Source of the DNA: Lamprocystis purpurea DSM 4197
Lineage (GTDB): Bacteria; Pseudomonadota; Gammaproteobacteria; Chromatiales; Chromatiaceae
NCBI RefSeq assembly: GCF_000379525.1
Contig: NZ_KB902490.1
Location: forward strand, 1-59,555
Reading direction: 5' to 3'
Length of the DNA: 59,555 bases
Both the position numbers and the translations under genes were made by a program. A model generated the notes under the pieces. It was not told the DNA's origin and ran no database searches. It was given only the letters and a program-made list of their open reading frames with translations. Below, piece by piece: positions 1 to 59,555 of this stretch (positions within the stretch are counted from its first letter, which is position 1; the number at the start of each line of letters is the position of its first letter).

Positions 1-4
1 CTTA

Positions 5-951
5 GAGGATATCCGGCACACAATATGCTTGCATCTACGAACACGCGGCTTCAAGTTTCCCGGATAGAATCAGCGCACAGGCCAAATCAACCAACGCCCT
101 AAAATTCACGCCCAAACACGTGTAGCGGGTACGAATCGCCCGAAATCCTTTCAACCAAGCGATCGTGCGCTCGACGACCCAGCGCCGCGCCGGTTGGGTG
201 GTCGCGCCCGCGGTCGTTTTCTCTTCGCCAATCCGGCGAATGTGCGGCACATAAGCCTTCTCCGCGACTTCCGTGTCGACCCGGGCGTAGTCGTAACCTT
301 TGTCCAAGCACAGATGTTGGGGGTGTTCGGTGGTCGGCGCGGGCCGCGGCAACACATCCAATGCCAACGTCGGGGACACCAACCGACTGTCATGCACGTT
401 CGCGCCGACCAACTCGATCGCCAAGGGGACCCCCTGTTGCTCGACGTGTAGATGGAGTTTGCTGCCGCTGCGCCCCCGGTCCGTCGGATTTCGCCCCAGC
501 CCCTCCTCGGCCAGACACACCGGTTGGCCACGGACGGGGGCTTGCAGCAAGGTCCCATCCATCGCCTGCCACTCCCACTGAATGCCCTTCAGTGCGTGAT
601 ACTCCTGAGCATACAAGCGGAAAATCTCCGCAAACACGCCGGCGTGCGCCCAGCGCTGAAAGTGCTCGTGGACGGCACTTTTCGAACCATAGCACGGCGG
701 CAAAAAATGCCACTGGCAGCCCGTTTTCAGGACGTAGAAGATGCCGTTCAAGATGCTGCGGAAATCACGGGGCGGACTGCCACCGGATTTTGTTCGCTTA
801 AAGGGAGCCAACAAGGGTTCAACCTTGCACCAGAAATCATCCGAAATTTCATGGATTATCATCGTCTCCTCCGTGGTTGGATGGACAGCCCTCAAAATTT
901 TTCCACTAGTTACATTATAGGACATAAGCATCTGCTGTGCCGGATGTCCTC
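5..951 (-). mobile_element. IS5-family insertion sequence (IS1031-like), complete
   Basis: The 947-bp element is bounded by imperfect terminal inverted repeats at 5-30 and 926-951 (22 of 26 bases match; the outer 16 differ at one base). It is flanked by a 3-bp direct repeat TTA at 2-4 and 952-954. A 3-bp TNA duplication, this length and a single DDE transposase frame fit the IS1031 group of the IS5 family as I know it. The transposase is intact, so the copy may still be mobile. It lies immediately after the last sense codon of thiS and is transcribed in the same direction. Confidence 0.9.
35..862 (-). CDS. IS5-family DDE transposase
   Basis: This 275-residue transposase catalyses movement of the surrounding element. 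The N-terminal part (about 1-85) is the DUF4096-type DNA-binding region typical of IS5 transposases, with the pattern LKTGCQWHFLP. The catalytic DDE domain follows, with the first Asp in MDGTLLQ, the second in CLDKGYD and the Glu in the VVERTIAWLKGFRAIRTRY block. The frame is open further upstream to 1327, but that would run through the element end and thiS. The ATG at 862 lies inside the IS and gives the family's normal start and length. No frameshift or internal stop is seen. Confidence 0.93.
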   Translation of the reverse strand: MIIHEISDDFWCKVEPLLAPFKRTKSGGSPPRDFRSILNGIFYVLKTGCQWHFLPPCYGSKSAVHEHFQRWAHAGVFAEIFRLYAQEYHALKGIQWEWQAMDGTLLQAPVRGQPVCLAEEGLGRNPTDRGRSGSKLHLHVEQQGVPLAIELVGANVHDSRLVSPTLALDVLPRPAPTTEHPQHLCLDKGYDYARVDTEVAEKAYVPHIRRIGEEKTTAGATTQPARRWVVERTIAWLKGFRAIRTRYTCLGVNFRALVDLACALILSGKLEAACS

Positions 952-1152
952 TTAGCCTCCGCCGACCGCCTGGATGATCTCCACCCGATCCTCGGGAACC
1001 AGGACATGCTGCGCGAAGCGGCTGCGCGGGACCAGTTCCGCATTCACTTCGACAGCGATACGCCGGCCGGTGAGCCCCAGTTGCTCGACCAGCGCCGACA
1101 TGGGGATGGACGCCTCGACCTCGGTGGCGGAACCGTTGATAAAGATTTGCAT
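952..1152 (-). CDS. thiS: ThiS, sulfur carrier protein of thiamine synthesis
   Basis: The 66-residue ubiquitin-like protein carries sulfur as a C-terminal thiocarboxylate to ThiG for thiazole formation. It begins MQIFINGSATE, has the small beta-grasp pattern and ends in AVGGG, giving the Gly-Gly tail that ThiF adenylates. The stop codon TAA (952-954 on the minus strand) is exactly one copy of the target duplication of the neighbouring IS. Insertion therefore left the protein unchanged but separates it from whatever lies downstream, usually thiG. No TPP riboswitch was recognised upstream. Confidence 0.9.
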   Translation of the reverse strand: MQIFINGSATEVEASIPMSALVEQLGLTGRRIAVEVNAELVPRSRFAQHVLVPEDRVEIIQAVGGG

Positions 1153-1504
1153 GGTCAGTTTGCCTGGACGCCGATGGACATGCTGGGATTCTATACCCTA
1201 CACCGGTGCTCCGGCTCCCCGCCGCGCGCTGTTCGGACGGATCAGATCGTGCGGCCGGATTCCGCGCGGTCGGATCAAGGGTCGCCGGCACCCGGCACTT
1301 CTCAAGCGTTCTGTGTTCCGCAACCAAGCCCAGGCACCGCGCGCCCCAACCTCAAGCACCTGCCAGGATTGCAATTCCATGACCGTCTCTATACCGTACG
1401 GCACGCCGTGAATCCTGGCCGACACCGCCGACTGGCGTCGAACTCCAATTACGCGAGAAACCAGGCCGGCTGAAACCGAAAGTGGCTGAACCGAGGAGGG
1501 CACC
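1153..1504. other. Intergenic region between divergent thiS and acyl-CoA ligase genes
   Basis: These 352 bases separate two divergent genes and should hold both promoters. A Shine-Dalgarno run GAGGAGGG lies just before the ligase GTG at 1505. I found no convincing -35/-10 pair, no THI-box and no RNA gene. A minus-strand open frame of 101 codons (1198-1503) has no recognisable domain and is probably chance. Confidence 0.5.
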
Positions 1505-3322
1505 GTGAGTCAATGGTCCGAGGATTTGATCTCGGTTGAGCGCGCCGGAACCCTGGATGGACTGTTCCTGCAGCGGGTCCGACGCTCGCCCACGCGGATC
1601 GCATACCGTTACTGTGAACGGGACCGCGGCTGGCAGCAGCTCGACTGGCGGCAGATGGGTCAGGCGGTGGCACGCTGGCGGGCTGCCCTGGCCGGTGAGG
1701 CACTGAGCGACGGTGATCGCGTCGCCATGCTGCTGCGTAACTGCCCCGAGTGGGTGATGTTCGATCAGGCCGCCATGTCCCTGGGCCTGGTCACGGTCCC
1801 GCTTTACACCGACGACCGGGCAGACAATGCCGCCTACATTCTGCAGGATGCGGCGGTGAAAGTCCTGCTGGTCCAGGACGCCAATCGCTGGAAGCGCCTG
1901 GCCGAGGCGGTGGGTGACGCACCCTGGCCGCTGCGCGTGGTGCTTCTGGACGGCGGCGCAGAGGCGCTGCGCCTGGCCGCGACTGACCCGCGCGTGGTGG
2001 TGGCGGACAGTTGGCTGCCGCCCGCGGCCCCTGATCTTAAGGCGCGCGAGGCCGACCCCAACGCGCTCGCCACCATCGTCTATACGTCCGGCACCACCGG
2101 CCGACCCAAGGGGGTGATGCTCTCGCACCGCAACCTGCTTGCCAATGCCCACGGCGGAGTGACCGTCATCGATTGCTATCAGGAAGACGTCTTCCTGTCC
2201 TTTCTGCCGCTGTCCCATTCCCTGGAGCGCACCGGCGGCTACTACCTGCCGATGATGGCTGGGGCCTGCGTCGCCTTCGCCCGATCGGTCGCCCAGCTCG
2301 GCGAGGACATGCAGACCATTCGGCCGACGGTGATGATCGCCGTACCGCGAGTGTTCGAACGTGTCTATGTCCGGATCGCGGACCAGTTGGCCGCCCGACC
2401 GGCACCGGCCCGCTGGATCTTCGCGCTGGCGGTGGCGGCGGGCTGGCGGCGCTTCCTGCGCGACCAAGGCCGGGGCGGCTGGCATCCACTGTTGCTCCTG
2501 TGGCCGCTGTTGCGGCGCCGGGTCGCGGTTCAGGTTCTGGCCAAGCTCGGCGGGCGCATGCGGGCAGCGGTGAGCGGCGGCGCGCCCCTGCCCTACGGGG
2601 TGGCACACACCTTCATTGGCCTAGGCCTGCCGCTGCTGCAAGGGTATGGCCTGACCGAGACCAGCCCGATCATCGCCGTCAACCCGCTGCAAGCCAACAT
2701 CCCGGAAAGCGTGGGTGTCCCCATCCGCGGCATGCAGGTGCGCATCGGGGCGGACGATGAACTGCTGGTCAAGGGCCATAACGTGATGCTTGGCTATTGG
2801 AACAACCACGCGGCCACCGCCCGCGTCCTGACGCATGACGGCTGGCTGCACACCGGCGACCAGGCGCGCATCGCCGACGGGCACATCTACATCACCGGTC
2901 GCCTCAAGGACATCCTGGTGCTATCCAACGGCGAGAAGGTGCCGCCCGCCGACATGGAGATGGCGCTCGCCCTGGACCCCCTGTTCGAGCAGGCGATCGT
3001 GCTCGGGGAGGGCCGCTCCTACCTGACCGCCCTGCTGGTGCTCAACGCCGATCTGTGGCCCGGTCTGGCCCAGGAACTCGGGCTCGACCCCGGGTCCCCC
3101 AGGAGTATGGAAGACCCCCATCTGCTGAAAGAGATGCTCAAGCGCGTGCGCCTGACGCTCAAGGACTTCCCCGGCTACGCCAAGATCCGGCGGGTGGCCC
3201 TGAGTCTGGAGCCCTGGACAGTCGAGAATGGACTTCTGACCCCAACGCTGAAAGTAAAGCGAAATCAAGTGATAGCGCATCACCGTGCAGCCATCGAGGA
3301 GATGTACGGGAAGGAGACTTGA
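1505..3322 (+). CDS. Long-chain fatty acid-CoA ligase (AMP-forming), FadD15-like
   Basis: The 605-residue protein belongs to the ANL superfamily. It activates a fatty acid to its acyl-adenylate and then to acyl-CoA for lipid synthesis or degradation. Visible signatures are the P-loop-like YTSGTTGRPKG near residue 192, GYGLTETSP near 380, the adenylate-binding HTGD near 450 and the hinge GRLKD near 466. Length and the LPLSHSLERT motif fit the large bacterial acyl-CoA synthetases resembling Mycobacterium FadD15. The GTG start is chosen because GAGGAGGG lies 4-11 bases upstream. It is divergent from thiS and followed by a tRNA gene. Substrate chain length cannot be read from sequence. Confidence 0.88.
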   Translation: MSQWSEDLISVERAGTLDGLFLQRVRRSPTRIAYRYCERDRGWQQLDWRQMGQAVARWRAALAGEALSDGDRVAMLLRNCPEWVMFDQAAMSLGLVTVPLYTDDRADNAAYILQDAAVKVLLVQDANRWKRLAEAVGDAPWPLRVVLLDGGAEALRLAATDPRVVVADSWLPPAAPDLKAREADPNALATIVYTSGTTGRPKGVMLSHRNLLANAHGGVTVIDCYQEDVFLSFLPLSHSLERTGGYYLPMMAGACVAFARSVAQLGEDMQTIRPTVMIAVPRVFERVYVRIADQLAARPAPARWIFALAVAAGWRRFLRDQGRGGWHPLLLLWPLLRRRVAVQVLAKLGGRMRAAVSGGAPLPYGVAHTFIGLGLPLLQGYGLTETSPIIAVNPLQANIPESVGVPIRGMQVRIGADDELLVKGHNVMLGYWNNHAATARVLTHDGWLHTGDQARIADGHIYITGRLKDILVLSNGEKVPPADMEMALALDPLFEQAIVLGEGRSYLTALLVLNADLWPGLAQELGLDPGSPRSMEDPHLLKEMLKRVRLTLKDFPGYAKIRRVALSLEPWTVENGLLTPTLKVKRNQVIAHHRAAIEEMYGKET

Positions 3323-3406
3323 ACGGCCCGACGCCCCGCGACCCATCCGGCCAATGCATTCCGCAGTTGCACGCGGCGCCGAGAGTGCCTAAGATTCAGG
3401 TGTCAC

Positions 3407-3480
3407 GCGGGTGTAGTTCAATGGTAGAACTTCAGCTTCCCAAGCTGATAGCGTGGGTTCGATTCCCATCACCCGCTCCA
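3407..3480 (+). tRNA. tRNA-Gly, anticodon CCC
   Basis: The 74-nt gene folds as a standard cloverleaf. The acceptor stem GCGGGTG pairs with CACCCGC, the D-loop contains AGTTCAATGGTAGA, and the anticodon stem-loop is TCAGC-TTCCCAA-GCTGA, giving anticodon CCC. The T-arm has GGTTCGATTCC and CCA is encoded at 3478-3480. It closely resembles Escherichia coli glyU. A start 17 bases before the next gene suggests possible co-transcription with 3497 onward. Confidence 0.97.
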
Positions 3481-3496
3481 CATCCCCCTTGCCGAC

Positions 3497-3814
3497 ATGC
3501 GCCGACTCTACCAAGCCCGCGACCGCATCGAGGCGCAACTGCTCCTGGACTTCCTTGATCGCCACCTGATCCGCTCGGTGGTGCTCGGTGACTTCCTGGC
3601 GGGCGCCGCGGGCGAACTGCCGGCCGACATTTGCCCCACCCTCTGGCTGATCGACGACCAGGATCTGGACCGTGCCCACGAGGTCCTCGCCCGCTTTCTC
3701 GCTCCACCGCAATCGTCGCTGGATGCCGCTCCATGGCATTGCGCTGCCTGTGGCGAGCAGATCGAGGGCGACTTCGACCGGTGTTGGAACTGCGGTCGGG
3801 CGCGGCCCGAATGA
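3497..3814 (+). CDS. DUF2007-family protein with C-terminal zinc ribbon
   Basis: This 105-residue protein has an N-terminal DUF2007 (putative signal-transducing) domain, recognisable from [20 protein letters not shown] and [16 protein letters not shown]. It ends in a zinc-ribbon-like tail with two CxxC pairs (WHCAACGEQ and CWNCGRA, about residues 81-101). The family resembles PII-like folds, but its function is not established. Its stop overlaps the mutY start as ATGA at 3811-3814, so translation is probably coupled. A DUF2007 gene next to mutY suggests housekeeping co-expression rather than a shared pathway. Confidence 0.82.
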
Positions 3815-4920
3815 AGTTGGCAGCGTTCGACGATCGATTTGCCCCTGCCCTGCTCGACTGGTTCGACCGTCACGGACGCAAGGATCTGCCCTGGCAGCAG
3901 CAGCCCACGCCCTATTGGGTCTGGGTCTCGGAGATCATGCTCCAGCAGACCCAGGTCGCCGTCGTGATCCCCTACTTCACGCGCTTCATGGCCCGCTTCC
4001 CCACCCTGAACGATCTGGCGGACGCACCGCTCGATGCGGTGCTGGCACTGTGGTCCGGACTCGGCTACTACGCCCGCGCCCGCCATCTCCATCAGGCGGC
4101 CCGGTTGATTCGGGACCAGCATCAGGGAGACTTTCCGAACGACCGGCAGACCATCGAATCCCTGCCGGGGATCGGGCGCTCGACCGCGGGCGCCATTCTG
4201 TCGCTCGCCCTGGGCCAGCGTCACCCCATCCTCGACGGGAACGTACGGCGCGTCTTCGCCCGCTGCTTCGGGGTAGAGGGCTGGCCTGGCCAGGCGGCGG
4301 TGCAGGCGCGGTTATGGGAGCTTGCCGAGGAGCTCATACCCGTGGAACGGGTGGGCGCCTACAACCAGGCGCTGATGGACCTGGGTGCCACCCTGTGCAC
4401 CCGCGCCCGACCCGGCTGCGACCGCTGCCCGCTGGCCGAGTCTTGCGTCGCCCGCCGCCAGGGCCGCCAGTCGGAACTGCCGCAGGCGCGACCTGCCAAA
4501 CCGGTCCCGCGGCGCGAGACCCTGATGATCCTGGCCCGCGATCCGCGGGGCGCCGTCCTGTTGGAACGTTGCCCCCCCGCCGGCATTTGGGGCGGACTCT
4601 GGAGTCTGCCGCAAACCGCTCCCGATCGCGATCCGGCGCAGTGGTGCCGGGAGCGCACCGGCACGGAACCCTTGCGGGTTGAAATGCGCCCCGCGCGCCG
4701 TCACTCCTTCAGCCACTTCACGTTGACCATGCGCATCGCCGAGATCTGGGCCATCGCGCCACCCGTGGGGATTGCCGATGGCGACAGCCAACGCTGGTTC
4801 AGCCCCGGCGAGCTCGCCGGCCTGGGCCTGCCGGCGCCGATCCGCTCCATACTCGCGGACCTGACGGCACCGGCCAACGCGGATTCGAACCAACCACCTG
4901 CACAGGAAGAGACCAGATGA
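3811..4920 (+). CDS. mutY: MutY, A/G-specific adenine DNA glycosylase
   Basis: The 369-residue enzyme excises adenine mispaired with 8-oxoguanine. The glycosylase domain has the catalytic Glu41 in SEIMLQQTQ, a helix-hairpin-helix [10 protein letters not shown] (118-127) and catalytic Asp142 in LDGNV. A 4Fe-4S cluster site follows as Cys196-x6-Cys203-x2-Cys206-x5-Cys212. The C-terminal NUDIX-like region (about 235-350) recognises 8-oxoG. The frame is open back to 3631, but the ATG at 3811 is in ATGA overlap with the preceding gene and gives the family N-terminus. The stop overlaps yggX in the same way, as in many gammaproteobacteria. Confidence 0.97.
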
Positions 4921-5189
4921 GCCGTACCGTTCAGTGCGTCAAGCTAGGCCGTGAGGCCGAGGGCCTGGAGCGTCAACCCTACCCGGGCGAGCTGGGCAAG
5001 CGGGTGTTCGCGCAGGTCTCCAAGCAGGCCTGGGCCGACTGGCTGCGGCATCAGACCATGCTCATCAACGAGAACCGCTTGAGCCCGATGGACCCCAAGG
5101 CACGCAAGTTCCTGGAGGAGCAGATGGAGCAGTATTTTTTTGGCGACGGCGCGGAGCTCCCCCAGGGGTACGTACCGCCACCGACCTGA
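4917..5189 (+). CDS. yggX: YggX, oxidative-damage protection / Fe(II)-trafficking protein
   Basis: The 90-residue protein matches the YggX family throughout. It contains [16 protein letters not shown] with the conserved Cys7, then [20 protein letters not shown] and a GYVPP tail. In enterobacteria the family protects Fe-S proteins from oxidants, and mutY-yggX is a conserved pair. That fits, since MutY itself carries an Fe-S cluster. The ATG overlaps the mutY stop by 4 bp. It is convergent with ampD, with only 24 bp between stops and no clear terminator. Confidence 0.95.
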
Positions 5190-5213
5190 GCCCGACCCCG
5201 GCGCACAAGTGTG

Positions 5214-5783
5214 CTAGACAACCAGGCTGTCCAGGATCATTCCCCGGTAAAGCCCCCAGTCGAAACAGGGCCCCGGATCGGTCTTACGGCCAGGGGCGAT
5301 ATCGCTGTGACCGGTGATGCGCGCGGGCGTCATGGCCGGATAACAGCCCAGGATGGCCAGGGTGCAGTTGGTAAGAACTCGATACTGAATCGGCTCGAAG
5401 GGCAGGTCATCCGTCCCCTCCAATTCGATGCCGATCGAGAAGTCGTTACAACGTTCGCGCCCGTCGTAACTGGAGCGGCCGGCATGCCAGGCACGCCGGC
5501 CGCACGGCACGTATTGAACGAGCTGGCCGTCGCGGCGGACCAGCAGATGGGTCGAGACAGGTCCGGCAGCGGCGGCCACCACGAAATAGGGATGCGCCGC
5601 GGGATCCAGTCGGCCGAGAAAGAGGTCGTCAATCCATTGGCCGCCGAACTCACCCGGCGGCAGACTGATGTTATGTATCACCAGCAAGTCGATCGGGGCG
5701 TCCGCCGGCCGGTCGTCGCACCAGGGCGACGGCCGCTGAACCGCACCCGATAGCCAGCCCGCGGCATCAACCCGCATGCCCAT
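5214..5783 (-). CDS. ampD: AmpD, 1,6-anhydro-N-acetylmuramyl-L-alanine amidase
   Basis: The 189-residue cytosolic zinc amidase removes the peptide from anhydro-muropeptides during cell-wall recycling. Zinc ligands of the amidase-2 fold are visible as LVIHNIS (near residue 35), H in GRRAWHAG and the ITGHSDIAPGRKTDPGP block near the C-terminus. This start is preferred to the GTG at 5801 because GGGAG lies nine bases before ATG 5783 and the length matches E. coli AmpD (183). No ampC or ampR is nearby, so a general recycling role is likely. Confidence 0.93.
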   Translation of the reverse strand: MGMRVDAAGWLSGAVQRPSPWCDDRPADAPIDLLVIHNISLPPGEFGGQWIDDLFLGRLDPAAHPYFVVAAAAGPVSTHLLVRRDGQLVQYVPCGRRAWHAGRSSYDGRERCNDFSIGIELEGTDDLPFEPIQYRVLTNCTLAILGCYPAMTPARITGHSDIAPGRKTDPGPCFDWGLYRGMILDSLVV

Positions 5784-6243
5784 CAGAGGCTTCTCCCGCA
5801 CGTTCAGTTCTCCTGCGCCAAAGCTTCGGCACCTGTCCGAATCCGGTGGTTGATACCGGCCGCATCGCCCACCTCGAAAAGGACGAGTCCCGAGCGAGAA
5901 ACTGCGGAACCAGGCCCTACCATTGTGTCTGTCTGTTAACCCTGGATTACAACATGATTAGGCCGGCAGGTCAGCGGGCGACCTGACCCCGGTTGCGACA
6001 CCCCGCCCGCCGCCGCGTCGATGCTGCGACCCCCTCCCATCGGCTCCCGAGCACAGCCGGTTCACGGCTGAAACCAAACACCGGCACAGGTGGACAGGCG
6101 CACGATCGAGCACGGCGCGAGACAAACCGGCACGTTCTGGCGCGCTAGTTGCATGACTTCAACCAGAACCCGCGACGACAGGGAGAGCGGCCGAGCGCCG
6201 GCGGCCCCTCGTGTCATCCAGCTCGAAGTAAAAAAAGATATCA
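5784..6243. other. Intergenic region between divergent ampD and the DUF1631 gene
   Basis: This 460-base region between divergent genes probably contains two promoters. A relatively AT-rich patch lies near 5930-5960. I did not find a clear promoter hexamer pair, RNA gene or repeat. Short open frames on both strands here lack recognisable domains. Confidence 0.4.
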
Positions 6244-8436
6244 ATGACAAACCGCTTCGACCGGCCTCCCACCCCCCCCCAGCCAAACCCCGGGCAAGAT
6301 CCACCGCTCGGCAGCACGCTTTCATCACCACCTGCAGAACGCTACCTCACCGTTTGCGGACAAGCACTTGCCAACATCTTGCCGCCGTTGCTGCGGGCGC
6401 TGTTCGATCGGCTCGATATCGCACTCTATGACCTCGCGGACAAGTCCGCGAACAGTCAGGCCCATATCGTCTATTTCGACGCCATGCGGATCATCCGCAA
6501 CCAGTGTCACACCATCCAGCGCAATTTCCTGGGCCTGCTGCGCCAAGGCGCGGGCCGTGCCGCCGCCGGACAGATCGAGCAGGATTTGCGGGCCGACCAG
6601 CGCCTGGCGAGCGAGCCGTTCTCCTTGCTTCCAGACACGGAACTCGACGAGACCCTGGCCCTGTCCAATTTGGTCTCCAAGGCCGAGGCCAGGTATCAGG
6701 ACGCGTTGCTCGACATGAACGCACACCTGGCCCAACTGCTCGGCCGCGCCGCGATCGACCCGCAATCCAACCCTTATGGACCCTTCGCGCTCTGTCAGGC
6801 GTTTCGCGGAGCACTCAAGAGCGCGCAGCAGTTGGAACCGCAGATCAAGCTCGTCATCTACAAGGCCTTCGATAAGCAGGTGCTGGACCAGTTGGCGCCA
6901 TTCTATCGCCAATGCATCGCCGCGGCTGCCGCCTCCGGCCACACCCGCATCAACCGACCGGGCGGCGGATCGGGCGCGGGTGGCGGCCGGGACGCCAACC
7001 AGGCGACAACAACCGTGGTCCCGGAGGACAGCATCTCCCTGGGCCCGGAACCAACCGCGGATGCGACCGAGGTCCCGTTCGAAACACTCCAGAGCCTCTT
7101 GGAAAGGACGCGCACCCAAACAGCGGCCCCGCCACCCGAGTCGGTGCGTGTCCCCACCAAAGAGTTGCTCGGCGTATTGACGCGGCTCGGCGGTTACGTC
7201 CTCGCCGAACAAATCGCTCCGGTCGGCAGCCAACTGCGCGAGCGGCTGTCGAGCGTCATGACATCAACGCAGAAACAACCCCGTCACCTTGAACGCACCG
7301 ATCAAGACACCCTCGACCTGGTCTTCATGTTCTTTGAACACCTGCTTGAAGGGAATGCCTTGCCCGACCCCATCAAGGTCCTGCTGGCGCGAATGCAGAT
7401 CCCGATCGCTAAACTCGCGCTCCGCGACAAGGGCTTGTTCTCGGCGCGCGAGCACCCGGCGCGCCGACTGCTCAACCATATCGGTGAAGCGGCGGTTGGT
7501 TGGAGCGAAGCCGATGGCCGCGGGCCAAACAGCCTCTATGGCATGATCGAACGGGTGACGGAACGCCTGATCCTCGACTTCGACGGCGATCTGCAGTTGT
7601 TCTCCCGCATGGACCGATTTTTCCTCGCCTATCTCGACAATGAGCGAACGCATCCCGGCCCACCGGCCGCTGCGGACCTGGGAACGGCGAGGACCAACAG
7701 CAGTGCCGCACAACAGGCGGTCGCGGCGGTATTGAGTGCCGCGCTCACCCGTTATCCCCAGAGACCCGCGGCGATCGAATCACTGCTGCGCGAGGGGTGG
7801 CAACCGATCATGCTGACGATCTATCGGGACGATGGTGTCGACAGTGCGGATTGGCGCCAGGCCATCGCCATCGTCGATCGGCTGCTCTGGAGCGTACAGC
7901 CCAAGCGCGACCTGCACGAGCGCCGGGAACTGCTGCGCCGGATCCCCGAGTTACTGAGCGCCCTGCGGGCAAGGCTCGTCAAGGGCGGCTGCGATCAACG
8001 CCAAGTTTCCCGCTGGTTCAAAGATCTGCAGACGATTCATCTAAGCATCTTACAGGCCGGACCAGACCAACCACCACCGGACTTGGCAGCAACCCGAACC
8101 CACCCCGCCGCCGCAACGCGCAGGGCGGACAGAGACACGACGGCCACCAACGATGATCGGCACCCGGAGCAGCGCACCGACCTGAAACTGCCGGTCGGCG
8201 GTTGGGTGGAACTGACGCGCGATCACGGGATCAAGCTGCGCTATCGCCACACCGGTTGGAGCCCGATGGGTTTGCGCCTGCAATTCGTCGATCGCCTGGG
8301 CCGGCCTGGTCCGGATCTGTCGGGTACCGAATTCCAGGACCTGCTGGATCAGGGCCAGGCAGCCGTCATCGCGGCCCCAGCGGAACCCCTCGCCGATCAC
8401 GCCATCCGCTCCGTCATGGGCCAACTCGCCTCCTGA
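6244..8436 (+). CDS. DUF1631-family protein
   Basis: The 730-residue protein matches the DUF1631 family seen in Pseudomonas and relatives. An N-terminal helical region (about 35-260) contains ALYDLADKSAN and YFDAMRIIRNQ. A Gly/Thr-rich low-complexity linker spans about 235-300. A helical middle and a C-terminal beta-rich segment (about 645-725, LKLPVGGWVELT) resemble the PilZ-like tails of the family. There is no signal peptide or membrane segment, so it is probably cytoplasmic. Biochemical function is unknown to me. The ribosome site before ATG 6244 is weak (AAAAAAAGATATC). It is followed 94 bp later by nadC. Confidence 0.72.
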   Translation: MTNRFDRPPTPPQPNPGQDPPLGSTLSSPPAERYLTVCGQALANILPPLLRALFDRLDIALYDLADKSANSQAHIVYFDAMRIIRNQCHTIQRNFLGLLRQGAGRAAAGQIEQDLRADQRLASEPFSLLPDTELDETLALSNLVSKAEARYQDALLDMNAHLAQLLGRAAIDPQSNPYGPFALCQAFRGALKSAQQLEPQIKLVIYKAFDKQVLDQLAPFYRQCIAAAAASGHTRINRPGGGSGAGGGRDANQATTTVVPEDSISLGPEPTADATEVPFETLQSLLERTRTQTAAPPPESVRVPTKELLGVLTRLGGYVLAEQIAPVGSQLRERLSSVMTSTQKQPRHLERTDQDTLDLVFMFFEHLLEGNALPDPIKVLLARMQIPIAKLALRDKGLFSAREHPARRLLNHIGEAAVGWSEADGRGPNSLYGMIERVTERLILDFDGDLQLFSRMDRFFLAYLDNERTHPGPPAAADLGTARTNSSAAQQAVAAVLSAALTRYPQRPAAIESLLREGWQPIMLTIYRDDGVDSADWRQAIAIVDRLLWSVQPKRDLHERRELLRRIPELLSALRARLVKGGCDQRQVSRWFKDLQTIHLSILQAGPDQPPPDLAATRTHPAAATRRADRDTTATNDDRHPEQRTDLKLPVGGWVELTRDHGIKLRYRHTGWSPMGLRLQFVDRLGRPGPDLSGTEFQDLLDQGQAAVIAAPAEPLADHAIRSVMGQLAS

Positions 8437-8530
8437 GCCGCGGCGATCTTGCTGATTGCGCGTTCCGGAGTAAAGTACTCCAAGTATGACCCGCGCTGAT
8501 GCGGCGTTCTCGAATCCCCCTGGAGCACCC

Positions 8531-9418
8531 ATGGACACGCCAACGACACCCGCGACCTGGCAGACACCGGACGACCTTCGCGCCCTGCTGCCCGACCGGA
8601 AACTGATCGAGTCCCAGGTGCAGGCCGCGCTGGCGGAGGATGTGGGCACCGGTGATCTCACCGCCGCCCTGCTGCCAAGCCGCCAACAGGCACAGGTCGA
8701 ACTGATCACGCGGGAGGCCGCGGTGTTGAGCGGCAGCGCCTGGTTCGATGCCGCATTCCGGCTGCTGGACAGCAGCGTCGCGCTGCACTGGGAGGCGCGC
8801 GACGGCGACTGGATCAGCGCGGGACAGCGGCTCTGCGTCCTCACCGGCCCCACGCGGACGCTGCTCACCGCCGAGCGCACCGCCATCAATTACCTGCAAA
8901 CCCTGTCCGGCACCGCGACCCGTGCGCGGGCCTATGCTCAGGCCGTCGCCGGACTGCCGGTGCGCGTGCTCGATACCCGCAAGACCCTGCCGGGGCTGCG
9001 CATCCAGCAAAAATACGCCGTGCGTTGCGGCGGCTGCCACAATCACCGGATGGGACTCTATGACGCCATCCTGATCAAGGAGAATCACATCCTCGCCGCC
9101 GGTTCCATCAGCGCCGCCCTGCAGGCCGCTCAGAACGGGAATCCGGGCGTCGAGATCGAGATCGAGGTCGAAGGACTGGCCGAACTCGCGCAGGCATTGA
9201 ACGCCGGTGCCCGACTGATTTTATTGGATAACTTCAGCCTGACCGAACTGCGCGAGGCGGTGGCGCTGAATGCCGGCCGTGCCCGACTGGAAGCCTCCGG
9301 CGGCGTCAATCTCAGTACCATACGCGCGATCGCCGAGACCGGCGTGGATCGCATCTCGGTCGGCGATCTGACCAAGGACGTCACCGCCGTCGACCTGTCC
9401 ATGCGGTTCGTCTCCTGA
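8531..9418 (+). CDS. nadC: NadC, nicotinate-nucleotide diphosphorylase (carboxylating)
   Basis: The enzyme converts quinolinate and PRPP to nicotinate mononucleotide, CO2 and PPi in de novo NAD synthesis. The 295-residue protein has the family active-site block DTRKTLPGLR followed by KYAVRCGGCHNHRMGLYD and ILIKENH (about residues 135-180). It ends with the barrel motifs ILLDNF and EASGGVNL. ATG 8531 is chosen because GGAG lies five bases upstream. An in-frame ATG at 8486 lacks a ribosome site and would add a non-conserved tail. No nadA or nadB is in the window. Confidence 0.95.
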   Translation: MDTPTTPATWQTPDDLRALLPDRKLIESQVQAALAEDVGTGDLTAALLPSRQQAQVELITREAAVLSGSAWFDAAFRLLDSSVALHWEARDGDWISAGQRLCVLTGPTRTLLTAERTAINYLQTLSGTATRARAYAQAVAGLPVRVLDTRKTLPGLRIQQKYAVRCGGCHNHRMGLYDAILIKENHILAAGSISAALQAAQNGNPGVEIEIEVEGLAELAQALNAGARLILLDNFSLTELREAVALNAGRARLEASGGVNLSTIRAIAETGVDRISVGDLTKDVTAVDLSMRFVS

Positions 9419-9453
9419 GCTTCCGTCCGTCTCCTCTGTGCGCGGAGTCCCTG

Positions 9454-10971
9454 ATGCCATCGCTGTTGTCTCGCACGGTCTGGTCCTGGCTGCTGTCGGC
9501 AGCGCTTTTCCCGGTGCTGGCCGCGGCGGCCTGCGACCCCGGTCAGCGTCTCACGCTGCTCCACTTCAACGACTACCACGGTCAACTGGAGCCCTATGCC
9601 GACCCGCGGGACCACACTGAACGCGGCGGCATCGCCCGCCTCGCCGCCGTTGTCGCACAGATCCGCGGTGAGGACCCGCGCCCCGTCCTGCTGCTGTTCG
9701 GCGGCGACTTTCTGCAAGGCACCCTGACCTCCAGCCTGTTTCAGGGGATACCGGACCTGACCCTGTTCGGACGCATGGGAGTCGACGCCGCGGTCATGGG
9801 GAATCACGAACTGGACTACGGACAAGACACCTTTCGGCGTCTGGCCGGTCTGGCCCGGTTTCCGATCCTGACCGCGAATGTCGCGTCTCACCCGGACCCC
9901 CTGCCGGTGCGGCCTCAGGTGATCCTGGAACCGGCCGACGGACTCAAGGTCGGCGTCCTGGGCCTCACCAGCCCGGAACTGGCAACGGCCACGCACCCGC
10001 GCAACATGGACGGGATCAGTGTGGAGGAGCCGGTCACCGTCGCGCGGCGCCTGGTACCCGGATTACGGGAGCAGGCGGATCTGGTGGTGGTGCTGTCGCA
10101 CATGGGGATCACCGATGACCGCCGCCTGGCACAGTCCGTCCCCGGCATCGACCTGATCGTCGGCGGTCACAACCACAACCTCTATGCCGAACCGGTCATG
10201 GAAGCCGGAGTGGCCATCGTTCAGGCCGGCGAACGCGGCGGCTGGCTGGGGCGCCTGGACCTGGAGTGCCGCGACGGCACGCTGTCACGCACCGGCTACA
10301 CCCTGATCCCGATCGACGCATCGAGTCCGGCCGACCCCGAGATCGCGGCAGAGGTGCAGCGCATCGCCGCGTCGGCCAACCAGGAGATGGATCAGGAAGT
10401 CGGCACCAGCGCCCGCGAACTCAGCGCCTGGCGTGAACTGATCCGGCGCGAAGAGGCGCCCTTCGGCGACTTCCTCGCCGACCAGGCGCGGGAAATCACC
10501 CTGGCCGACGTCGCCCTATTCAACGCCGGGGGATTTCGCTCCAGCATCCCGGCGGGTCGCGTCACGCTCAAGGCCATCTACCAGGCCTTTCCGTTTCGCA
10601 ACGAACTGGTGGTGGGCGACATCACCGGCGCCCAGTTGCTCGCTGCATTGCAACGCAGCGCCGCCCTGGACCCGGCGGACAATCACGGCGCCTTCCTGCA
10701 AGTCTCCGGCCTGCACTATGTGATCGCCGGTGATCAACTCGAATCCGCCACCCTGGGCGACGCACCCATCGACCCGACCCGCCGTTACCGGGTGGTGACC
10801 TCCGATTTTCTGGCCGCCGGCGGTGACGGTTACGCCATGCTCATGGCGATGGAGAACCAGGTCATGACCGGCCGCCTGATCTCCGACATGGTCATCGAGG
10901 CCTTCCGCGGCGGCGCACCGGTGGATCCGCGCACCGACGGACGCATTGTGCGGCGCGCGGCGCGACCTTGA
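9454..10971 (+). CDS. Periplasmic 5'-nucleotidase / UshA-type metallophosphoesterase
   Basis: The 505-residue protein has a Sec signal peptide (about 1-25, cleavage near AAA-ACDP) and the two-domain 5'-nucleotidase architecture. The metallophosphoesterase domain shows LLHFNDYHGQ, GGDFLQGT, MGNHELDYG and VGGHNHN metal-binding motifs. A C-terminal nucleotidase domain follows from about residue 320 (LFNAGGFRSSIPAG, TSDFLAAGGDGY). It probably hydrolyses extracellular nucleotides or UDP-sugars to salvage phosphate and nucleosides. SoxB shares this fold, but no Sox context is present. A GGAG sits six bases before the ATG. Confidence 0.87.
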   Translation: MPSLLSRTVWSWLLSAALFPVLAAAACDPGQRLTLLHFNDYHGQLEPYADPRDHTERGGIARLAAVVAQIRGEDPRPVLLLFGGDFLQGTLTSSLFQGIPDLTLFGRMGVDAAVMGNHELDYGQDTFRRLAGLARFPILTANVASHPDPLPVRPQVILEPADGLKVGVLGLTSPELATATHPRNMDGISVEEPVTVARRLVPGLREQADLVVVLSHMGITDDRRLAQSVPGIDLIVGGHNHNLYAEPVMEAGVAIVQAGERGGWLGRLDLECRDGTLSRTGYTLIPIDASSPADPEIAAEVQRIAASANQEMDQEVGTSARELSAWRELIRREEAPFGDFLADQAREITLADVALFNAGGFRSSIPAGRVTLKAIYQAFPFRNELVVGDITGAQLLAALQRSAALDPADNHGAFLQVSGLHYVIAGDQLESATLGDAPIDPTRRYRVVTSDFLAAGGDGYAMLMAMENQVMTGRLISDMVIEAFRGGAPVDPRTDGRIVRRAARP

Positions 10972-11050
10972 TCATCGTGCCGACCGGCCATGAGGGAACT
11001 TGAACTGTCCCAGTCGTTGAGCAGCGCGCGCGGGAGAGCACGGTTTTCTC

Positions 11051-11079
11051 TTGACAAACACATTGCAAACGCGGATAAA
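11051..11079 (+). promoter_or_regulatory. Sigma-70-type promoter of the RiPP cluster
   Basis: A perfect -35 hexamer TTGACA (11051-11056) is separated by 17 bases from GATAAA (11074-11079), a 4-of-6 match to the -10 consensus. It is oriented toward the precursor gene. It implies a 5' untranslated leader of roughly 110 nt before ATG 11197. It is the clearest vegetative promoter in the window. Confidence 0.65.
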
Positions 11080-11196
11080 TTCCGGTAGGAGCCTTGCCCT
11101 GCCAAGTGTATGAAGGGTCATTGGGAGGTGATTCCACGCGATAGCCTAAGTTTTGCCCGATCAAACTTCCGATTCGTGATTTCCGGGAGAAATGCC

Positions 11197-11349
11197 ATGA
11201 ACGCAAACACTGAGCAAACCACCAACACCACCGCCGAAGCAAAGCTGCCTTACGAACCGCCCACGGCGACTTTGGTCACCCGTGAGCAGGAGGATCGGCT
11301 GTTGGGGCCGGGTAATTTCCCCGGTAACGGAGTCCCCTGCGGCTGCTGA
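11197..11349 (+). CDS. Putative RiPP precursor peptide (50 residues)
   Basis: The small gene directly precedes a PqqD-like protein and a radical SAM/SPASM enzyme. The leader-like N-terminus (1-36) is polar and contains KLPYEPPTATLV (16-27). Its Y19-x2-P22 pattern resembles the leader motif read by PqqD-type recognition domains in several RiPP classes. The C-terminal 14 residues (37-50), GPGNFPGNGVPCGC, are rich in Gly, Pro and Asn, have two Cys and end at CGC, and form the likely core. A GGGAGA ribosome site precedes ATG 11197. The frame is open back to 11110, but that segment is probably leader RNA. The modification cannot be predicted from sequence. I do not recognise a named family. Confidence 0.72.
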   Translation: MNANTEQTTNTTAEAKLPYEPPTATLVTREQEDRLLGPGNFPGNGVPCGC

Positions 11350-11374
11350 GTCCACTGCCGCTTCACGTCGACCT

Positions 11375-11650
11375 GTGCAATACTTTAAGCGCTCCAATGA
11401 CTTCATCATGCGGAACGTCGGCGGCGAAAGCTTGCTTGTGCCGCTTGGCACGCGCGTCGTTGCTGTGAATGGCGTGATCGTCCTGAATGGCACGGCGCGC
11501 TGCGTGTGGGAACTCCTGGCGCAAGAACGCTCCTTGGACGAACTCGCCGCCGCCGTGGCGGAGCGCTTTACGGTGGATGTTGAGCACGCCCGTATCGATG
11601 TGCAACGGTTCCTCGACGAGATCGGCCGGATGCGCGCCCTGCAACCATGA
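11375..11650 (+). CDS. PqqD-like RiPP recognition element protein
   Basis: The 91-residue protein matches the PqqD family, with YFKRSNDFIMRNVGGESLLV, the GVIVLNGTARCVWELL helix and a C-terminal helix ending in RFLDEIGRM. Stand-alone PqqD proteins bind the leader of a precursor peptide and hand it to a radical SAM enzyme. The GTG at 11375 is chosen because it gives the family's N-terminus; ATG 11408 would cut off its first strand. It lies 25 bp after the precursor stop and overlaps the radical SAM gene by ATGA (11647-11650). Confidence 0.85.
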   Translation: MQYFKRSNDFIMRNVGGESLLVPLGTRVVAVNGVIVLNGTARCVWELLAQERSLDELAAAVAERFTVDVEHARIDVQRFLDEIGRMRALQP

Positions 11651-12708
11651 CCGTGCTCCCGACCGACTATGGCGCACTGCTTCGGGAGTTGCAACGGCGC
11701 GCCGCCTCGATGCGCCAGCCGGTGAGCGGCGTGTTTGAATTGACGGAACGCTGCAATCTGTCTTGTCGCATGTGTTATGTCCGCCATGACGCCCGTGATA
11801 CGGCGCAACGCTCAAAGGAGTTGTCCAGCGCGCAGTGGCTTACGCTTGCACAGGACGCCGTGGACAATGGCATGGTCTTTCTGCTGCTGACCGGCGGCGA
11901 AGTTTTTTTGCGTCCCGATTTCTTCGAGATTTACATACCGCTTACGCGGTTGGGTCTCATTCTCACGATTTACACCAACGGCACCCTCATCACCGACGGC
12001 ATTGCGCAACGCTTGGCGGAAGCCGCCCCGAGCCTCACTGAAATCACGCTCTATGGCAGCACTGCTGCCGCCTACGAAGCGGTCACGGGTTGTCCGGGCA
12101 GTTACGCGCGCGCCTGCGCTGGAATTGAAGCGCTCCTCAAGCAGGGCATTCCGTTCGGACTCAAGACCACGATCACGCGGCAAAATGTCGGTGAATTGGA
12201 AGCGATGCGGCAGATGGCGCGCCAGTGGGGCGTGCCGTTTTCAGGGGCTTGGCTGCTCTCGCGGCGGCGCGATGGCCATTCTTCCGATGTTGAATACTGC
12301 CGTCTGTCCGCGCAGGATTGCGTCAACCTCGAAGCCACCGACCAGGTCTCGGCCGACGAGTGGCTCGAAACCGCATTCCGCGAATCATCCGTCAAGAGTG
12401 ATGCCAATTTCTACTGCCAAGCCGGCAAGACCGCATTTGTCATTCATTCTTCCGGCGCGATGAGCCCCTGCCTGACGTTGTCTCAACCCGCGGCCCGTCC
12501 GCTCGCCAGCGGTTTTCGCACGGCCTGGGAAGGCGTGCAGCGCTTTGTCGACGAGGCACCGCCACCGGACTCCGCCTGCCTTGCCTGCGACGCGCGACGC
12601 TATTGCCCGCGCTGCCCGGCGTGGTCGTCGATGGAAACCGGCACATTGACCGACGCGGTGCCCTATCTATGTGAGATCGCCCGTCTGCGCAAAGCGCGTT
12701 ACGAGTGA
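11647..12708 (+). CDS. Radical SAM/SPASM peptide maturase
   Basis: The 353-residue enzyme carries the AdoMet-cluster motif CNLSCRMC (residues 36-43). It also has the TGGEVFLRPDF segment typical of this class. Its C-terminus is a textbook SPASM domain for auxiliary Fe-S clusters: C-x12-G-x4-C (CQAG...SPC, about 258-276), then C-x2-C-x5-C-x2-C (CLACDARRYCPRC) and a final C in YLCEIARL. Together with the adjacent PqqD-like protein and Cys-tailed peptide, this indicates radical modification of a ribosomal peptide (thioether, C-C link or epimerisation are possible). It is translationally coupled to the PqqD gene. No protease or exporter is adjacent. Confidence 0.88.
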   Translation: MTVLPTDYGALLRELQRRAASMRQPVSGVFELTERCNLSCRMCYVRHDARDTAQRSKELSSAQWLTLAQDAVDNGMVFLLLTGGEVFLRPDFFEIYIPLTRLGLILTIYTNGTLITDGIAQRLAEAAPSLTEITLYGSTAAAYEAVTGCPGSYARACAGIEALLKQGIPFGLKTTITRQNVGELEAMRQMARQWGVPFSGAWLLSRRRDGHSSDVEYCRLSAQDCVNLEATDQVSADEWLETAFRESSVKSDANFYCQAGKTAFVIHSSGAMSPCLTLSQPAARPLASGFRTAWEGVQRFVDEAPPPDSACLACDARRYCPRCPAWSSMETGTLTDAVPYLCEIARLRKARYE

Positions 12709-12741
12709 AAACACGTGGTGGTGCCCTGACCGCCAGGCCGG

Positions 12742-13236
12742 TCAATCCGGCACTCGCGGGATCCGGCGCATGTGCACCGCCGCCAACCACTCGGACAAAT
12801 ATCCAAGCGCGGCACCCAGATTCCGCTCGGCACCCGGCGACAACCCGGCGCCGAGGTCGAACGCATAACCGCGGATCGCCAGCAACCGGCAGTCCGGCAA
12901 CGGGCCGCCGATAACCTGGGCGTAGACCCGCAGCAGCGCGCCGGGCCTCATGGCATGGGTGGTGATGGTGAGCGCCGGCTCCTGGATCACGGGTCCGAAG
13001 GTGAATGGCTCCGCTCCACTGAGGGCGGCATCGACAAAGACCACGCGCTTGCGGCCATCCAGGTCCAGTACGTGCTCGATCTGAAGCTGGAAATCGGTCA
13101 GCAAATCGAACGCCTGATCTGGGACCGTGCGGGCTGCACGCATCGCGCTCAGGCGTTCGATCAGGGTGGGGCCGAGCGCATCGTCGCCGCGCGAGGGGTT
13201 ACCGCAGGCTATAATTAATGTATTCGGAACGGACAT
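12742..13236 (-). CDS. hoxW: [NiFe]-hydrogenase maturation endopeptidase (HoxW-like)
   Basis: The 164-residue protease cleaves the C-terminal extension of the hydrogenase large subunit after Ni insertion. Family signatures are LIIACGNPSRGDDALG near the N-terminus with the metal-binding Asp, FVDAAL in the middle, and TTHAMRPGALL with the second ligand. Its natural partner is HoxH in this window, which retains a 38-residue extension. ATG 13236 overlaps head-to-head with the ATG of the next gene (13235). The frame is open upstream to 13410, but that part is antisense to the HTH gene. It is convergent with the RiPP cluster. Confidence 0.87.
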   Translation of the reverse strand: MSVPNTLIIACGNPSRGDDALGPTLIERLSAMRAARTVPDQAFDLLTDFQLQIEHVLDLDGRKRVVFVDAALSGAEPFTFGPVIQEPALTITTHAMRPGALLRVYAQVIGGPLPDCRLLAIRGYAFDLGAGLSPGAERNLGAALGYLSEWLAAVHMRRIPRVPD

Positions 13237-13597
13237 GGCGCAATCAATCTTGAGGACAGTGACCCTTGATGTTCGACCGCCCAGTGAGACAATGGCCGAG
13301 TTCTCCCAGGATTGGAAGACGGGTAAGGCATCGACCACAGACCGCATCTCATTCGCCTCTCCAGAACTGCTGCGGAAGGTGCTCACGGCCAAGCGATGGG
13401 AACTACTCAAGGTGCTCTGCGGCGCCCGCCCAGTGACAGTTCACGAGGCAGCGCGTCGCGTCGGGCGTGATGTCAAGGCAGTACACACCGATTTATCGGC
13501 TCTACTCTCCGCCGGCGTTCTTGTGCGCACCGCGGCAGGACAAGTCGAGTTTCCCTACGAGGCCGTCAAGGTCGAGTTCTTGTTGCAGGCAGTATGA
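13235..13597 (+). CDS. HVO_A0114-family HTH protein, antitoxin-like (TumA-type)
   Basis: The 120-residue protein has an N-terminal SILRTVTLDV strand, the block FASPELLRKVLTAKRWELLK and a winged helix (VHEAARRVGRDVKAVHTDL, ending VEFPYEAVKVEF). This matches the HVO_A0114 putative DNA-binding family. Such proteins are often the antitoxin paired with an upstream TumE-like toxin, but here the upstream DNA is hoxW antisense, so no toxin is present. The gene appears orphaned at an island edge. ATG 13235 fits the family N-terminus; ATG 13292 is a shorter alternative. Confidence 0.7.
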   Translation: MAQSILRTVTLDVRPPSETMAEFSQDWKTGKASTTDRISFASPELLRKVLTAKRWELLKVLCGARPVTVHEAARRVGRDVKAVHTDLSALLSAGVLVRTAAGQVEFPYEAVKVEFLLQAV

Positions 13598-13757
13598 AGC
13601 CCTTGAGCTCCCGCCTTAGGCGGCTTCGCTCTCGCCTGCAATCAATGCGGGAGACGCCCCTATTATCTCACGCCTGCCGTGATCGGCAGACCGACCACCA
13701 TCGGGTCTCCGCCCTGCCCGACACCCTCAGCAACTGAGTCGAGGTCCATCAGGACGT
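13598..13757. other. Non-coding stretch after the HTH gene
   Basis: There is no gene here. An inverted repeat CTCCCGC...GCGGGAG lies at about 13608-13652 and could end transcription of the HTH gene, although no T-run follows it. Confidence 0.35.
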
Positions 13758-14018
13758 GTCTACGGCCTGCTATTCAAGACCGCGTGGGCGAGTTTGTCCT
13801 GGCAGCCTGATCCACCGCTTCCTGCTGCATTTGCTGCCCAAGGATTCATACGGGTGTACCGCTTCGGCTTCCTGGCCTACTGCTGCCGGGTGCGCTGTCT
13901 GGAGCTAATCCGCACGGCATTCGCCGCCCCTTGGCAGGAACCTGCCGAAGCACCTGCAGCAACCGCACCCTTTGACGACTATCATGTCCCAAATGCCGCG
14001 CCGGCCGGCTGTCTGTGA
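13758..14018 (+). pseudogene. Remnant of IS91-type (Y2) transposase C-terminus
   Basis: Translation gives VYGLLFKTAWASL and, after a frame change, HRFLLHLLPK, then back to the first frame for IRVYRFGFLAYCCRVRCLEL. The order RFLLHLLPKGF..R.FGFLA..CR...L matches the C-terminal part of IS91-family transposases. Pieces lie in two frames, so it is a decayed fragment. It marks past mobile-element activity between hoxW and hoxH. No terminal ends of the element were recognised. Confidence 0.6.
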
Positions 14019-14466
14019 CCATGAATCTGGCCCCGCAGCGGCGTGGCCAGGGAGTCGTGACTGCGCTGGTTCCCATCGCGACACCAAGGCTCTCTCGCCA
14101 CCCTGGACCGGCCCGCCCGCGGCCTTGACAGGCCTGCGCTCGCGCTCGCCCGCACTTCGGAAAATGATCTACAATTGACACACAATCGCCTGATTGCCCG
14201 CCCTGCGGCCCCCCTCGGTTGCCAGGTTGGTACGCCTCACCGACGGCCTTCCCAGTGCTGACATGCCGCCCGGCACCGGCCGGCGACCCGGGCCTCGGAG
14301 ATACAATACTTCTCTACAGACGGCCGCGCCAGCCGGGGTACCGTGCCAGGATCGGATGAGTCAAACAACCGTTTATCCGTCGAGCGTGCCAGGCGCCGTG
14401 CCACGACCGGGGATCAGCGCGGCGCGCAGGATAGACGTTAGTCGTTAGGTCCACCAAGGAAAGCAT
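14019..14466. other. Intergenic DNA upstream of the accessory gene pair
   Basis: These 448 bases hold no recognisable gene. Base composition changes from GC-rich to clearly AT-richer at about 14440. A ribosome site AAGGA precedes the ATG at 14467. I see no clear attachment site. Confidence 0.4.
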
Positions 14467-15409
14467 ATGAAAAACCGAGGGGAATTTATCGTATTCCGTT
14501 ATTCGCTAGTCGAAGAAGCGCAACAAGCGTTAATCGTTGAGCCGCTTCCAGACCCGAAAGGCGAAGCAGTTACGTTTGCATTGCTTGGAGATCCTGAATT
14601 TTCCCGAAACAATGTCTCGTATGCATTTGTCGGGTTTTCCCGAGTTATTCCTACTCCGCTTTTTCGTTTCCAGGAGAATCGATATCTTGCCGGAAAAGTT
14701 GCAAAATTGCGCAAGGCCCAAGTACACGAGAAAATACCAGGGGATATTATTGAGCACGAAGCGGACGACTGGGTCCCGCTCGTAGCAATATTTGATCTAT
14801 TTGAACAGTATATTTTCGTGCAGCGCGAATTGGAAATTTGGGACAGAGACTCAAGTTGCTAACGCGATCCAAACCGGACTGCGAGAGCCTGTCCTAGCCA
14901 AATATAATCACAGATTGTTTGTGGAGCCTAAGACCCGGACTGAGGATTTTTGGTCGGTGGTCGAAACACATAACCGAATCTACAAGTTAGAGATTCGCCT
15001 TATCTCTCCTAATATACTGCGAACAAACGAAAAAGCACGAGAGGCGTTAGAGGAATTGAAAAGACTCTATGGCCAAGACGAAATCGCTCTGACGCTTGAG
15101 AACGAGTCAGGGAATTTGCGGATTCCTAAGATACCCATAGCTGATTACATTGACTATGCTGCAGAGGGAGAAGGTAAATGGACACTAATAACTGAAGGCG
15201 CTAAAGGAGGAAAGAAAAAGCACACGAGCGACAAAGCAGCAATCACATTAGACTTACCTATTCCGTCCGAAGACGAAATTCATAACGAAGGACAATTGGA
15301 ACTCGAAACGGGCATTCCCGCACCTGGACGAGGCGCAAGTGACGCACAACTCGTTGCAGAGTTGTTGGAAGAAGCTAACGCCCTAGAAAAGTCCCCGAGC
15401 CGTGGTTAG
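14467..15409 (+). pseudogene. DUF4747-like protein gene interrupted by a frameshift
   Basis: Two frames join into one protein of about 313 residues. The first (from 14467) reads through MKNRGEFIVFRYSLVEEA and FRFQENRYLAGKVAKLRK to YIFVQR, then drifts to a stop at 14862. The second resumes as WKFGTETQVANAIQTGL and runs to 15409. Removing one A in GAATTGG near 14828-14831 restores QRDWKFGT, so a single-base insertion explains the break. The protein resembles what I remember of DUF4747, without certainty. Sequence is markedly AT-richer than neighbours, suggesting recent acquisition. It is either a new pseudogene or an assembly indel. The end overlaps the next gene by 8 bp. Confidence 0.65.
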
Positions 15410-15896
15410 ATTCATACTTGTTTTCTGCCTAGCATTCAGTATTTCGCTATTTGGTGCGTTCTACGCAGGCAATGTCGCTAAGTCGGTATTCGAGGATTTG
15501 CTGTCTTCGTTTACAGTACTCGCGATGATTACCGGAACGGTCTCTTATGCTCTATATGCCTACGTCGACACGATAACTAAAGATGTCGCAGGTGACAAGA
15601 AAACATGTGCGCACGAAAGCTATCGCGCTGCTATCGACAAGCTATCCGATCTAAAACAAGAGATTATTGTAAATGCGTTTGCGGTCGTTGTATTATTGAT
15701 CATAGAGCAGCTTGCGCACAGCATTTCTTTAGCGTTTCCAACCAGCCCAGCGGAGCCTTTCAACTGGTACTGGGCGGCCCTTTTCTCCATAAGGATGGCT
15801 TGCTTTTCCAGCAGCGTCTTAATTGTCGTAATCCAGTTCCATGCGTTTATTGTCGCGAGCGATTACCGTCGCGTTATTAGCAGAAAAGGGCCGTAG
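15402..15896 (+). CDS. Four-helix membrane protein, unknown function
   Basis: The 164-residue protein starts at GTG 15402, overlapping the preceding gene. It has hydrophobic segments at about 3-24, 36-54, 87-105 and 122-150. The loop between helices 2 and 3 is charged and Lys-rich (KDVAGDKKTC...KLSDLKQE). I do not recognise a family. The overlap with the frameshifted gene and shared low GC imply a two-gene unit with a cytosolic protein and a membrane partner, an arrangement common among phage-defence modules. That role is inference only. Confidence 0.6.
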   Translation: MVRFILVFCLAFSISLFGAFYAGNVAKSVFEDLLSSFTVLAMITGTVSYALYAYVDTITKDVAGDKKTCAHESYRAAIDKLSDLKQEIIVNAFAVVVLLIIEQLAHSISLAFPTSPAEPFNWYWAALFSIRMACFSSSVLIVVIQFHAFIVASDYRRVISRKGP

Positions 15897-16008
15897 GCCG
15901 TAGGCCGCAGGATGGCCTGAGGAACGAACCCCAACATTTCAAGACTCAGATCTCATTGCGGAACGAATTCAAGAAAGCGCCCAACAATCTCGTGGAGAAT
16001 ATCAACCA

Positions 16009-16449
16009 ATGCGACTTTACTTGGACATGTGTTGTCTACAGCGACCAATGGACGACCAAACGCACCTTCGTATTCATATGGAATCTGAGGCCATTCTTGG
16101 CGTGTTGGCTTGGTGCGAAGCGGGAAAGGCAGACTTGCTGAATTCAGTCGCGTTGAGTTACGAAGTCGACCATAACCCGCACCCAGCAAGAAAAGCCTTT
16201 GTTCAAGAAGCCTTGCTGAATAGCAAGCAATTTATTCACACATCGGATTCAGTAAAACAACTGGCCCGCGGATACTGTGATCATGGAATTAAAGCATTAG
16301 ATGCTTTGCATCTGGCCTGTGCTGTGGAAGCACAAGCACATTATTTCTGTACATGCGATGATCGCTTGTATCGGCGGGCTAAACAGCTAGATAGCAAACA
16401 AACGCTGGTTGTCTTTCCGCTGGAACTTGTTGAGATGATTGAACCATGA
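16009..16449 (+). CDS. PIN-domain ribonuclease, VapC-like toxin
   Basis: The 146-residue protein has the PIN-fold acidic residues: Asp6 in RLYLDMCC, a Glu in MESEAIL (25/27), Asp98 in KALDALHLACA and Asp117/118 in CTCDDRLY. PIN toxins cleave RNA, often initiator tRNA or rRNA. Its stop overlaps the next small gene by ATGA (16446-16449), which suggests a toxin-first toxin-antitoxin operon. Codon use is AT-richer than the chromosomal genes around it. An upstream 113-bp gap holds a short CCGTAGG direct repeat near 15891. Confidence 0.8.
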   Translation: MRLYLDMCCLQRPMDDQTHLRIHMESEAILGVLAWCEAGKADLLNSVALSYEVDHNPHPARKAFVQEALLNSKQFIHTSDSVKQLARGYCDHGIKALDALHLACAVEAQAHYFCTCDDRLYRRAKQLDSKQTLVVFPLELVEMIEP

Positions 16450-16667
16450 GCGTACCTGCAAAGTCTTTAACTGATATTACCAATCAAGCCATTCATGTGC
16501 TTTCCAGAGAAATTGGTGCCGCTGATACCATGCGTTTTTTAAGTCAATTCTCTACAGGCAGTGGAAACTATACTGAGGAACGAGCCGCACTTTTTGACCA
16601 TTTGACATTGGACGAAGTTCTTGCCGAAATTAGGGAGAAACATGGCGACAAAAAGCAAGCCGGATAG
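16446..16667 (+). CDS. Probable antitoxin partner of the PIN protein
   Basis: This 73-residue, mostly helical protein begins MSVPAKSLTDITNQAIHVLS and ends LTLDEVLAEIREKHGDKK. It has no Cys or membrane segment. It is assigned as antitoxin only from its 4-bp overlap with the PIN gene and its size. I do not see a ribbon-helix-helix or AbrB domain, and it is not a classical VapB. Confidence 0.55.
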   Translation: MSVPAKSLTDITNQAIHVLSREIGAADTMRFLSQFSTGSGNYTEERAALFDHLTLDEVLAEIREKHGDKKQAG

Positions 16668-16738
16668 GACAGCTTGGAAAAGCGATATGCTGAAAGCGTC
16701 CGTGTCGGGACCGAGTGCAGTCAACCAAGGTTGACCTC

Positions 16739-17545
16739 TCATTTCCGGATGATGACCAGATCATCCTGACTGGGAATCGTTGCCGGATAGATCAACCCCG
16801 GATATGTTGCATCCAGGTAATCGCTGATAAAAGCGTCGAGCCTGGCCGTATCGCAAGGGGCCGCGGACAATGGATTGAGGAGACACATTCTGAACAGGAC
16901 AAGCAGGTCTTCGCGAGTCGGCACCTGGTCCAGCGGGGTATCGATGGTATAGATGGTGACCTCCGCTTGTCGACCGGCCAGGGCCTGGTAAAAACGCGAC
17001 TCGTGGCAGCACGCGTGCAAGTCCAGATTGGTCGCCGCTTCGTCCCAGCGCCCTGCCGCCCGCTGGAATCCGATACCGATCAGCGCCATCGGGGCCGAGG
17101 GTTGATTGAGGATGATCGCCAAGTTTCCACCGGGCTTCAGCAGGGTCAGTGCCAACCGGATCTTTTCGCGAATATCATCGAGCCCGTTGAAGTGATACAG
17201 CACATGCGAGAGTGTTATCAGATCGAATCCCTGAGGATGATCAGTGGACACCCGATGCCGGGCAGATGCGCCCCAAGGGCACGCATACACATCGGTAGAC
17301 TTTTTCGTCAACACATCGCAACAGCGCGGATTCGGCTCCAGCAAAATGATCTGTTCGGCATAGGGCCGCATCAAGTCCGGTAAATGGCCTTGTCCGGCAC
17401 CAATGTCGAATATGGAAAAGCCGGCACGATACACGATGGGCAGCGCCCCTTTGTCCTGCAACTGCCGAACGGCTTCGCTATTTTGAAGTGAATAGCGATG
17501 AAACAGAGTGAGCGCTTGCTCAAAAACTTCATAATCCAATAGCAT
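16739..17545 (-). CDS. Class I SAM-dependent methyltransferase
   Basis: The 268-residue protein has methyltransferase motif I as IFDIGAGQGHLPDL (about 45-58), an acidic strand end IILLEPNP, and the post-II region FDLITLSHVLYHF followed by LKPGGNLAII. Substrate is unknown. It starts 32 bases after the hoxH stop on the same strand, so it could be read as the last gene of the hox operon. Equally it could be the edge of the accessory stretch, since its GC is intermediate. It is not one of the usual hydrogenase maturation proteins. Confidence 0.75.
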   Translation of the reverse strand: MLLDYEVFEQALTLFHRYSLQNSEAVRQLQDKGALPIVYRAGFSIFDIGAGQGHLPDLMRPYAEQIILLEPNPRCCDVLTKKSTDVYACPWGASARHRVSTDHPQGFDLITLSHVLYHFNGLDDIREKIRLALTLLKPGGNLAIILNQPSAPMALIGIGFQRAAGRWDEAATNLDLHACCHESRFYQALAGRQAEVTIYTIDTPLDQVPTREDLLVLFRMCLLNPLSAAPCDTARLDAFISDYLDATYPGLIYPATIPSQDDLVIIRK

Positions 17546-17577
17546 CTTATTGGCGGCACCAGCTTAGAAGGCTGAAC

Positions 17578-19080
17578 TCAGGAGTCAAGTACCAGCGCCC
17601 GCCCCAGGCTGCCATCCGGATGCCGGCAGAGACGGTCCAGCACCAAGCCCGCGGCGTCCTGTAATTCGATATCCAGGGGCATCCGCCCCAGGGCATGGGT
17701 GGCACAGGAGAGGCAGGGGTCATAGGCGCGAATCGCCACCTCGATCTGGTTCAGCAGCGGCTCGGTCAGTTCCCTGCCGCTCAGGTAATCGGCGGCCACC
17801 TGGCGAATCGCGGTGTTGATGGCCTGATTGTTGTTGGTCGTGGAGACGATGAGGTTGGCGCGCGTCACGAGTCCGTCTTCGTCGATCTCATAATGATGGA
17901 AGAGCGTGCCGCGGGGGGCCTCCACGACACCGATGCCCTTGCCATGCATCGCCCCGCGCAGACGCAAATCCGTACCCTGTAGATCCGGGTCCGAGAGCAG
18001 TTCGCGGATCCGCTCGGCGCAGTGCAGCAGTTCGATCACCCTGGCCCAGTGGGTGGCGAGCGCCGCCTGGAGCGGTCGGCCCTCACCGGCGGCGGCGAAG
18101 TCCTGACGTTCCTGCTCGGCCAGCGGGGTATGGAAACAATCGCAATTGTTGACGCGGGCGAGCGGTCCCACCCGGTACCAGCCGCGCTCCGGCCCCAGTT
18201 GTGTCAGGAAGGGAAATTTCATGTAGCTCCAGTCCTTGACTTCTTCCTGAATCAATTGCTCATAACCTGTGCAGTCCTGGTGATCCATGAGCGTGTCGCC
18301 GTTCGGGTCACGCACACGCAGGCCCCCGTCGTAAAGTTCTAAAGCCCCGTCCGGTCCGATCAGGCTCAGGGTGTTGGCATCCACTGCCCCGAACCGGTAG
18401 TGATACTCCGGGTTGCGCAGGATGATCCGTTTCATCAACTGGACCGCGCCCTCGGCCCAGTCGCACACCTGATCGATATCGGCCTGGAGCAGATCCCGCT
18501 CCTGTGCACTCACATGCTTATTGACCCCGCCGGGCAGCGCACCGGTGCCGTGGACCCGCTTGCCGGCGGTGATGCGGATCACCTCCTGTCCGAACTTCCG
18601 CAGCAACACACCCTGCTTCGCAATCTCCGGATGATCCTGGATCAAACCGACGATGTTGCGGTGAGCTACCGGGTCGTCGACACCGAACAACAGGTCCGGG
18701 GATGAGAGATGAAAGAAGTTCAGCGCGTGCGATTGCAGCACCTGCCCCAGATGCATGAGCCGCCGAACCTTCTCCGCGGTCGGGGTGAGCACATCGACAC
18801 CGACCAACTGATCACAGGCCTTGGCCGCCGCCAAATGATGGCTGACCGGGCAGATACCGCACAGGCGCTGGACCAGCACCGGCAACTCCCAATAGGGCCG
18901 GCCCTGGATGAACCGCTCGAACCCGCGAAACTCGACGACATGCAGCCGCGCCTGCCGCACGTGGTTGTCTTCATCCAACAGCAGGGTGACCTTGCCGTGC
19001 CCCTCGACCCGCGTCAGCGGCTCGATACAGACACGCTTCAAGGTCTCCGGATGGCGGGCGGTTTCAAGTGGATGGATCAT
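17578..19080 (-). CDS. hoxH: HoxH, [NiFe]-hydrogenase large subunit (NAD-linked, group 3d type)
   Basis: The 500-residue catalytic subunit binds the NiFe(CN)2CO centre. The N-terminal nickel ligands are Cys74 and Cys77 in RLCGICPVSHH. The C-terminal pair is Cys456 and Cys459 in DPCLSCATH. After His462 a 38-residue extension remains, to be removed by the maturation protease, which is encoded away at 12742-13236. The motif RVEGHGK near 24-30 is also conserved. It follows hoxY by 18 bp in the hoxF-U-Y-H order of soluble NAD-reducing hydrogenases. Confidence 0.95.
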   Translation of the reverse strand: MIHPLETARHPETLKRVCIEPLTRVEGHGKVTLLLDEDNHVRQARLHVVEFRGFERFIQGRPYWELPVLVQRLCGICPVSHHLAAAKACDQLVGVDVLTPTAEKVRRLMHLGQVLQSHALNFFHLSSPDLLFGVDDPVAHRNIVGLIQDHPEIAKQGVLLRKFGQEVIRITAGKRVHGTGALPGGVNKHVSAQERDLLQADIDQVCDWAEGAVQLMKRIILRNPEYHYRFGAVDANTLSLIGPDGALELYDGGLRVRDPNGDTLMDHQDCTGYEQLIQEEVKDWSYMKFPFLTQLGPERGWYRVGPLARVNNCDCFHTPLAEQERQDFAAAGEGRPLQAALATHWARVIELLHCAERIRELLSDPDLQGTDLRLRGAMHGKGIGVVEAPRGTLFHHYEIDEDGLVTRANLIVSTTNNNQAINTAIRQVAADYLSGRELTEPLLNQIEVAIRAYDPCLSCATHALGRMPLDIELQDAAGLVLDRLCRHPDGSLGRALVLDS

Positions 19081-19098
19081 GGGTAAGTCTTCCGCGCG

Positions 19099-19638
19099 CT
19101 AATCGTAATGAATCTGATGATAAGAGAACGCAATCGGTTCTCCCGACAGCCAGGCGGTCAGGAAGGTCCAGAGGGTCTCAGCGGAAGGCGGACAGCCGGG
19201 CAGGAAATAATCGACCTTCACGACCTCGTGGATGGGATGGACCCGGTCGAGCAAGAGCGGGATTTCCGGGTCGCGCGGGATGCCCGGATGATAGACACCG
19301 ACGCCGCGCACATAGCTCTCTTCCAGACACTCACGCAACGCGAACGCGTTGCGCATCGCCGGAATACCGCCGTTGACCGCGCAGGCGCCAACCGCCACCA
19401 GGGTCCGGCAGTGGCGGCGAAACGCGCGTAAGACCTCCAGATTCTCGGTGTTGGCCACACCGCCCTCGATCAGGCCCAGGTCGCAGTCGCCGACCGTCTT
19501 GATATCAGTCAGTGGCGAGCAGTCGAACTCGACGAGATCCACCAGTTGCAGGATGCGCTCATCGATGTCCAAGAGCGACGTATGACACCCGAAACAGCCG
19601 CACAGCGAGGCGGTGGCAATGCGCGGTTTGGCGGACAC
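19099..19638 (-). CDS. hoxY: HoxY, [NiFe]-hydrogenase small subunit
   Basis: The 179-residue subunit carries the proximal 4Fe-4S cluster. Ligands are visible in LCGCFGCHTSLLDID near the N-terminus, VGACAVNGG in the middle and FLPGCPPSAE near the end. It transfers electrons from HoxH to HoxU/HoxF. GTG 19638 is preferred over GTG 19647 because GGGGGGTGAT, close to the full Shine-Dalgarno consensus, lies just upstream. The start then follows the hoxU stop by one base. Upstream frame to 19803 is the overlapping hoxU end. Confidence 0.93.
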   Translation of the reverse strand: MSAKPRIATASLCGCFGCHTSLLDIDERILQLVDLVEFDCSPLTDIKTVGDCDLGLIEGGVANTENLEVLRAFRRHCRTLVAVGACAVNGGIPAMRNAFALRECLEESYVRGVGVYHPGIPRDPEIPLLLDRVHPIHEVVKVDYFLPGCPPSAETLWTFLTAWLSGEPIAFSYHQIHYD

Positions 19639-19639
19639 G

Positions 19640-20356
19640 TCAATCACCCCCCGGCTGAGCACGCAGGTCCCCGACCACGCTGATCGGCGCCTGATCATAG
19701 AGCCGTTGCCCGATCGGTTGCTCATACCCACGATGCTTGGGGAGAATGGCTCCGGTCGGACAGACCTGGGCGGCTCGGTCGCTCGCGGCGAATTGCGAGT
19801 CACCGAGCAGGCCGCTCGGCGAGTCGATCACCAGATGGCTCGCCAACCCGCGACCGCTGACTGCAAAGACCCGCTTGTGGTCATGATCGCGGCTGGCGCG
19901 CACACACAGTTCGCACAGGATGCAGCGGTTGAAATCGATCATGAAATCCGGATGCGAGGCATCCACCGGCCGCTGGGGAAAGCACTGCGGGAAGTGAGGG
20001 CTGAGCATCCCGACGTAATAGGCAACGGCCTGGAGCTGACAACTGCCGCTGCGTTCACAGGCCGGGCAGACATGATTGCCCTCGACGAACAGCAGTTGCA
20101 CGATCGAACGCCGCGTGGCCGCAATCGTCTCGGTGTTCGACTCCACCGTCATGCCATCCAGCGCCGCCGTGGTGCAGGCGGAGACCAAGCGTCCGTTGAC
20201 TCCGACCATGCAGACCCGGCAACTGCCATGGGGTGCATAGTCCGGGTTATGACACAGGTGCGGGATATAGACGCCGACGGCCAGCGCCGCATCCATGATG
20301 GTCTGGCCGGGCGTGAAGGGAATCTCCCTGCCATCGAGACGCAGCGTCGTGCTCAT
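19640..20356 (-). CDS. hoxU: HoxU, diaphorase small subunit (NuoG-like ferredoxin protein)
   Basis: The 238-residue protein is a Fe-S electron conduit between HoxY and HoxF. An N-terminal 2Fe-2S domain has HLCHNP, GSCRVCMVG and SACTTA. The His/Cys cluster motif NHVCPACERSGSCQ follows (about 96-110). A C-terminal ferredoxin site reads RCILCELCVRASRD with a distant CPTGAI. The start ATG (20356) overlaps the hoxF stop as ATGA, and the stop is one base from hoxY, so all four subunits are translationally coupled. Confidence 0.94.
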   Translation of the reverse strand: MSTTLRLDGREIPFTPGQTIMDAALAVGVYIPHLCHNPDYAPHGSCRVCMVGVNGRLVSACTTAALDGMTVESNTETIAATRRSIVQLLFVEGNHVCPACERSGSCQLQAVAYYVGMLSPHFPQCFPQRPVDASHPDFMIDFNRCILCELCVRASRDHDHKRVFAVSGRGLASHLVIDSPSGLLGDSQFAASDRAAQVCPTGAILPKHRGYEQPIGQRLYDQAPISVVGDLRAQPGGD

Positions 20357-22167
20357 GCCTCCTCCTCCACATGATCCGCGACACCGTCGCGGCCGGTGAG
20401 AGCCCGCGCGCACCCCAAGGCGGCATCCAGGTCGAACGACGGGCTGTAGTCGGCGCTGCGCAGGTGTCGCTGATAGATCGCGGGGAATTTGTCCAGCGTA
20501 TTGAGCACATGGTTCGGTGCGGTGTGCCCGAGGCCGCAATAACTCGCCTGCCGCATCAGCGGGCCGATGTCACGCAACTCCTGGAGATCATGGGCGGACG
20601 CCTGACCGGCCGCGACCTTCTCCACCAGATTCCTCAGCAGTGCCGTGCCCACCCGGCAGGGGGTGCAAAAGCCGCAGGACTCGTGGGCGAAGAAGGCGGC
20701 AAAATTGCGGACCAGCTCCAGCAGGTCGCGCGAACGGTCGAAGATCATGAATGAACCGGCGGTCGGCAGGTCCTCGAACGCCAGCAGACGGTCGAACTCG
20801 GCGGGCGCCAGCGTGGTCCCGGCCGCCCCGGACACCTGAACCGCCTGCACCTCCCCTGCCCCGCAGTCGGTCAGCACCCGATGCACCGGGGTGCCGAAGG
20901 GATATTCGTAGATCCCCGGCCGGGCACAGTCGCCGCTGACGGACAGGATCTTGCTGCCGGCCGACTGATCCGTTCCCTCACCGCGCAGCCAGTAACCGCC
21001 CCACTGAACCACCCGTGCGGCCGCCAGAAAGGTCTCCACATTGTTGACCACCGTCGGTCGGTCCTGGTAACCGCTGATCACCGGGAAGGGCGGGCGCTTG
21101 CGCGTGACCCCGCGCTTGCCCTCGAGCGACTCGATCAGGGCGGACTCCTCGCCGCAGATATAGGCCCCGGCGCCCAGGTGGATGGCGATATCGAAATCGA
21201 AGTCCGGCTGGCCGAGGATGCCCTTGCCGAGCAGCCCCTCGGCACGGCGGCGCGCCAGGACCGATTCCAGATGCGGCACCAGATAGCGGTACTCGCCGCG
21301 CAGGTAGAGGAATCCCAGACGGGCGCCGATCACCCCGGCGCACAGAGTCATCCCCTCGAATACCAGATCGGTGTAACTGGTCAGCAGGACCCGATCCTTG
21401 AAGGTCCCGGGCTCACCCTCATCCGCGTTGCACACGACAAAGCGCGGCACCGTCCGGTCGCCGCCCTCGGCTTCGCGACAGAAACGCCACTTCAAGGCGG
21501 TGGTGAACCCGGCACCGCCGCGCCCGCGCAGCCCCGAGCGCTCCAGTTCGGTCAGCGCCGTATCGGCTCCATTCTCCAGCAAGCGGCGCAGACTCGCCCC
21601 ATCGGTTACCGGATTGCTGAGCAAGAGCCCGCACCGACGGATATTGTCCGCCACCCGGAAAAACGCGCCGGGCCAGCGCGCCAACGGCACCCCCTCATCC
21701 ACCAGGTCGGCGATCCGATCCACCCGCGCCGCGGTCAGCGCGGTCACCGCCTGACCATTGACCAGGAGCGCCGGTCCCTGATCGCACATGCCGGTGCAGG
21801 AGGTGAGCCCGATCGTCACCCGCCCGTCGGCCCGGGTCTCATTCAGCCCCAGACCCAGGCGCTCGGCGAGCAGTCCGACCAGACGCTGGTTGCCGAGCAT
21901 CCGGTCAGTGATATTGTCCGAGAACAGAATATCGAAGTCGCCGCGGGGCTGATCGTGCAGGAAGGCATAGAACGCGACGGCCGCGCGCACCTGGGCATGC
22001 GCGACGTCCAGCGCGGCGGCCAGGGCATGGACCGCCGCCGGCGGGACCCAGCCGAACTGCTGCTGGACCGCGATCAGATGCTGGAGCAACTGCTCCGGCG
22101 CCAGTCCGCGCAAATCGAGCGACCGGGCGACGAAGGCCTGGACTTGCGAGTTGACGGGTTCGCCCAT
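20353..22167 (-). CDS. hoxF: HoxF, NAD(H)-binding diaphorase subunit with fused HoxE-like domain
   Basis: The 604-residue protein joins a NuoE/HoxE-like N-terminal domain (1 to about 155) to a NuoF-like NAD/FMN domain, as in Ralstonia-type soluble hydrogenases. NuoF signatures are GLRGRGGAGFTTALKW, GAGAYICGEESALIESLEG near 332 and the 4Fe-4S site ESCGFCTPCRVG near 495. In the HoxE-like part only the second Cys pair (SCTGMC, near 124) is present. Where the first pair normally follows FYxFxxxPxG the sequence is FDILFSDNITDR. ATG 22167 has GGAGG five bases upstream. It is first in the hoxFUYH operon. Confidence 0.94.
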   Translation of the reverse strand: MGEPVNSQVQAFVARSLDLRGLAPEQLLQHLIAVQQQFGWVPPAAVHALAAALDVAHAQVRAAVAFYAFLHDQPRGDFDILFSDNITDRMLGNQRLVGLLAERLGLGLNETRADGRVTIGLTSCTGMCDQGPALLVNGQAVTALTAARVDRIADLVDEGVPLARWPGAFFRVADNIRRCGLLLSNPVTDGASLRRLLENGADTALTELERSGLRGRGGAGFTTALKWRFCREAEGGDRTVPRFVVCNADEGEPGTFKDRVLLTSYTDLVFEGMTLCAGVIGARLGFLYLRGEYRYLVPHLESVLARRRAEGLLGKGILGQPDFDFDIAIHLGAGAYICGEESALIESLEGKRGVTRKRPPFPVISGYQDRPTVVNNVETFLAAARVVQWGGYWLRGEGTDQSAGSKILSVSGDCARPGIYEYPFGTPVHRVLTDCGAGEVQAVQVSGAAGTTLAPAEFDRLLAFEDLPTAGSFMIFDRSRDLLELVRNFAAFFAHESCGFCTPCRVGTALLRNLVEKVAAGQASAHDLQELRDIGPLMRQASYCGLGHTAPNHVLNTLDKFPAIYQRHLRSADYSPSFDLDAALGCARALTGRDGVADHVEEEA

Positions 22168-22206
22168 CACAGCCTCCAGTGGTTGCGGGATGCATCGGCG
22201 TACTCA

Positions 22207-22226
22207 GGCGATTTCCGGCAATCGCC
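22207..22226. repeat. Small palindrome in the hoxF leader; copy of a 15-bp repeat
   Basis: GGCGATT and AATCGCC arms enclose a short CCGG-containing centre, about 40 bases before the hoxF start. Read on the minus strand it contains GGCGATTGCCGGAAA, which recurs at 25624-25638 (identical) and 26906-26920 (one mismatch). A TATACT-like -10 (minus strand, 22236-22241) lies just upstream. The hairpin could act in the hoxF leader RNA, which is inference. Confidence 0.5.
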
Positions 22227-22324
22227 TTAAAGAGTATAGAACGACGGCCGCTCTGGCGCCCGGCGGCCTGTCGGGGGACAATCAAGGTTCCGACTCCCCC
22301 CTGCACGACCGGCACCGCGACCCG

Positions 22325-22831
22325 ATGGACCCAGCACAAATCGATTGTCAAGAGAACACAGATCCCCCGCAGGTGCAGATCGTCTCCTTATGGCGCCGAC
22401 TCGGCGCCCTGCTCTATGACGGAATCCTGCTGTCGGCGCTGCTGCTGCTCGCCACCGCCTGCCTGATCATCCCCTATGATCTGCTCGCCACCCGGCCCTA
22501 TCCCCACGCGGATTGGCTGTACCGGACCTTGCTGCAGCTCTATCTGTTGGCGGTGATCGCCGGCTTCTATGTGTATTTCTGGACGCACGGCGGACAGACG
22601 CTTGGGATGCGCAGTTGGCGCGTGCGCGTCGTCCGCGCGGATGGCGGACCACTGAACACCGGCGACGCCCTGCGCCGCTTCGCCTGGGCCGCGCTGAGCC
22701 TGCTGCCGCTGGGCCTGGGCCTCTGGTGGTGTCTGGTCGACCGTGAGCATCTCGCCTGGCATGACCGGGCCTCGGGGACACGCCTGTTGCTCGCCCGGCC
22801 AAAAGCAGCGACCCGCCCAATCAAAGCCTAA
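22325..22831 (+). CDS. RDD-family integral membrane protein
   Basis: The 168-residue protein has the RDD hallmark R-RLGALLYDGILLSALL at about 24-40. Transmembrane helices lie near 32-52, 72-92 and 120-137, and the pattern GGQTLGMRSWRVRVV is typical of the family. Function is unknown; some members have been linked to transport of ions or osmolytes. ATG 22325 places the Arg/Asp motifs near the N-terminus as usual. It is divergent from hoxF and convergent with lptG. Confidence 0.85.
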   Translation: MDPAQIDCQENTDPPQVQIVSLWRRLGALLYDGILLSALLLLATACLIIPYDLLATRPYPHADWLYRTLLQLYLLAVIAGFYVYFWTHGGQTLGMRSWRVRVVRADGGPLNTGDALRRFAWAALSLLPLGLGLWWCLVDREHLAWHDRASGTRLLLARPKAATRPIKA

Positions 22832-22941
22832 CACTAACGAGGTATTCGCAGCGGATCGCCGCGACCAACAGCCGAGCCGCCGGGCGTCCGGCGATCCCGG
22901 TGGGTTCGAGGCTCGCCTGATCGCCGACCGCCGGGGCACCC

Positions 22942-24012
22942 TCAGCCCACCCGCCGCAACAGCACCAAGGCCGCGCCGACGAACAGGAGCGGCGGGGCCA
23001 GTGCCGCGGCCAGCGGACTCAGACCATAAATGAGCGCGAGGTAGGAAAAGGTGCGGCTGATCAGATAATAGACGATGCCGACCATGACCCCGACGAACAT
23101 CCGCGCACCGGTACCGCGGCTGCGCGCGGAACCGAGCAGGATGGGAATGGCCACCAGAACCATCGACAGGGTCAGCAACGGATAGACCACCTTGCCCCAG
23201 AAGATCACCTCGTAGTTGCCGGCATCCTGCGCGTTGATCCGCATGAAGCGGATGTATTTCCAGAGCCCCCACACCGGCAGGATGCGCGGATCGACGACCA
23301 CCACCTCCAGGATGCCAGGGTCCAGCATGGAATCCCAGCCGGCGTTCGGGAGGCGTTCGATCCGGACCCCATCCTGACTGACATGACTGCGCGAAATGCC
23401 CTCGAGCACCCATTGACCGTCGAGATAGCGCGCGCCTTCGGCGTAAGTCGCGATCAGGGTTCCCGCGGTATTGTCGACCCGGTAGGTCGAGATGGCACGC
23501 AGACTGGTGCCGGATAGAATCTCGCGGATATTCACATAGGCACCGTCGTCGATCGCCCAGAACCCGGAATCGGTACTTTGCGCAACCTCGCCGGAGAGCG
23601 CCGTGCGTTTCAACTCAAGGCCATGTTGCTCGGCGACCGGCGCCACCACCTCGCCGACGAACATGGCGATCACGGCCAAGACGATGCCGCCCATGACGCC
23701 GGCCCAGGCGATGCGCAGGATCGAGATGCCGGCCGCCCGCATCGCCACCAGTTCCGAGCGGTTGGCCAGTGCCCCCAAGCCGAGCAAGGCACCGATCAGC
23801 GTCGCGATCGGAAACACCTGGTAGGCATAACGCGGCAGGGCGAGAACCATGAACAGCAGGGCGTCCTGGATGCGGTAGCCGGCCGTACCCACTTGCTCCA
23901 GCTCATTGGCCAGGATGAAGAACCCCAGCAGCGGCAGCAGCACGCCCAGGGTCAGCAGGGCTCCGCCGATCACCGCCCCGGCCAGATAGCGATCGAGAAT
24001 TCCAGGGATCAT
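22942..24012 (-). CDS. lptG: LptG, LPS export ABC transporter permease
   Basis: The 356-residue inner-membrane protein of the LptB2FG complex extracts lipopolysaccharide for transport to the outer membrane. It has the YjgP/YjgQ architecture: helices near 12-35, 58-80 and 100-120, a periplasmic beta-jellyroll (about 130-260), then three C-terminal helices. The segment LIGALLGLGALANRSELVAMRAAG is characteristic of LptG rather than LptF. It is divergent from pepA, but the lptF gene usually lying between them is absent here. Confidence 0.9.
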   Translation of the reverse strand: MIPGILDRYLAGAVIGGALLTLGVLLPLLGFFILANELEQVGTAGYRIQDALLFMVLALPRYAYQVFPIATLIGALLGLGALANRSELVAMRAAGISILRIAWAGVMGGIVLAVIAMFVGEVVAPVAEQHGLELKRTALSGEVAQSTDSGFWAIDDGAYVNIREILSGTSLRAISTYRVDNTAGTLIATYAEGARYLDGQWVLEGISRSHVSQDGVRIERLPNAGWDSMLDPGILEVVVVDPRILPVWGLWKYIRFMRINAQDAGNYEVIFWGKVVYPLLTLSMVLVAIPILLGSARSRGTGARMFVGVMVGIVYYLISRTFSYLALIYGLSPLAAALAPPLLFVGAALVLLRRVG

Positions 24013-24115
24013 GTAAAGCTCACCGCGGTGGTAGACTCAGAACCCTTAGGATACTCACCCCGATCGCTCAACGCTGACTGATTCCGATCCGATTCGTTCC
24101 CCGAGGTACCCGCTG

Positions 24116-25624
24116 ATGGAGTTCAAGATCAAGACCGGCGATCTCGCCAAACACAAGACCCCCTGCCTGGTGCTGGGTGTCTTCGAGAAACGCAAGCTCG
24201 CCGAACCCGCACAGGCCGTCGACCAGGCGAGCGGCGGCCGCCTCACTGAGATTCTCAAGCGGGGCGACCTGGACGGCGAGACCGGCCGGACCCTGATGCT
24301 CTATGACGTGCCCGGCATCGCGGCGGAGCGGGTACTGCTGGTTGGCTGCGGCAAGCACAAGGAGTTCACCCGCGCCAACTACCGTCAGGCGCTGGCGGCC
24401 GCGGTGGACCTGCTGCAGCGCACCCATGCCGGTGATGCCCTGAGCACCTTGGCCGAATCGATTCCGGATGGCCTCACCCGCTATCTGGCGCTGCGTGACG
24501 CCGTGACCACCACGGCCGACCGGGTCTACCGCTACAGCCGGACCAAGGAAGACAAGCAAGCCCCCAAGACTCCGCTGCGCACCCTCACCCTCTGGGTCGC
24601 GACCCGGCAGCAGGTCGACACGGCCGAGCAGGCCACCCGGCACGGCGCGGCCATCGCCGCCGGGGTGACGCTGGCCAAGGAACTGGGCAACCTGCCGGGG
24701 AACATCTGCACCCCGTCCTATCTGGCCGATCAGGCACTGGATCTGGCCAGCCGCTTCGACAAGCTGACGGTCGAGGTCTTGGAAGAGGCGCAGATGGAAG
24801 AACTGGGCATGGGCGCCCTGCTCTCGGTCTCCCGCGGCAGCCGGCAGCCAGCCAAGCTCATTTGCTTCAAGTACCAGGGCGGCCCGCAGGACCAGAAGCC
24901 GGTGGTGCTGGTCGGCAAGGGCTTGACCTTCGACGCCGGCGGCATCTCCATCAAGCCGGCCGCCGAAATGGACGAGATGAAATACGACATGTGCGGCGGT
25001 GCCGGTGTCTTCGGCGCCGTCCAGGCGGCCTGCGAACTCGACCTGCCGCTCAATCTGGTGGGTCTGGTTCCGGCCTCCGAAAACCTTCCGGATGGTGCGG
25101 CCAACAAGCCCGGCGATATCATCAAGAGCATGTCGGGTCAGACCATCGAGGTCCTCAACACCGACGCCGAGGGCCGGCTGATCCTGTGCGACACCCTGAC
25201 CTACAGCGAGCGCTTCGACCCCGCGGTGGTGATCGATCTGGCGACCCTGACCGGCGCCTGTGTCGTCGCCTTGGGTAAGCACCCCTCCGGTCTCTTTACC
25301 GCGGACGACCGCCTCGCCCAGGAAATCCAGGACGCCGGTAACGATGCCTGGGACCGTGTCTGGCGGATGCCGCTGTGGGAGGACTACCAGGCCCAACTCG
25401 ACAGCAACTTCGCGGACATGGCCAACATCGGCGGACGCGACGGCGGGGCCATTACCGCTGCCTGCTTCCTGTCACGCTATACCAAGAAATACCGCTGGGC
25501 ACACCTGGACATCGCCGGCACCGCCTGGCTGAGCGGCAAGGAAAAGGGCGGCACCGGCCGACCCGTGCCACTGCTGGTGCAGATCCTGTTGCAGCGCAGC
25601 GGCGTGCTCCCGATGACCGATTAG
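24116..25624 (+). CDS. pepA: PepA, leucyl aminopeptidase (M17)
   Basis: The 502-residue cytosolic exopeptidase removes N-terminal residues; E. coli PepA also binds DNA in site-specific recombination and carAB control. The metal-binding signature [12 protein letters not shown] is at about 345-356, with [12 protein letters not shown] (near 265) and KYDMCGGAG supplying further ligands and the catalytic Lys region. Length fits E. coli PepA (503). The start ATG 24116 follows a GAGGTACCCGCTG leader. Its stop codon lies at the edge of a 15-bp repeat. Confidence 0.96.
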
Positions 25625-25638
25625 GCGATTGCCGGAAA
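25624..25638 (+). repeat. 15-bp repeat GGCGATTGCCGGAAA
   Basis: Identical, in opposite orientation, to bases in the hoxF leader palindrome (22212-22226), and one mismatch from 26906-26920. The rest of the 140-bp pepA-exosortase gap has only weak GC-rich inverted repeats and no gene. Confidence 0.5.
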
Positions 25639-25764
25639 ATCACGTACCGAATCGCGAAGGAATTTCGTCTGCCTTCAAGGAGCGCCGACCGGGGCATTGC
25701 CGGGCTACGTGACAAACCCCGGGGATTCACGGTGCAGACTGAGCGCCACCGGCCGCTACGCTGA

Positions 25765-26364
25765 TCAGAACCTGGTCGTTGTCACTGGATGGATGAGCTG
25801 CGGCAACTGGTGTCGAAATTGACTGATCCAGATCAGGACCGGCGATACGGCAGGCAGGATGAGATAGCCGAACTGGTAGACGAGGGCCAGGCCCTCGTAG
25901 CCCAGTGCAGAAAAGCCCAGCCGCTCGCGTGCCTCATCGTTGATGTTGAACGCCAGAACCTTCGTGATCTCGGCGGCGAGGCCAAACAACTGCACCAGAA
26001 ACAGGATCAACATACCGATGATCCAATATCCGAGCGTCTTGCTGTCATGGCCGGGAGCGGCGAGCACCAGGGCCGTGTAGAACGGTACGCAATATCCATA
26101 GATCAATGGATTGACCGTAAACACCAAGTCGCCCTTTACCGCCGCACCAAGGTCCGCCTGGAGCGCCGTGAGTTGCGTTGTAATTGACACGGCATTGCCA
26201 TCCGGCTTGATCGCGCGTACGAGATCAGGGAAGGCCCAGCTCATCAGGCCATCGAGCGCAGCCGCGACGGGGAGCACGAACAGGATCGAAAGAAAATACC
26301 AGGCGCCAAAACACAGCGGCAGCCAAATCAAAGCCTTTAGTGTAAATTTTCCGATCGGACTCAT
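25765..26364 (-). CDS. Exosortase H-associated membrane protein
   Basis: This 199-residue protein has about four hydrophobic helices (near 9-36, 88-103, 115-137 and 160-180). It sits 15 bp downstream of exosortase H on the same strand, which matches the membrane protein I know to accompany XrtH. It has no catalytic motif of its own and probably assists processing or export of IPTLxxWG-CTERM proteins. The assignment rests mainly on context and topology. Confidence 0.72.
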   Translation of the reverse strand: MSPIGKFTLKALIWLPLCFGAWYFLSILFVLPVAAALDGLMSWAFPDLVRAIKPDGNAVSITTQLTALQADLGAAVKGDLVFTVNPLIYGYCVPFYTALVLAAPGHDSKTLGYWIIGMLILFLVQLFGLAAEITKVLAFNINDEARERLGFSALGYEGLALVYQFGYLILPAVSPVLIWISQFRHQLPQLIHPVTTTRF

Positions 26365-26379
26365 CTTCGGATACCTTGG

Positions 26380-26877
26380 TTACCGATTTGGGGTAGGCCC
26401 ATGGGTGGATTGCCAGCGCAGCCACAACAGGAAGACGATCAGCACATCCAACATAATGAGCGTCTGCCAGACATACAGGTGCGCCCATTCAAAAAACGTT
26501 CTGTTCCATTGGCCGATATAGAAAAGACTGATGATGCGAAGCAGGTTCAAAGCCTGGATGGTCGCCAGGCCGACGACGATGCCGATGAGCTTTTCGCGCC
26601 AGCGAGAAGGAAAAGCGAGGATCGCCGCGACCAGAATGATACCGGCCTCCACGCCATTGCATCCGGCTTCGATCGAGACGGCGAATCCCGTGCCATGGTC
26701 CCAGATCAGTTTTCCTTGGGCCTGGACTTGATCATCAAAAAGCTGCATCAAGCCGGCGCTGATCCATGCGATGGCCGAGGTGAACGGCAGTACGAATCCC
26801 GTTTGCCCGATCGGCAGGAGTTCGATGGCAAACAGAAAGCCAACGAGCGACAGGAAGACAAGGACATAACGCACCAT
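26380..26877 (-). CDS. xrtH: Exosortase H (XrtH), IPTLxxWG-CTERM-specific
   Basis: The 165-residue multi-spanning transpeptidase-like protein keeps the exosortase triad: Cys73 in EAGCNGVEAG, Arg114 in LNLLRIISL and His133 in EWAHLYVWQ. Exosortases process proteins carrying a C-terminal sorting signal (motif, helix, basic end) destined for the envelope or exopolysaccharide. The start ATG 26877 gives a normal-length first helix (MVRYVLVFLSLVGF). The open frame upstream to 26958 crosses a repeat and is unlikely. No CTERM substrate is encoded in the window. Confidence 0.85.
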   Translation of the reverse strand: MVRYVLVFLSLVGFLFAIELLPIGQTGFVLPFTSAIAWISAGLMQLFDDQVQAQGKLIWDHGTGFAVSIEAGCNGVEAGIILVAAILAFPSRWREKLIGIVVGLATIQALNLLRIISLFYIGQWNRTFFEWAHLYVWQTLIMLDVLIVFLLWLRWQSTHGPTPNR

Positions 26878-26905
26878 AGGATTTCTCTCACGGCTAGGCG
26901 GATAA

Positions 26906-26920
26906 GGCGATTGGCGGAAA
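26906..26920 (+). repeat. Third copy of the 15-bp repeat (one mismatch)
   Basis: GGCGATTGGCGGAAA lies between xrtH and tmcA and differs by one base from the copies at 25624 and 22226 (minus). It is the third occurrence within 4.7 kb. Confidence 0.45.
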
Positions 26921-26957
26921 AGAACCGCAGTGGGACTGTTTGCCCTTGATCCACCCA

Positions 26958-29189
26958 TCAGGGAGCACGATCAAAGCCATCCGCCGAGTCCCGCTCGTCA
27001 AGCAAGCGGCCGACAATCTCCCGCAGGATCTGGATCAGCGCCGCACGGCCACCCGCCTGAAACAACGCCACCAACTCGCCTGCCGGCCGCAGTTGGAAGA
27101 CCACAGCGACCAGCAGGGCGGCCTCCTTGAAGCTGACCTGACCGGAGCGCAGCGCAACGCCGAGCCGCTGGCGGGTCGCCGTGGCGAGCACGGGCAAGGC
27201 AGCCTCCAGCGTGCGGAATCCATGGGTGAACGACCGCAGCTCCATCAGATCCGCACTGTCCGGCACGCCGGCAATCGAACCCCAAGATACAGCAATCAAT
27301 GACGCTGCCACGGCGGAGTCGAGCCGACGTAACGGACCCGGCAGCAGCACCGGAAGCCGCGCTTCCAGCCGCCGCCCGGCCGCGCCAAGGAAGGACGCGC
27401 CTTGGCGGCTGACGCGGCGCAGCATGACCACCGCGTGCTCGCCGCTCGCGGCATTACGGCTCAAGCCGATTTGCACCGGATGGTAGCCGCCGGCGGACCA
27501 GAAACCAATCAGGCCCGGGGTAGCCCCAAAGCTCGTACCCAAGAGATCGATCCCCTCCAGGCGCGCCGCACGATAGAGCCCGCGCAGCAGTCGGCGGCCC
27601 AGGCCGCGACGCGCCAGCGCCGGGTGCACGGCGATGCGGACCACCCGCAGGTAACGCAGCCGCGGCGCATCCAGGAGACCGGCGTGCGCGGAGAGTGTCT
27701 GCGGCAGCAGGTGACCCCGCGGTCGCCGACGGCCGTCATAAACCGCCTGAAGCAGATCCGGATCGGTCATGCCCCCTTCGGCCACCGCGATCAGGGTCCC
27801 CGCGACCAGCCCCTGATGGCGCAGCACCAGGACGCGCACTCCGGGCCCGTCGAGCAACAACCGCAGATCGAGCGGCCGGGTCTGGTAATGCGCAAGGACC
27901 AGGAGCCCGAAGACCTGCCCGAGCAGGCCGTCATCCATCGTCAGGGCGTCGCGATTCAGACGCTCGGGTTGCCAGGCGGCGGGGTCGATCGACTCCAGAT
28001 CGGCGTCGCCGGCAGCGGCGGCATCCAGCAACAGGGCGCGAAACACCAGCGACTCCAAGGGGTCGTCGGCAGCCCAGCGAATCGGTTGCTCCAGGGTCAG
28101 GCCCCGCCATTGGGGAGTCAAGCGGTCCAGGGTCTCGCGAAAGCGCAGGTCGAAACCGCGGCCGGTCCCCTCATACCCGTGAACCGTGGTCGCGAAGACC
28201 ACGCGTGGATACTGTTCCAGCAACGCGGTCAGCAGCGGGGCGGGGATGCCGGCAGCTTCATCCACCAGCAGGAGATCCGCGTCCGGCTGCGCCTCTCGGC
28301 AGGCATCGGGCGCCATGAAGACGATGGCCCGGTCACCCGCGCGCAGCCCACTGCCGTCCGGTCGCGACCCCGGCCAGGCCAGGGCCGCGTGGTGAAACAA
28401 GGCATCGCAAGATGCGCGGTTGGGGGCAGTCACCAGGATACGGTAGGGCCGCGCCGCGGCGGTCGCGGTCTCCGGAGCGAGCAAGCGGGCGGCAGCGAGC
28501 CCCAGGGCCGCGCTCTTCCCGCGCCCGCGGTGCGCGGTGAGGACCAGCGGTCGGCGGGGACGGCCGCGCGCGTGCCGCAGGATCACCGTGATGGCGTGCT
28601 GCTGGTCAGGGGTCGCCGCAGCGGCGGGATCGACGTCCGGCCAGGATGCACCGGTCGCCGTGCCGTTGACGAATGGCAACGGCAGGTCAGTGACTGAACC
28701 GGCAGCGCCGTCCCTCTGCGCGCGGATCACCACGCCGGACTGGCGCCGCAGTACCCGGATGAAACGGGCGATGAAGCGTCCTTGCGGCGCGTCGGCACCC
28801 ACCGGCCAAGGCGCGATGCGCGCCGCCTGGGGGTCAGGCAGACATGACCAGTCGTCAAACGGCGGGGTCAGGAGCACCAAGAGACCGCCCCCGCGCAGGG
28901 TTCCGGTGACGGCACCGAACCCGTCCGGATCGAATCCGGACCAGGCGTCATACACCAGTAGCTCACACTCACTGCCCTGCAGACGCGCGCCCGCTGCCAG
29001 CGGACGCACGCCTGGGTCGAGCGGACGATCGGAGAGCCGGAACACCTGGCGGTCACCACACCCAGCCGCCGCGACCACGGAGCGCGCCGCGGCGGCCGTC
29101 CAGTCCGGATCGCCACTGAGCACCAGGGTCAACCGATGGCGCAGCGTCCGGGCCTCGACCAGCATTCGGGCAGCCAGGGAGACCACCAA
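26958..29189 (-). CDS. tmcA: TmcA, tRNA(Met) cytidine acetyltransferase
   Basis: The protein of up to 743 residues forms N4-acetylcytidine at the wobble base of elongator tRNA-Met using acetyl-CoA and ATP. Its order is an N-terminal domain, an RNA-helicase-like ATPase with TAHRGRGKSAALG (Walker A) and LLVDEAAGIP (Walker B), then a GNAT domain with VAVHPALARRGLGRRLL-type acetyl-CoA binding (IAVHPALARRG). A C-terminal tRNA-binding tail completes it. The start is ambiguous: TTG 29189, GTG 29186 or ATG 29165. Upstream choices would be coupled to the ccoS stop 5-8 bases away. Confidence 0.93.
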   Translation of the reverse strand: MVVSLAARMLVEARTLRHRLTLVLSGDPDWTAAAARSVVAAAGCGDRQVFRLSDRPLDPGVRPLAAGARLQGSECELLVYDAWSGFDPDGFGAVTGTLRGGGLLVLLTPPFDDWSCLPDPQAARIAPWPVGADAPQGRFIARFIRVLRRQSGVVIRAQRDGAAGSVTDLPLPFVNGTATGASWPDVDPAAAATPDQQHAITVILRHARGRPRRPLVLTAHRGRGKSAALGLAAARLLAPETATAAARPYRILVTAPNRASCDALFHHAALAWPGSRPDGSGLRAGDRAIVFMAPDACREAQPDADLLLVDEAAGIPAPLLTALLEQYPRVVFATTVHGYEGTGRGFDLRFRETLDRLTPQWRGLTLEQPIRWAADDPLESLVFRALLLDAAAAGDADLESIDPAAWQPERLNRDALTMDDGLLGQVFGLLVLAHYQTRPLDLRLLLDGPGVRVLVLRHQGLVAGTLIAVAEGGMTDPDLLQAVYDGRRRPRGHLLPQTLSAHAGLLDAPRLRYLRVVRIAVHPALARRGLGRRLLRGLYRAARLEGIDLLGTSFGATPGLIGFWSAGGYHPVQIGLSRNAASGEHAVVMLRRVSRQGASFLGAAGRRLEARLPVLLPGPLRRLDSAVAASLIAVSWGSIAGVPDSADLMELRSFTHGFRTLEAALPVLATATRQRLGVALRSGQVSFKEAALLVAVVFQLRPAGELVALFQAGGRAALIQILREIVGRLLDERDSADGFDRAP

Positions 29190-29193
29190 AGGG

Positions 29194-29445
29194 TTATGAC
29201 TTCACCTTCACTGAGTGTTCTGCGCGGGTATCGGGCGCCTCTCCCATGCGAGGCGTAGGCGGCATCGAGTCCGGATCGGCGTCCGGGAAGCGGCGCGGGT
29301 CGACCTCGTCCTCATCCATGAGAATGCGCCGGCCGTCGCCTTCCAAGTCGTCGAACTGACCGTTACGGGCCGCCCAGAACAGCACGGCGACCGCCACCAG
29401 CCCGAGCACGAGCATTCCGGGAATCAAACCGTAGATGACGTCCAT
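29194..29445 (-). CDS. ccoS: CcoS, cbb3 oxidase assembly protein
   Basis: The 83-residue protein has one N-terminal transmembrane helix (MDVIYGLIPGMLVLGLVAVA) followed by FWAARNGQFDDLEGDGRRIL, the diagnostic CcoS pattern. It then has an acidic Pro-rich tail. CcoS is needed to insert cofactors into CcoN. It lies last in the ccoGHIS assembly group, 102 bp after ccoI. Confidence 0.94.
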   Translation of the reverse strand: MDVIYGLIPGMLVLGLVAVAVLFWAARNGQFDDLEGDGRRILMDEDEVDPRRFPDADPDSMPPTPRMGEAPDTRAEHSVKVKS

Positions 29446-29547
29446 TCGCTATCCTATTAAAACGTTAAACCGCGCCGGCTCCGGCAATCGTCGCGTCTGC
29501 CGAGGCCGATCTCATCCAATAACATCGCATACCGCGCCGGGCGCGGT

Positions 29548-32082
29548 TTAATTGAACATACCGCGAATCCGCGCCGAGTTGCCGATCACCGCCAGTGAGC
29601 TGATCGGCATGGAGATCGCGGCGATCAGGGGCGTGATGACAGCGGCCATCGCCAGCGGCACCATGATCAGGTTATACGCGATCGAGATGGCAATATTCTG
29701 CCGGATGGTCCGTAACGTCCGGCGGGACAACTCGGCGGCTTCGAGCACCCGCTCCAGGGCGTCGGACATGAGCACAATATCCGCGCCGGCGATCGAGACA
29801 TCGGTCCCGCTGCCCATGGCGATGCCGACGTCAGCGCGCACCAGGGCCGGCGCGTCGTTGACCCCGTCGCCGACCATGGCGACCCGCTGTCCAGCGGCCT
29901 GTAAATCCGCGATCACCCGGTCCTTGTCCGCCGGCAGGACCTCGGCGATGACCTCGACATCGCCCAATGCGGCAGCGATCCGCCGGGCGACGGCCAGTCG
30001 GTCACCGGTGAGCAGGGTCACCCGAATACCCTGGGCCCGCATCCGCCCGACGACCTCGGCCGCCCCCGGCCGCAGTCGATCCTCGGTGGCCAGGACCAGG
30101 GCTCCCAGACCAGCGACCGCACAGTGAATCAAACCGGCGTCCACCGGCCAGTCAAGGTCCGCCGCGGCGCCGTCGGCCGGGGGCGCCGTCAGACCCTGAC
30201 GTTCAATCCACTCGGCCGTTCCAACCGCCACCAAGGCGCCATCGACCAGGCCGCGGATCCCCTGACCGGGCACCACCTCGACCGCAGCGCAGTGTATCCC
30301 CTCCAGCCCGATGCCGGCACGCGCGCACAGATCCAGCACCGCCGCCGCCGCCGGATGCTCGGAGAGCCGCTCCAGGGCGCCGACCTGCCGCAGCAGCGAC
30401 CGCTGCGCCGCGCCGAGATCCAGTCCATCCGCGTCCAGCCGCCGCCACGGGCCGGAACCAACCCGCCACCCGGTCACCTCGGGCCGCCCCAACGTCAGGG
30501 TGCCGGTCTTGTCGAAAACAAAGTGGTCGATGTCCGACAAACGCTCCAGCACGGCGCCGTTCTTGACCAGGATGCCGCGTGCGGCGCCCAGACCGGAGGC
30601 CACGGCCACCGCCATCGGGGTCGCCATGCCGAAGGCGCAGGGACAGGTGATGATCAACACCGAGGTCCCGGCCATGAGGGCGATCTCGATGCCCGCACCC
30701 AACCAGATGATGAAGGTCAGGGCGCCGAGCCCCAGGGTGAGCGCGACGAACCAGGGCACGATGCGGTCGGCCAGGCGCTGAATGGGCGCGCGGCTCGACT
30801 GGGCGTCCTCCACCAGACGGATGATGCGCCCCAAGGCGGTGTCGCGCAGCGTCGCCGTGGCGCGCACCCGCAAGACCCCGGCGCGATTGATGGTGCCGGC
30901 GGACACCGCGGCACCCGCCGCTTTGGGCACCGGCCGGGACTCCCCGGTCAGCATGGACTCGTCGACCTCGCTGGTGCCGTCCGTGACCTCCCCGTCCACC
31001 GGCACCCGCTCGCCGGGCCGCACCAGCACCAGTTCCCCGCGGACGATCGAACGCAGCGGGACCACGGATTCGCTCCCGTCGCGCAGCACGGTCGCCACCT
31101 TGGGCTGGAGGTCGAGCAGCCGCTGGGTCGAGGCCACCGCCTCGCGCTTGGACAGCCCCTCCAGAAAACGCCCGACCAGGATCACGAACAGAAAATTGAC
31201 CACCGTGTCCCAGTAGACCTCGCCCGTGCGGGTGCCGCTGACCGTCACGTAAAACGAATAGCTCCAGGTGATCGTGGCCCCGACGGCGATCGGCAGGTCC
31301 ATACTGAGATGCCCGGAGCGCAGTCCCTTCCAGGCGCCTTGGTAAAAGGGATAGCCCGAGTAGAGGAGCGTGGGCGTGGCAAGCAGCAGACCGATCCAGT
31401 GAAAGAGCCCGCGAAACTCCCCTTGGTCCGCGCCGCTGTAGAGCGCGATGGAGATCCACAGCAGGTTCATCATCGCGAACCCGGCCCAGGCCAAACGATA
31501 GAGCAGGTTACGCCCCGCCCGCCGCAGGGCACCCTCGGCCGACTCCGGATCGAAGGGCAGCGCGGCATAGCCGATCGCGCCCAGTCGTCCCAGAATACGC
31601 GAGAGCTGGATGCGCCCGTTGTCCCAGCGCACGCGCAGCCGCCGCCCGGTCAGATTGACCCGCGCCTCCTCCACCCCCGGCAGCGTCTTGAGCCCGTTCT
31701 CGATCAGCCAGACACAGGCGGCGCAGTGGATCCCTTCCACCAGCAGATTGATCTCCCGATCCGCGCGGGCGGTGTCGACAAACTCCTCCTGCACCGCGTC
31801 CAGATCGTAGAGCGCCAAATCCCGCGGCAACTCCGGCGGTGGACCCAGCGGCTCACCCGCGGTCGTGCGGCGATAGAAGCCTTCAAGTCCGGCAGCATGA
31901 ATCGCCTCACAGACCGCCTTGCAGCCGGTGCAGCAAAACATCCGCTCATGGCCGCGGATGACGGCCTGTGCATCCGTCCCCGGATTCAGCGGTAAGCCGC
32001 AGTGGAAGCAACCGCTGGGAGACTCGCGGTCAGGCGACTGGAGCGCCATCCCGGCTGCCGTGTCCGAAGCCGGATCGGACAC
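29548..32082 (-). CDS. ccoI: CcoI (FixI), P-type copper ATPase for cbb3 assembly
   Basis: The 844-residue P1B-type ATPase supplies copper for the CuB site of CcoN. The N-terminus has a Cys-rich region (CFHCGLP, CCTGCKAVC, about 25-57) and an HMA domain with GIHCAACVW (about 118). Eight helices, the intramembrane CPC in IITCPCAFGMATP, the phosphorylated Asp in FDKTGTL and the VGDGVNDAPAL hinge follow. GTG 32082 has the strong site GGGGGTGAT upstream. It is the order-conserved neighbour of ccoH and ccoS. Confidence 0.96.
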   Translation of the reverse strand: MSDPASDTAAGMALQSPDRESPSGCFHCGLPLNPGTDAQAVIRGHERMFCCTGCKAVCEAIHAAGLEGFYRRTTAGEPLGPPPELPRDLALYDLDAVQEEFVDTARADREINLLVEGIHCAACVWLIENGLKTLPGVEEARVNLTGRRLRVRWDNGRIQLSRILGRLGAIGYAALPFDPESAEGALRRAGRNLLYRLAWAGFAMMNLLWISIALYSGADQGEFRGLFHWIGLLLATPTLLYSGYPFYQGAWKGLRSGHLSMDLPIAVGATITWSYSFYVTVSGTRTGEVYWDTVVNFLFVILVGRFLEGLSKREAVASTQRLLDLQPKVATVLRDGSESVVPLRSIVRGELVLVRPGERVPVDGEVTDGTSEVDESMLTGESRPVPKAAGAAVSAGTINRAGVLRVRATATLRDTALGRIIRLVEDAQSSRAPIQRLADRIVPWFVALTLGLGALTFIIWLGAGIEIALMAGTSVLIITCPCAFGMATPMAVAVASGLGAARGILVKNGAVLERLSDIDHFVFDKTGTLTLGRPEVTGWRVGSGPWRRLDADGLDLGAAQRSLLRQVGALERLSEHPAAAAVLDLCARAGIGLEGIHCAAVEVVPGQGIRGLVDGALVAVGTAEWIERQGLTAPPADGAAADLDWPVDAGLIHCAVAGLGALVLATEDRLRPGAAEVVGRMRAQGIRVTLLTGDRLAVARRIAAALGDVEVIAEVLPADKDRVIADLQAAGQRVAMVGDGVNDAPALVRADVGIAMGSGTDVSIAGADIVLMSDALERVLEAAELSRRTLRTIRQNIAISIAYNLIMVPLAMAAVITPLIAAISMPISSLAVIGNSARIRGMFN

Positions 32083-32119
32083 CGCATCACCCCCAACCGC
32101 GTGCCGAAACGATGTCGTC

Positions 32120-32647
32120 CTAATGTCCGGGACGATCGGGACGGGTCACGATGATCGCGTCGCCGGTGGTGAACTCATCCTCGCCCTGACGCACGGCCAC
32201 CAGGCCGTCCCAGGCGCCGAACAGCGGAAACACGACCTGGGCCGCGTAGCGTCCCGGCGCCTCGGCAACCATCGGCACCGAGAAATCACGCGACTTGTCC
32301 GAGGGCCGGTAGGCGAAGAAGGTGACCTGATCGGGCGTCACCGGCTGACCGACCTTGTCCACCAAAACGACCCGGATGGTCGCGGGCTCCCCCGGCCGGA
32401 GATCGTCGGGAAGGTCCGTGTGCATGGTCCAGCCTGGATCTTTCGCCAGGCGGGAGACCAGCGTCTGTTCGTAGTGCTGCCCGCGATTGTAAAAATCGTC
32501 ACTGACCAGGCCCGGATTGGTCGAGACGGCCAAATAGACCATGGTCAGATTGACCCCCAACACCACAACGATCAGGCCGATCCAGCCAAGGACCCACGGA
32601 TTGCGCCAGGGTGAATTGGAACTGTTGGCCGTTACGGATGACTGCAT
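32120..32647 (-). CDS. ccoH: CcoH (FixH), cbb3 oxidase assembly protein
   Basis: The 175-residue protein has one transmembrane helix (about 16-38) after NPWVLGWIGL, followed by DDFYNRGQHYEQT, a strongly conserved FixH feature. Its periplasmic beta-rich domain ends in GDAIIVTRPD. CcoH contacts CcoI and CcoN during assembly. A palindromic repeat separates it from ccoG. Confidence 0.92.
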   Translation of the reverse strand: MQSSVTANSSNSPWRNPWVLGWIGLIVVVLGVNLTMVYLAVSTNPGLVSDDFYNRGQHYEQTLVSRLAKDPGWTMHTDLPDDLRPGEPATIRVVLVDKVGQPVTPDQVTFFAYRPSDKSRDFSVPMVAEAPGRYAAQVVFPLFGAWDGLVAVRQGEDEFTTGDAIIVTRPDRPGH

Positions 32648-32671
32648 CGACTTTAATCTCCTGACGACTGA

Positions 32672-32736
32672 TATCGCTTTCGGACGTGATAACCGGACGT
32701 AGGGGCGGGTTTTAAACCCGCCCCTACACGAAGGTC
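32672..32736 (-). repeat. 65-bp palindromic interspersed repeat, copy A
   Basis: The element has a 29-bp perfect stem-loop (14-base arms GTAGGGGCGGGTTT / AAACCCGCCCCTAC around one base, 32699-32727) plus about 20 bp of fixed flank containing GTCCGGTTATCACGTCCGAA on the minus strand. It matches 52684-52748 in 62 of 65 positions, in opposite orientation. It lies between ccoG and ccoH and could act as a terminator or RNA-stabilising hairpin. Its form suggests a REP-like or MITE-like family. Confidence 0.8.
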
Positions 32737-32780
32737 TGTCTGGATATCAGGTGCGAACGCTTTAGCGGTGACCGGCTGGA

Positions 32781-34214
32781 TCAGCGGTCCGGGCCGACAA
32801 AGACGCTGGTACGCTCTGACTCGACCACCAGACCGTCAGGCCGCGTCGCCTCCACCCGGAAGCGGATCGGTTCCTGCGCCTTTTTCAGATGGCGCTTCGG
32901 CACCTTGACGAAGACCATCGCGGGCGTCACCCCGCCGGCGTGAATGACCACCGGCGCCTCGGCCCCGATCAATTTCAACCCCTCCGGGCCAGAGACACTG
33001 ATCCGCACCGCAAGTTCCTCCGGCATCTTATTTAACATCTTGAGTGTGTATTTGTTCTGGATCGAGCCGTCACTCAAGGTCACGAATAGCGGGGCACGCT
33101 CATGCAGCACCTTCAGGTCGATCGCATCCAGCGAGGACATGCCGTAGAAGATGCCGGACAGGGCGACGACCAGGATGGTCGCATAGACCCAGACGCGCGG
33201 GCGCTTCAGCAATGCCTTGGGAGCCTGTCCGGCGAATTCGTCCAGCGAGGCGTACCGGATGAGACCGCGCGGCCGGCCCACTTTCTCCATCACCTCGTCG
33301 CAGGCGTCGATGCACAGGGCGCAGGTGATGCATCCCTCCTGCTGCCCCTGACGGATATCGATGCCGGTGGGGCAAACCGCGACACACTGTTTGCAGTCGA
33401 CACAGTCGCCGTTGGTGCGCGAGGCCTCCGTTTCGCCCTTCTTGACCCTGCCGCGCGGTTCACCGCGGCGCTCGTCATAGGTGGGGACGATGGTCGTCTT
33501 GTCGAGCATGACCCCTTGAATGCGGGCGTAAGGACAGAGCCAGAAACAGGTCTGTTCGCGCAGGTAGCCGGCCAGAATGTAGGTACCGACAGTGAACAGC
33601 GTGACTGAGATATAGACCGCGCTGTTCGCCTGCCCGAGGAAAAACGCGCCCCACAGCGCAGGGGCATCACTGAACCAGGCCACAAAGCTGAAGCCGGTGA
33701 AAAAGCCGATCAGGATCCACAACAGATGCTTGGTCAGCTTGATGCGCACCTTCGCGCGACTTAAAGGCGCCTGATCGAGCTTGCGCCGCTGGGGCGGCGT
33801 TCCCTCCAGCCACTCCTCGATCCAGGTGAAGATGTCGGTCCACACTGTCTGAAAGCAGAAGAAGCCGCACCAGACACGCCCGACCAGAGCCGTCACCACC
33901 GCCAGCAAGATCGCGAAGAACAGCAGCAGGAGCGACAGCATCCAGAAATCCTGGGGCAGGATGGTCACCCCGAAGAGGTGATACTGGCGGTTGGGGATAT
34001 CGAACAAAACCGCCTGGCGGCCGTCCCAACGCAAATAGGGACCCAGGAAGAAGATCAGCCAGACGCTAGCCGTCATCCACTTGATGGTGCGCCAGCGTCC
34101 ACGGATGCGCTTGGCATGGATGGTCTCGCCGCCGGTATTGACGTGCCAGTGCTCGGCCTCGTCGTAAAGCGCGTCGACAGCGGCCTGATGCTGACGTGTG
34201 TCACTCATACTCAC
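32781..34214 (-). CDS. ccoG: CcoG (FixG/RdxA), cytochrome c oxidase accessory ferredoxin
   Basis: The 477-residue membrane protein reduces copper during cbb3 assembly. It has five to six transmembrane helices, two 4Fe-4S motifs (CVDCKQCVAVCP and CITCALCIDACDEV, about 270-300) and a C-terminal Ig-like FixG_C domain. The start is GTG 34214 (MSMSDTRQ), with AGGAG seven bases upstream; ATG 34208 is the alternative. The open frame runs further up to 34325 without conservation. It begins a separate transcription unit after the terminator at 34384-34409. Confidence 0.93.
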   Translation of the reverse strand: MSMSDTRQHQAAVDALYDEAEHWHVNTGGETIHAKRIRGRWRTIKWMTASVWLIFFLGPYLRWDGRQAVLFDIPNRQYHLFGVTILPQDFWMLSLLLLFFAILLAVVTALVGRVWCGFFCFQTVWTDIFTWIEEWLEGTPPQRRKLDQAPLSRAKVRIKLTKHLLWILIGFFTGFSFVAWFSDAPALWGAFFLGQANSAVYISVTLFTVGTYILAGYLREQTCFWLCPYARIQGVMLDKTTIVPTYDERRGEPRGRVKKGETEASRTNGDCVDCKQCVAVCPTGIDIRQGQQEGCITCALCIDACDEVMEKVGRPRGLIRYASLDEFAGQAPKALLKRPRVWVYATILVVALSGIFYGMSSLDAIDLKVLHERAPLFVTLSDGSIQNKYTLKMLNKMPEELAVRISVSGPEGLKLIGAEAPVVIHAGGVTPAMVFVKVPKRHLKKAQEPIRFRVEATRPDGLVVESERTSVFVGPDR

Positions 34215-34383
34215 GGAACAACTCCTGAACCCGACCGATGCCGAATACGTGCCGGGTCTCTCCACGGCGGGGACGAACAACTGAACTTCCGCGGGCGGGG
34301 GCGGATCATCGTAGCGTCCCGGCAACCTTCAGCCTATGTCTATTCGCAATGATATACCCTTGATCCGGAGAAGACCCCAGACA

Positions 34384-34409
34384 GAAAAAGGGGAACATCG
34401 GCCCCCCTT
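34384..34409 (-). terminator. Rho-independent terminator of the ccoNOQP operon
   Basis: On the minus strand, AAGGGG and CCCCTT arms flank a ten-base loop and are followed by a run of T. It lies about 28 bases after the stop of the small gene that follows ccoP, and so separates structural genes from ccoGHIS. Confidence 0.65.
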
Positions 34410-34436
34410 GGGATCGGGTATCGCGCCGCAGCGGCG

Positions 34437-34592
34437 CTAGGGCTTCTGTTGCTTATGGGCCTCGGCGTCATGCTTGATGAGTGCCGCGACCTTAAAGGCC
34501 AGAAAGGTGATGATGACGACGGCCATGACGACCATCAGGATGGACAGCCAGGCGACCGGATCCCAATTCATCAGGTTGGTAACAACATTCAT
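34437..34592 (-). CDS. 51-residue single-helix membrane peptide downstream of ccoP
   Basis: The short frame begins MNVVTNLMNWDPVAWL, has one long hydrophobic helix (about 14-37) and ends in a charged tail ALIKHDAEAHKQQKP. The ribosome site GGGGAGCTGTC precedes ATG 34592. It lies 81 bp after ccoP and before the operon terminator, so it is transcribed with ccoNOQP. Size and layout resemble DUF3149 proteins or accessory oxidase peptides such as CcoM. I cannot choose between them. Confidence 0.65.
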   Translation of the reverse strand: MNVVTNLMNWDPVAWLSILMVVMAVVIITFLAFKVAALIKHDAEAHKQQKP

Positions 34593-34673
34593 GACAGCTC
34601 CCCTCTTCGCGCCGCAGTGCCGGCGGACGGCGCAACTGCCGCCCGCCGGAGTCGTTTGCGTCCCTCGCGCGGC

Positions 34674-35588
34674 CTATTGGCCGCCGCCGAACTCGTGGAC
34701 ATAGACGACGAGCTTCTTGATTTCCTCAGGCCCCAACTTCGCCACTCCACCACGCGTCGGGTCCGGCCCCCAGACCGGCATCACGGCATCGCGCGTACCC
34801 GGAACATTGGTCTGATTGACCCCGTAGAGAATGGTGTGTTTGGCACTCTCGAAACCGCCCGGCTCGAAGCGCCAAATCCCGTCCGCGAGATTGGCTGCAC
34901 CAACCGAAACAAAGTCACCGTTCGGCAGGTCGACCACGTGTCCGTTCGCTTTCTCGCCATGGCAGGCGGTGCAGCCCTTGCTCTTGAACAATGCCCAACC
35001 CTCCGGACTCCCACCGGCTCCGGCCGTATCGTTCATCTGCACGGCCCAGTTCGCCAGCGTGTCCACCTCGACGGGGGAGAGGACCTTCTCGTGTGCCGTC
35101 ATCACTCCCTTACGCCCGGCCGCGATGGATTCCTGGATCTTGCCCGTGGTGCCGCCGTACAGCCAGTCGTCATCCGCCAGGACCGGGTAGCCTGGATTAC
35201 CCGCCCCGCCGCTGCCATGACAGGCACGGCAGTTATCGCCGAACAGCACCTTGGCGGAAGCCAGGGTGTACTCCTTGAGCCCGGGGTCAGCGATGATCTG
35301 GTCGGCCGTCATGCCTGCCAGCTTTTCTTCGAACTGGGCGCGCTTGGCGGTGATCTGCTCCACCCCCTCCGCGTACTCCTTCATCTGGCTCCAGCCGAGC
35401 ACGCCCTGGGTTGGCTCCTGGCCGATCGGCCACATCGGATAGAGAATCGCATAGCCGACCCAGAAGGCGACGGAGGCCCAGAACGCCAGCATCCACCACC
35501 GCGGCGGCGGATTCTTCAACTCCCGCAGGTTGTCGTCCCAGACGTGCCCCGTGTTGTTCTCGCCGGGGAAAGGGTTATTTTCCGCCAT
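34674..35588 (-). CDS. ccoP: CcoP, diheme cytochrome c subunit of cbb3 oxidase
   Basis: The 304-residue subunit has a hydrophobic anchor at about 33-53 (WWMLAFWASVAFWVGYAIL). Two CxxCH haem-c sites follow: CRACHGSGG (near 134) and CTACHGEKA (near 217). It accepts electrons from soluble carriers and passes them to CcoO. It overlaps the end of ccoQ by 14 bp, as is common in this operon. Confidence 0.97.
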   Translation of the reverse strand: MAENNPFPGENNTGHVWDDNLRELKNPPPRWWMLAFWASVAFWVGYAILYPMWPIGQEPTQGVLGWSQMKEYAEGVEQITAKRAQFEEKLAGMTADQIIADPGLKEYTLASAKVLFGDNCRACHGSGGAGNPGYPVLADDDWLYGGTTGKIQESIAAGRKGVMTAHEKVLSPVEVDTLANWAVQMNDTAGAGGSPEGWALFKSKGCTACHGEKANGHVVDLPNGDFVSVGAANLADGIWRFEPGGFESAKHTILYGVNQTNVPGTRDAVMPVWGPDPTRGGVAKLGPEEIKKLVVYVHEFGGGQ

Positions 35589-35790
35589 CTTTGTCTCCGC
35601 TGAACGCGTTGTCCTCTTCGAACGGGATGTATTTGCGCGCTTCGAGCCGCTCCCGGTTCTTGGGACGGAATACCTGGAAGTAGGCCACCACCATGAGCAG
35701 GAAGATGACGACGGTCAGGATCGTGCCGATCCAGTCGTTGGTCGTCATCGCCTGCCAGTCGGTATGAAAATACTCGCTGATGCTATTCAC
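35575..35790 (-). CDS. ccoQ: CcoQ, small subunit of cbb3 oxidase
   Basis: The 71-residue protein has a single helix (about 19-37, [20 protein letters not shown]) followed by [20 protein letters not shown], the standard CcoQ pattern. The GTG start at 35790 overlaps the ccoO stop by 8 bp; no in-frame ATG gives the full helix. CcoQ stabilises CcoP in the complex. Confidence 0.93.
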
Positions 35791-36529
35791 GGTAGGCCTT
35801 CGCCTCGTCCAGCTTGGCCATGGTGCCCAACACCTGGAGATAGGTGACCAACGCATCCATCTCAGTCTTCCCTTTGACCACCTCCGGCGCCTGCTCGATG
35901 TCGGCTTCCGCATAGGGAACGCCGATGAGTCGCAGGCCGCTCATATGCCTGCGCATCCGCTTGCCGTTGACATAGGTTTCATCCAGCCAGGGATAGGCAG
36001 GCATCACGGACTCCGGCACCAGGTTCTGCGGCCGGCGCAAATGCTGGCGGTGCCAGTCGTCCGAGTACTTCCCGCCCACCCGCGCGATATCCGGGCCGGT
36101 GCGCTTGGAACCCCATTGCATCGGGTGATCGAACATCGACTCGGAGGCCAGCGAGTAATGACCGTAACGCTCTTTCTCATCACGGAACGGTCGCACCATC
36201 TGCGAATGACAGAGGTAACAGCCCTCGCGCTGATAGATGTCGCGGCCGGCCAACTCCAGTGCGGTGTAGGGACGGACACCATCACCCGGTTGCCAGTTCC
36301 ACACCTGCTTACCCGCCTCATCCACGGCCACGATCGGCTCGACCCCCGCCTTGTCCCAGACGATCTCCGGGAACTTATTATGCTCCATGGTGTTTTTCAT
36401 GAAGAACAGCGGCACGATCTCGACCAGACCACCGACGGCCAGGGCCATCCCGAGAAAGAACAGGAGACCCCAGATGTTGATCTCCATCCATTCCTGAAAG
36501 CTCTTCGCTTTGACTTTGCGATCAGCCAT
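35783..36529 (-). CDS. ccoO: CcoO, monoheme cytochrome c subunit of cbb3 oxidase
   Basis: The 248-residue protein has an N-terminal anchor (about 18-43) and a single haem-c site [14 protein letters not shown], preceded by [11 protein letters not shown] (CxxCH near 105-109). Downstream [16 protein letters not shown] and the axial-Met region SVMPAYPWL are conserved. It lies 24 bp after ccoN. Confidence 0.97.
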
Positions 36530-36553
36530 ATCTCTAAAACTCCAGTAGGTTGA

Positions 36554-37987
36554 TCAGGCCGGGACCGGAACGGTGCGCGCCCGCACCAGACTGCCGTCAA
36601 CGGCCGACTTGCGCACGGTCATCAACACGTTGAACAACATCACGATCGCACCGGTCAGGAAAATGGCGCCGCCGATTGCCCGCATCGCGTAGTAGGGGTG
36701 CATGGCATCCACCGATTCGACGAAGGTGTAGGCCAGCGTGCCGTACTCGTCATAGGCGCGCCACATCAGCCCCTGCATGATGCCGGACACCCACATGGCG
36801 ACGATATAGACCACGGTGCCGATGGTCGCGGTCCAGAAATGGAAGTTGACCAACCGCTCGGAGAACATCTCGGTGTGGAACAGGCGCGGCATCAGGTGGT
36901 AGATGGCGCCGATGGAGATACCGGCCACCCAGCCGAGCGCGCCGGAGTGAACGTGGCCGATGGTCCAATCGGTGTAATGCGACAGTGCGTTGACCGTCTT
37001 GAGTGCCATGACCGGGCCTTCGAACGTGGACATGGCATAGAAGGCCAGGGCCATGATCAGGAAGCGCAGGACATAGTCGGTGCGCAGCCTGTCCCAGGCG
37101 CCGGACAGGGTCATCATCCCGTTCACCGCACCACCCCAGGAGGGGATGATCATGGCGATCGAGACCGCCGCTCCGAGTGAACCGGTCCAGTCAGGCAGGG
37201 CGGTGTACTGGAGGTGATGGGCGCCCAGCCAGACATAGCCGAACATCAAGGCCCAGAAATGGATGACCGAGAGTCGGTAAGAGTAGATCGGGCGGCCGGC
37301 CTGCTTCGGCACGAAGTAATACATGATGCCGAGGAAGCCGGCCGTCAGGTAAAAGCCGACGGCGTTATGACCCCACCACCACTGGATCATGGCGTCCTGA
37401 ACACCGGAGAACAGCGAATAGGATTTGAACAACCCGACCGGGATGGCCAGACTGTTGACCACGTGCAGATAGACGATCATCACCATCATGCCGAGGAAGA
37501 ACCAGTTCGACACATAAATGTGCGAGGTCTTGCGTACCGCGATGGTCATGATGAAATTGAAAGTGAACGAGAGCCAGACGACGGCGATCAGGATATCGAT
37601 CGGCCATTCGAGTTCGGCGTACTCCTTGGACTCGGTGAGACCCAGCGGGAGGGTGATGACCGCGAGCAGGATCACGGTGTTCCATCCCCAGAAGACGAAC
37701 CAGGCGAGCTTGTCGCTCCACAGGCGCACACCGCACGTGCGCTGCACGGTGTAAAAAGCGGTCGCCATCAACGTACAGCCGCCGAAGGCGAAGATGACCG
37801 CGTTGGTATGGACCGGACGCAACCGTCCGAACGAGATGTAGGGACTGTCGAAATTGAGGAACGGCCACGCCAGCTCCGAGGCGATATAGACACCGACCGA
37901 GGCACCGACCACCAGGTAGACGGCTGCCATGATGGTGAACCAGCGTACAACATCGAAGTTGTACTTCTGCTCCAATCCGGATTCCAT
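36554..37987 (-). CDS. ccoN: CcoN, catalytic subunit I of cbb3 oxidase
   Basis: The 477-residue haem-copper oxidase subunit has about twelve membrane helices. Conserved segments include [15 protein letters not shown] (low-spin haem His), [22 protein letters not shown] (CuB His and cross-linked Tyr region), [16 protein letters not shown] and [14 protein letters not shown]. It reduces O2 at low tension. It is first in ccoNOQP. The 219-bp upstream region shows no clear FNR/ANR box (TTGAT-N4-ATCAA), so control is not evident from sequence. Confidence 0.97.
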
Positions 37988-38206
37988 AAACCCTCCAGGG
38001 ATTCTTTAAGAAAAGCGAAGAAGGACACCAGGCCATCCAGCCTAACTTCTGTGCGCCTCAATCCCCAGGCGTAACCTCGGCAATCAGACTGGATTAGACC
38101 CGGAAAGTCAACCACGACACGACAAACGGCACAGTCGACCGCGTGATTTGCCGCAATGTTCGTTGACCTGGATCCAGCGTTGCGAACACCCGATGGCTAC
38201 TCGACC

Positions 38207-39277
38207 CTACTTGAAGAACGCGTCGATCGAGAACCCCTCCTTCTCGAGGATGTCGCGCAGACGCCGCAGCGCGTCCATCTGGATCTGGCGCACCCGTTCA
38301 CGCGTCACGCCCAGTTCCTGGGCGACCCGTTCCAAGGTCGCGTTCTCGTAGCCGTGCAGCCCGAAACGCCGCTCGACCACCTCGCGCTGCTTCTCGTTGA
38401 GCTTGCCCAGCCAATGCTCCAGATTGGACTGGATGTCCTCGTCCTGGATACGGTCGGTCGGGTCGTCCGCGGACTCGTCCTCAAGCATGTCCACCAGCGG
38501 TTTGTCCACGTCCTTGCTGAACGGGGTATCGACCGAGGTAATCCGCTCGTTGAGACCGAGCATGCGCTTGACCTCGTGGATCGGCCGATCCAGCAACACG
38601 GCGATATCCTCGGTCGTGGGTTCATGGTCAAGCTGCTGCGCGAGTTTGCGCGCGGCCTTGAGATAGATGTTGATCTCCTTGACCACATGGATCGGCAGAC
38701 GCACGGTGCGCGTCTGATTCATGATCGCGCGCTCGATGGTCTGACGGATCCACCAAGTGGCGTAGGTTGAGAAGCGAAACCCGCGTTCCGGATCGAATTT
38801 TTCCACCGCGCGGATGAGGCCGAGGTTGCCCTCCTCGATCAAGTCCAGCAACGGCAGCCCGCGGTTAAGGTAACGGCGTGCGATCTTCACGACGAGGCGC
38901 AGGTTGCTCACGATCATGCGCTGGCGTGAGGCGTTGTCGCCGCGCTGGGCCAGGCGCGCGAAATAAACCTCTTCCTCGGCGGTCAGCAGGCGCGACTCGC
39001 CGATCTCGTTTAGGTAGATCCGGGTTGCGTCAAAGTCGCCATCGCCGGACGGAAAGCGCTCACTGACCGGCCCGGTCCCTTCCTCGTCGACCGGGTCTTC
39101 GACCGGCTCGACCGGCTCGGCGTCGTCGATGATCTCGCTGATCTCATCCGGGTCCTCATCAAGCAGAATCAGGGACTCGCTGTCCGGGTCGATATCGGAA
39201 TCGAGAATCTCGGGTTCAATGATCTCGAGGTCGACCGGCTCGGCCGCCACGATCTCGGTGTCCTCGCTGATTACCAT
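38207..39277 (-). CDS. rpoS: RpoS, stationary-phase sigma factor
   Basis: The 356-residue group 2 sigma factor has region 1.2 at [21 protein letters not shown] (about 84-104). It continues with region 2 ([34 protein letters not shown]), region 3, and region 4 with [19 protein letters not shown]. An 80-residue N-terminal tract is strongly acidic (many Asp/Glu), longer than the acidic lead of E. coli RpoS. ATG 39277 is preferred over ATG 39283, because GGAGG is nine bases before the former and only three before the latter. It follows nlpD as in most gammaproteobacteria. Confidence 0.95.
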
Positions 39278-39307
39278 CCACATCTCCCTCCGTCCGCTCA
39301 GACGGTG

Positions 39308-40162
39308 TTACTCGCGCGGGGGCAGGTATAGAATCGGATTGACCGAGGCACCGTCACGACGTACCTCAAAGTGAAGCAGGTAGGCCCCTTCCGGTCCCTC
39401 GCCACACTCCGACACCGCCTGGCCGCGCTTGACGCTGTCCCCTTCCTTGACGAACAGCCGACGGTTGAAGCCGTACGCGCTGAGATAGTTCTTGTTGTGT
39501 TTGACGATGATAAGGTTGCCATAACCCTTGAGTCCACTACCGCCGTAGACGACTTGGCCGGCAGCCGCCGCCCGCACTTCCTCGCCTGGCCGACAGCCAA
39601 TGCGCAACCCCTGGCGAGCGGGGTCGCCGGCACGAAAGCCCTGTAAGATCGCCCCTGACAACGGCCAGGCCCAGGCGACACCAGAACCTTTGGTGCGGCT
39701 CCCCGGGGTCGGCGCGGCAGCGGCGGTCTGACCCGACGAAGTTTGGGACTTTGGCTGAGTCACCTTTGACAAATCGCGCGCCCTGCCGACCCGCGCCTTC
39801 CCCGCCGAGCGGCCCGGCGCCACCACCCGCAGCAACTTGCCGGCGTAAACGGTGTAGGGGGGCTTGAGGGCGTTCCAGCGAATCAGGTTCTTCGTGCTGA
39901 CGCGGCGCCTGGCGGCGATCTCACTGAGACTATCGCCCTTGCGCACCAGATAATACCCTTTGGGAACCGGACCCTTTCCCGACCACCCCCCGACCGGCGC
40001 TGGACCAGTGGAACCACACCCGGCCAACACCAGAGTCACCAGCCCCAGAATGAGTCCCAGCAGTAACCCCGACCGACGCTTTGCACCGCCATCGCTGGAC
40101 GATCCCCAACCTTGCGGCCGGCAGCCCTTGCAGCAGACGTCGAAGCCGAGTTCGTCCACCAT
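39308..40162 (-). CDS. nlpD: NlpD, LysM/M23 lipoprotein, amidase activator
   Basis: The 284-residue protein has an N-terminal basic stretch, a hydrophobic helix and a lipobox LVLAGC (near 48). A LysM domain (YYLVRKGDSLSEIAARRRVS) and a C-terminal M23 domain follow. The metal ligands of active M23 peptidases are missing: GLRIGC replaces the usual HxxxD motif, as in NlpD/EnvC activators that switch on AmiC during septation. The start is uncertain; ATG 40162 gives a long pre-lipobox segment. It sits between pcm and rpoS and may host the rpoS promoter. Confidence 0.9.
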   Translation of the reverse strand: MVDELGFDVCCKGCRPQGWGSSSDGGAKRRSGLLLGLILGLVTLVLAGCGSTGPAPVGGWSGKGPVPKGYYLVRKGDSLSEIAARRRVSTKNLIRWNALKPPYTVYAGKLLRVVAPGRSAGKARVGRARDLSKVTQPKSQTSSGQTAAAAPTPGSRTKGSGVAWAWPLSGAILQGFRAGDPARQGLRIGCRPGEEVRAAAAGQVVYGGSGLKGYGNLIIVKHNKNYLSAYGFNRRLFVKEGDSVKRGQAVSECGEGPEGAYLLHFEVRRDGASVNPILYLPPRE

Positions 40163-40279
40163 GGCGCGCCCCAGCGTTCGACCTGGTGGTCGGACCTTAG
40201 TCCGAACTACAGGCGGCAAGCGGACTGGACGCGCGACCCACGCCGGGGGACTCACGACGAAACAACCCGCGGGAAACGC

Positions 40280-40942
40280 TCATGCAACCCCTCCCAGTAA
40301 AGGCACAAAGCTAACCGGCTCAAGAATTTGCTGTGCAAACCCACCCGGTACCCGGGTCACCCGCACCAGCGCTTGGCGGTCACCTTCGCCCATCGGCAAC
40401 ACCAGGCAACCCGTGGGCGCCAATTGGTCGGCCAGGGCGCGCGGCACCGCCCGCGGCGCGGCGGTCACCAGGATCCCGTCATAGGGCGCATACTCGGGCC
40501 AACCCAGAAAACCATCGCCATGCCGGAAACGCACATTGCGCACCTGCAGCAGGCGCAGGCATGCTTGGGCGCGGATTTGCAGTGACTGAATGCGCTCGAT
40601 GCTATACACCCGCCGCACCAGGGCGGCAAGGACCGCGGTCTGGAAACCCGACCCGGTTCCGACTTCCAGCACCGTGTGCATCGGTCCGGCCGCCAACAGC
40701 GCCTGGGTCATGCGCGCGACCATATAGGGCTGCGAGATCGTCTGACCGTGGCCGATGGGCAGGGGTGAATCCTCGTAGGCGCGGCTCGCCAGAGCCTCAT
40801 CGACAAACAAGTGCCGCGGCAAGTCGCGCATCACCCGCAACACCTCCGGGTCGCTGATTCCGGCCTCGCCCAGTCGCGTGATCAACCGCTCACGGGTGCG
40901 CAGAGAGGTCATCCCGATCCCGATATGGCTCAGGTTCGACAT
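40280..40942 (-). CDS. pcm: Pcm, protein-L-isoaspartate O-methyltransferase
   Basis: The 220-residue repair enzyme methylates isoaspartyl residues. Signatures are [19 protein letters not shown] (substrate site) and the SAM motif [16 protein letters not shown], then [11 protein letters not shown] 40942 shares its first base with the final base of the surE stop (TGATG), so the pair is coupled. Confidence 0.95.
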
Positions 40943-41691
40943 CAACGGCAGACACGCAGCCACTGCCCGAGCGACTCCAGGGCGGCGTGGCGGGTCAAGT
41001 CCACCTGCAGCGGGGTGATGGACACAAAACCGGCCCGTACCGCGTGAAAGTCGGTCCCCGGCCCCGCATCCGCCTCAGGCCCTGCCGGACCGACCCAGTA
41101 GATGGCCCGGCCGCGTGGGTCCTTGGCCGCCACCACCGCTTCAGCCTTGTGGCGGTGACCCAACCGGGTCGCCAAGAACCCCTGCAGTTCCTCGTAGGGT
41201 CGATCCGGGACGTTGACGTTGAGGATCAAATTGGAATCCAGGGGGTCGGAACGCAGCCGCTCCACCAGCAGGCACGCCACCCGCACCGCGGTCTGCAGAT
41301 GCCGGGGTTCGCGTGAGTCCATCGACACGGCGATGGCCGGCAGCCCGAGGAAGCGCCCCTCGGTCGCCGCGGCGACGGTTCCCGAGTACAGCACGTCGTC
41401 GCCCAGATTCGCTCCGTGGTTGATCCCGGCGACCACGATGTCCGGTTCGCCGTCAAGCAAGCCGGTGATCGCCAGATGGACACAATCGGTCGGGGTACCG
41501 TCCACGCGGATAAAGCCGTTACTCATCGTGCTGGCACGCAACGGCACATCCAGGGTCAGTGAATTACTGGCACCGCTGCGGTCGCGTTCCGGGGCCACCA
41601 CCACCACTTCACCAAGACGGGCGAGCCCGGCGGCCAACGCGAGCAAACCCGGAGACTGGTAACCGTCGTCATTGCTGACCAGGATCTTCAT
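40942..41691 (-). CDS. surE: SurE, 5'/3'-nucleotidase survival protein
   Basis: The 249-residue metal-dependent nucleotidase starts [16 protein letters not shown] (Asp8/Asp9 metal ligands) and contains [20 protein letters not shown] and [13 protein letters not shown]. The open frame upstream to 41766 is not conserved. It leads the surE-pcm-nlpD-rpoS group, a stress-survival block widely conserved in gammaproteobacteria. Confidence 0.96.
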
Positions 41692-41944
41692 CGGACTGCT
41701 GCCCGTGTGGGAGAGAAAAAAGCGGACCAACCCGACGATGATACTGGAAAGGACCGTCGCGGGCATCGTCGCACCCCCGCGCCGGGCCGTGCCGGGGTCG
41801 CCGCCAGCGACCAGAAGCGCTTGATTGTTTGGCCGACGCTGCTCTATGTCTTTCTATATCATCGGAAATCATTTATATCTGCAGTTGCCGCCCACCACTG
41901 CCCAGTATACTCCCGACCTGACCCGCGCCGAAACGAGACCGACG

Positions 41945-42517
41945 ATGAAGAAGCAAGTCCCCCCGGCTGACCTGGCGCTGTTTCATGAGCAGGTTCAGGA
42001 CGCGCAACCGCTGCGCGAGGCAGGCATCGAGCCCTATCGGCGGCGCCCCCCGCCTATCCCCCGACCGCGCCCGCTGGAACTGCCCGAGGACGCGGGTGTC
42101 ACCCTGTCCGAATCCGAGGTCGAAACCCACGAGTGCCTGTCCTTCGCGCGCCCTGGGGTCCAGCAGCGTGTGCTGGCCGACCTGCGCCGGGGTGCCATCG
42201 AGGTCGGCCTGGAAGTCGATCTGCACGGACTCACGGTCGAGATAGCGCGGCGTGTCCTGGCCGAATTCCTGATCGAGTGTGGACATCGCCGGGTGCGTTG
42301 CGCCCGCATCATCCATGGCAAAGGCATCCGCTCCTCCAGTGCTCAACCGGTGCTCAAGCAGAAGGTCAACTACTGGCTGCGCCTCCACGAGGAAGTGCTC
42401 GCCTTCTGCTCCGCGACACGCGGTGACGGCGGCACCGGCGCCGTCTACTGCCTGTTGCGCAACCCCAACAAGGCCAAACGGCAGGCGGGGAAAACCGCTC
42501 CGGCGGGGCGCCCGTGA
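41945..42517 (+). CDS. Smr-domain protein (SmrB/YfcN-like endonuclease family)
   Basis: The 190-residue protein has a Pro/Arg-rich N-terminal linker (PYRRRPPPIPRPRP) and a C-terminal Smr domain with VDLHGLTVEIARRVLAEFL (about 95-113) and ARIIHGKGIRS. SmrB proteins cleave mRNA at collided ribosomes, and that is the closest match by layout. ATG 41945 begins the conserved MKKQVPPADLALF segment. It is divergent from surE across about 250 bp. Confidence 0.83.
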   Translation: MKKQVPPADLALFHEQVQDAQPLREAGIEPYRRRPPPIPRPRPLELPEDAGVTLSESEVETHECLSFARPGVQQRVLADLRRGAIEVGLEVDLHGLTVEIARRVLAEFLIECGHRRVRCARIIHGKGIRSSSAQPVLKQKVNYWLRLHEEVLAFCSATRGDGGTGAVYCLLRNPNKAKRQAGKTAPAGRP

Positions 42518-42639
42518 CGACCAGTGACCTGAGACCCAGCCGCCGGAGTCAGCTGTTGACATTTTCACCGGCGGGTTCATCATTTCCGGTAGGGTTAAAT
42601 TCTCCAACGTCCGCTCCACCGCCAACACTGAGGTGTACT

Positions 42640-42972
42640 ATGCGTTACGTCCCCATCGTATTGATCGGTCTGCTCGTTGCCGGCCCGGCCCAGGCGCTGC
42701 GCTGCGGCAACGCGATCGTGTCCGAGGGTGATGACACCTCTAAGGTGATCCAGCGCTGCGGGCGGCCGACGAGTGTCGAGCGGATTGACGCCCCAGTCGT
42801 CAATCAGCCAATCTACAATGCCTTGGGAAACCGGATCGGCTACCAGCCGGTGCCGGCCGGTGAAAGCTATGAGATCTGGACCTATAACTTCGGTCCCCAG
42901 CGTTTCGTCGCCAGGATCACCATCAAGAACGCCAAGATCTTCAAGATCAATGAGGCCGGTTACGGTTACTGA
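42640..42972 (+). CDS. DUF2845 secreted protein
   Basis: The 110-residue protein has a signal peptide (1-19, ending GPAQA) and the family pattern LRCGNAIVSEGDDTSKVIQRCGRPTS. YEIWTYNFGPQRFVARITI follows. Two conserved Cys probably form a disulfide. The fold resembles SmpA/OmlA-type small envelope proteins. Role is unknown. It is convergent with the thioredoxin gene. Confidence 0.78.
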   Translation: MRYVPIVLIGLLVAGPAQALRCGNAIVSEGDDTSKVIQRCGRPTSVERIDAPVVNQPIYNALGNRIGYQPVPAGESYEIWTYNFGPQRFVARITIKNAKIFKINEAGYGY

Positions 42973-43021
42973 TTTCGACGTGCGCTGACCCGCGGCGGAC
43001 GTTCGCGGACCGGCGCGCACA

Positions 43022-44083
43022 TCACTGCATGAGATCCACCGTGATTCCGCGGGCCGCCAGCGCCTCGCGACGCGCGGCGAGGTAGCGCTGAAAGCTCGGC
43101 TGAGCGATGTAGGCGCCGGTCGCCACGTAGTCCAGGGCGCCGTGAACGTGGAATGATTTGAGGTAACCCTCGACACGAAAGACCTCGCGACCCGCGGCAT
43201 CGAAAAAAACCAGGGTCGGGGTGTATTTGATGCCCAATTCTACGGCCCAGTCATGTGCCGTCAGGTCACGTCCGTCCGGGGTCTGTACCGGTGCTTTCGA
43301 GTAGGCATTGAGGATTGCGCCATCGAAGCCGCTCAACGAATAGGCGACTGCCTCCTTGCGCAAGATGATCCCATGCAACTCATCACACGCCTTGCAGACC
43401 GGCTGCTCGAACATCACGACCAGCGGGCGGGAGGAGATATCCCGATTGTGCGCCAAGCGCAGCGGATGCGGCAGGAATCCGCCCTCGTCATGCACCTGAC
43501 CCGTCGCCGCCGTTGCCAACCGCGCGGCGAGAAAGTCCGCGAAACCCTCCCCCATCTGTTCGCGCCGCTCCGCCGCATAGGCCAATGCCGCCGCGAACTG
43601 GTCCGGCGGATAATAGCCGTTGACGCGCAAGATCACCTGGCCGCCCTCGTCCAAAAACAAAAGAGTCGGAGTAAACTGGACCTTGAGACCGACACCGAAC
43701 TGCTTCTCCGTCGTCGGTTCCCCCGAAAAACCGGTCACCTCCCGATCACCCCACAGATTGATCGCAACCAGATCGAAGCGCTGACGCGCCAGCGCCTCCG
43801 TGGTCCTGTCGCCGAATCCCTCGCGGAGCAACTTGGCGCAGTAGGGACAGCCGTCCTGATAGAAATAGAGGATGACACGCTTGCCGGCCGCGGCGGCCTC
43901 GGCCACGTCCTCGCGAATGTCGAGAAATGAATTCTTGAACCAGTCGGGCCGATCCTGCTCGTTCGGGGTCGCGGGCGCCGGATCGACGGACCCGGATCGC
44001 GCGGGGGCCGCCGCGGCGGATGGAACCAGCGTCAAAGGCTGGCAGAGGAGCAGCGTCACCAGGACGATAATGAACCGGAACAT
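43022..44083 (-). CDS. Periplasmic protein with two thioredoxin-like domains
   Basis: The 353-residue protein has a signal peptide (about 1-26, ending SAAAAPA). It then has two thioredoxin folds in tandem: domain 1 with YQDGCPYCAKLL (about 70) and FTPTLLFLDEGG, and domain 2 with FEQPVCKACDELHG (about 215) and YTPTLVFFDAAG. Each keeps a CxxC and a cis-Pro before Thr. SoxW-type single-domain proteins are the nearest relatives I know. It may reduce periplasmic disulfides. ATG 44083 is chosen for the clean signal peptide; the frame extends to 44170. Confidence 0.8.
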   Translation of the reverse strand: MFRFIIVLVTLLLCQPLTLVPSAAAAPARSGSVDPAPATPNEQDRPDWFKNSFLDIREDVAEAAAAGKRVILYFYQDGCPYCAKLLREGFGDRTTEALARQRFDLVAINLWGDREVTGFSGEPTTEKQFGVGLKVQFTPTLLFLDEGGQVILRVNGYYPPDQFAAALAYAAERREQMGEGFADFLAARLATAATGQVHDEGGFLPHPLRLAHNRDISSRPLVVMFEQPVCKACDELHGIILRKEAVAYSLSGFDGAILNAYSKAPVQTPDGRDLTAHDWAVELGIKYTPTLVFFDAAGREVFRVEGYLKSFHVHGALDYVATGAYIAQPSFQRYLAARREALAARGITVDLMQ

Positions 44084-44286
44084 GACAATCTCCAGCGGAC
44101 AAGCCTGAATTGCGGAAGGATACCGCAGAGTTAAACCGACATCGCTCAGACACAGAAAAGTCACTTTCATCTGGTACCCTTAGGCCATCGTTGCAGCGCG
44201 TCGCAATCCATCCCAAGCGTTGCAAAGTCGATCACAACATCGTAGTCGACGATGACCAATTCCTCTACTCCAATAGAAGGTAACCG

Positions 44287-45789
44287 ATGAAAAAACCACT
44301 GCTCGGAGTTGCTGTTCGTCAGGTACTCGCCGCCGCCCTCATTACTTCGTGCTCGCTCAGCGCACTCGCCGATTCGGGTCCACGAGAAGCGAAGCACATC
44401 ATTCTGCTCATTGGCGACGGCATGAACATCGAACATGAAATCGCCGCCAGCCGTTATCTGTTCGGCAATGATTTCGACCTGTCGTTCCACACTCTGCCCT
44501 ACCAGGGAAACCAGTCCACCTGGGACGTCAGTACTTACAAATACTGGTCCGACGGGATCTACGACCCACAAGCCATTCGGCCCACCCTCGGATATGATCC
44601 AGCGCAGGGCGGCGCCGCCCCCTATCCCCTGAGTCCCGAAGGTCCCGGCGCCGAGGGCTACCTCAAAGCCAAGGCAACCGACTCGGCCTCGGCGGCAACC
44701 GCCTGGGCCTCCGGCTACAAAACCGATGACGGCAATCTCAGTTGGCTGCCGGGAGACCCTGACACCGGCGGCAACCGCACCGGCGACGGCTCGCTCAAGA
44801 CCATTGCCGAACACCTGCGCGAACTCAAAGATTATGCCATCGGCGTCGTCAGCACAGTGCCGTTCACCCATGCCACTCCGGCCGCCTTCGTCAGCCACAA
44901 CAAGAGCCGCAACAATTACGGCGATATTGGACACGAGATCATCGCGACGCTCAAGCCCGAGGTGGTCATCGGCGGCGGTCATCCTGGTTACGACGGCTCG
45001 CCGACCAATAACTACATCGCGGCAGAAGATTACGACAACCTGAAGAACGGCGTCTACGGTGCCGAGTACGTGTTCGTTGAGCGCTTTCCTGGGGTTGACG
45101 GCGGCTTGAGCCTGCTCACGGGAGCCCAGCAAGCCGTTGCTGAAGGCAAGAAACTGTTCGGACTCTTCGGTAAGGAAGGGGACGGCAACTTCGAGTCGCT
45201 GAAGCCCAACGACCTGCCCGCCACGCCCACGGTGACTCAGGCGACCCGGGAGAACCCCACCTATACGGAAGCCACACTGGCGGCACTGAAAGTGCTGAGC
45301 CAGGATCCGGATGGCTTCTTCCTGATGGCGGAACAAGGCGATATCGACTGGGCTAACCACGCCAATGACTTTCAGCGGATGGTCGGTACGATCAAGGATC
45401 TGCACGATGGTGTCCAGGCCGTCATCGACTTCGTCAACCAGCCGAACGACGCGATCGATTGGCGCAATACGCTGCTGATCGTGACCTCCGACCATAGCAA
45501 CAATTACATGCGTAACCGCACCGTGCTGGGCGCCGGTGACCTGCCGGAGCAAACGCCGAACTGCACTGGCTCGCAGTGTTATCCGGGAGGGGAAGTCACT
45601 TTCGGCACCACCAGCCATACCAACGAGCTGACCCGTATTTACGCCATGGGCGCCGGCTCGCGGCGCTTTGAGTCGGCTGAACTCGAGTGGTACCCCAGAG
45701 TCCGTATCCTGGACAACACCCAAGTCTTCCAGGTGATGATGGCGGCCGCCGGCGTACCCCAGGTCTCGCCGCTGCGGATCCGCAAATAA
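44287..45789 (+). CDS. Secreted alkaline phosphatase (PhoA superfamily)
   Basis: The 500-residue protein has a signal peptide (1 to about 28, ending SALA). Metal and active-site motifs of alkaline phosphatases are present: LLIGDGMN (Asp ligand near 44), the nucleophile Ser in KATDSASAATAWASG (near 133), THATPAAF, MAEQGDIDWANHAND and TSDHSNNY. A good ribosome site (GAAGG) precedes the ATG. It is divergent from the thioredoxin-like gene and convergent with a histidine kinase. No Pho box was recognised. Phosphate scavenging is the likely role. Confidence 0.88.
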   Translation: MKKPLLGVAVRQVLAAALITSCSLSALADSGPREAKHIILLIGDGMNIEHEIAASRYLFGNDFDLSFHTLPYQGNQSTWDVSTYKYWSDGIYDPQAIRPTLGYDPAQGGAAPYPLSPEGPGAEGYLKAKATDSASAATAWASGYKTDDGNLSWLPGDPDTGGNRTGDGSLKTIAEHLRELKDYAIGVVSTVPFTHATPAAFVSHNKSRNNYGDIGHEIIATLKPEVVIGGGHPGYDGSPTNNYIAAEDYDNLKNGVYGAEYVFVERFPGVDGGLSLLTGAQQAVAEGKKLFGLFGKEGDGNFESLKPNDLPATPTVTQATRENPTYTEATLAALKVLSQDPDGFFLMAEQGDIDWANHANDFQRMVGTIKDLHDGVQAVIDFVNQPNDAIDWRNTLLIVTSDHSNNYMRNRTVLGAGDLPEQTPNCTGSQCYPGGEVTFGTTSHTNELTRIYAMGAGSRRFESAELEWYPRVRILDNTQVFQVMMAAAGVPQVSPLRIRK

Positions 45790-45877
45790 TCGCCTGATGT
45801 CCGGGGCGGGACGCCGCCGCCCCGGATTCTCAAGCTGGTTGCCGATCGCTAATTGCGGGATCATCCCGTCATCCAGG

Positions 45878-48007
45878 CTAACCCGTGTATTGCGCATCCG
45901 GCGCCGACGGCAATTCGACCCGGAACTCGGCCCCCGGCTCACGATTGACCACCTCCACCCGCCCGCCCATGGCCTGCACCAGGCGCTCGACCAGGGCCAA
46001 CCCGATACCGGTACCTGGAATCGCACGCCGCGCGGCGTCCTCCCCGCGGTAAAAGAGTTGAAACACCTGCCGCAGCGCTGCCCGCGGCACCCCGGGTCCG
46101 AAATCGCGGACAGCCACCCGCACCCAACCCGCGCGCGGACACTCGCAGCGGATCTCAACGATCTTCGGTTCGGCCTGCGCGGCGAACTTGACCGCGTTAT
46201 CCACCAGGTTGATCAGTATTTGCACAAAGGCATCCGGGTCCGCCTGGACCACCCCCGGCGCCCGACACTCCAGCACCAACGTGAACCCCGCGCGCTCCAC
46301 CTGGGCGGTCACCCGCTCCTGCACCAAATCCATCAGCGCGGTGAGCGGCACGGCCGCGGGCGACACGATGAGCGCATCCCGGTCGATCCGCGACAGGGTC
46401 AGCACATTGGCGATCAGCCGGGACAGCCGCTCGCTCTCTTCCTGAATATAGCGGTAATAGACCTGCCGACGGTCCGCGTCCGCGAAGCCGGCCCGCAGCA
46501 ACTCCGCATAGAGCCGGATCGACGTCAGCGGGGTCTTGAGTTCATGGCTCACCGCGGACACGAACGCCTGCTGCTGACGGACCAGGCCGATCTGTTTTCG
46601 GCCCAGCCGATCCATGAGCCAGGTCCCGGCAACCAGCACCAGGGTCAACAGACCTGCCACCCAGCCGATCACCGCCGCACCCGGCGGCACCGGCAGCCGC
46701 CCGACGCTGAAGATCAACTCCAACCCGCCGAAGGGTTCGCGCGGCCGGGTCCGATAGAGCAGCGCGCCGGACAGTTCGCGAACACTGGAGATAGACCCCC
46801 GCTCTTGCCGGGCGCGGAAGGCGGTCAGGACCTCATCTCGAAAGGCGACGATCAGATCGGTGGTCAGCGCCAGCCCGGTCGCCTGGAAGGGCTCGCCCAT
46901 GAGGCCGATCAGGAACGGCTCCTGCTCGATCAGTAACCCCTGGATGATCCGCGCACCGCCCTGATGCACGGCGCGGAAGAGCACGAAGTGCCCGCTGCCA
47001 AGCAGCCCCAGCGTCAGCGGTTCCACCGTGTTGGTGAAGAGCCTGACGGTTGACGCCGCACCCCTGTCACCGCGTTGGGCGGCCAGTGCCGCAGCGGCCG
47101 GCGCATCCTGCGCTCCCTCCCGTCGTGGCGAGTTGACGGCAGATGCGGCCGACGTGCGGGCGCGCAACACCGCATCCGCAGGCGGCGCCGGCTTGGCCGC
47201 CGTGGGAGCCGGGGCGGCCCGTTTCGCCAGCGCGGCGTCCAGAGCAAGGGCTTCCACCGGCCCAAGACCCTGAACGGCGGGGGCTGACAGCGCCACCCCG
47301 TCATCGGCCTCGACCTTGGCCTTGGCCTTGTCGGTGGCGGACCTGGTATTCGCATAGCGGGACTCGCCCAATGCATCGAACGCCTGTTGGGAGAGCCGCT
47401 CGCGCGCTGCCGTGACCTTCGCCGGCGCGGTCTCGGGCAACGCGGCCGACGCCGCCTGCTCCCGGCCCGGCGCCTCAACCGGAACAGGCCCCCGCTCGAC
47501 CAGGCGATTGCCGATCAGTACCCCCTCGATCCGCGCCGCCGCCGCCTGGCGCCGCGCCAGTTCCGCGGGGTCGATTCCATAGCGCGCCGGCGCGCGCGCA
47601 TCCTCCGGTACCAGCGGGGTGCTGAAGTCGCCCTGCTCGTCCACCTGAAACCAGCCCACCAGGCCCGGAACATCCGTTTGGATCGGGTGTTGTGCGAGCG
47701 GTGAGCGCTGCACACCCGGGCGCTCCGGGTCGCCGGTCAGAAACCCATAGTCGGTCACCGGACGCGCATCCTCGACCCGGGCGATCTCGCCCAAACGCCG
47801 GTCCACCCGCGCCGCCAGCTCGGCGGCGGCGACCTGCTGTTGTCTGAAGGACTCCCACTTGAGCTGGTCATAGGCTTTGTAGACCAGCACGGTGCTGGGT
47901 AGGGCCAAGGCGATGAAGAAGAGCCCGAGCCAGAGGCGCAGGCGCGTGCGCTGCCGGTCGAGGCCCTGGCCCTTCATCCGCGCAAAACCATCATGACGCC
48001 TCCCCAT
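45878..48007 (-). CDS. Sensor histidine kinase with large Ala/Pro-rich periplasmic insert
   Basis: The 709-residue kinase has helices at about 24-45 and 440-460, a HisKA domain with the phospho-His near 486 (SAVSHELKTPLTSIRL), and a HATPase domain with NLVDNAVKF (near 604), DFGPGVP and GTGIGLALV. The extracytoplasmic region is nearly 400 residues. Its centre (about 165-315) is low-complexity Ala/Pro/Lys-rich sequence. The rest shows sensor-like text such as GHFVLFRAVHQGGARIIQGLLI. ATG 48007 overlaps the response-regulator stop by 17 bp; ATG 47977 is an alternative. The signal is unknown. Confidence 0.9.
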   Translation of the reverse strand: MGRRHDGFARMKGQGLDRQRTRLRLWLGLFFIALALPSTVLVYKAYDQLKWESFRQQQVAAAELAARVDRRLGEIARVEDARPVTDYGFLTGDPERPGVQRSPLAQHPIQTDVPGLVGWFQVDEQGDFSTPLVPEDARAPARYGIDPAELARRQAAAARIEGVLIGNRLVERGPVPVEAPGREQAASAALPETAPAKVTAARERLSQQAFDALGESRYANTRSATDKAKAKVEADDGVALSAPAVQGLGPVEALALDAALAKRAAPAPTAAKPAPPADAVLRARTSAASAVNSPRREGAQDAPAAAALAAQRGDRGAASTVRLFTNTVEPLTLGLLGSGHFVLFRAVHQGGARIIQGLLIEQEPFLIGLMGEPFQATGLALTTDLIVAFRDEVLTAFRARQERGSISSVRELSGALLYRTRPREPFGGLELIFSVGRLPVPPGAAVIGWVAGLLTLVLVAGTWLMDRLGRKQIGLVRQQQAFVSAVSHELKTPLTSIRLYAELLRAGFADADRRQVYYRYIQEESERLSRLIANVLTLSRIDRDALIVSPAAVPLTALMDLVQERVTAQVERAGFTLVLECRAPGVVQADPDAFVQILINLVDNAVKFAAQAEPKIVEIRCECPRAGWVRVAVRDFGPGVPRAALRQVFQLFYRGEDAARRAIPGTGIGLALVERLVQAMGGRVEVVNREPGAEFRVELPSAPDAQYTG

Positions 48008-48707
48008 CCGCTCCGACCAGCAGCCGGTACCCGACCCCGCGCACCGTCAGCAGCACCCGCGGAGCCGCCGGGTCGGTTTCCAGCTTGCGGCGCAGCTTGG
48101 CGATATGAATGTCCACCGTGCGGGTCTCGATACCGCAGCCGCGCGAGTAGCCCCACACCTTGGTCAGCAATTCGTCGCGTGACACCGGGCGCTCGCCATG
48201 GGCGGCCAGATACTGGATGATCGCTACCTCCCGACGGGTAAAAGGAATCTGCACCGCACCGCGGCACCCGACCAGATTGGCCGTATCCAGCGTCAAGTCG
48301 CCCAACCGCAGACTTGGCGCCCCGGCCAACGCACCCTGACTGCGCCGCAGCACCGCCTGCACCCGCAGCACCAATTCAGTGATCGAGAACGGCTTGGCAA
48401 CATAATCATCGGCGCCGAGCTTGAGCCCGCGAATGATGTCCTCGTCCGCCCCGAGGGCCGTCAGCATGATGATGGGTTGAGCGCGATCCACCACCCGCAC
48501 CCGATCGCAAATGGCGAAGCCGTCCAGTCCGGGCAACATCAGATCCAGCAAAATCAGGTCGAAGGTACCCGTAAGCGCCAGGTTGAGCCCGGTGGGTCCA
48601 TCCGCGGCGGATTCGACCGCGAACCCGTGAAAGACGAACAGGTCGGTCAGACCAACCCGGATCGGCTCTTCGTCCTCGATGATCAACAGGCGCTGGCGTT
48701 TCGACAT
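47991..48707 (-). CDS. OmpR/PhoB-type response regulator
   Basis: The 238-residue regulator has a receiver domain (acidic pocket in LLIIEDEEP, phospho-Asp in LILLDLMLPGLDG, Lys in DYVAKPFS). A winged-helix DNA-binding domain follows (FTRREVAIIQYLAAHGERPVSR, VDIHIAKLRRKLE, VRGVGYRLL). It precedes and overlaps the kinase, so they form one two-component system. The neighbouring alkaline phosphatase is convergent, so a regulatory link is only possible. The frame open to 48818 includes repeat DNA and is not used. Confidence 0.94.
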   Translation of the reverse strand: MSKRQRLLIIEDEEPIRVGLTDLFVFHGFAVESAADGPTGLNLALTGTFDLILLDLMLPGLDGFAICDRVRVVDRAQPIIMLTALGADEDIIRGLKLGADDYVAKPFSITELVLRVQAVLRRSQGALAGAPSLRLGDLTLDTANLVGCRGAVQIPFTRREVAIIQYLAAHGERPVSRDELLTKVWGYSRGCGIETRTVDIHIAKLRRKLETDPAAPRVLLTVRGVGYRLLVGADGEAS

Positions 48708-48755
48708 GGGCGATGCGTGATGAGTGACGTAACGAGTCAAGAACAAGTTATACCC

Positions 48756-48862
48756 AATCGTTGTCGTTGTCGTTGTCGTTGTCGTAATCGAGTTTACGAT
48801 ACCCGCGAGCATACCCACATTGAATCGCTTCTTCGATCACGACAGCGACAACGACAACGATT
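48756..48862. repeat. TTGTCG hexamer array with inverted partner
   Basis: Four tandem TTGTCG units (48761-48784), preceded by AATCG and followed by TAATCG, lie upstream of the response regulator. An inverted partner, GACAGCGACAACGACAACGATT, is at 48841-48862, so the two blocks can pair across about 55 bases. The remaining DNA from 48708 to 49043 (336 bp) holds no recognisable gene, and a GGAGGTGA ribosome site for the next operon. Confidence 0.7.
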
Positions 48863-49043
48863 CGCTGGACTGATCGCCAAGGTCCGCTAACCACCGTTTC
48901 AGCATCGGCCGTCAGCCATGTTCTTTCCGTAAATTGCTTGTAAAACCCTTGCATCCGGTTTTACGCCGCCATGCCTGACCGAACCGCCTGCCCCGCTCTA
49001 GACTGCAATCAGACCGAATGCAGATTCCCTGGAGGTGACGACC

Positions 49044-49607
49044 ATGGCACTCATGACCCGGCTGGCGCGTCTGGTGCGCGCCGATCTCAACGCCATCCTC
49101 GATCGGCTGGAAGCACCCGAGTTGGTGCTCGCCCAGTCCGTGCGGGAGATGGAACAGGCCCTGGACCAGGAGCGGCGCACCTTGGCCGGAATGGACCGGG
49201 AACTCGAACGGCTCGCGCGGCGCGACCAGGCCTTCGCCGAAGAAGAAACCCGCGCCACGGACGCCCTGGCCGAGGGCCTGGCCGAGGGTCGCGAAGCCCT
49301 GGCTCGCCCGCTGATCCGCCGCCGACTGGAGGCCGGCCGTCGCCGTGCCGTCATCCGGAGACAGGGCGTCGAGCGCGGCGCCGAGCGGGATCGACTGGCG
49401 CAACGACTCGCGGCCCACGCCAGTCGATTGGACGACCTGCGCACCCGCGCCGATCGCTGGCTGGCGGACACCGCGCCGACCGCGGACGAGCGATCACCAA
49501 CGTGGGATCAGGACCCAGTGTGGTCGGAACCGGACACCGGCGTCTCGGACGCTGAGGTGGAACTGGAACTGCTGCGGCTGCGCCGCCGCCAGGGGGTGAC
49601 CCCATGA
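49044..49607 (+). CDS. PspA/IM30-like coiled-coil protein
   Basis: The 187-residue protein has the PspA-like N-terminus MTRLARLVRADLNAILDRLEAPELVL and a long Arg/Glu/Ala-rich coiled coil (about 30-135). It ends with an acidic region and a short helix. PspA/IM30 proteins form scaffolds on stressed membranes. It is shorter than E. coli PspA (222). ATG 49044 follows GGAGGTGA; GTG 49035 overlaps the ribosome site. Its stop overlaps the next gene by ATGA. Confidence 0.72.
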   Translation: MALMTRLARLVRADLNAILDRLEAPELVLAQSVREMEQALDQERRTLAGMDRELERLARRDQAFAEEETRATDALAEGLAEGREALARPLIRRRLEAGRRRAVIRRQGVERGAERDRLAQRLAAHASRLDDLRTRADRWLADTAPTADERSPTWDQDPVWSEPDTGVSDAEVELELLRLRRRQGVTP

Positions 49608-50167
49608 ACCGCCCGACCTTCCTTGAAGGTGCACTGGTGGCACTCATCGCCGCCGTCGCCGCCGCGGTGCTCAATAGCGGCCTGGGTCTGTTCGTCCCGG
49701 CCCGCGAGGCCCTGGCCCTGACCACTGCCGCCTTGGGTCTCGGCTACCTGCTCTACCTGCTCGGACGCAGCGGTGAGCGCGCCGGCAGGATGGTCATCGT
49801 ACTGGCCTGGGTGCCGGTCACCGCCGCCGCTCTGGCGCTGGCCCCCGGTGTCTGGTCACCCATCCTGGTGCAACTCGGATGGGTGTGGCTGGTCCGCGTC
49901 TGGTGTTTCCAGGGAACCCCGACCGCCGCACTGCTCGACCTGGGCCTGATCCTGGCCGGCGTCGGCGCCGCGCTCTGGGCCGGCGGCCACAGCGGCAGCC
50001 TGTTCCTGGCGGTCTGGAGTCTGCTGCTGGTCCAGGCGCTGTTCGGCATCATCCCGGCCCGACCGGGGCATCCCGCCAGCAGCGCCGCCGGTCCGGCGAC
50101 CGCAGCGGATCCGTTCGACCTGGCACGGCGGTCGGCCGAATGGGCCTTGCGTCGGATCGTGCGGTAA
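49604..50167 (+). CDS. Hypothetical multi-spanning membrane protein
   Basis: The 187-residue protein is highly hydrophobic, with about six helices (near 8-30, 37-54, 62-80, 84-100, 109-125 and 130-150) and a polar tail. I recognise no family. It is translationally coupled to the PspA-like gene and is likely its membrane partner. The VWA gene follows 60 bp later. Confidence 0.68.
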   Translation: MNRPTFLEGALVALIAAVAAAVLNSGLGLFVPAREALALTTAALGLGYLLYLLGRSGERAGRMVIVLAWVPVTAAALALAPGVWSPILVQLGWVWLVRVWCFQGTPTAALLDLGLILAGVGAALWAGGHSGSLFLAVWSLLLVQALFGIIPARPGHPASSAAGPATAADPFDLARRSAEWALRRIVR

Positions 50168-50227
50168 TCCCGCCAAAGACCGCGAAAGTTGCGTAGCCAC
50201 CCCGAATCAACGCTAACGGAGCCAATC

Positions 50228-51433
50228 ATGAACACCAAACTCGTCGGTCTCGCGCTCTTCGGCCTCACGGCCGCCGCCGTCACCGCTTACCCCGCCTTGA
50301 CGCGAACACCAGTGCCCCACCCGGGCGATCAGGACCCCGCCATCGTCCTCCCGCACCCGGGCCGGCGCCCGGTCGTGGAGGCGGTCTTCGTGCTGGATAC
50401 GACCGGCAGTATGGGCGGGCTGATCCAGGCCGCCAAGGATAAGGTCTGGTCCATCGCCTCCACCCTGGCTTCCGCACAACCGGCACCCGAAGTGCGCATG
50501 GGCCTGGTCGCCTACCGCGACCGCGGCGACGACTACGTGACCCGGGTCATTGACCTTTCACCCGACCTGGACCAGATCCAGGCCGAGTTGTTCAAGCTCC
50601 AGGCCCAAGGCGGCGGGGACGGTCCCGAGAGCGTCAATCAGGCGCTCCACGAGGCCGTCACGCGGATCGGCTGGAGCCGGGACCCGGCCGTCTATCGCGT
50701 GGTCTTCCTGGTCGGCGACGCCCCGCCTCACCAGGATTACCCCAACGATGTCCCCTATGCCCAGACCCTGGCGGAAGCCGGCCGCCGCGGCATCCGCGTC
50801 AACACGATCCAGTGCGGTCAACAACCGGACACTCGCGGGGAATGGCAGCGCATCGCTCAACTTGGCAACGGCGGTTACTTCCAGGTCGACCAGGCCGGCA
50901 GTGCCGTCGCCATCACCACACCCTATGATGCCCCGCTGGCCAAGCTGTCGGCCGAGTTGGACGGCACGCGACTCTATTTCGGCAGCGCCGACGAACGCGC
51001 CAAACGCAATGATGCGGTCGACGCGGCCAAGGCCGTTCAGGCGGCCTCCGCACCTGCCGTGCTGGCCCGGCGTGCCGAGTTTGTCGCATCCGAGAGCGGC
51101 GCCTCCAGCCTGCTCGGCGACCAGGAACTGGTCGAGGCCGTGACCAGCGGCCGCGTGGACCTGGACAAACTGCAACCGGAGCAACTGCCCCAGCCCCTGG
51201 CCGAGTTGGACAGCGATGCGCGGGCGCGGGTGGTCAAAGAAACGGCGCAGCGGCGGGACGCCTTGCGCGTCCAGATCCAGGACATCTCGGCCAAACGCGC
51301 CGGCTACCTCAAGCAAGAGGTGGAAGCCGCCGGCGGGGCCGAGGACTCCCTGGACCACCAGGTCTGGAACGCGGTGCGCGAACAGGGGGCGGACGCCGGC
51401 CTGAGTTATGGCACTGGTGGGCCAAAATATTGA
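50228..51433 (+). CDS. von Willebrand factor A-domain protein, exported
   Basis: The 401-residue protein has an N-terminal hydrophobic helix (about 5-22) and a VWA domain (about 50-235). The MIDAS site is D57-T-T-G-S61-M, with the supporting acidic residue in LVGDAPPHQDYP. The second half (about 250-401) is helical and Gln/Ala-rich, with no known domain. It probably faces the periplasm and binds a protein partner through a metal ion. It lies downstream of the PspA-like and membrane genes on the same strand. Confidence 0.8.
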   Translation: MNTKLVGLALFGLTAAAVTAYPALTRTPVPHPGDQDPAIVLPHPGRRPVVEAVFVLDTTGSMGGLIQAAKDKVWSIASTLASAQPAPEVRMGLVAYRDRGDDYVTRVIDLSPDLDQIQAELFKLQAQGGGDGPESVNQALHEAVTRIGWSRDPAVYRVVFLVGDAPPHQDYPNDVPYAQTLAEAGRRGIRVNTIQCGQQPDTRGEWQRIAQLGNGGYFQVDQAGSAVAITTPYDAPLAKLSAELDGTRLYFGSADERAKRNDAVDAAKAVQAASAPAVLARRAEFVASESGASSLLGDQELVEAVTSGRVDLDKLQPEQLPQPLAELDSDARARVVKETAQRRDALRVQIQDISAKRAGYLKQEVEAAGGAEDSLDHQVWNAVREQGADAGLSYGTGGPKY

Positions 51434-51479
51434 AAATGGACAACGCTTGACCCCACCTCAACCACCGGGAGCGAACCGG

Positions 51480-51977
51480 ATGTTTCGAGCCTATTTCGGC
51501 GGCCTGCGAACCGGCCGCCTCGCCCGCCTGCCCTTCCTGGGATTTCTGCTCCTGCTCTCCATCCTGTTCGTCTTGTATGGACTCGGGATCGCCTTCGGTG
51601 TCGGCCTGGCCGAACACCTGATCCGCGCGGACCGCGTGCCCGCTCCGGCCGATCTGTTGCAGCAGATCGACGTCAGGGCGCTGGCCCTGCTGGGGCCGCT
51701 GGTCCTCGTCTTCGGCTTTGCAAAGGCGAATCTGCTCGCCAAGCGGATTCGCGACATGGGTCTGCCCGGTTGGCGGACATTGCTGGTAATCGCCATCGCC
51801 GCCGCGGGGCTGGGCTATGCGATGCACGCGAGCGGTGTGCCCCCGCGCGAAAGCTACCCGATTCATGGAGCAATCAGCGGCATCCTCTCGCTCGGCCTGC
51901 TGCTGATTCCCAGCGGGTTGTTCCACCCCCGGCCAGCGTCCGCCGAGACCTTGGGCAAAAATTTTGACCACAGATGA
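51480..51977 (+). CDS. DUF805-like membrane protein
   Basis: The 165-residue protein begins MFRAYFGGLRTGRLARLPFLG and has about four helices (near 15-38, 60-78, 97-114 and 130-147). The motif KRIRDMGLPGWRTLL corresponds to the R-x-HD-x-G-x-SGW signature of DUF805 proteins. Function is unknown. It follows the VWA gene by 46 bp and may belong to the same operon. The frame is open upstream into the VWA gene. Confidence 0.7.
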   Translation: MFRAYFGGLRTGRLARLPFLGFLLLLSILFVLYGLGIAFGVGLAEHLIRADRVPAPADLLQQIDVRALALLGPLVLVFGFAKANLLAKRIRDMGLPGWRTLLVIAIAAAGLGYAMHASGVPPRESYPIHGAISGILSLGLLLIPSGLFHPRPASAETLGKNFDHR

Positions 51978-52292
51978 ACGCAGTTTTTTCTTCATCTGTT
52001 ACACTCGATGAAATCTGTGGAAAAACCGGGGGATCGCTTTGGCCCAAACGGCGATCATGGCTGCCCTGCCGCAGTCGACGCGGCCCCCGCCGCAGCCGAA
52101 AATCCTCGCGTCCCTGGATTGACCCTGTGGCCATGGAGACCCTGGTGCCGGCAGGTGACCCGGCGGCGGATTGCCTGACACAAATATTCGCCAACGCACC
52201 GGATATTCCTGATGCTGCAGCGGGTCAAACGAAGTGACCGGGCGTGGATCAGTTCTGATGGCCGTTCACAATCGGAGCGGGAGTGTCAGTAG
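51978..52292. other. Intergenic region with a dispersed CCACAGAT inverted repeat
   Basis: These 315 bases contain CCACAGAT near 51968 and ATCTGTGG near 52013 as inverted arms, spaced by an AT-rich stretch. This resembles a common bacterial intergenic repeat. An 87-codon open frame (51974-52237) has no domain or ribosome site and is not called. No clear promoter for the XRE gene was found. Confidence 0.4.
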
Positions 52293-52670
52293 ATGAGCAA
52301 CTCCTCGATTCCTCTCAGCAAAGAGATCGGCGAGCGTCTCCGCGACGCGCGGCGTTCCGCCAAACTAACCCTCGGTGACCTGTCCGAGCGTACCGAATGG
52401 CGACTCTCCAAGTCGCGAATCAGCAACTACGAGCAGGGCATTCGACGGATGGGCGTCGAAGAGGCGCGGGAATTGGCCGCCGCCTTGGGGACTGTGACGC
52501 CGGCGTGGCTGTTATGCGTCGAGAACCCGATGGACCTCGGCCTCGACGAGATGGATCTGATCAACCGCTACCGCGCGACCGATGCCCGCGGCCGCGCGCT
52601 GCTGATGGGTTTGGTTGGCATGTTGTCGGCGACGGGTGACGAATCTGGGTCAGCGGGTTCCCCGGCCTGA
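52293..52670 (+). CDS. XRE-family (Cro/CI-type) HTH regulator
   Basis: The 125-residue protein has a helix-turn-helix at about 9-68 (IGERLRDARRSAKLTLGDLSE and SKSRISNYEQGIRRM). A C-terminal helical tail includes LINRYRATDARGRALLMGLVG, a sequence seen in many small phage-like repressors. No signal or peptidase domain is attached. It stands alone, upstream of gvpA and Wadjet and downstream of the VWA operon. Its target is unknown. Confidence 0.85.
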   Translation: MSNSSIPLSKEIGERLRDARRSAKLTLGDLSERTEWRLSKSRISNYEQGIRRMGVEEARELAAALGTVTPAWLLCVENPMDLGLDEMDLINRYRATDARGRALLMGLVGMLSATGDESGSAGSPA

Positions 52671-52683
52671 TGTCGTCTGCGCG

Positions 52684-52748
52684 GACCTTTGTGTAGGGGC
52701 GGGTTTGAAACCCGCCCCTACGTCCGGTTATCACGTCCGAAGGCGATA
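52684..52748 (+). repeat. 65-bp palindromic interspersed repeat, copy B
   Basis: It matches 32672-32736 in 62 of 65 positions, in opposite orientation. The same 29-bp stem-loop lies at 52693-52721 (centre base G instead of A/T) with the fixed flank GTCCGGTTATCACGTCCGAA. It begins 14 bases after the XRE gene stop and may serve as its terminator. The 408-bp gap from 52671 to 53078 otherwise contains the gvpA promoter region. Confidence 0.8.
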
Positions 52749-52908
52749 AGACAGAACGCCCTACTAGGTAACCGGCACCCGAGGTAGGGAATCCATTCCA
52801 TAGCCGCCTGGAGCGTGACGCGCCGCGCGCAGTCAATCGGCATAGAAAATAATTTTCAACATACTGATCGTAAATCTCTATTTATTTTCCGACAAGCTTA
52901 CCAAATTA

Positions 52909-52924
52909 TGGCACGATGTATGCT
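52909..52924 (+). promoter_or_regulatory. Candidate sigma-54 promoter for gvpA
   Basis: TGGCAC (52909-52914), five bases, then ATGCT (52920-52924) matches the TGGCAC-N5-TTGCW form at all but one or two positions. The invariant GG and GC are separated by exactly ten bases. It is oriented to gvpA and predicts a leader of about 145 nt. It lies in an unusually AT-rich stretch (about 52845-52930). Confidence 0.55.
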
Positions 52925-53078
52925 TTATTAGGACTAAGCGAGCAAGCCGGCAAGACGCCGCACCGTCAGAACCCATGGCCCCCAGGCCATCACGGGAAAC
53001 GCGTTTTCATACCGGACATGCACTCTCGCCACAGCCGCACATCCTGTGCAGTCTTTTTGAATTTCAGAGCATACAGAC

Positions 53079-53297
53079 ATGGCAAAAGTCGCAAACTCCA
53101 CTGATTCCTCCAGCCTGGCAGAAGTGGTCGACCGCATCCTGGACAAGGGCATCGTCATCGACGCGTGGATCAAGGTCTCGCTGGTCGGGATCGAGCTGCT
53201 CGCCATCGAAGCGCGTATCGTCATCGCGTCGGTCGAGACCTACCTGAAATATGCCGAGGCCATCGGCCTCACCGCCCCGGCTGCCGCCCCGGCCTGA
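53079..53297 (+). CDS. gvpA: GvpA, major gas vesicle structural protein
   Basis: The 72-residue protein is a classic Gvp[21 protein letters not shown], then [18 protein letters not shown] and [18 protein letters not shown]. It polymerises into the ribbed wall of gas vesicles for buoyancy. The Ala/Pro tail is short. No gvpF, gvpN, gvpL or other gvp gene is in the window, so this copy stands alone, and assembly genes must be elsewhere if it is functional. It is preceded by an AT-rich promoter region and followed by a strong hairpin. The ribosome site is weak (GAG). Confidence 0.96.
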
Positions 53298-53310
53298 TCG
53301 AGCCCCGCAC

Positions 53311-53373
53311 CCGCTGGGGATGCCGCCTGGCGTCGATGCGGCAATCGCATCGACGCCAGACGGCATCCCGCGG
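53311..53373 (+). terminator. Long stable hairpin after gvpA
   Basis: Stem arms GGGATGCCG (53317-53325) and TGGCGTCGATGCG (53328-53340) pair with CGCATCGACGCCA (53346-53358) and CGGCATCCC (53361-53369), around a five-base loop and one 2x2 mismatch. A further CCGC/GCGG closes the base. It starts 13 bases after the gvpA stop. No U-tract follows, so it may protect the mRNA 3' end or terminate bidirectionally before the convergent jetD. Confidence 0.8.
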
Positions 53374-53470
53374 CGGATCAAATCCCCTACCGCCAAGACC
53401 GACCCGCGACATCCTCGCGGCGGGCGTCAATACGACCCGAACAGGATGACCGGACGCCGCAAGTTTCCGA

Positions 53471-54649
53471 TCACTTCAAGCAACGCATCAAGGCCGCCGT
53501 CAGCCAATCGAATCCCACGCGCTCCTGTTCCAAGCGCAGGTTTTGGCGGATGCGATTGTCGCGCAATTCATTGAACAAGGCCGCTTCCGCAGCGGTGAGC
53601 CGCAGCAGGTCATGGGTGACCTGGTCAGCCTCCTCGCCCCACAGGGCTTCATGCGCCATCAGTGTCGGGCGATCCATCAGGAAAGACGCCACCCGAGGGA
53701 AACGACCGCGCAACTGATCGAGGATCGCGAAGCCATGGGTGTCGATGTCGCCCCAGTAGTGGATGGCGCAGCGCGCCGGCCACTCGGCCTGCGCTAATGC
53801 ATCCCATCCATAGCCGGCACCGAAGACCACCAGGGCATCCGCGGCGGGCGGGAAGGCCAGAAAGTTGGTCTCGTTTTCGGTGATGAATAGACGCTGCACC
53901 GGCACCTCGAGTCGCCCGAAGCTCGCCGCGTCGAGCGTCACATCGGGCAAGTCCGGACCCGGCAGCAGGCAGAGCCGCGCATCGAGCACCCGAAAGCGGA
54001 TCCGGTCCGGCTTGTCGAGAAAACCATAGCGCGCGGCGAACTGACCGACACCGCTGCGATCGGCGGCGATGGCGCCTGCCGGCAACGCCAGGTCGAGCAA
54101 CTCGGCGAGGACCCCACGGTAGGCCTCGATAAACTTGCTGTGCACACCCGGAATGTCCACTTGCCGCAGGTAGATACCGGGACGGGGATGGGCGGCCAGC
54201 CAGTCCACCACCGCGAGCAACTGCGGCCACCGCGGCGCCAGCTCGATGGCCTGCAAGGGCCGCTTGCCGACCCATTCCACCAAGGCCGGCCGGCGTGAAC
54301 GCGTGAGCGCCAACAGCTCGGCGAAGCGTTCGGCCTCCCGTCGCTTGCCGATCAACCCGAGTGCGTCATCGCGTGTGTCGACCCAGATCGACTGGGGGAG
54401 GCGCTGTGACCCCAGCACCCGATGATTGACCTCACGCCACAGGACCCGCCACTGCGCGACGGCGACCAGTTCGGCAATCCAGGCACGGACGGACTCGAAT
54501 TGCTCGGCCAGCTCGGTTGAGCCGGGTCCCTTCAGTGTCAGACGCAGCGGGAAGCGCGGCTCGCCCGTGACCAGTGGACGCAGCAGTTCGCCACGCTCCC
54601 ACAGCCGGCGCAGTTGCGCCTTCAGATCGCTGGCCGTCGTCCAGTTCAT
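53471..54649 (-). CDS. jetD: JetD, Wadjet nuclease subunit (DUF3322/DUF2220, Toprim)
   Basis: The 392-residue protein has an N-terminal DUF3322 region and a C-terminal DUF2220 Toprim domain. The Toprim acidic residues appear as LFITENETNF (Glu) and YWGDIDTHGF (Asp-x-Asp). JetD is the DNA-cleaving subunit that cuts small circular DNA recognised by the JetABC complex. Its ATG overlaps the jetC stop (ATGA). It ends the jetABCD operon, convergent with gvpA. Confidence 0.92.
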   Translation of the reverse strand: MNWTTASDLKAQLRRLWERGELLRPLVTGEPRFPLRLTLKGPGSTELAEQFESVRAWIAELVAVAQWRVLWREVNHRVLGSQRLPQSIWVDTRDDALGLIGKRREAERFAELLALTRSRRPALVEWVGKRPLQAIELAPRWPQLLAVVDWLAAHPRPGIYLRQVDIPGVHSKFIEAYRGVLAELLDLALPAGAIAADRSGVGQFAARYGFLDKPDRIRFRVLDARLCLLPGPDLPDVTLDAASFGRLEVPVQRLFITENETNFLAFPPAADALVVFGAGYGWDALAQAEWPARCAIHYWGDIDTHGFAILDQLRGRFPRVASFLMDRPTLMAHEALWGEEADQVTHDLLRLTAAEAALFNELRDNRIRQNLRLEQERVGFDWLTAALMRCLK

Positions 54650-57600
54650 ACCCTGAGTTCGGCCTTGCGCGCCCGGTATTCCTCGATGGACAGGTTACGC
54701 AGCTTGGAGGACCGGCCGCCCTCGTTGTGGACAAAGCCAACGCTTGCGACATAGGGCTCGATGATGTGGATCTTCTGCAGCGGGGTGACGATCAGCAGTT
54801 GCAGATTGAGCTGCTTGAAGAGTTGGAGCCCGTACTGGGTCGACTCGTCCGAACCCCGGCCGAAGGCCTCGTCGATGACCACGAAGCGGAATGAGCGCGA
54901 ACGCACCGCCCCCCATTCCAGTCCGAATTGATAGGCGAGACTGGCCGCGAGGATGGTATACGCGAGCTTTTCCTTTTGGCCGCCGGACTTGCCGCCGGAG
55001 TCCGAATAGTGTTCATACTCGGCCCCGTCCTCGCGCCAGCGCTCGCTGGCGGCGAACAGAAACCAATTGCGCACATCGGTCACCTTGGCGGTCCAGCGCC
55101 GGTCCTGATCCGAGGTCCCATCGCGGCCCCGGAAGCGGTCGATGATGGCCTTGACCTGCATGAACTTGGCATCCGAGTACTGCGCGTCCTCAGAACCGGT
55201 CAGCGCCCCCTCGGTGCAGGCGCGCAGATCGCACTGAAAGTCCCGGATCTCGGTATCGGGGCTGATCTGCGATTCCAGCACGATGTAGCGCCCCGGGTTG
55301 TAGTCGATCTGGGTAAGCGATTCGTTGATGCGGGCCAGGCGCTCGCGGATGGTCTCGCGCTCGCGGGCGAGTTGCGCGTTGAAGTTCGCGATCTCGTTAA
55401 TCGTATTGACGTTCAGGAGTTCCTTGAAGCGTAGCTCGAAACGCGGCAGATCGTCCCGACCCAACTGGTCCAGGAGCTTGCGATATTCGAATGCGGCCTC
55501 GAGGCTCGCGTCGAATTCGGCGGTCTCGAGCCGGTAGGCGTCCTTGAAAGCCGACATCGCCTTGATGATCCGCTCGGCGAGCCGGGCGATCCCGCGGGCC
55601 TCGGTGTCCATCCGCTGCTGCAAGCTGTCACGCAACTCGCGCTCGCGGTGGTCACAGGACTCGATCGACAGTTGGTGCTCGCCCAAGACCTGAGCCCGCA
55701 GGGCGTCCAGCCGCAGACGCAATGACGCATCCATCACGGTGACCAGGGCGACGGTCTCCAGGCGCAAGGCCGCGGCGGCCTCTTGCCTGGTCTCGACGCC
55801 GCCCAGGTCTTTGTTCAGGGACGACAAGGCCGCCTCGCTCGCATTCAAGGCCACTTCGACCGCGGCCAACTGGGCCGCCAGTTCGCGCAAGCGGTCGCTG
55901 GCCGCCTCCAGCCTGGCCCGCTCATCCTGCAGACGCGCGATGGTGGCCGCACAGCTTTGCCAATCCAGGTCACGAAAGACATCGAACTCATGCAGCGCCG
56001 CCAGGGTCTCGATGCTCCGACGCAACTGCGACTGTTCGGCCTGCGCCTTGGCGATGGACGACCCGATCCCGCCCATCCGGGTCTCAAGCGCCCGCCGCTG
56101 CACCTCCAATGCCGCGATCTTGGCCGCGTTGCTCCAACCCAGCACATAGCGGCCGCGGTCATCGAGCCGGTGGCGATCGTCCTTCTCGTGGCGTTCCCCC
56201 GGCGCCTTGACCTGGCCGCTGCGCGTCAGGGCGCGGGTCTCGCGGCGAAACTGTTCCGGGGTGGCGCAACAGGCATAGTCGAAGCGGCGCGCGAGTTCCG
56301 GCTCAAGCCAATCGTAGAAGACCGAATCGGGCCGAATGGCGAGCCGGCGCACCAGTGAATCCGGATGCAATGACGGCCCCTCGGCCGCCCTGCCGGAGCG
56401 CACGCGGAAATACACCAGGCGCCCGGCCAGATGGGTGCTGTCCACCCAGGCGGCGACCTGCGCATAGTGCGCATCCGGCACCAGCAGCGACAGGCCGAAG
56501 TTGTGCAGGACGCGTTCGATGGCGCCTTCCCAATCACGGGCCTCCTCGCGCACCTGGAGCAGCTCACCAGCAAAAGGCATCGCCGCTGCATCGAGCGCCA
56601 ATGCCGCGCAGATAGCCGTGCGCATCGCCACCTGCGACGACGGGATATTGCTCTGCCGCGCCTTGAGGCTGGCGATCTCCTCGGTGAGCGTCTGGTGCTC
56701 GCGCTTGCCCTCGCGCATGGACACACCCCATTCGGTGATCTGGTTCTGCAGGTCACTCTCCTGCTGACTCAGATCCTCGCGCCTCTGCATCCAGTGCTGC
56801 CGCTGTGCCGCGAAGGCGGCCTCATCGGCAGCCGGTGACTCACCGATGGCCGCGAGCAGGTCGGCATGACGCTCGGCCCGCTGCCGACGACGGTCACGCT
56901 CGCGTTCCTGGTCGCGAATCTGAATGGCAAGCTGCTCCAGACGGTCACCGCCGTTGTCCGCAACCGCGCGCTTGAGCCGATCCAATTCGGTGCGTTCCTG
57001 GTCGCGTTGCTCGACCCGCCTTGCCTGCTGCGCCATGAGGCGCGCCTGATCCTCGGCCAGCAGGTGCAGCCGCCGGTCCAACAGTGCGAGTTTCAATTCG
57101 GCGAAATAGGGTCGCAAGGCCTCGCGACAGGCGCGCAGATCTTCGAGTTCGACCGCCTGGATGCGGTGGCGGTCGCAATCGGCGACCAGCGGGGTGAGCA
57201 GCTCCACCTGATGCTTGGCCTTGAGCACCGCTTCGTGCGCCCGGTTGAGGTCGTCGAAGTGAGTAATGAGGGCCGCGATGCGGGGGCCCACGTCGAAGGG
57301 CTCCAGCATGTGACTGCGCACAAAGTCGGTGAGGTTGCCCACCGACTTCATCGAGACGGTCTGGAGGAAGAGTTCCAGTGCCTGCTCGTTGTCGATGCCG
57401 AAGCGGCGCCTGAACCAGGCGCCGTATTTGGGGAAGCTGTCCTCGATCTCGGCGCCCAGTCGGCGCAACTGCTTGCGCAGTTGCCCGATGTCGGTCCCGA
57501 ATCGACTGAAATCCTTGGTAATCGACAGGTCGCGCTCGGCGCCGACGAAGAAGCGCGCCGGCTGACCCTGGGCGTCCTTCATCCAGAAGACCTGCGCCAG

Positions 57601-58008
57601 TGTCACCGTCTGGTCATAGCCCGCATTGTGAAAGACAGCCAGAATGACCGAATAGCTGTTGTGGTCGCGCAACGAGACCGGTTTGGCCGTCCCGGTCACC
57701 TCATTGCGCTCCGACTTGTAATGCCCGAGCACATAGGAGCGCAGGGTCCGCTCCTTGCTGTCGGCCCCGGCGGCCTTGTTGTAGGCGATGCGCTGCACCG
57801 GCACCAGCAGGGTGGTGATCGCGTCCACCAGGGTCGACTTGCCGGAGCCGATATCACCGGTCAGAAGGCAGTTTCTGCCGTTCAGGTGCAGCGTCCAGCA
57901 GCGCTCGTCGAAGGTACCCCAGTTGAAGACCTCGAGCCGCTGGAGGCGAAAGCCCGCCAGGGTATCGTCCGCGACGAAATCAAAATCCAGGGTCAGCGGC
58001 TCATTCAT
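54646..58008 (-). CDS. jetC: JetC, SMC/MukB-like ATPase of Wadjet
   Basis: The 1120-residue protein has Walker A GDIGSGKST (51-59), two long coiled-coil arms (about 280-470 and 660-870) separated by a hinge-like globular region, the ABC signature SGGKSGGQKEKLAY (near 1006) and Walker B FVVIDEAFGRGSDE (near 1043). It is the condensin-like motor that extrudes plasmid DNA. ATG 58008 overlaps the jetB stop by 8 bp. The frame is open to 58131, but that is jetB coding sequence. Confidence 0.94.
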   Translation of the reverse strand: MNEPLTLDFDFVADDTLAGFRLQRLEVFNWGTFDERCWTLHLNGRNCLLTGDIGSGKSTLVDAITTLLVPVQRIAYNKAAGADSKERTLRSYVLGHYKSERNEVTGTAKPVSLRDHNSYSVILAVFHNAGYDQTVTLAQVFWMKDAQGQPARFFVGAERDLSITKDFSRFGTDIGQLRKQLRRLGAEIEDSFPKYGAWFRRRFGIDNEQALELFLQTVSMKSVGNLTDFVRSHMLEPFDVGPRIAALITHFDDLNRAHEAVLKAKHQVELLTPLVADCDRHRIQAVELEDLRACREALRPYFAELKLALLDRRLHLLAEDQARLMAQQARRVEQRDQERTELDRLKRAVADNGGDRLEQLAIQIRDQERERDRRRQRAERHADLLAAIGESPAADEAAFAAQRQHWMQRREDLSQQESDLQNQITEWGVSMREGKREHQTLTEEIASLKARQSNIPSSQVAMRTAICAALALDAAAMPFAGELLQVREEARDWEGAIERVLHNFGLSLLVPDAHYAQVAAWVDSTHLAGRLVYFRVRSGRAAEGPSLHPDSLVRRLAIRPDSVFYDWLEPELARRFDYACCATPEQFRRETRALTRSGQVKAPGERHEKDDRHRLDDRGRYVLGWSNAAKIAALEVQRRALETRMGGIGSSIAKAQAEQSQLRRSIETLAALHEFDVFRDLDWQSCAATIARLQDERARLEAASDRLRELAAQLAAVEVALNASEAALSSLNKDLGGVETRQEAAAALRLETVALVTVMDASLRLRLDALRAQVLGEHQLSIESCDHRERELRDSLQQRMDTEARGIARLAERIIKAMSAFKDAYRLETAEFDASLEAAFEYRKLLDQLGRDDLPRFELRFKELLNVNTINEIANFNAQLARERETIRERLARINESLTQIDYNPGRYIVLESQISPDTEIRDFQCDLRACTEGALTGSEDAQYSDAKFMQVKAIIDRFRGRDGTSDQDRRWTAKVTDVRNWFLFAASERWREDGAEYEHYSDSGGKSGGQKEKLAYTILAASLAYQFGLEWGAVRSRSFRFVVIDEAFGRGSDESTQYGLQLFKQLNLQLLIVTPLQKIHIIEPYVASVGFVHNEGGRSSKLRNLSIEEYRARKAELRV

Positions 58009-58603
58009 CGTCCGTACCGTCGATGGCGCCCGTCGGTCCCGCGAGATGGACCTGATAGGCGGCCAACCGCGTATCGAAGTCCGCCAGCCATTGGGCATCG
58101 ACAAAGGCTTTGAGGATGCGCCGCACCTCAAAGCCGGACGGGCCGCCGGCGGCCTTCAGACGGCGCACGAATCCCAGTTCGATGACCTTGTTCAGGTGCG
58201 TATCGATCTGGTCGATGAGCCTCGCCTCATTGCTGCTGTCGGGCAGAAAGACCCGCACCAGTTCGACGATGTCCTCGCGGGTGAGCACGAGCCTGGTGTC
58301 ACCGCCGCCGGCATCCGACTCGGCGAGCTTCTTGCGCAGTAAGGCCAGCAAGAGACTGACCGGAAACGACAGTGGCCGGCGCGCGACCAGGCGGGGCAGC
58401 CGCGGGGCGGCATCCTCCGCGTCCGGTTCGGGGCGGCTCTTCAGGAAGGCATAGCCCTCGGCCTCGTCGAGCACCAGTTCGAGGCCCAGGACCGCGACAG
58501 TGTCGCGCACCCGAGCCTGCAGGCCGAGCAGTACGCCCCAGAGGCGCTCGTCACCTTCGCGGTAAATCACCCCCTTGAGCAGCGTGATCGCCAGCGCCGA
58601 CAA
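58001..58603 (-). CDS. jetB: JetB, Wadjet kleisin-associated subunit (DUF4194)
   Basis: The protein (200 residues from TTG 58603) has a DUF4194 pattern: LLKGVIYREGDERLWGVLLG, DTVAVLGLELVLDEAEGYAFL and a winged-helix-like end FVRRLKAAGGPSGFEVRRIL. It is the MukE-like partner of JetA and JetC. No ATG or GTG exists between the upstream in-frame stop and this TTG. Reading further up gives IEEPTPVAVGAE after an AGGTGAGG site with ATC at 58639, so the true start may be TTG, a rare ATC, or masked by a sequence error. Confidence 0.86.
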   Translation of the reverse strand: MSALAITLLKGVIYREGDERLWGVLLGLQARVRDTVAVLGLELVLDEAEGYAFLKSRPEPDAEDAAPRLPRLVARRPLSFPVSLLLALLRKKLAESDAGGGDTRLVLTREDIVELVRVFLPDSSNEARLIDQIDTHLNKVIELGFVRRLKAAGGPSGFEVRRILKAFVDAQWLADFDTRLAAYQVHLAGPTGAIDGTDDE

Positions 58604-58643
58604 CTCCGCACCGACGGCAACCGGTGTTGGTTCTTCGATAGCC

Positions 58644-59555
58644 TCACCTCACAAAGATGACCCGCGGCAGCCGGGCGCAGCGTTCAATCGCGTCGCCGCC
58701 GGTCGTCAGCGCCGGCCAGGCGATCACTTCCGGGGTGTCCTCATCGACCACGATCTTGAATGAGTCGCTGCCCAACTGCAGGTAGGCCACCAGTTCGGCC
58801 AGACCCTGCTGTAAGGGCCGCGTCTGTGTCAGTTCGCGCAGCGTGACCTGCGCACGATCCTGCAAGGCGTGGCGGATATGGTGCGCAAGCGCTGCGCGGT
58901 CCACCATGATTTGAGCGTAAAGCCCGGCGGCATCGCAATCGGAGTCACCCGCCTCCAACGCGATATCCGCGATCAGCGGCTTGCGCGCCGGGGTGAACAG
59001 CGGACGCTCCATGGGCAGCTCCACCGCGGCGGCGGACTCCGGGATCTCCATCACCTCACCCGCGGGCGGCGTGTCGCGCAGCGCCAGGGCCTTGGCCTCG
59101 ATGCCATGCAGGATGTCCATGATACGGCGATTCTCAAGCCACGCCTGATCGTCCAGAAAGCGCCGCAGTTGCTGCGAAAGTTGCGCCACCGTGCGCTGCG
59201 TATGCTCGCCGGCCTCCAGCCAATCGTAATGCACCCGTCGGGTGCGCGCATCCGGATTCAATGCCGCCACCGGGGGCAACTCGACGACCCGCGCCAGTAG
59301 GCCGGTCAATTCCTCTTGTCGGCGGCTGGACATCAGGAAATCCCAGAAGGCCCGGAAACTGCGTCCCTGATCGGAATCGGCGATCGCATCGCGCTCACCC
59401 ATGATCTCCTCCAGCAACGCCCCCTTGGCCCCCTCCCAGAGCGCGATGCGCTCGCGCACCCGTCGATCCAGCAGGCGAAAATTGTGCTCCACCTCACGAA
59501 AGTCGGTCAGCAGGTCGCGGGCCAGTTGGGTAAACTGCTGGAAGCGATCCTTGAG
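58644..59555 (-). CDS. jetA: JetA, Wadjet subunit (DUF3375), truncated by window edge
   Basis: The last 303 codons of the gene are present; it runs off the right edge (first visible residues LKDRFQQFTQLARDLL). Helical sequence includes FRAFWDFLMSSRRQEELTGLL, then LAELVAYLQLGSDSF and FKIVVDEDTPEVIAWPA near the C-terminus, which is typical of DUF3375. JetA is the kleisin-like (MukF-like) subunit. A DUF3375 JetA with DUF4194 JetB marks a type I Wadjet system. Its stop is 41 bases before the jetB TTG. Confidence 0.9.
   Translation of the reverse strand, partial: LKDRFQQFTQLARDLLTDFREVEHNFRLLDRRVRERIALWEGAKGALLEEIMGERDAIADSDQGRSFRAFWDFLMSSRRQEELTGLLARVVELPPVAALNPDARTRRVHYDWLEAGEHTQRTVAQLSQQLRRFLDDQAWLENRRIMDILHGIEAKALALRDTPPAGEVMEIPESAAAVELPMERPLFTPARKPLIADIALEAGDSDCDAAGLYAQIMVDRAALAHHIRHALQDRAQVTLRELTQTRPLQQGLAELVAYLQLGSDSFKIVVDEDTPEVIAWPALTTGGDAIERCARLPRVIFVR

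Follow-up and report, generated by a model that had tools for sequence, protein, structure and literature searches.

The window analyzed here, a stretch of 59,555 nucleotides from Lamprocystis purpurea DSM 4197, carries a cassette of three genes on the forward strand. These encode a 50-residue precursor peptide (positions 11197–11349; ATG at 11197, TGA at 11347–11349), a stand-alone PqqD-like protein that is a putative RRE (11375–11650; GTG at 11375, TGA at 11648–11650; Pfam PF05402, E 1e-14) and a radical SAM/SPASM enzyme of 353 residues (11647–12708; ATG at 11647, TGA at 12706–12708; Pfam PF04055, Radical_SAM, E 2e-18), the start of which overlaps the PqqD-like stop in an ATGA. Only PqqD and Radical_SAM exceed Pfam cut-offs among the three proteins. 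A first-pass annotation of this DNA had described the three ORFs, the 50-residue peptide, the stand-alone PqqD-like protein and the ATGA coupling, and its coordinates and features hold. Its claim of a strong promoter was overstated: a perfect TTGACA does lie at 11051, with GATAAA 17 nt further downstream (TTGACA-N17-GATAAA, 11051–11079, forward strand), but this promoter-like element fails the rule of a consensus promoter scan, which passed 0 sites against 0.5 expected. TTGACA-N16-GATAAT is found 5′ of the precursor gene in two Methylococcaceae relatives (L057 and L058). Comparison with L057 gave identities of 76% for the precursor, 75% for the PqqD-like protein and 78% for the enzyme, and dN/dS values of 0.14/0.32, 0.17/0.69 and 0.12/0.69, respectively; this identity, together with dN < dS in all three genes, indicates that the cassette is more than a chance arrangement. 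It very likely directs formation of a chemically cross-linked small peptide.

The window precursor matched no NCBIfam or Pfam family. Among the precursors of ten relatives none matched Pfam, and one gave a single chance-level NCBIfam match (E 0.065). The window peptide consists of a leader, K-L-P-YEPP...EDRLL, and a core, GPGNFPGNGVPCGC, whose two Cys stand at Tyr+29 and, as the last residue, at Tyr+31. A set of 28 precursors, which includes that of the window and two from each of three loci, aligns without gaps from Tyr through to the core. The Tyr and Pro+3 of YxxP are present in all 28 because the search required them, while Val+8, Glu+13 and Arg+15 each occur in 23 of 25 non-redundant precursors. 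The first core Cys lies at Tyr+19 in 22 of the 28, at Tyr+29 in five (window, L057, L058, L059 and L062) and at Tyr+30 in L076. A C-x-K motif occupies Tyr+19 to Tyr+21 in 18 precursors, which is 18/22 of those with Cys at Tyr+19, and all but one of the 28 have a Cys within Tyr+26 to Tyr+33, the exception being L171b with Cys at +38.

Two core features highlighted by the first-pass annotation fared unevenly. It asked whether the CGC tail and YxxP are conserved together; the tail is not shared across the family, since an exact CGC occurs only in L057 and L058 besides the window, with CGDC in L059 and CGKGC in L062. Of its Asn-Gly/Pro turns, the second NG is not conserved, whereas GN[FY]P is present in 4/4 members of the window clade (see below), to which the aromatic residue of this motif is confined. 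The core GNFPSSNSPCGDC is tandemly duplicated in L059. In three same-genome paralogue pairs the leader is kept (25/26, 21/26 and 20/26) and the core changed (5/19, 2/15 and 4/23 in a position-by-position comparison). A conserved leader with a hypervariable core in paralogues is a common RiPP signature and speaks against a fixed cofactor.

YxxP is the leader motif of lasso peptides. The structure model of the PqqD-like protein (pLDDT 89) has as its five best structural matches the lasso RRE TbiB1 with bound leaders (TM 0.73–0.79), and the protein scores 27.2 bits against the NCBIfam PqqD model, for which the cut-off is 46. On the strength of these best matches it is predicted to be a lasso-type discrete RRE that acts at the recognition step.

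Ten Fe-S cysteines of the enzyme (36, 40, 43, 257, 275, 311, 314, 320, 323 and 342) are invariant in 35/35 aligned enzymes, namely that of the window and 34 relatives of our choosing. They comprise the three of CxxxCxxC and seven of SPASM, which bears out the complete SPASM pattern noted in the initial annotation; Pfam found no SPASM domain in the window enzyme. NCBIfam returned matches to 68 families, and the best 25 of these all fall far below cut-off, which leaves the enzyme outside the named classes. The top match is heme b synthase (120 of 500 bits). Sactisynthase models score 61.9/850 (AlbA), 50.5/300 (SkfB) and 68.8/625 bits (StsB) against their cut-offs, and those of PQQ and mycofactocin biosynthesis 74.3/381 (PqqE) and 79.7/265 (MftC). 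Neither the PapB/SCIFF model nor the anSME model appears among the best 25 of the 68 matches. PapB reaches 58.8 of 340 bits in the remote relative L085; ranthipeptide precursors are Cys-rich, and the window core has two Cys. Membership of the ACGX system was considered and rejected (NCBIfam, 54 of 400 bits).

By Foldseek E-value, the solved folds nearest to the enzyme model (pLDDT 91.9) are SkfB, BlsE, SuiB, PqqE and anSME. A sequence search and the Foldseek E-value ranking both put the sactisynthase SkfB first among PDB entries (24% identity in the Foldseek alignment), but SuiB (TM-score 0.65–0.69) and anSME (0.64–0.68) fit better than SkfB (0.54) by TM-score, and the fold therefore does not single out thioether formation. 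The anSME structures rank ninth onward among the Foldseek matches at 17–18% identity; in the NCBIfam and Foldseek rankings, the tight clustering with anaerobic sulfatase maturases that would have spoken against the first reading is not seen.

Single-sequence pattern scans of the genome and viral contig collections found no relative; an alignment that contained two remote rows recovered relatives in the genome contigs. This alignment-based scan yielded 343 stretches and 240 relatives; we retained the best 80, and 21 of these have enzymes 44–79% identical to that of the window. Two more relatives came from the phylum of the L059 genome (33 matching of 347 genomes, E 1e-45) and two from that of the L072 genome (8 matching of 291, E 1e-65), while the order of L057 (2/251), the phylum of L065 (2/297) and the family of L060 (1/39) added no further genomes. 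One enzyme match per genome was found at E 1e-45 in 21 genomes. At E 1e-20, enzyme matches occur in 19 of the 141 other genomes searched as relatives of the window's, with only 25–33% identity; no close enzyme relative was seen in the 7 further genomes of the same genus covered by this search, and at E 1e-28 the sole match among 398 Pseudomonadota is the window's own genome. The alignment scan of viral contigs gave 6 remote loci with other radical SAM genes. Enzyme matches in the phage and plasmid collections are only 21–35% identical, and the plasmid search was of no use for the precursor. By eye, loci from the GTDB family of the window were judged to be other systems; those examined for ORFs with YxxP plus Cys (L003–L021, with 1.5 kb flanks) showed no such peptide.

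In all, 25 close relatives were assembled (enzymes 44–79% identical), among which L057/L058 and L072/L075/L096 are near-duplicates. PqqD lies directly upstream of the enzyme in 25/25, and 24/25 have, upstream of PqqD, a YxxP precursor that shares the leader register. Precursor, RRE and SPASM enzyme are thus co-conserved, as expected of an RRE-dependent radical SAM RiPP and as the first reading of an uncharacterized RiPP-type cluster had proposed. Homologous pairs without such a peptide, which that reading had named as evidence to the contrary, occur once among the close relatives (L204, with no recognizable precursor nearby) and often at remote gut Bacillota loci. L203, found after the pattern had been set, fits it in leader, Cys at Tyr+19, C-x-K, terminal Ser and kinase. 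In the Syntrophus relative L076 the enzyme frame is interrupted by stops. The record titles of the 21 relatives from the alignment scan include Methylococcaceae, Competibacter, Acidobacteriota, Armatimonadota, WOR-3, PVC, Bipolaricaulota, Desulfocapsa, Syntrophus, Anaerolineae and an archaeon, among others, although some phylum labels may reflect binning errors because many relatives lie on short MAG contigs. The cassette belongs to a scattered, apparently unnamed family of peptide-modifying systems that is sporadic across many phyla.

A tree of 65 rows from selected loci (quick method, SH-aLRT supports; L076 was too short to be included) groups the window with L057 and L058 (Methylococcaceae) and L059 (Acidobacteriaceae) in one clade (SH-aLRT 100). 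This window clade is nested in a 23-row clade (SH-aLRT 96) composed mostly of C-x-K relatives. Given its nesting among Cys+19 forms, the window clade appears to have lost the proximal Cys (Tyr+19), kept the distal one and gained a second behind it. L062 falls outside the four-member clade, and the Tyr+29 form may thus have arisen twice.

Many relatives have fuller clusters. An HprK-like kinase match adjoins the enzyme in 13 of 23 relatives, an S24-like peptidase match lies downstream in 16, and NTP_transf_5 and ABC-transporter matches occur in the locus in 11 and 5, respectively. These names derive from Pfam and NCBIfam; the kinase has no Pfam match and reaches 29 of 200 bits with HprK_rel_B. 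None of the four genes has a match within positions 4001–22000 of the window, nor in L057, L058, L059, L066, L172, L074 (where the contig stops at the enzyme) or L076 (with 2 kb behind the enzyme). The initial remark that no exporter or protease is adjacent is therefore true of the window but does not extend to the family. The four genomes of the window clade have this reduced gene set in common.

Precursors of kinase-bearing clusters mostly end in Ser. In the close clade, 21 members could be scored: 12 have both kinase and terminal Ser, one has the kinase without Ser (L062), two have Ser without the kinase (L075 and L096) and six, the window included, have neither (Fisher p 0.003). When remote members are included, the corresponding counts among 41 members with a precursor are 28, 5, 2 and 6 (p 0.002), and at four remote Chloroflexota-type loci (L082, L083, L087 and L103) the kinase accompanies a precursor that does not end in Ser. 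These counts exclude L072, L074, L081 and L088 (contig end), L076 (broken), Bacillota loci without a recognized precursor, and the later finds L203 and L204. The association is suggestive rather than proven, because only two independent pairs on the tree, or three on all branches, differ in the kinase. The catalytic H and K of the kinase are present in 35/35 sequences and the full H-K-D-D motif in 24/35.

In the window, a stretch containing all three genes (10961–12783) replaces an intergenic region of 313–350 bp in two congeners. The flanks are 350 bp apart in G004 and 313 bp apart in G006, both other species of the genus, and the DNA between them has no similarity to the cassette; in the window the same site is 1.8 kb long and holds just the three genes. 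The left flank, with a nucleotidase gene, is 91–92% identical in G004 and G006, and the right flank, with a hydrogenase maturation protease-like gene that has no Pfam match, is about 90% identical. In four more genomes the right flank is unmatched, and one genome is without a nucleotidase match; these are uninformative on this site. A tie to hydrogenase genes was set aside, since the adjacent maturation protease-like gene is kept in the two congeners that lack the cassette. GC3 is 71–76 in the three genes, 82 in the left flank and 77–79 in the right flank, and in L057 the enzyme gene has 57% GC within a locus of 47% GC. The ends of the cassette showed no terminal repeats. The sporadic spread of the family makes acquisition by the window more probable than loss from the congeners, and the three-gene form seems to move between distant bacteria by horizontal transfer.

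We consider it probable that the product is a RiPP in which a YxxP leader is engaged by a lasso-type RRE and a radical SAM/SPASM enzyme forms a thioether on a core Cys. In the mechanism we propose, the YxxP leader of the 50-residue precursor would be bound by the stand-alone PqqD-like RRE, which would present the core to the enzyme, and a 5′-deoxyadenosyl radical would take a hydrogen from a core residue. A thioether would then be closed to a core Cys, most likely that at Tyr+29 (in PCG), to give a small ring, while the second Cys (Tyr+31) could form another ring or be left free. The position of the Cys near Tyr+29 shifts between precursors (+26 to +33, once +38), which counts against a fixed ring. 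N-x-x-C is a β-thioether motif; it was rejected here, as the nearest preceding Asn is placed differently relative to PC (window −4, L057 −8, L059 −3). In the fuller clusters, the HprK-type kinase would phosphorylate the C-terminal Ser, the S24-like peptidase would cut and NTP_transf_5 would decorate the peptide further. The window clade has neither the peptidase-bearing tailoring set nor the Ser, and its leader would therefore be removed by a host protease; this release step and any use of the product are conjectural.

The same recognition could instead serve another radical chemistry, namely a C–C or C–O cross-link, epimerization or peptide-bond cleavage, which we judge less likely. Residues that a cross-link might then involve are Phe/Tyr, Asn and, for relatives with C-x-K, Lys; the Cys pair would be left for a disulfide or a metal. 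The 50 best Foldseek matches of the enzyme model include SuiB, PqqE and EpeE, whose reactions are a Lys-Trp linkage, a C–C bond and an epimerization, respectively; the retention of C-x-K in most precursors with Cys at Tyr+19 also favors such chemistry. However, a Cys near Tyr+29 is found in nearly all precursors, whereas the aromatic residue of GN[FY]P is limited to the window clade, and both observations argue against this alternative.

A redox cofactor, one of the products first suggested for this locus, would imply a pathway like those of PQQ or mycofactocin, or a protein-maturation pathway, whose product stays in the cell. Such pathways do pair a stand-alone PqqD with a SPASM enzyme, and the window has no exporter, but the idea is weakened by the hypervariable cores, which differ even among paralogues of one genome, and by the tandem duplication of one core; with the sporadic distribution and the low PqqE, MftC and PqqD scores, it becomes very improbable. 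Least probable of all is that the cassette is a decaying remnant of horizontal transfer that has shed kinase, peptidase and NTP_transf_5 and will lose its three genes next, since every invariant Cys is kept in the window enzyme, dN remains below dS relative to L057 in all three genes and the same reduced form recurs in four genomes of one clade, despite the absence of close enzyme relatives from the seven other genomes of the genus searched, the missing tailoring genes and the interrupted enzyme of L076.

The data are best read as showing an uncatalogued RRE-dependent radical SAM RiPP family, with the window in a reduced, register-shifted branch and with RRE-guided thioether formation as the most probable chemistry. 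The family resembles lasso clusters with a discrete B1 protein (paeninodin, pseudomycoidin) in its YxxP leader and TbiB1-like RRE, although this lasso-type recognition is predicted from a structure model and a motif that the search required. The fuller relatives resemble paeninodin-type clusters further, in an HprK-like kinase beside mostly Ser-ending precursors and an NTP_transf_5 gene. Passages of PMC9266682 describe phosphorylation of the C-terminal Ser of the paeninodin precursor by PadeK, and a need for PsmN, annotated as a nucleotidyltransferase, in hexose addition to pseudomycoidin. In contrast to lasso clusters, a radical SAM/SPASM enzyme replaces the lasso machinery in the present family, and by Pfam the window's three proteins include neither a B2 peptidase nor a cyclase C; in contrast to paeninodin, the clusters of the window clade contain no kinase and their precursors do not end in Ser.

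Other known systems are more distant. SynChlorMet (ScmA–F) is similar in that the models of HprK-type ScmC, PqqD-related ScmD and SPASM ScmE/ScmF match the present family, but below cut-off: the window enzyme scores 89 (ScmF) and 88 bits (ScmE) against 400, the L062 kinase 21/125 with ScmC, and the L062 PqqD proteins 20–23/100 with ScmD. Sactipeptide maturases, whose products carry a thioether from Cys to an alpha-carbon, are represented by SkfB, the closest PDB match by sequence and Foldseek E-value, but the RRE of the present family is a separate protein and the AlbA and SkfB scores are below cut-off.

Passages of PMC7470986, by the authors of RRE-Finder, treat about 300 RREs that were found by the discrete-lasso model beside radical SAM genes as false positives, report that such RREs cluster with those of sacti- and ranthipeptides, and describe no precursor, core pattern, kinase link or subfamily for them. 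The present family may be among these, in which case the ~300 lasso-model false positives of 2020 could conceal a real class. Text searches of open-licence PMC papers turned up no description of the family, no match to the leader and core strings and no pairing of radical ring formation with C-terminal Ser phosphorylation. More tentatively, the family could be an unnamed RiPP class that has the front and back ends of lasso clusters, with a radical SAM/SPASM enzyme closing the ring on a register-set Cys and the window as a stripped form; radical ring closure and phosphorylation of a C-terminal Ser would then be combined in one class.

Such a class would have a YxxP leader and B1-type RRE at its front end, a Ser kinase and nucleotidyl or glycosyl transfer by NTP_transf_5 at its back end, and Cys at Tyr+19 and about Tyr+29. 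The window form would be mobile, shifted to Tyr+29/+31 and without the phosphorylated tail. The defined precursor signature (YxxP...EERLxxC) would make the class minable, and a minimal radical RiPP cassette of three genes, seemingly mobile, would be convenient for asking how the leader register picks the modified Cys.

Comparison of related enzymes in other genomes revealed remote branches whose loci are organized in other ways. Among loci L086-L136, those from gut Bacillota encode enzymes of about 29-36% identity, often with a kinase-like match directly upstream of the enzyme gene and PqqD downstream; a precursor with the YxxP leader motif is missing at most of them, and these loci represent a related but different system. 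Further remote branches come from Acidobacteriota, Aminicenantes and others (L084, L085, L089, L091, L094, L099, L132, L173-L175, L179 and L180), where a kinase match accompanies the enzyme and the precursor, encoded downstream of it, contains CK and additional Cys and ends in Ser, mostly as GS. In the phylum of L059, a member of the window's own clade, an enzyme was detected in 33 of 347 genomes at E 1e-45, counting the three close ones.

A single precursor is flanked on either side by a PqqD-like gene at L062:959-1981, and its core is of the CGKGC type, although the L062 enzyme falls outside the window clade. In the Syntrophus MAG copy (L076:7001-7600), the enzyme frame is interrupted and the precursor has one Cys; this locus appears to be decaying, unless the assembly is at fault. 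At L204, matches for the enzyme, PqqD, the kinase and the S24-like protein are all present, and no precursor could be recognized within reach; it may be encoded elsewhere.

The spacer between precursor and PqqD is only 25 bp in the window, whereas the Methylococcaceae copy L057 has 255 bp of palindrome-rich sequence at this point (L057:5190-5444). This region has a folding z-score of -4.6 and contains a perfect hairpin (ACGCCCCACC/GGTGGGGCGT), and it may be an attenuator or a repeat element.

Closer to the window taxonomically, an rSAM/SPASM gene on the plasmid of Ca. Thiodictyon syntrophicum (L014, G007:C2:65271-69317, in the window's genus, and L047) has an N-terminal part that looks PqqD-like (the record of the plasmid lists a PqqD family chaperone) and adjoins a second rSAM gene. 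Its product shares 23% identity with the window enzyme, yet has a similar CPRC...ETG SPASM end. At three loci of the window's GTDB family (L038, L039 and L040), a 310-604 aa ORF, a PqqD-sized gene (88-97 aa) and an rSAM gene are consecutive, rows that resemble what we take to be the HPr-rel-A kind. In other species of the genus (L043, L042 and L044), PqqD-like genes lie near genes that, read by eye, appear to be for lasso peptides, with an asparagine-synthetase-like protein start.

Just right of the cassette's flank, the window encodes an HVO_A0114-family protein (13127-13597; Pfam E 1e-24). Positions 14400-16700, at about 44-50% GC versus 64% for the window, are probably a young island; the gene at 16009-16449 within this stretch encodes a PIN-domain protein (Pfam E 8e-6). 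A class I methyltransferase-like gene on the minus strand (16739-17545; Pfam), of lower GC, lies just behind a nickel-dependent hydrogenase gene (17578-19080).
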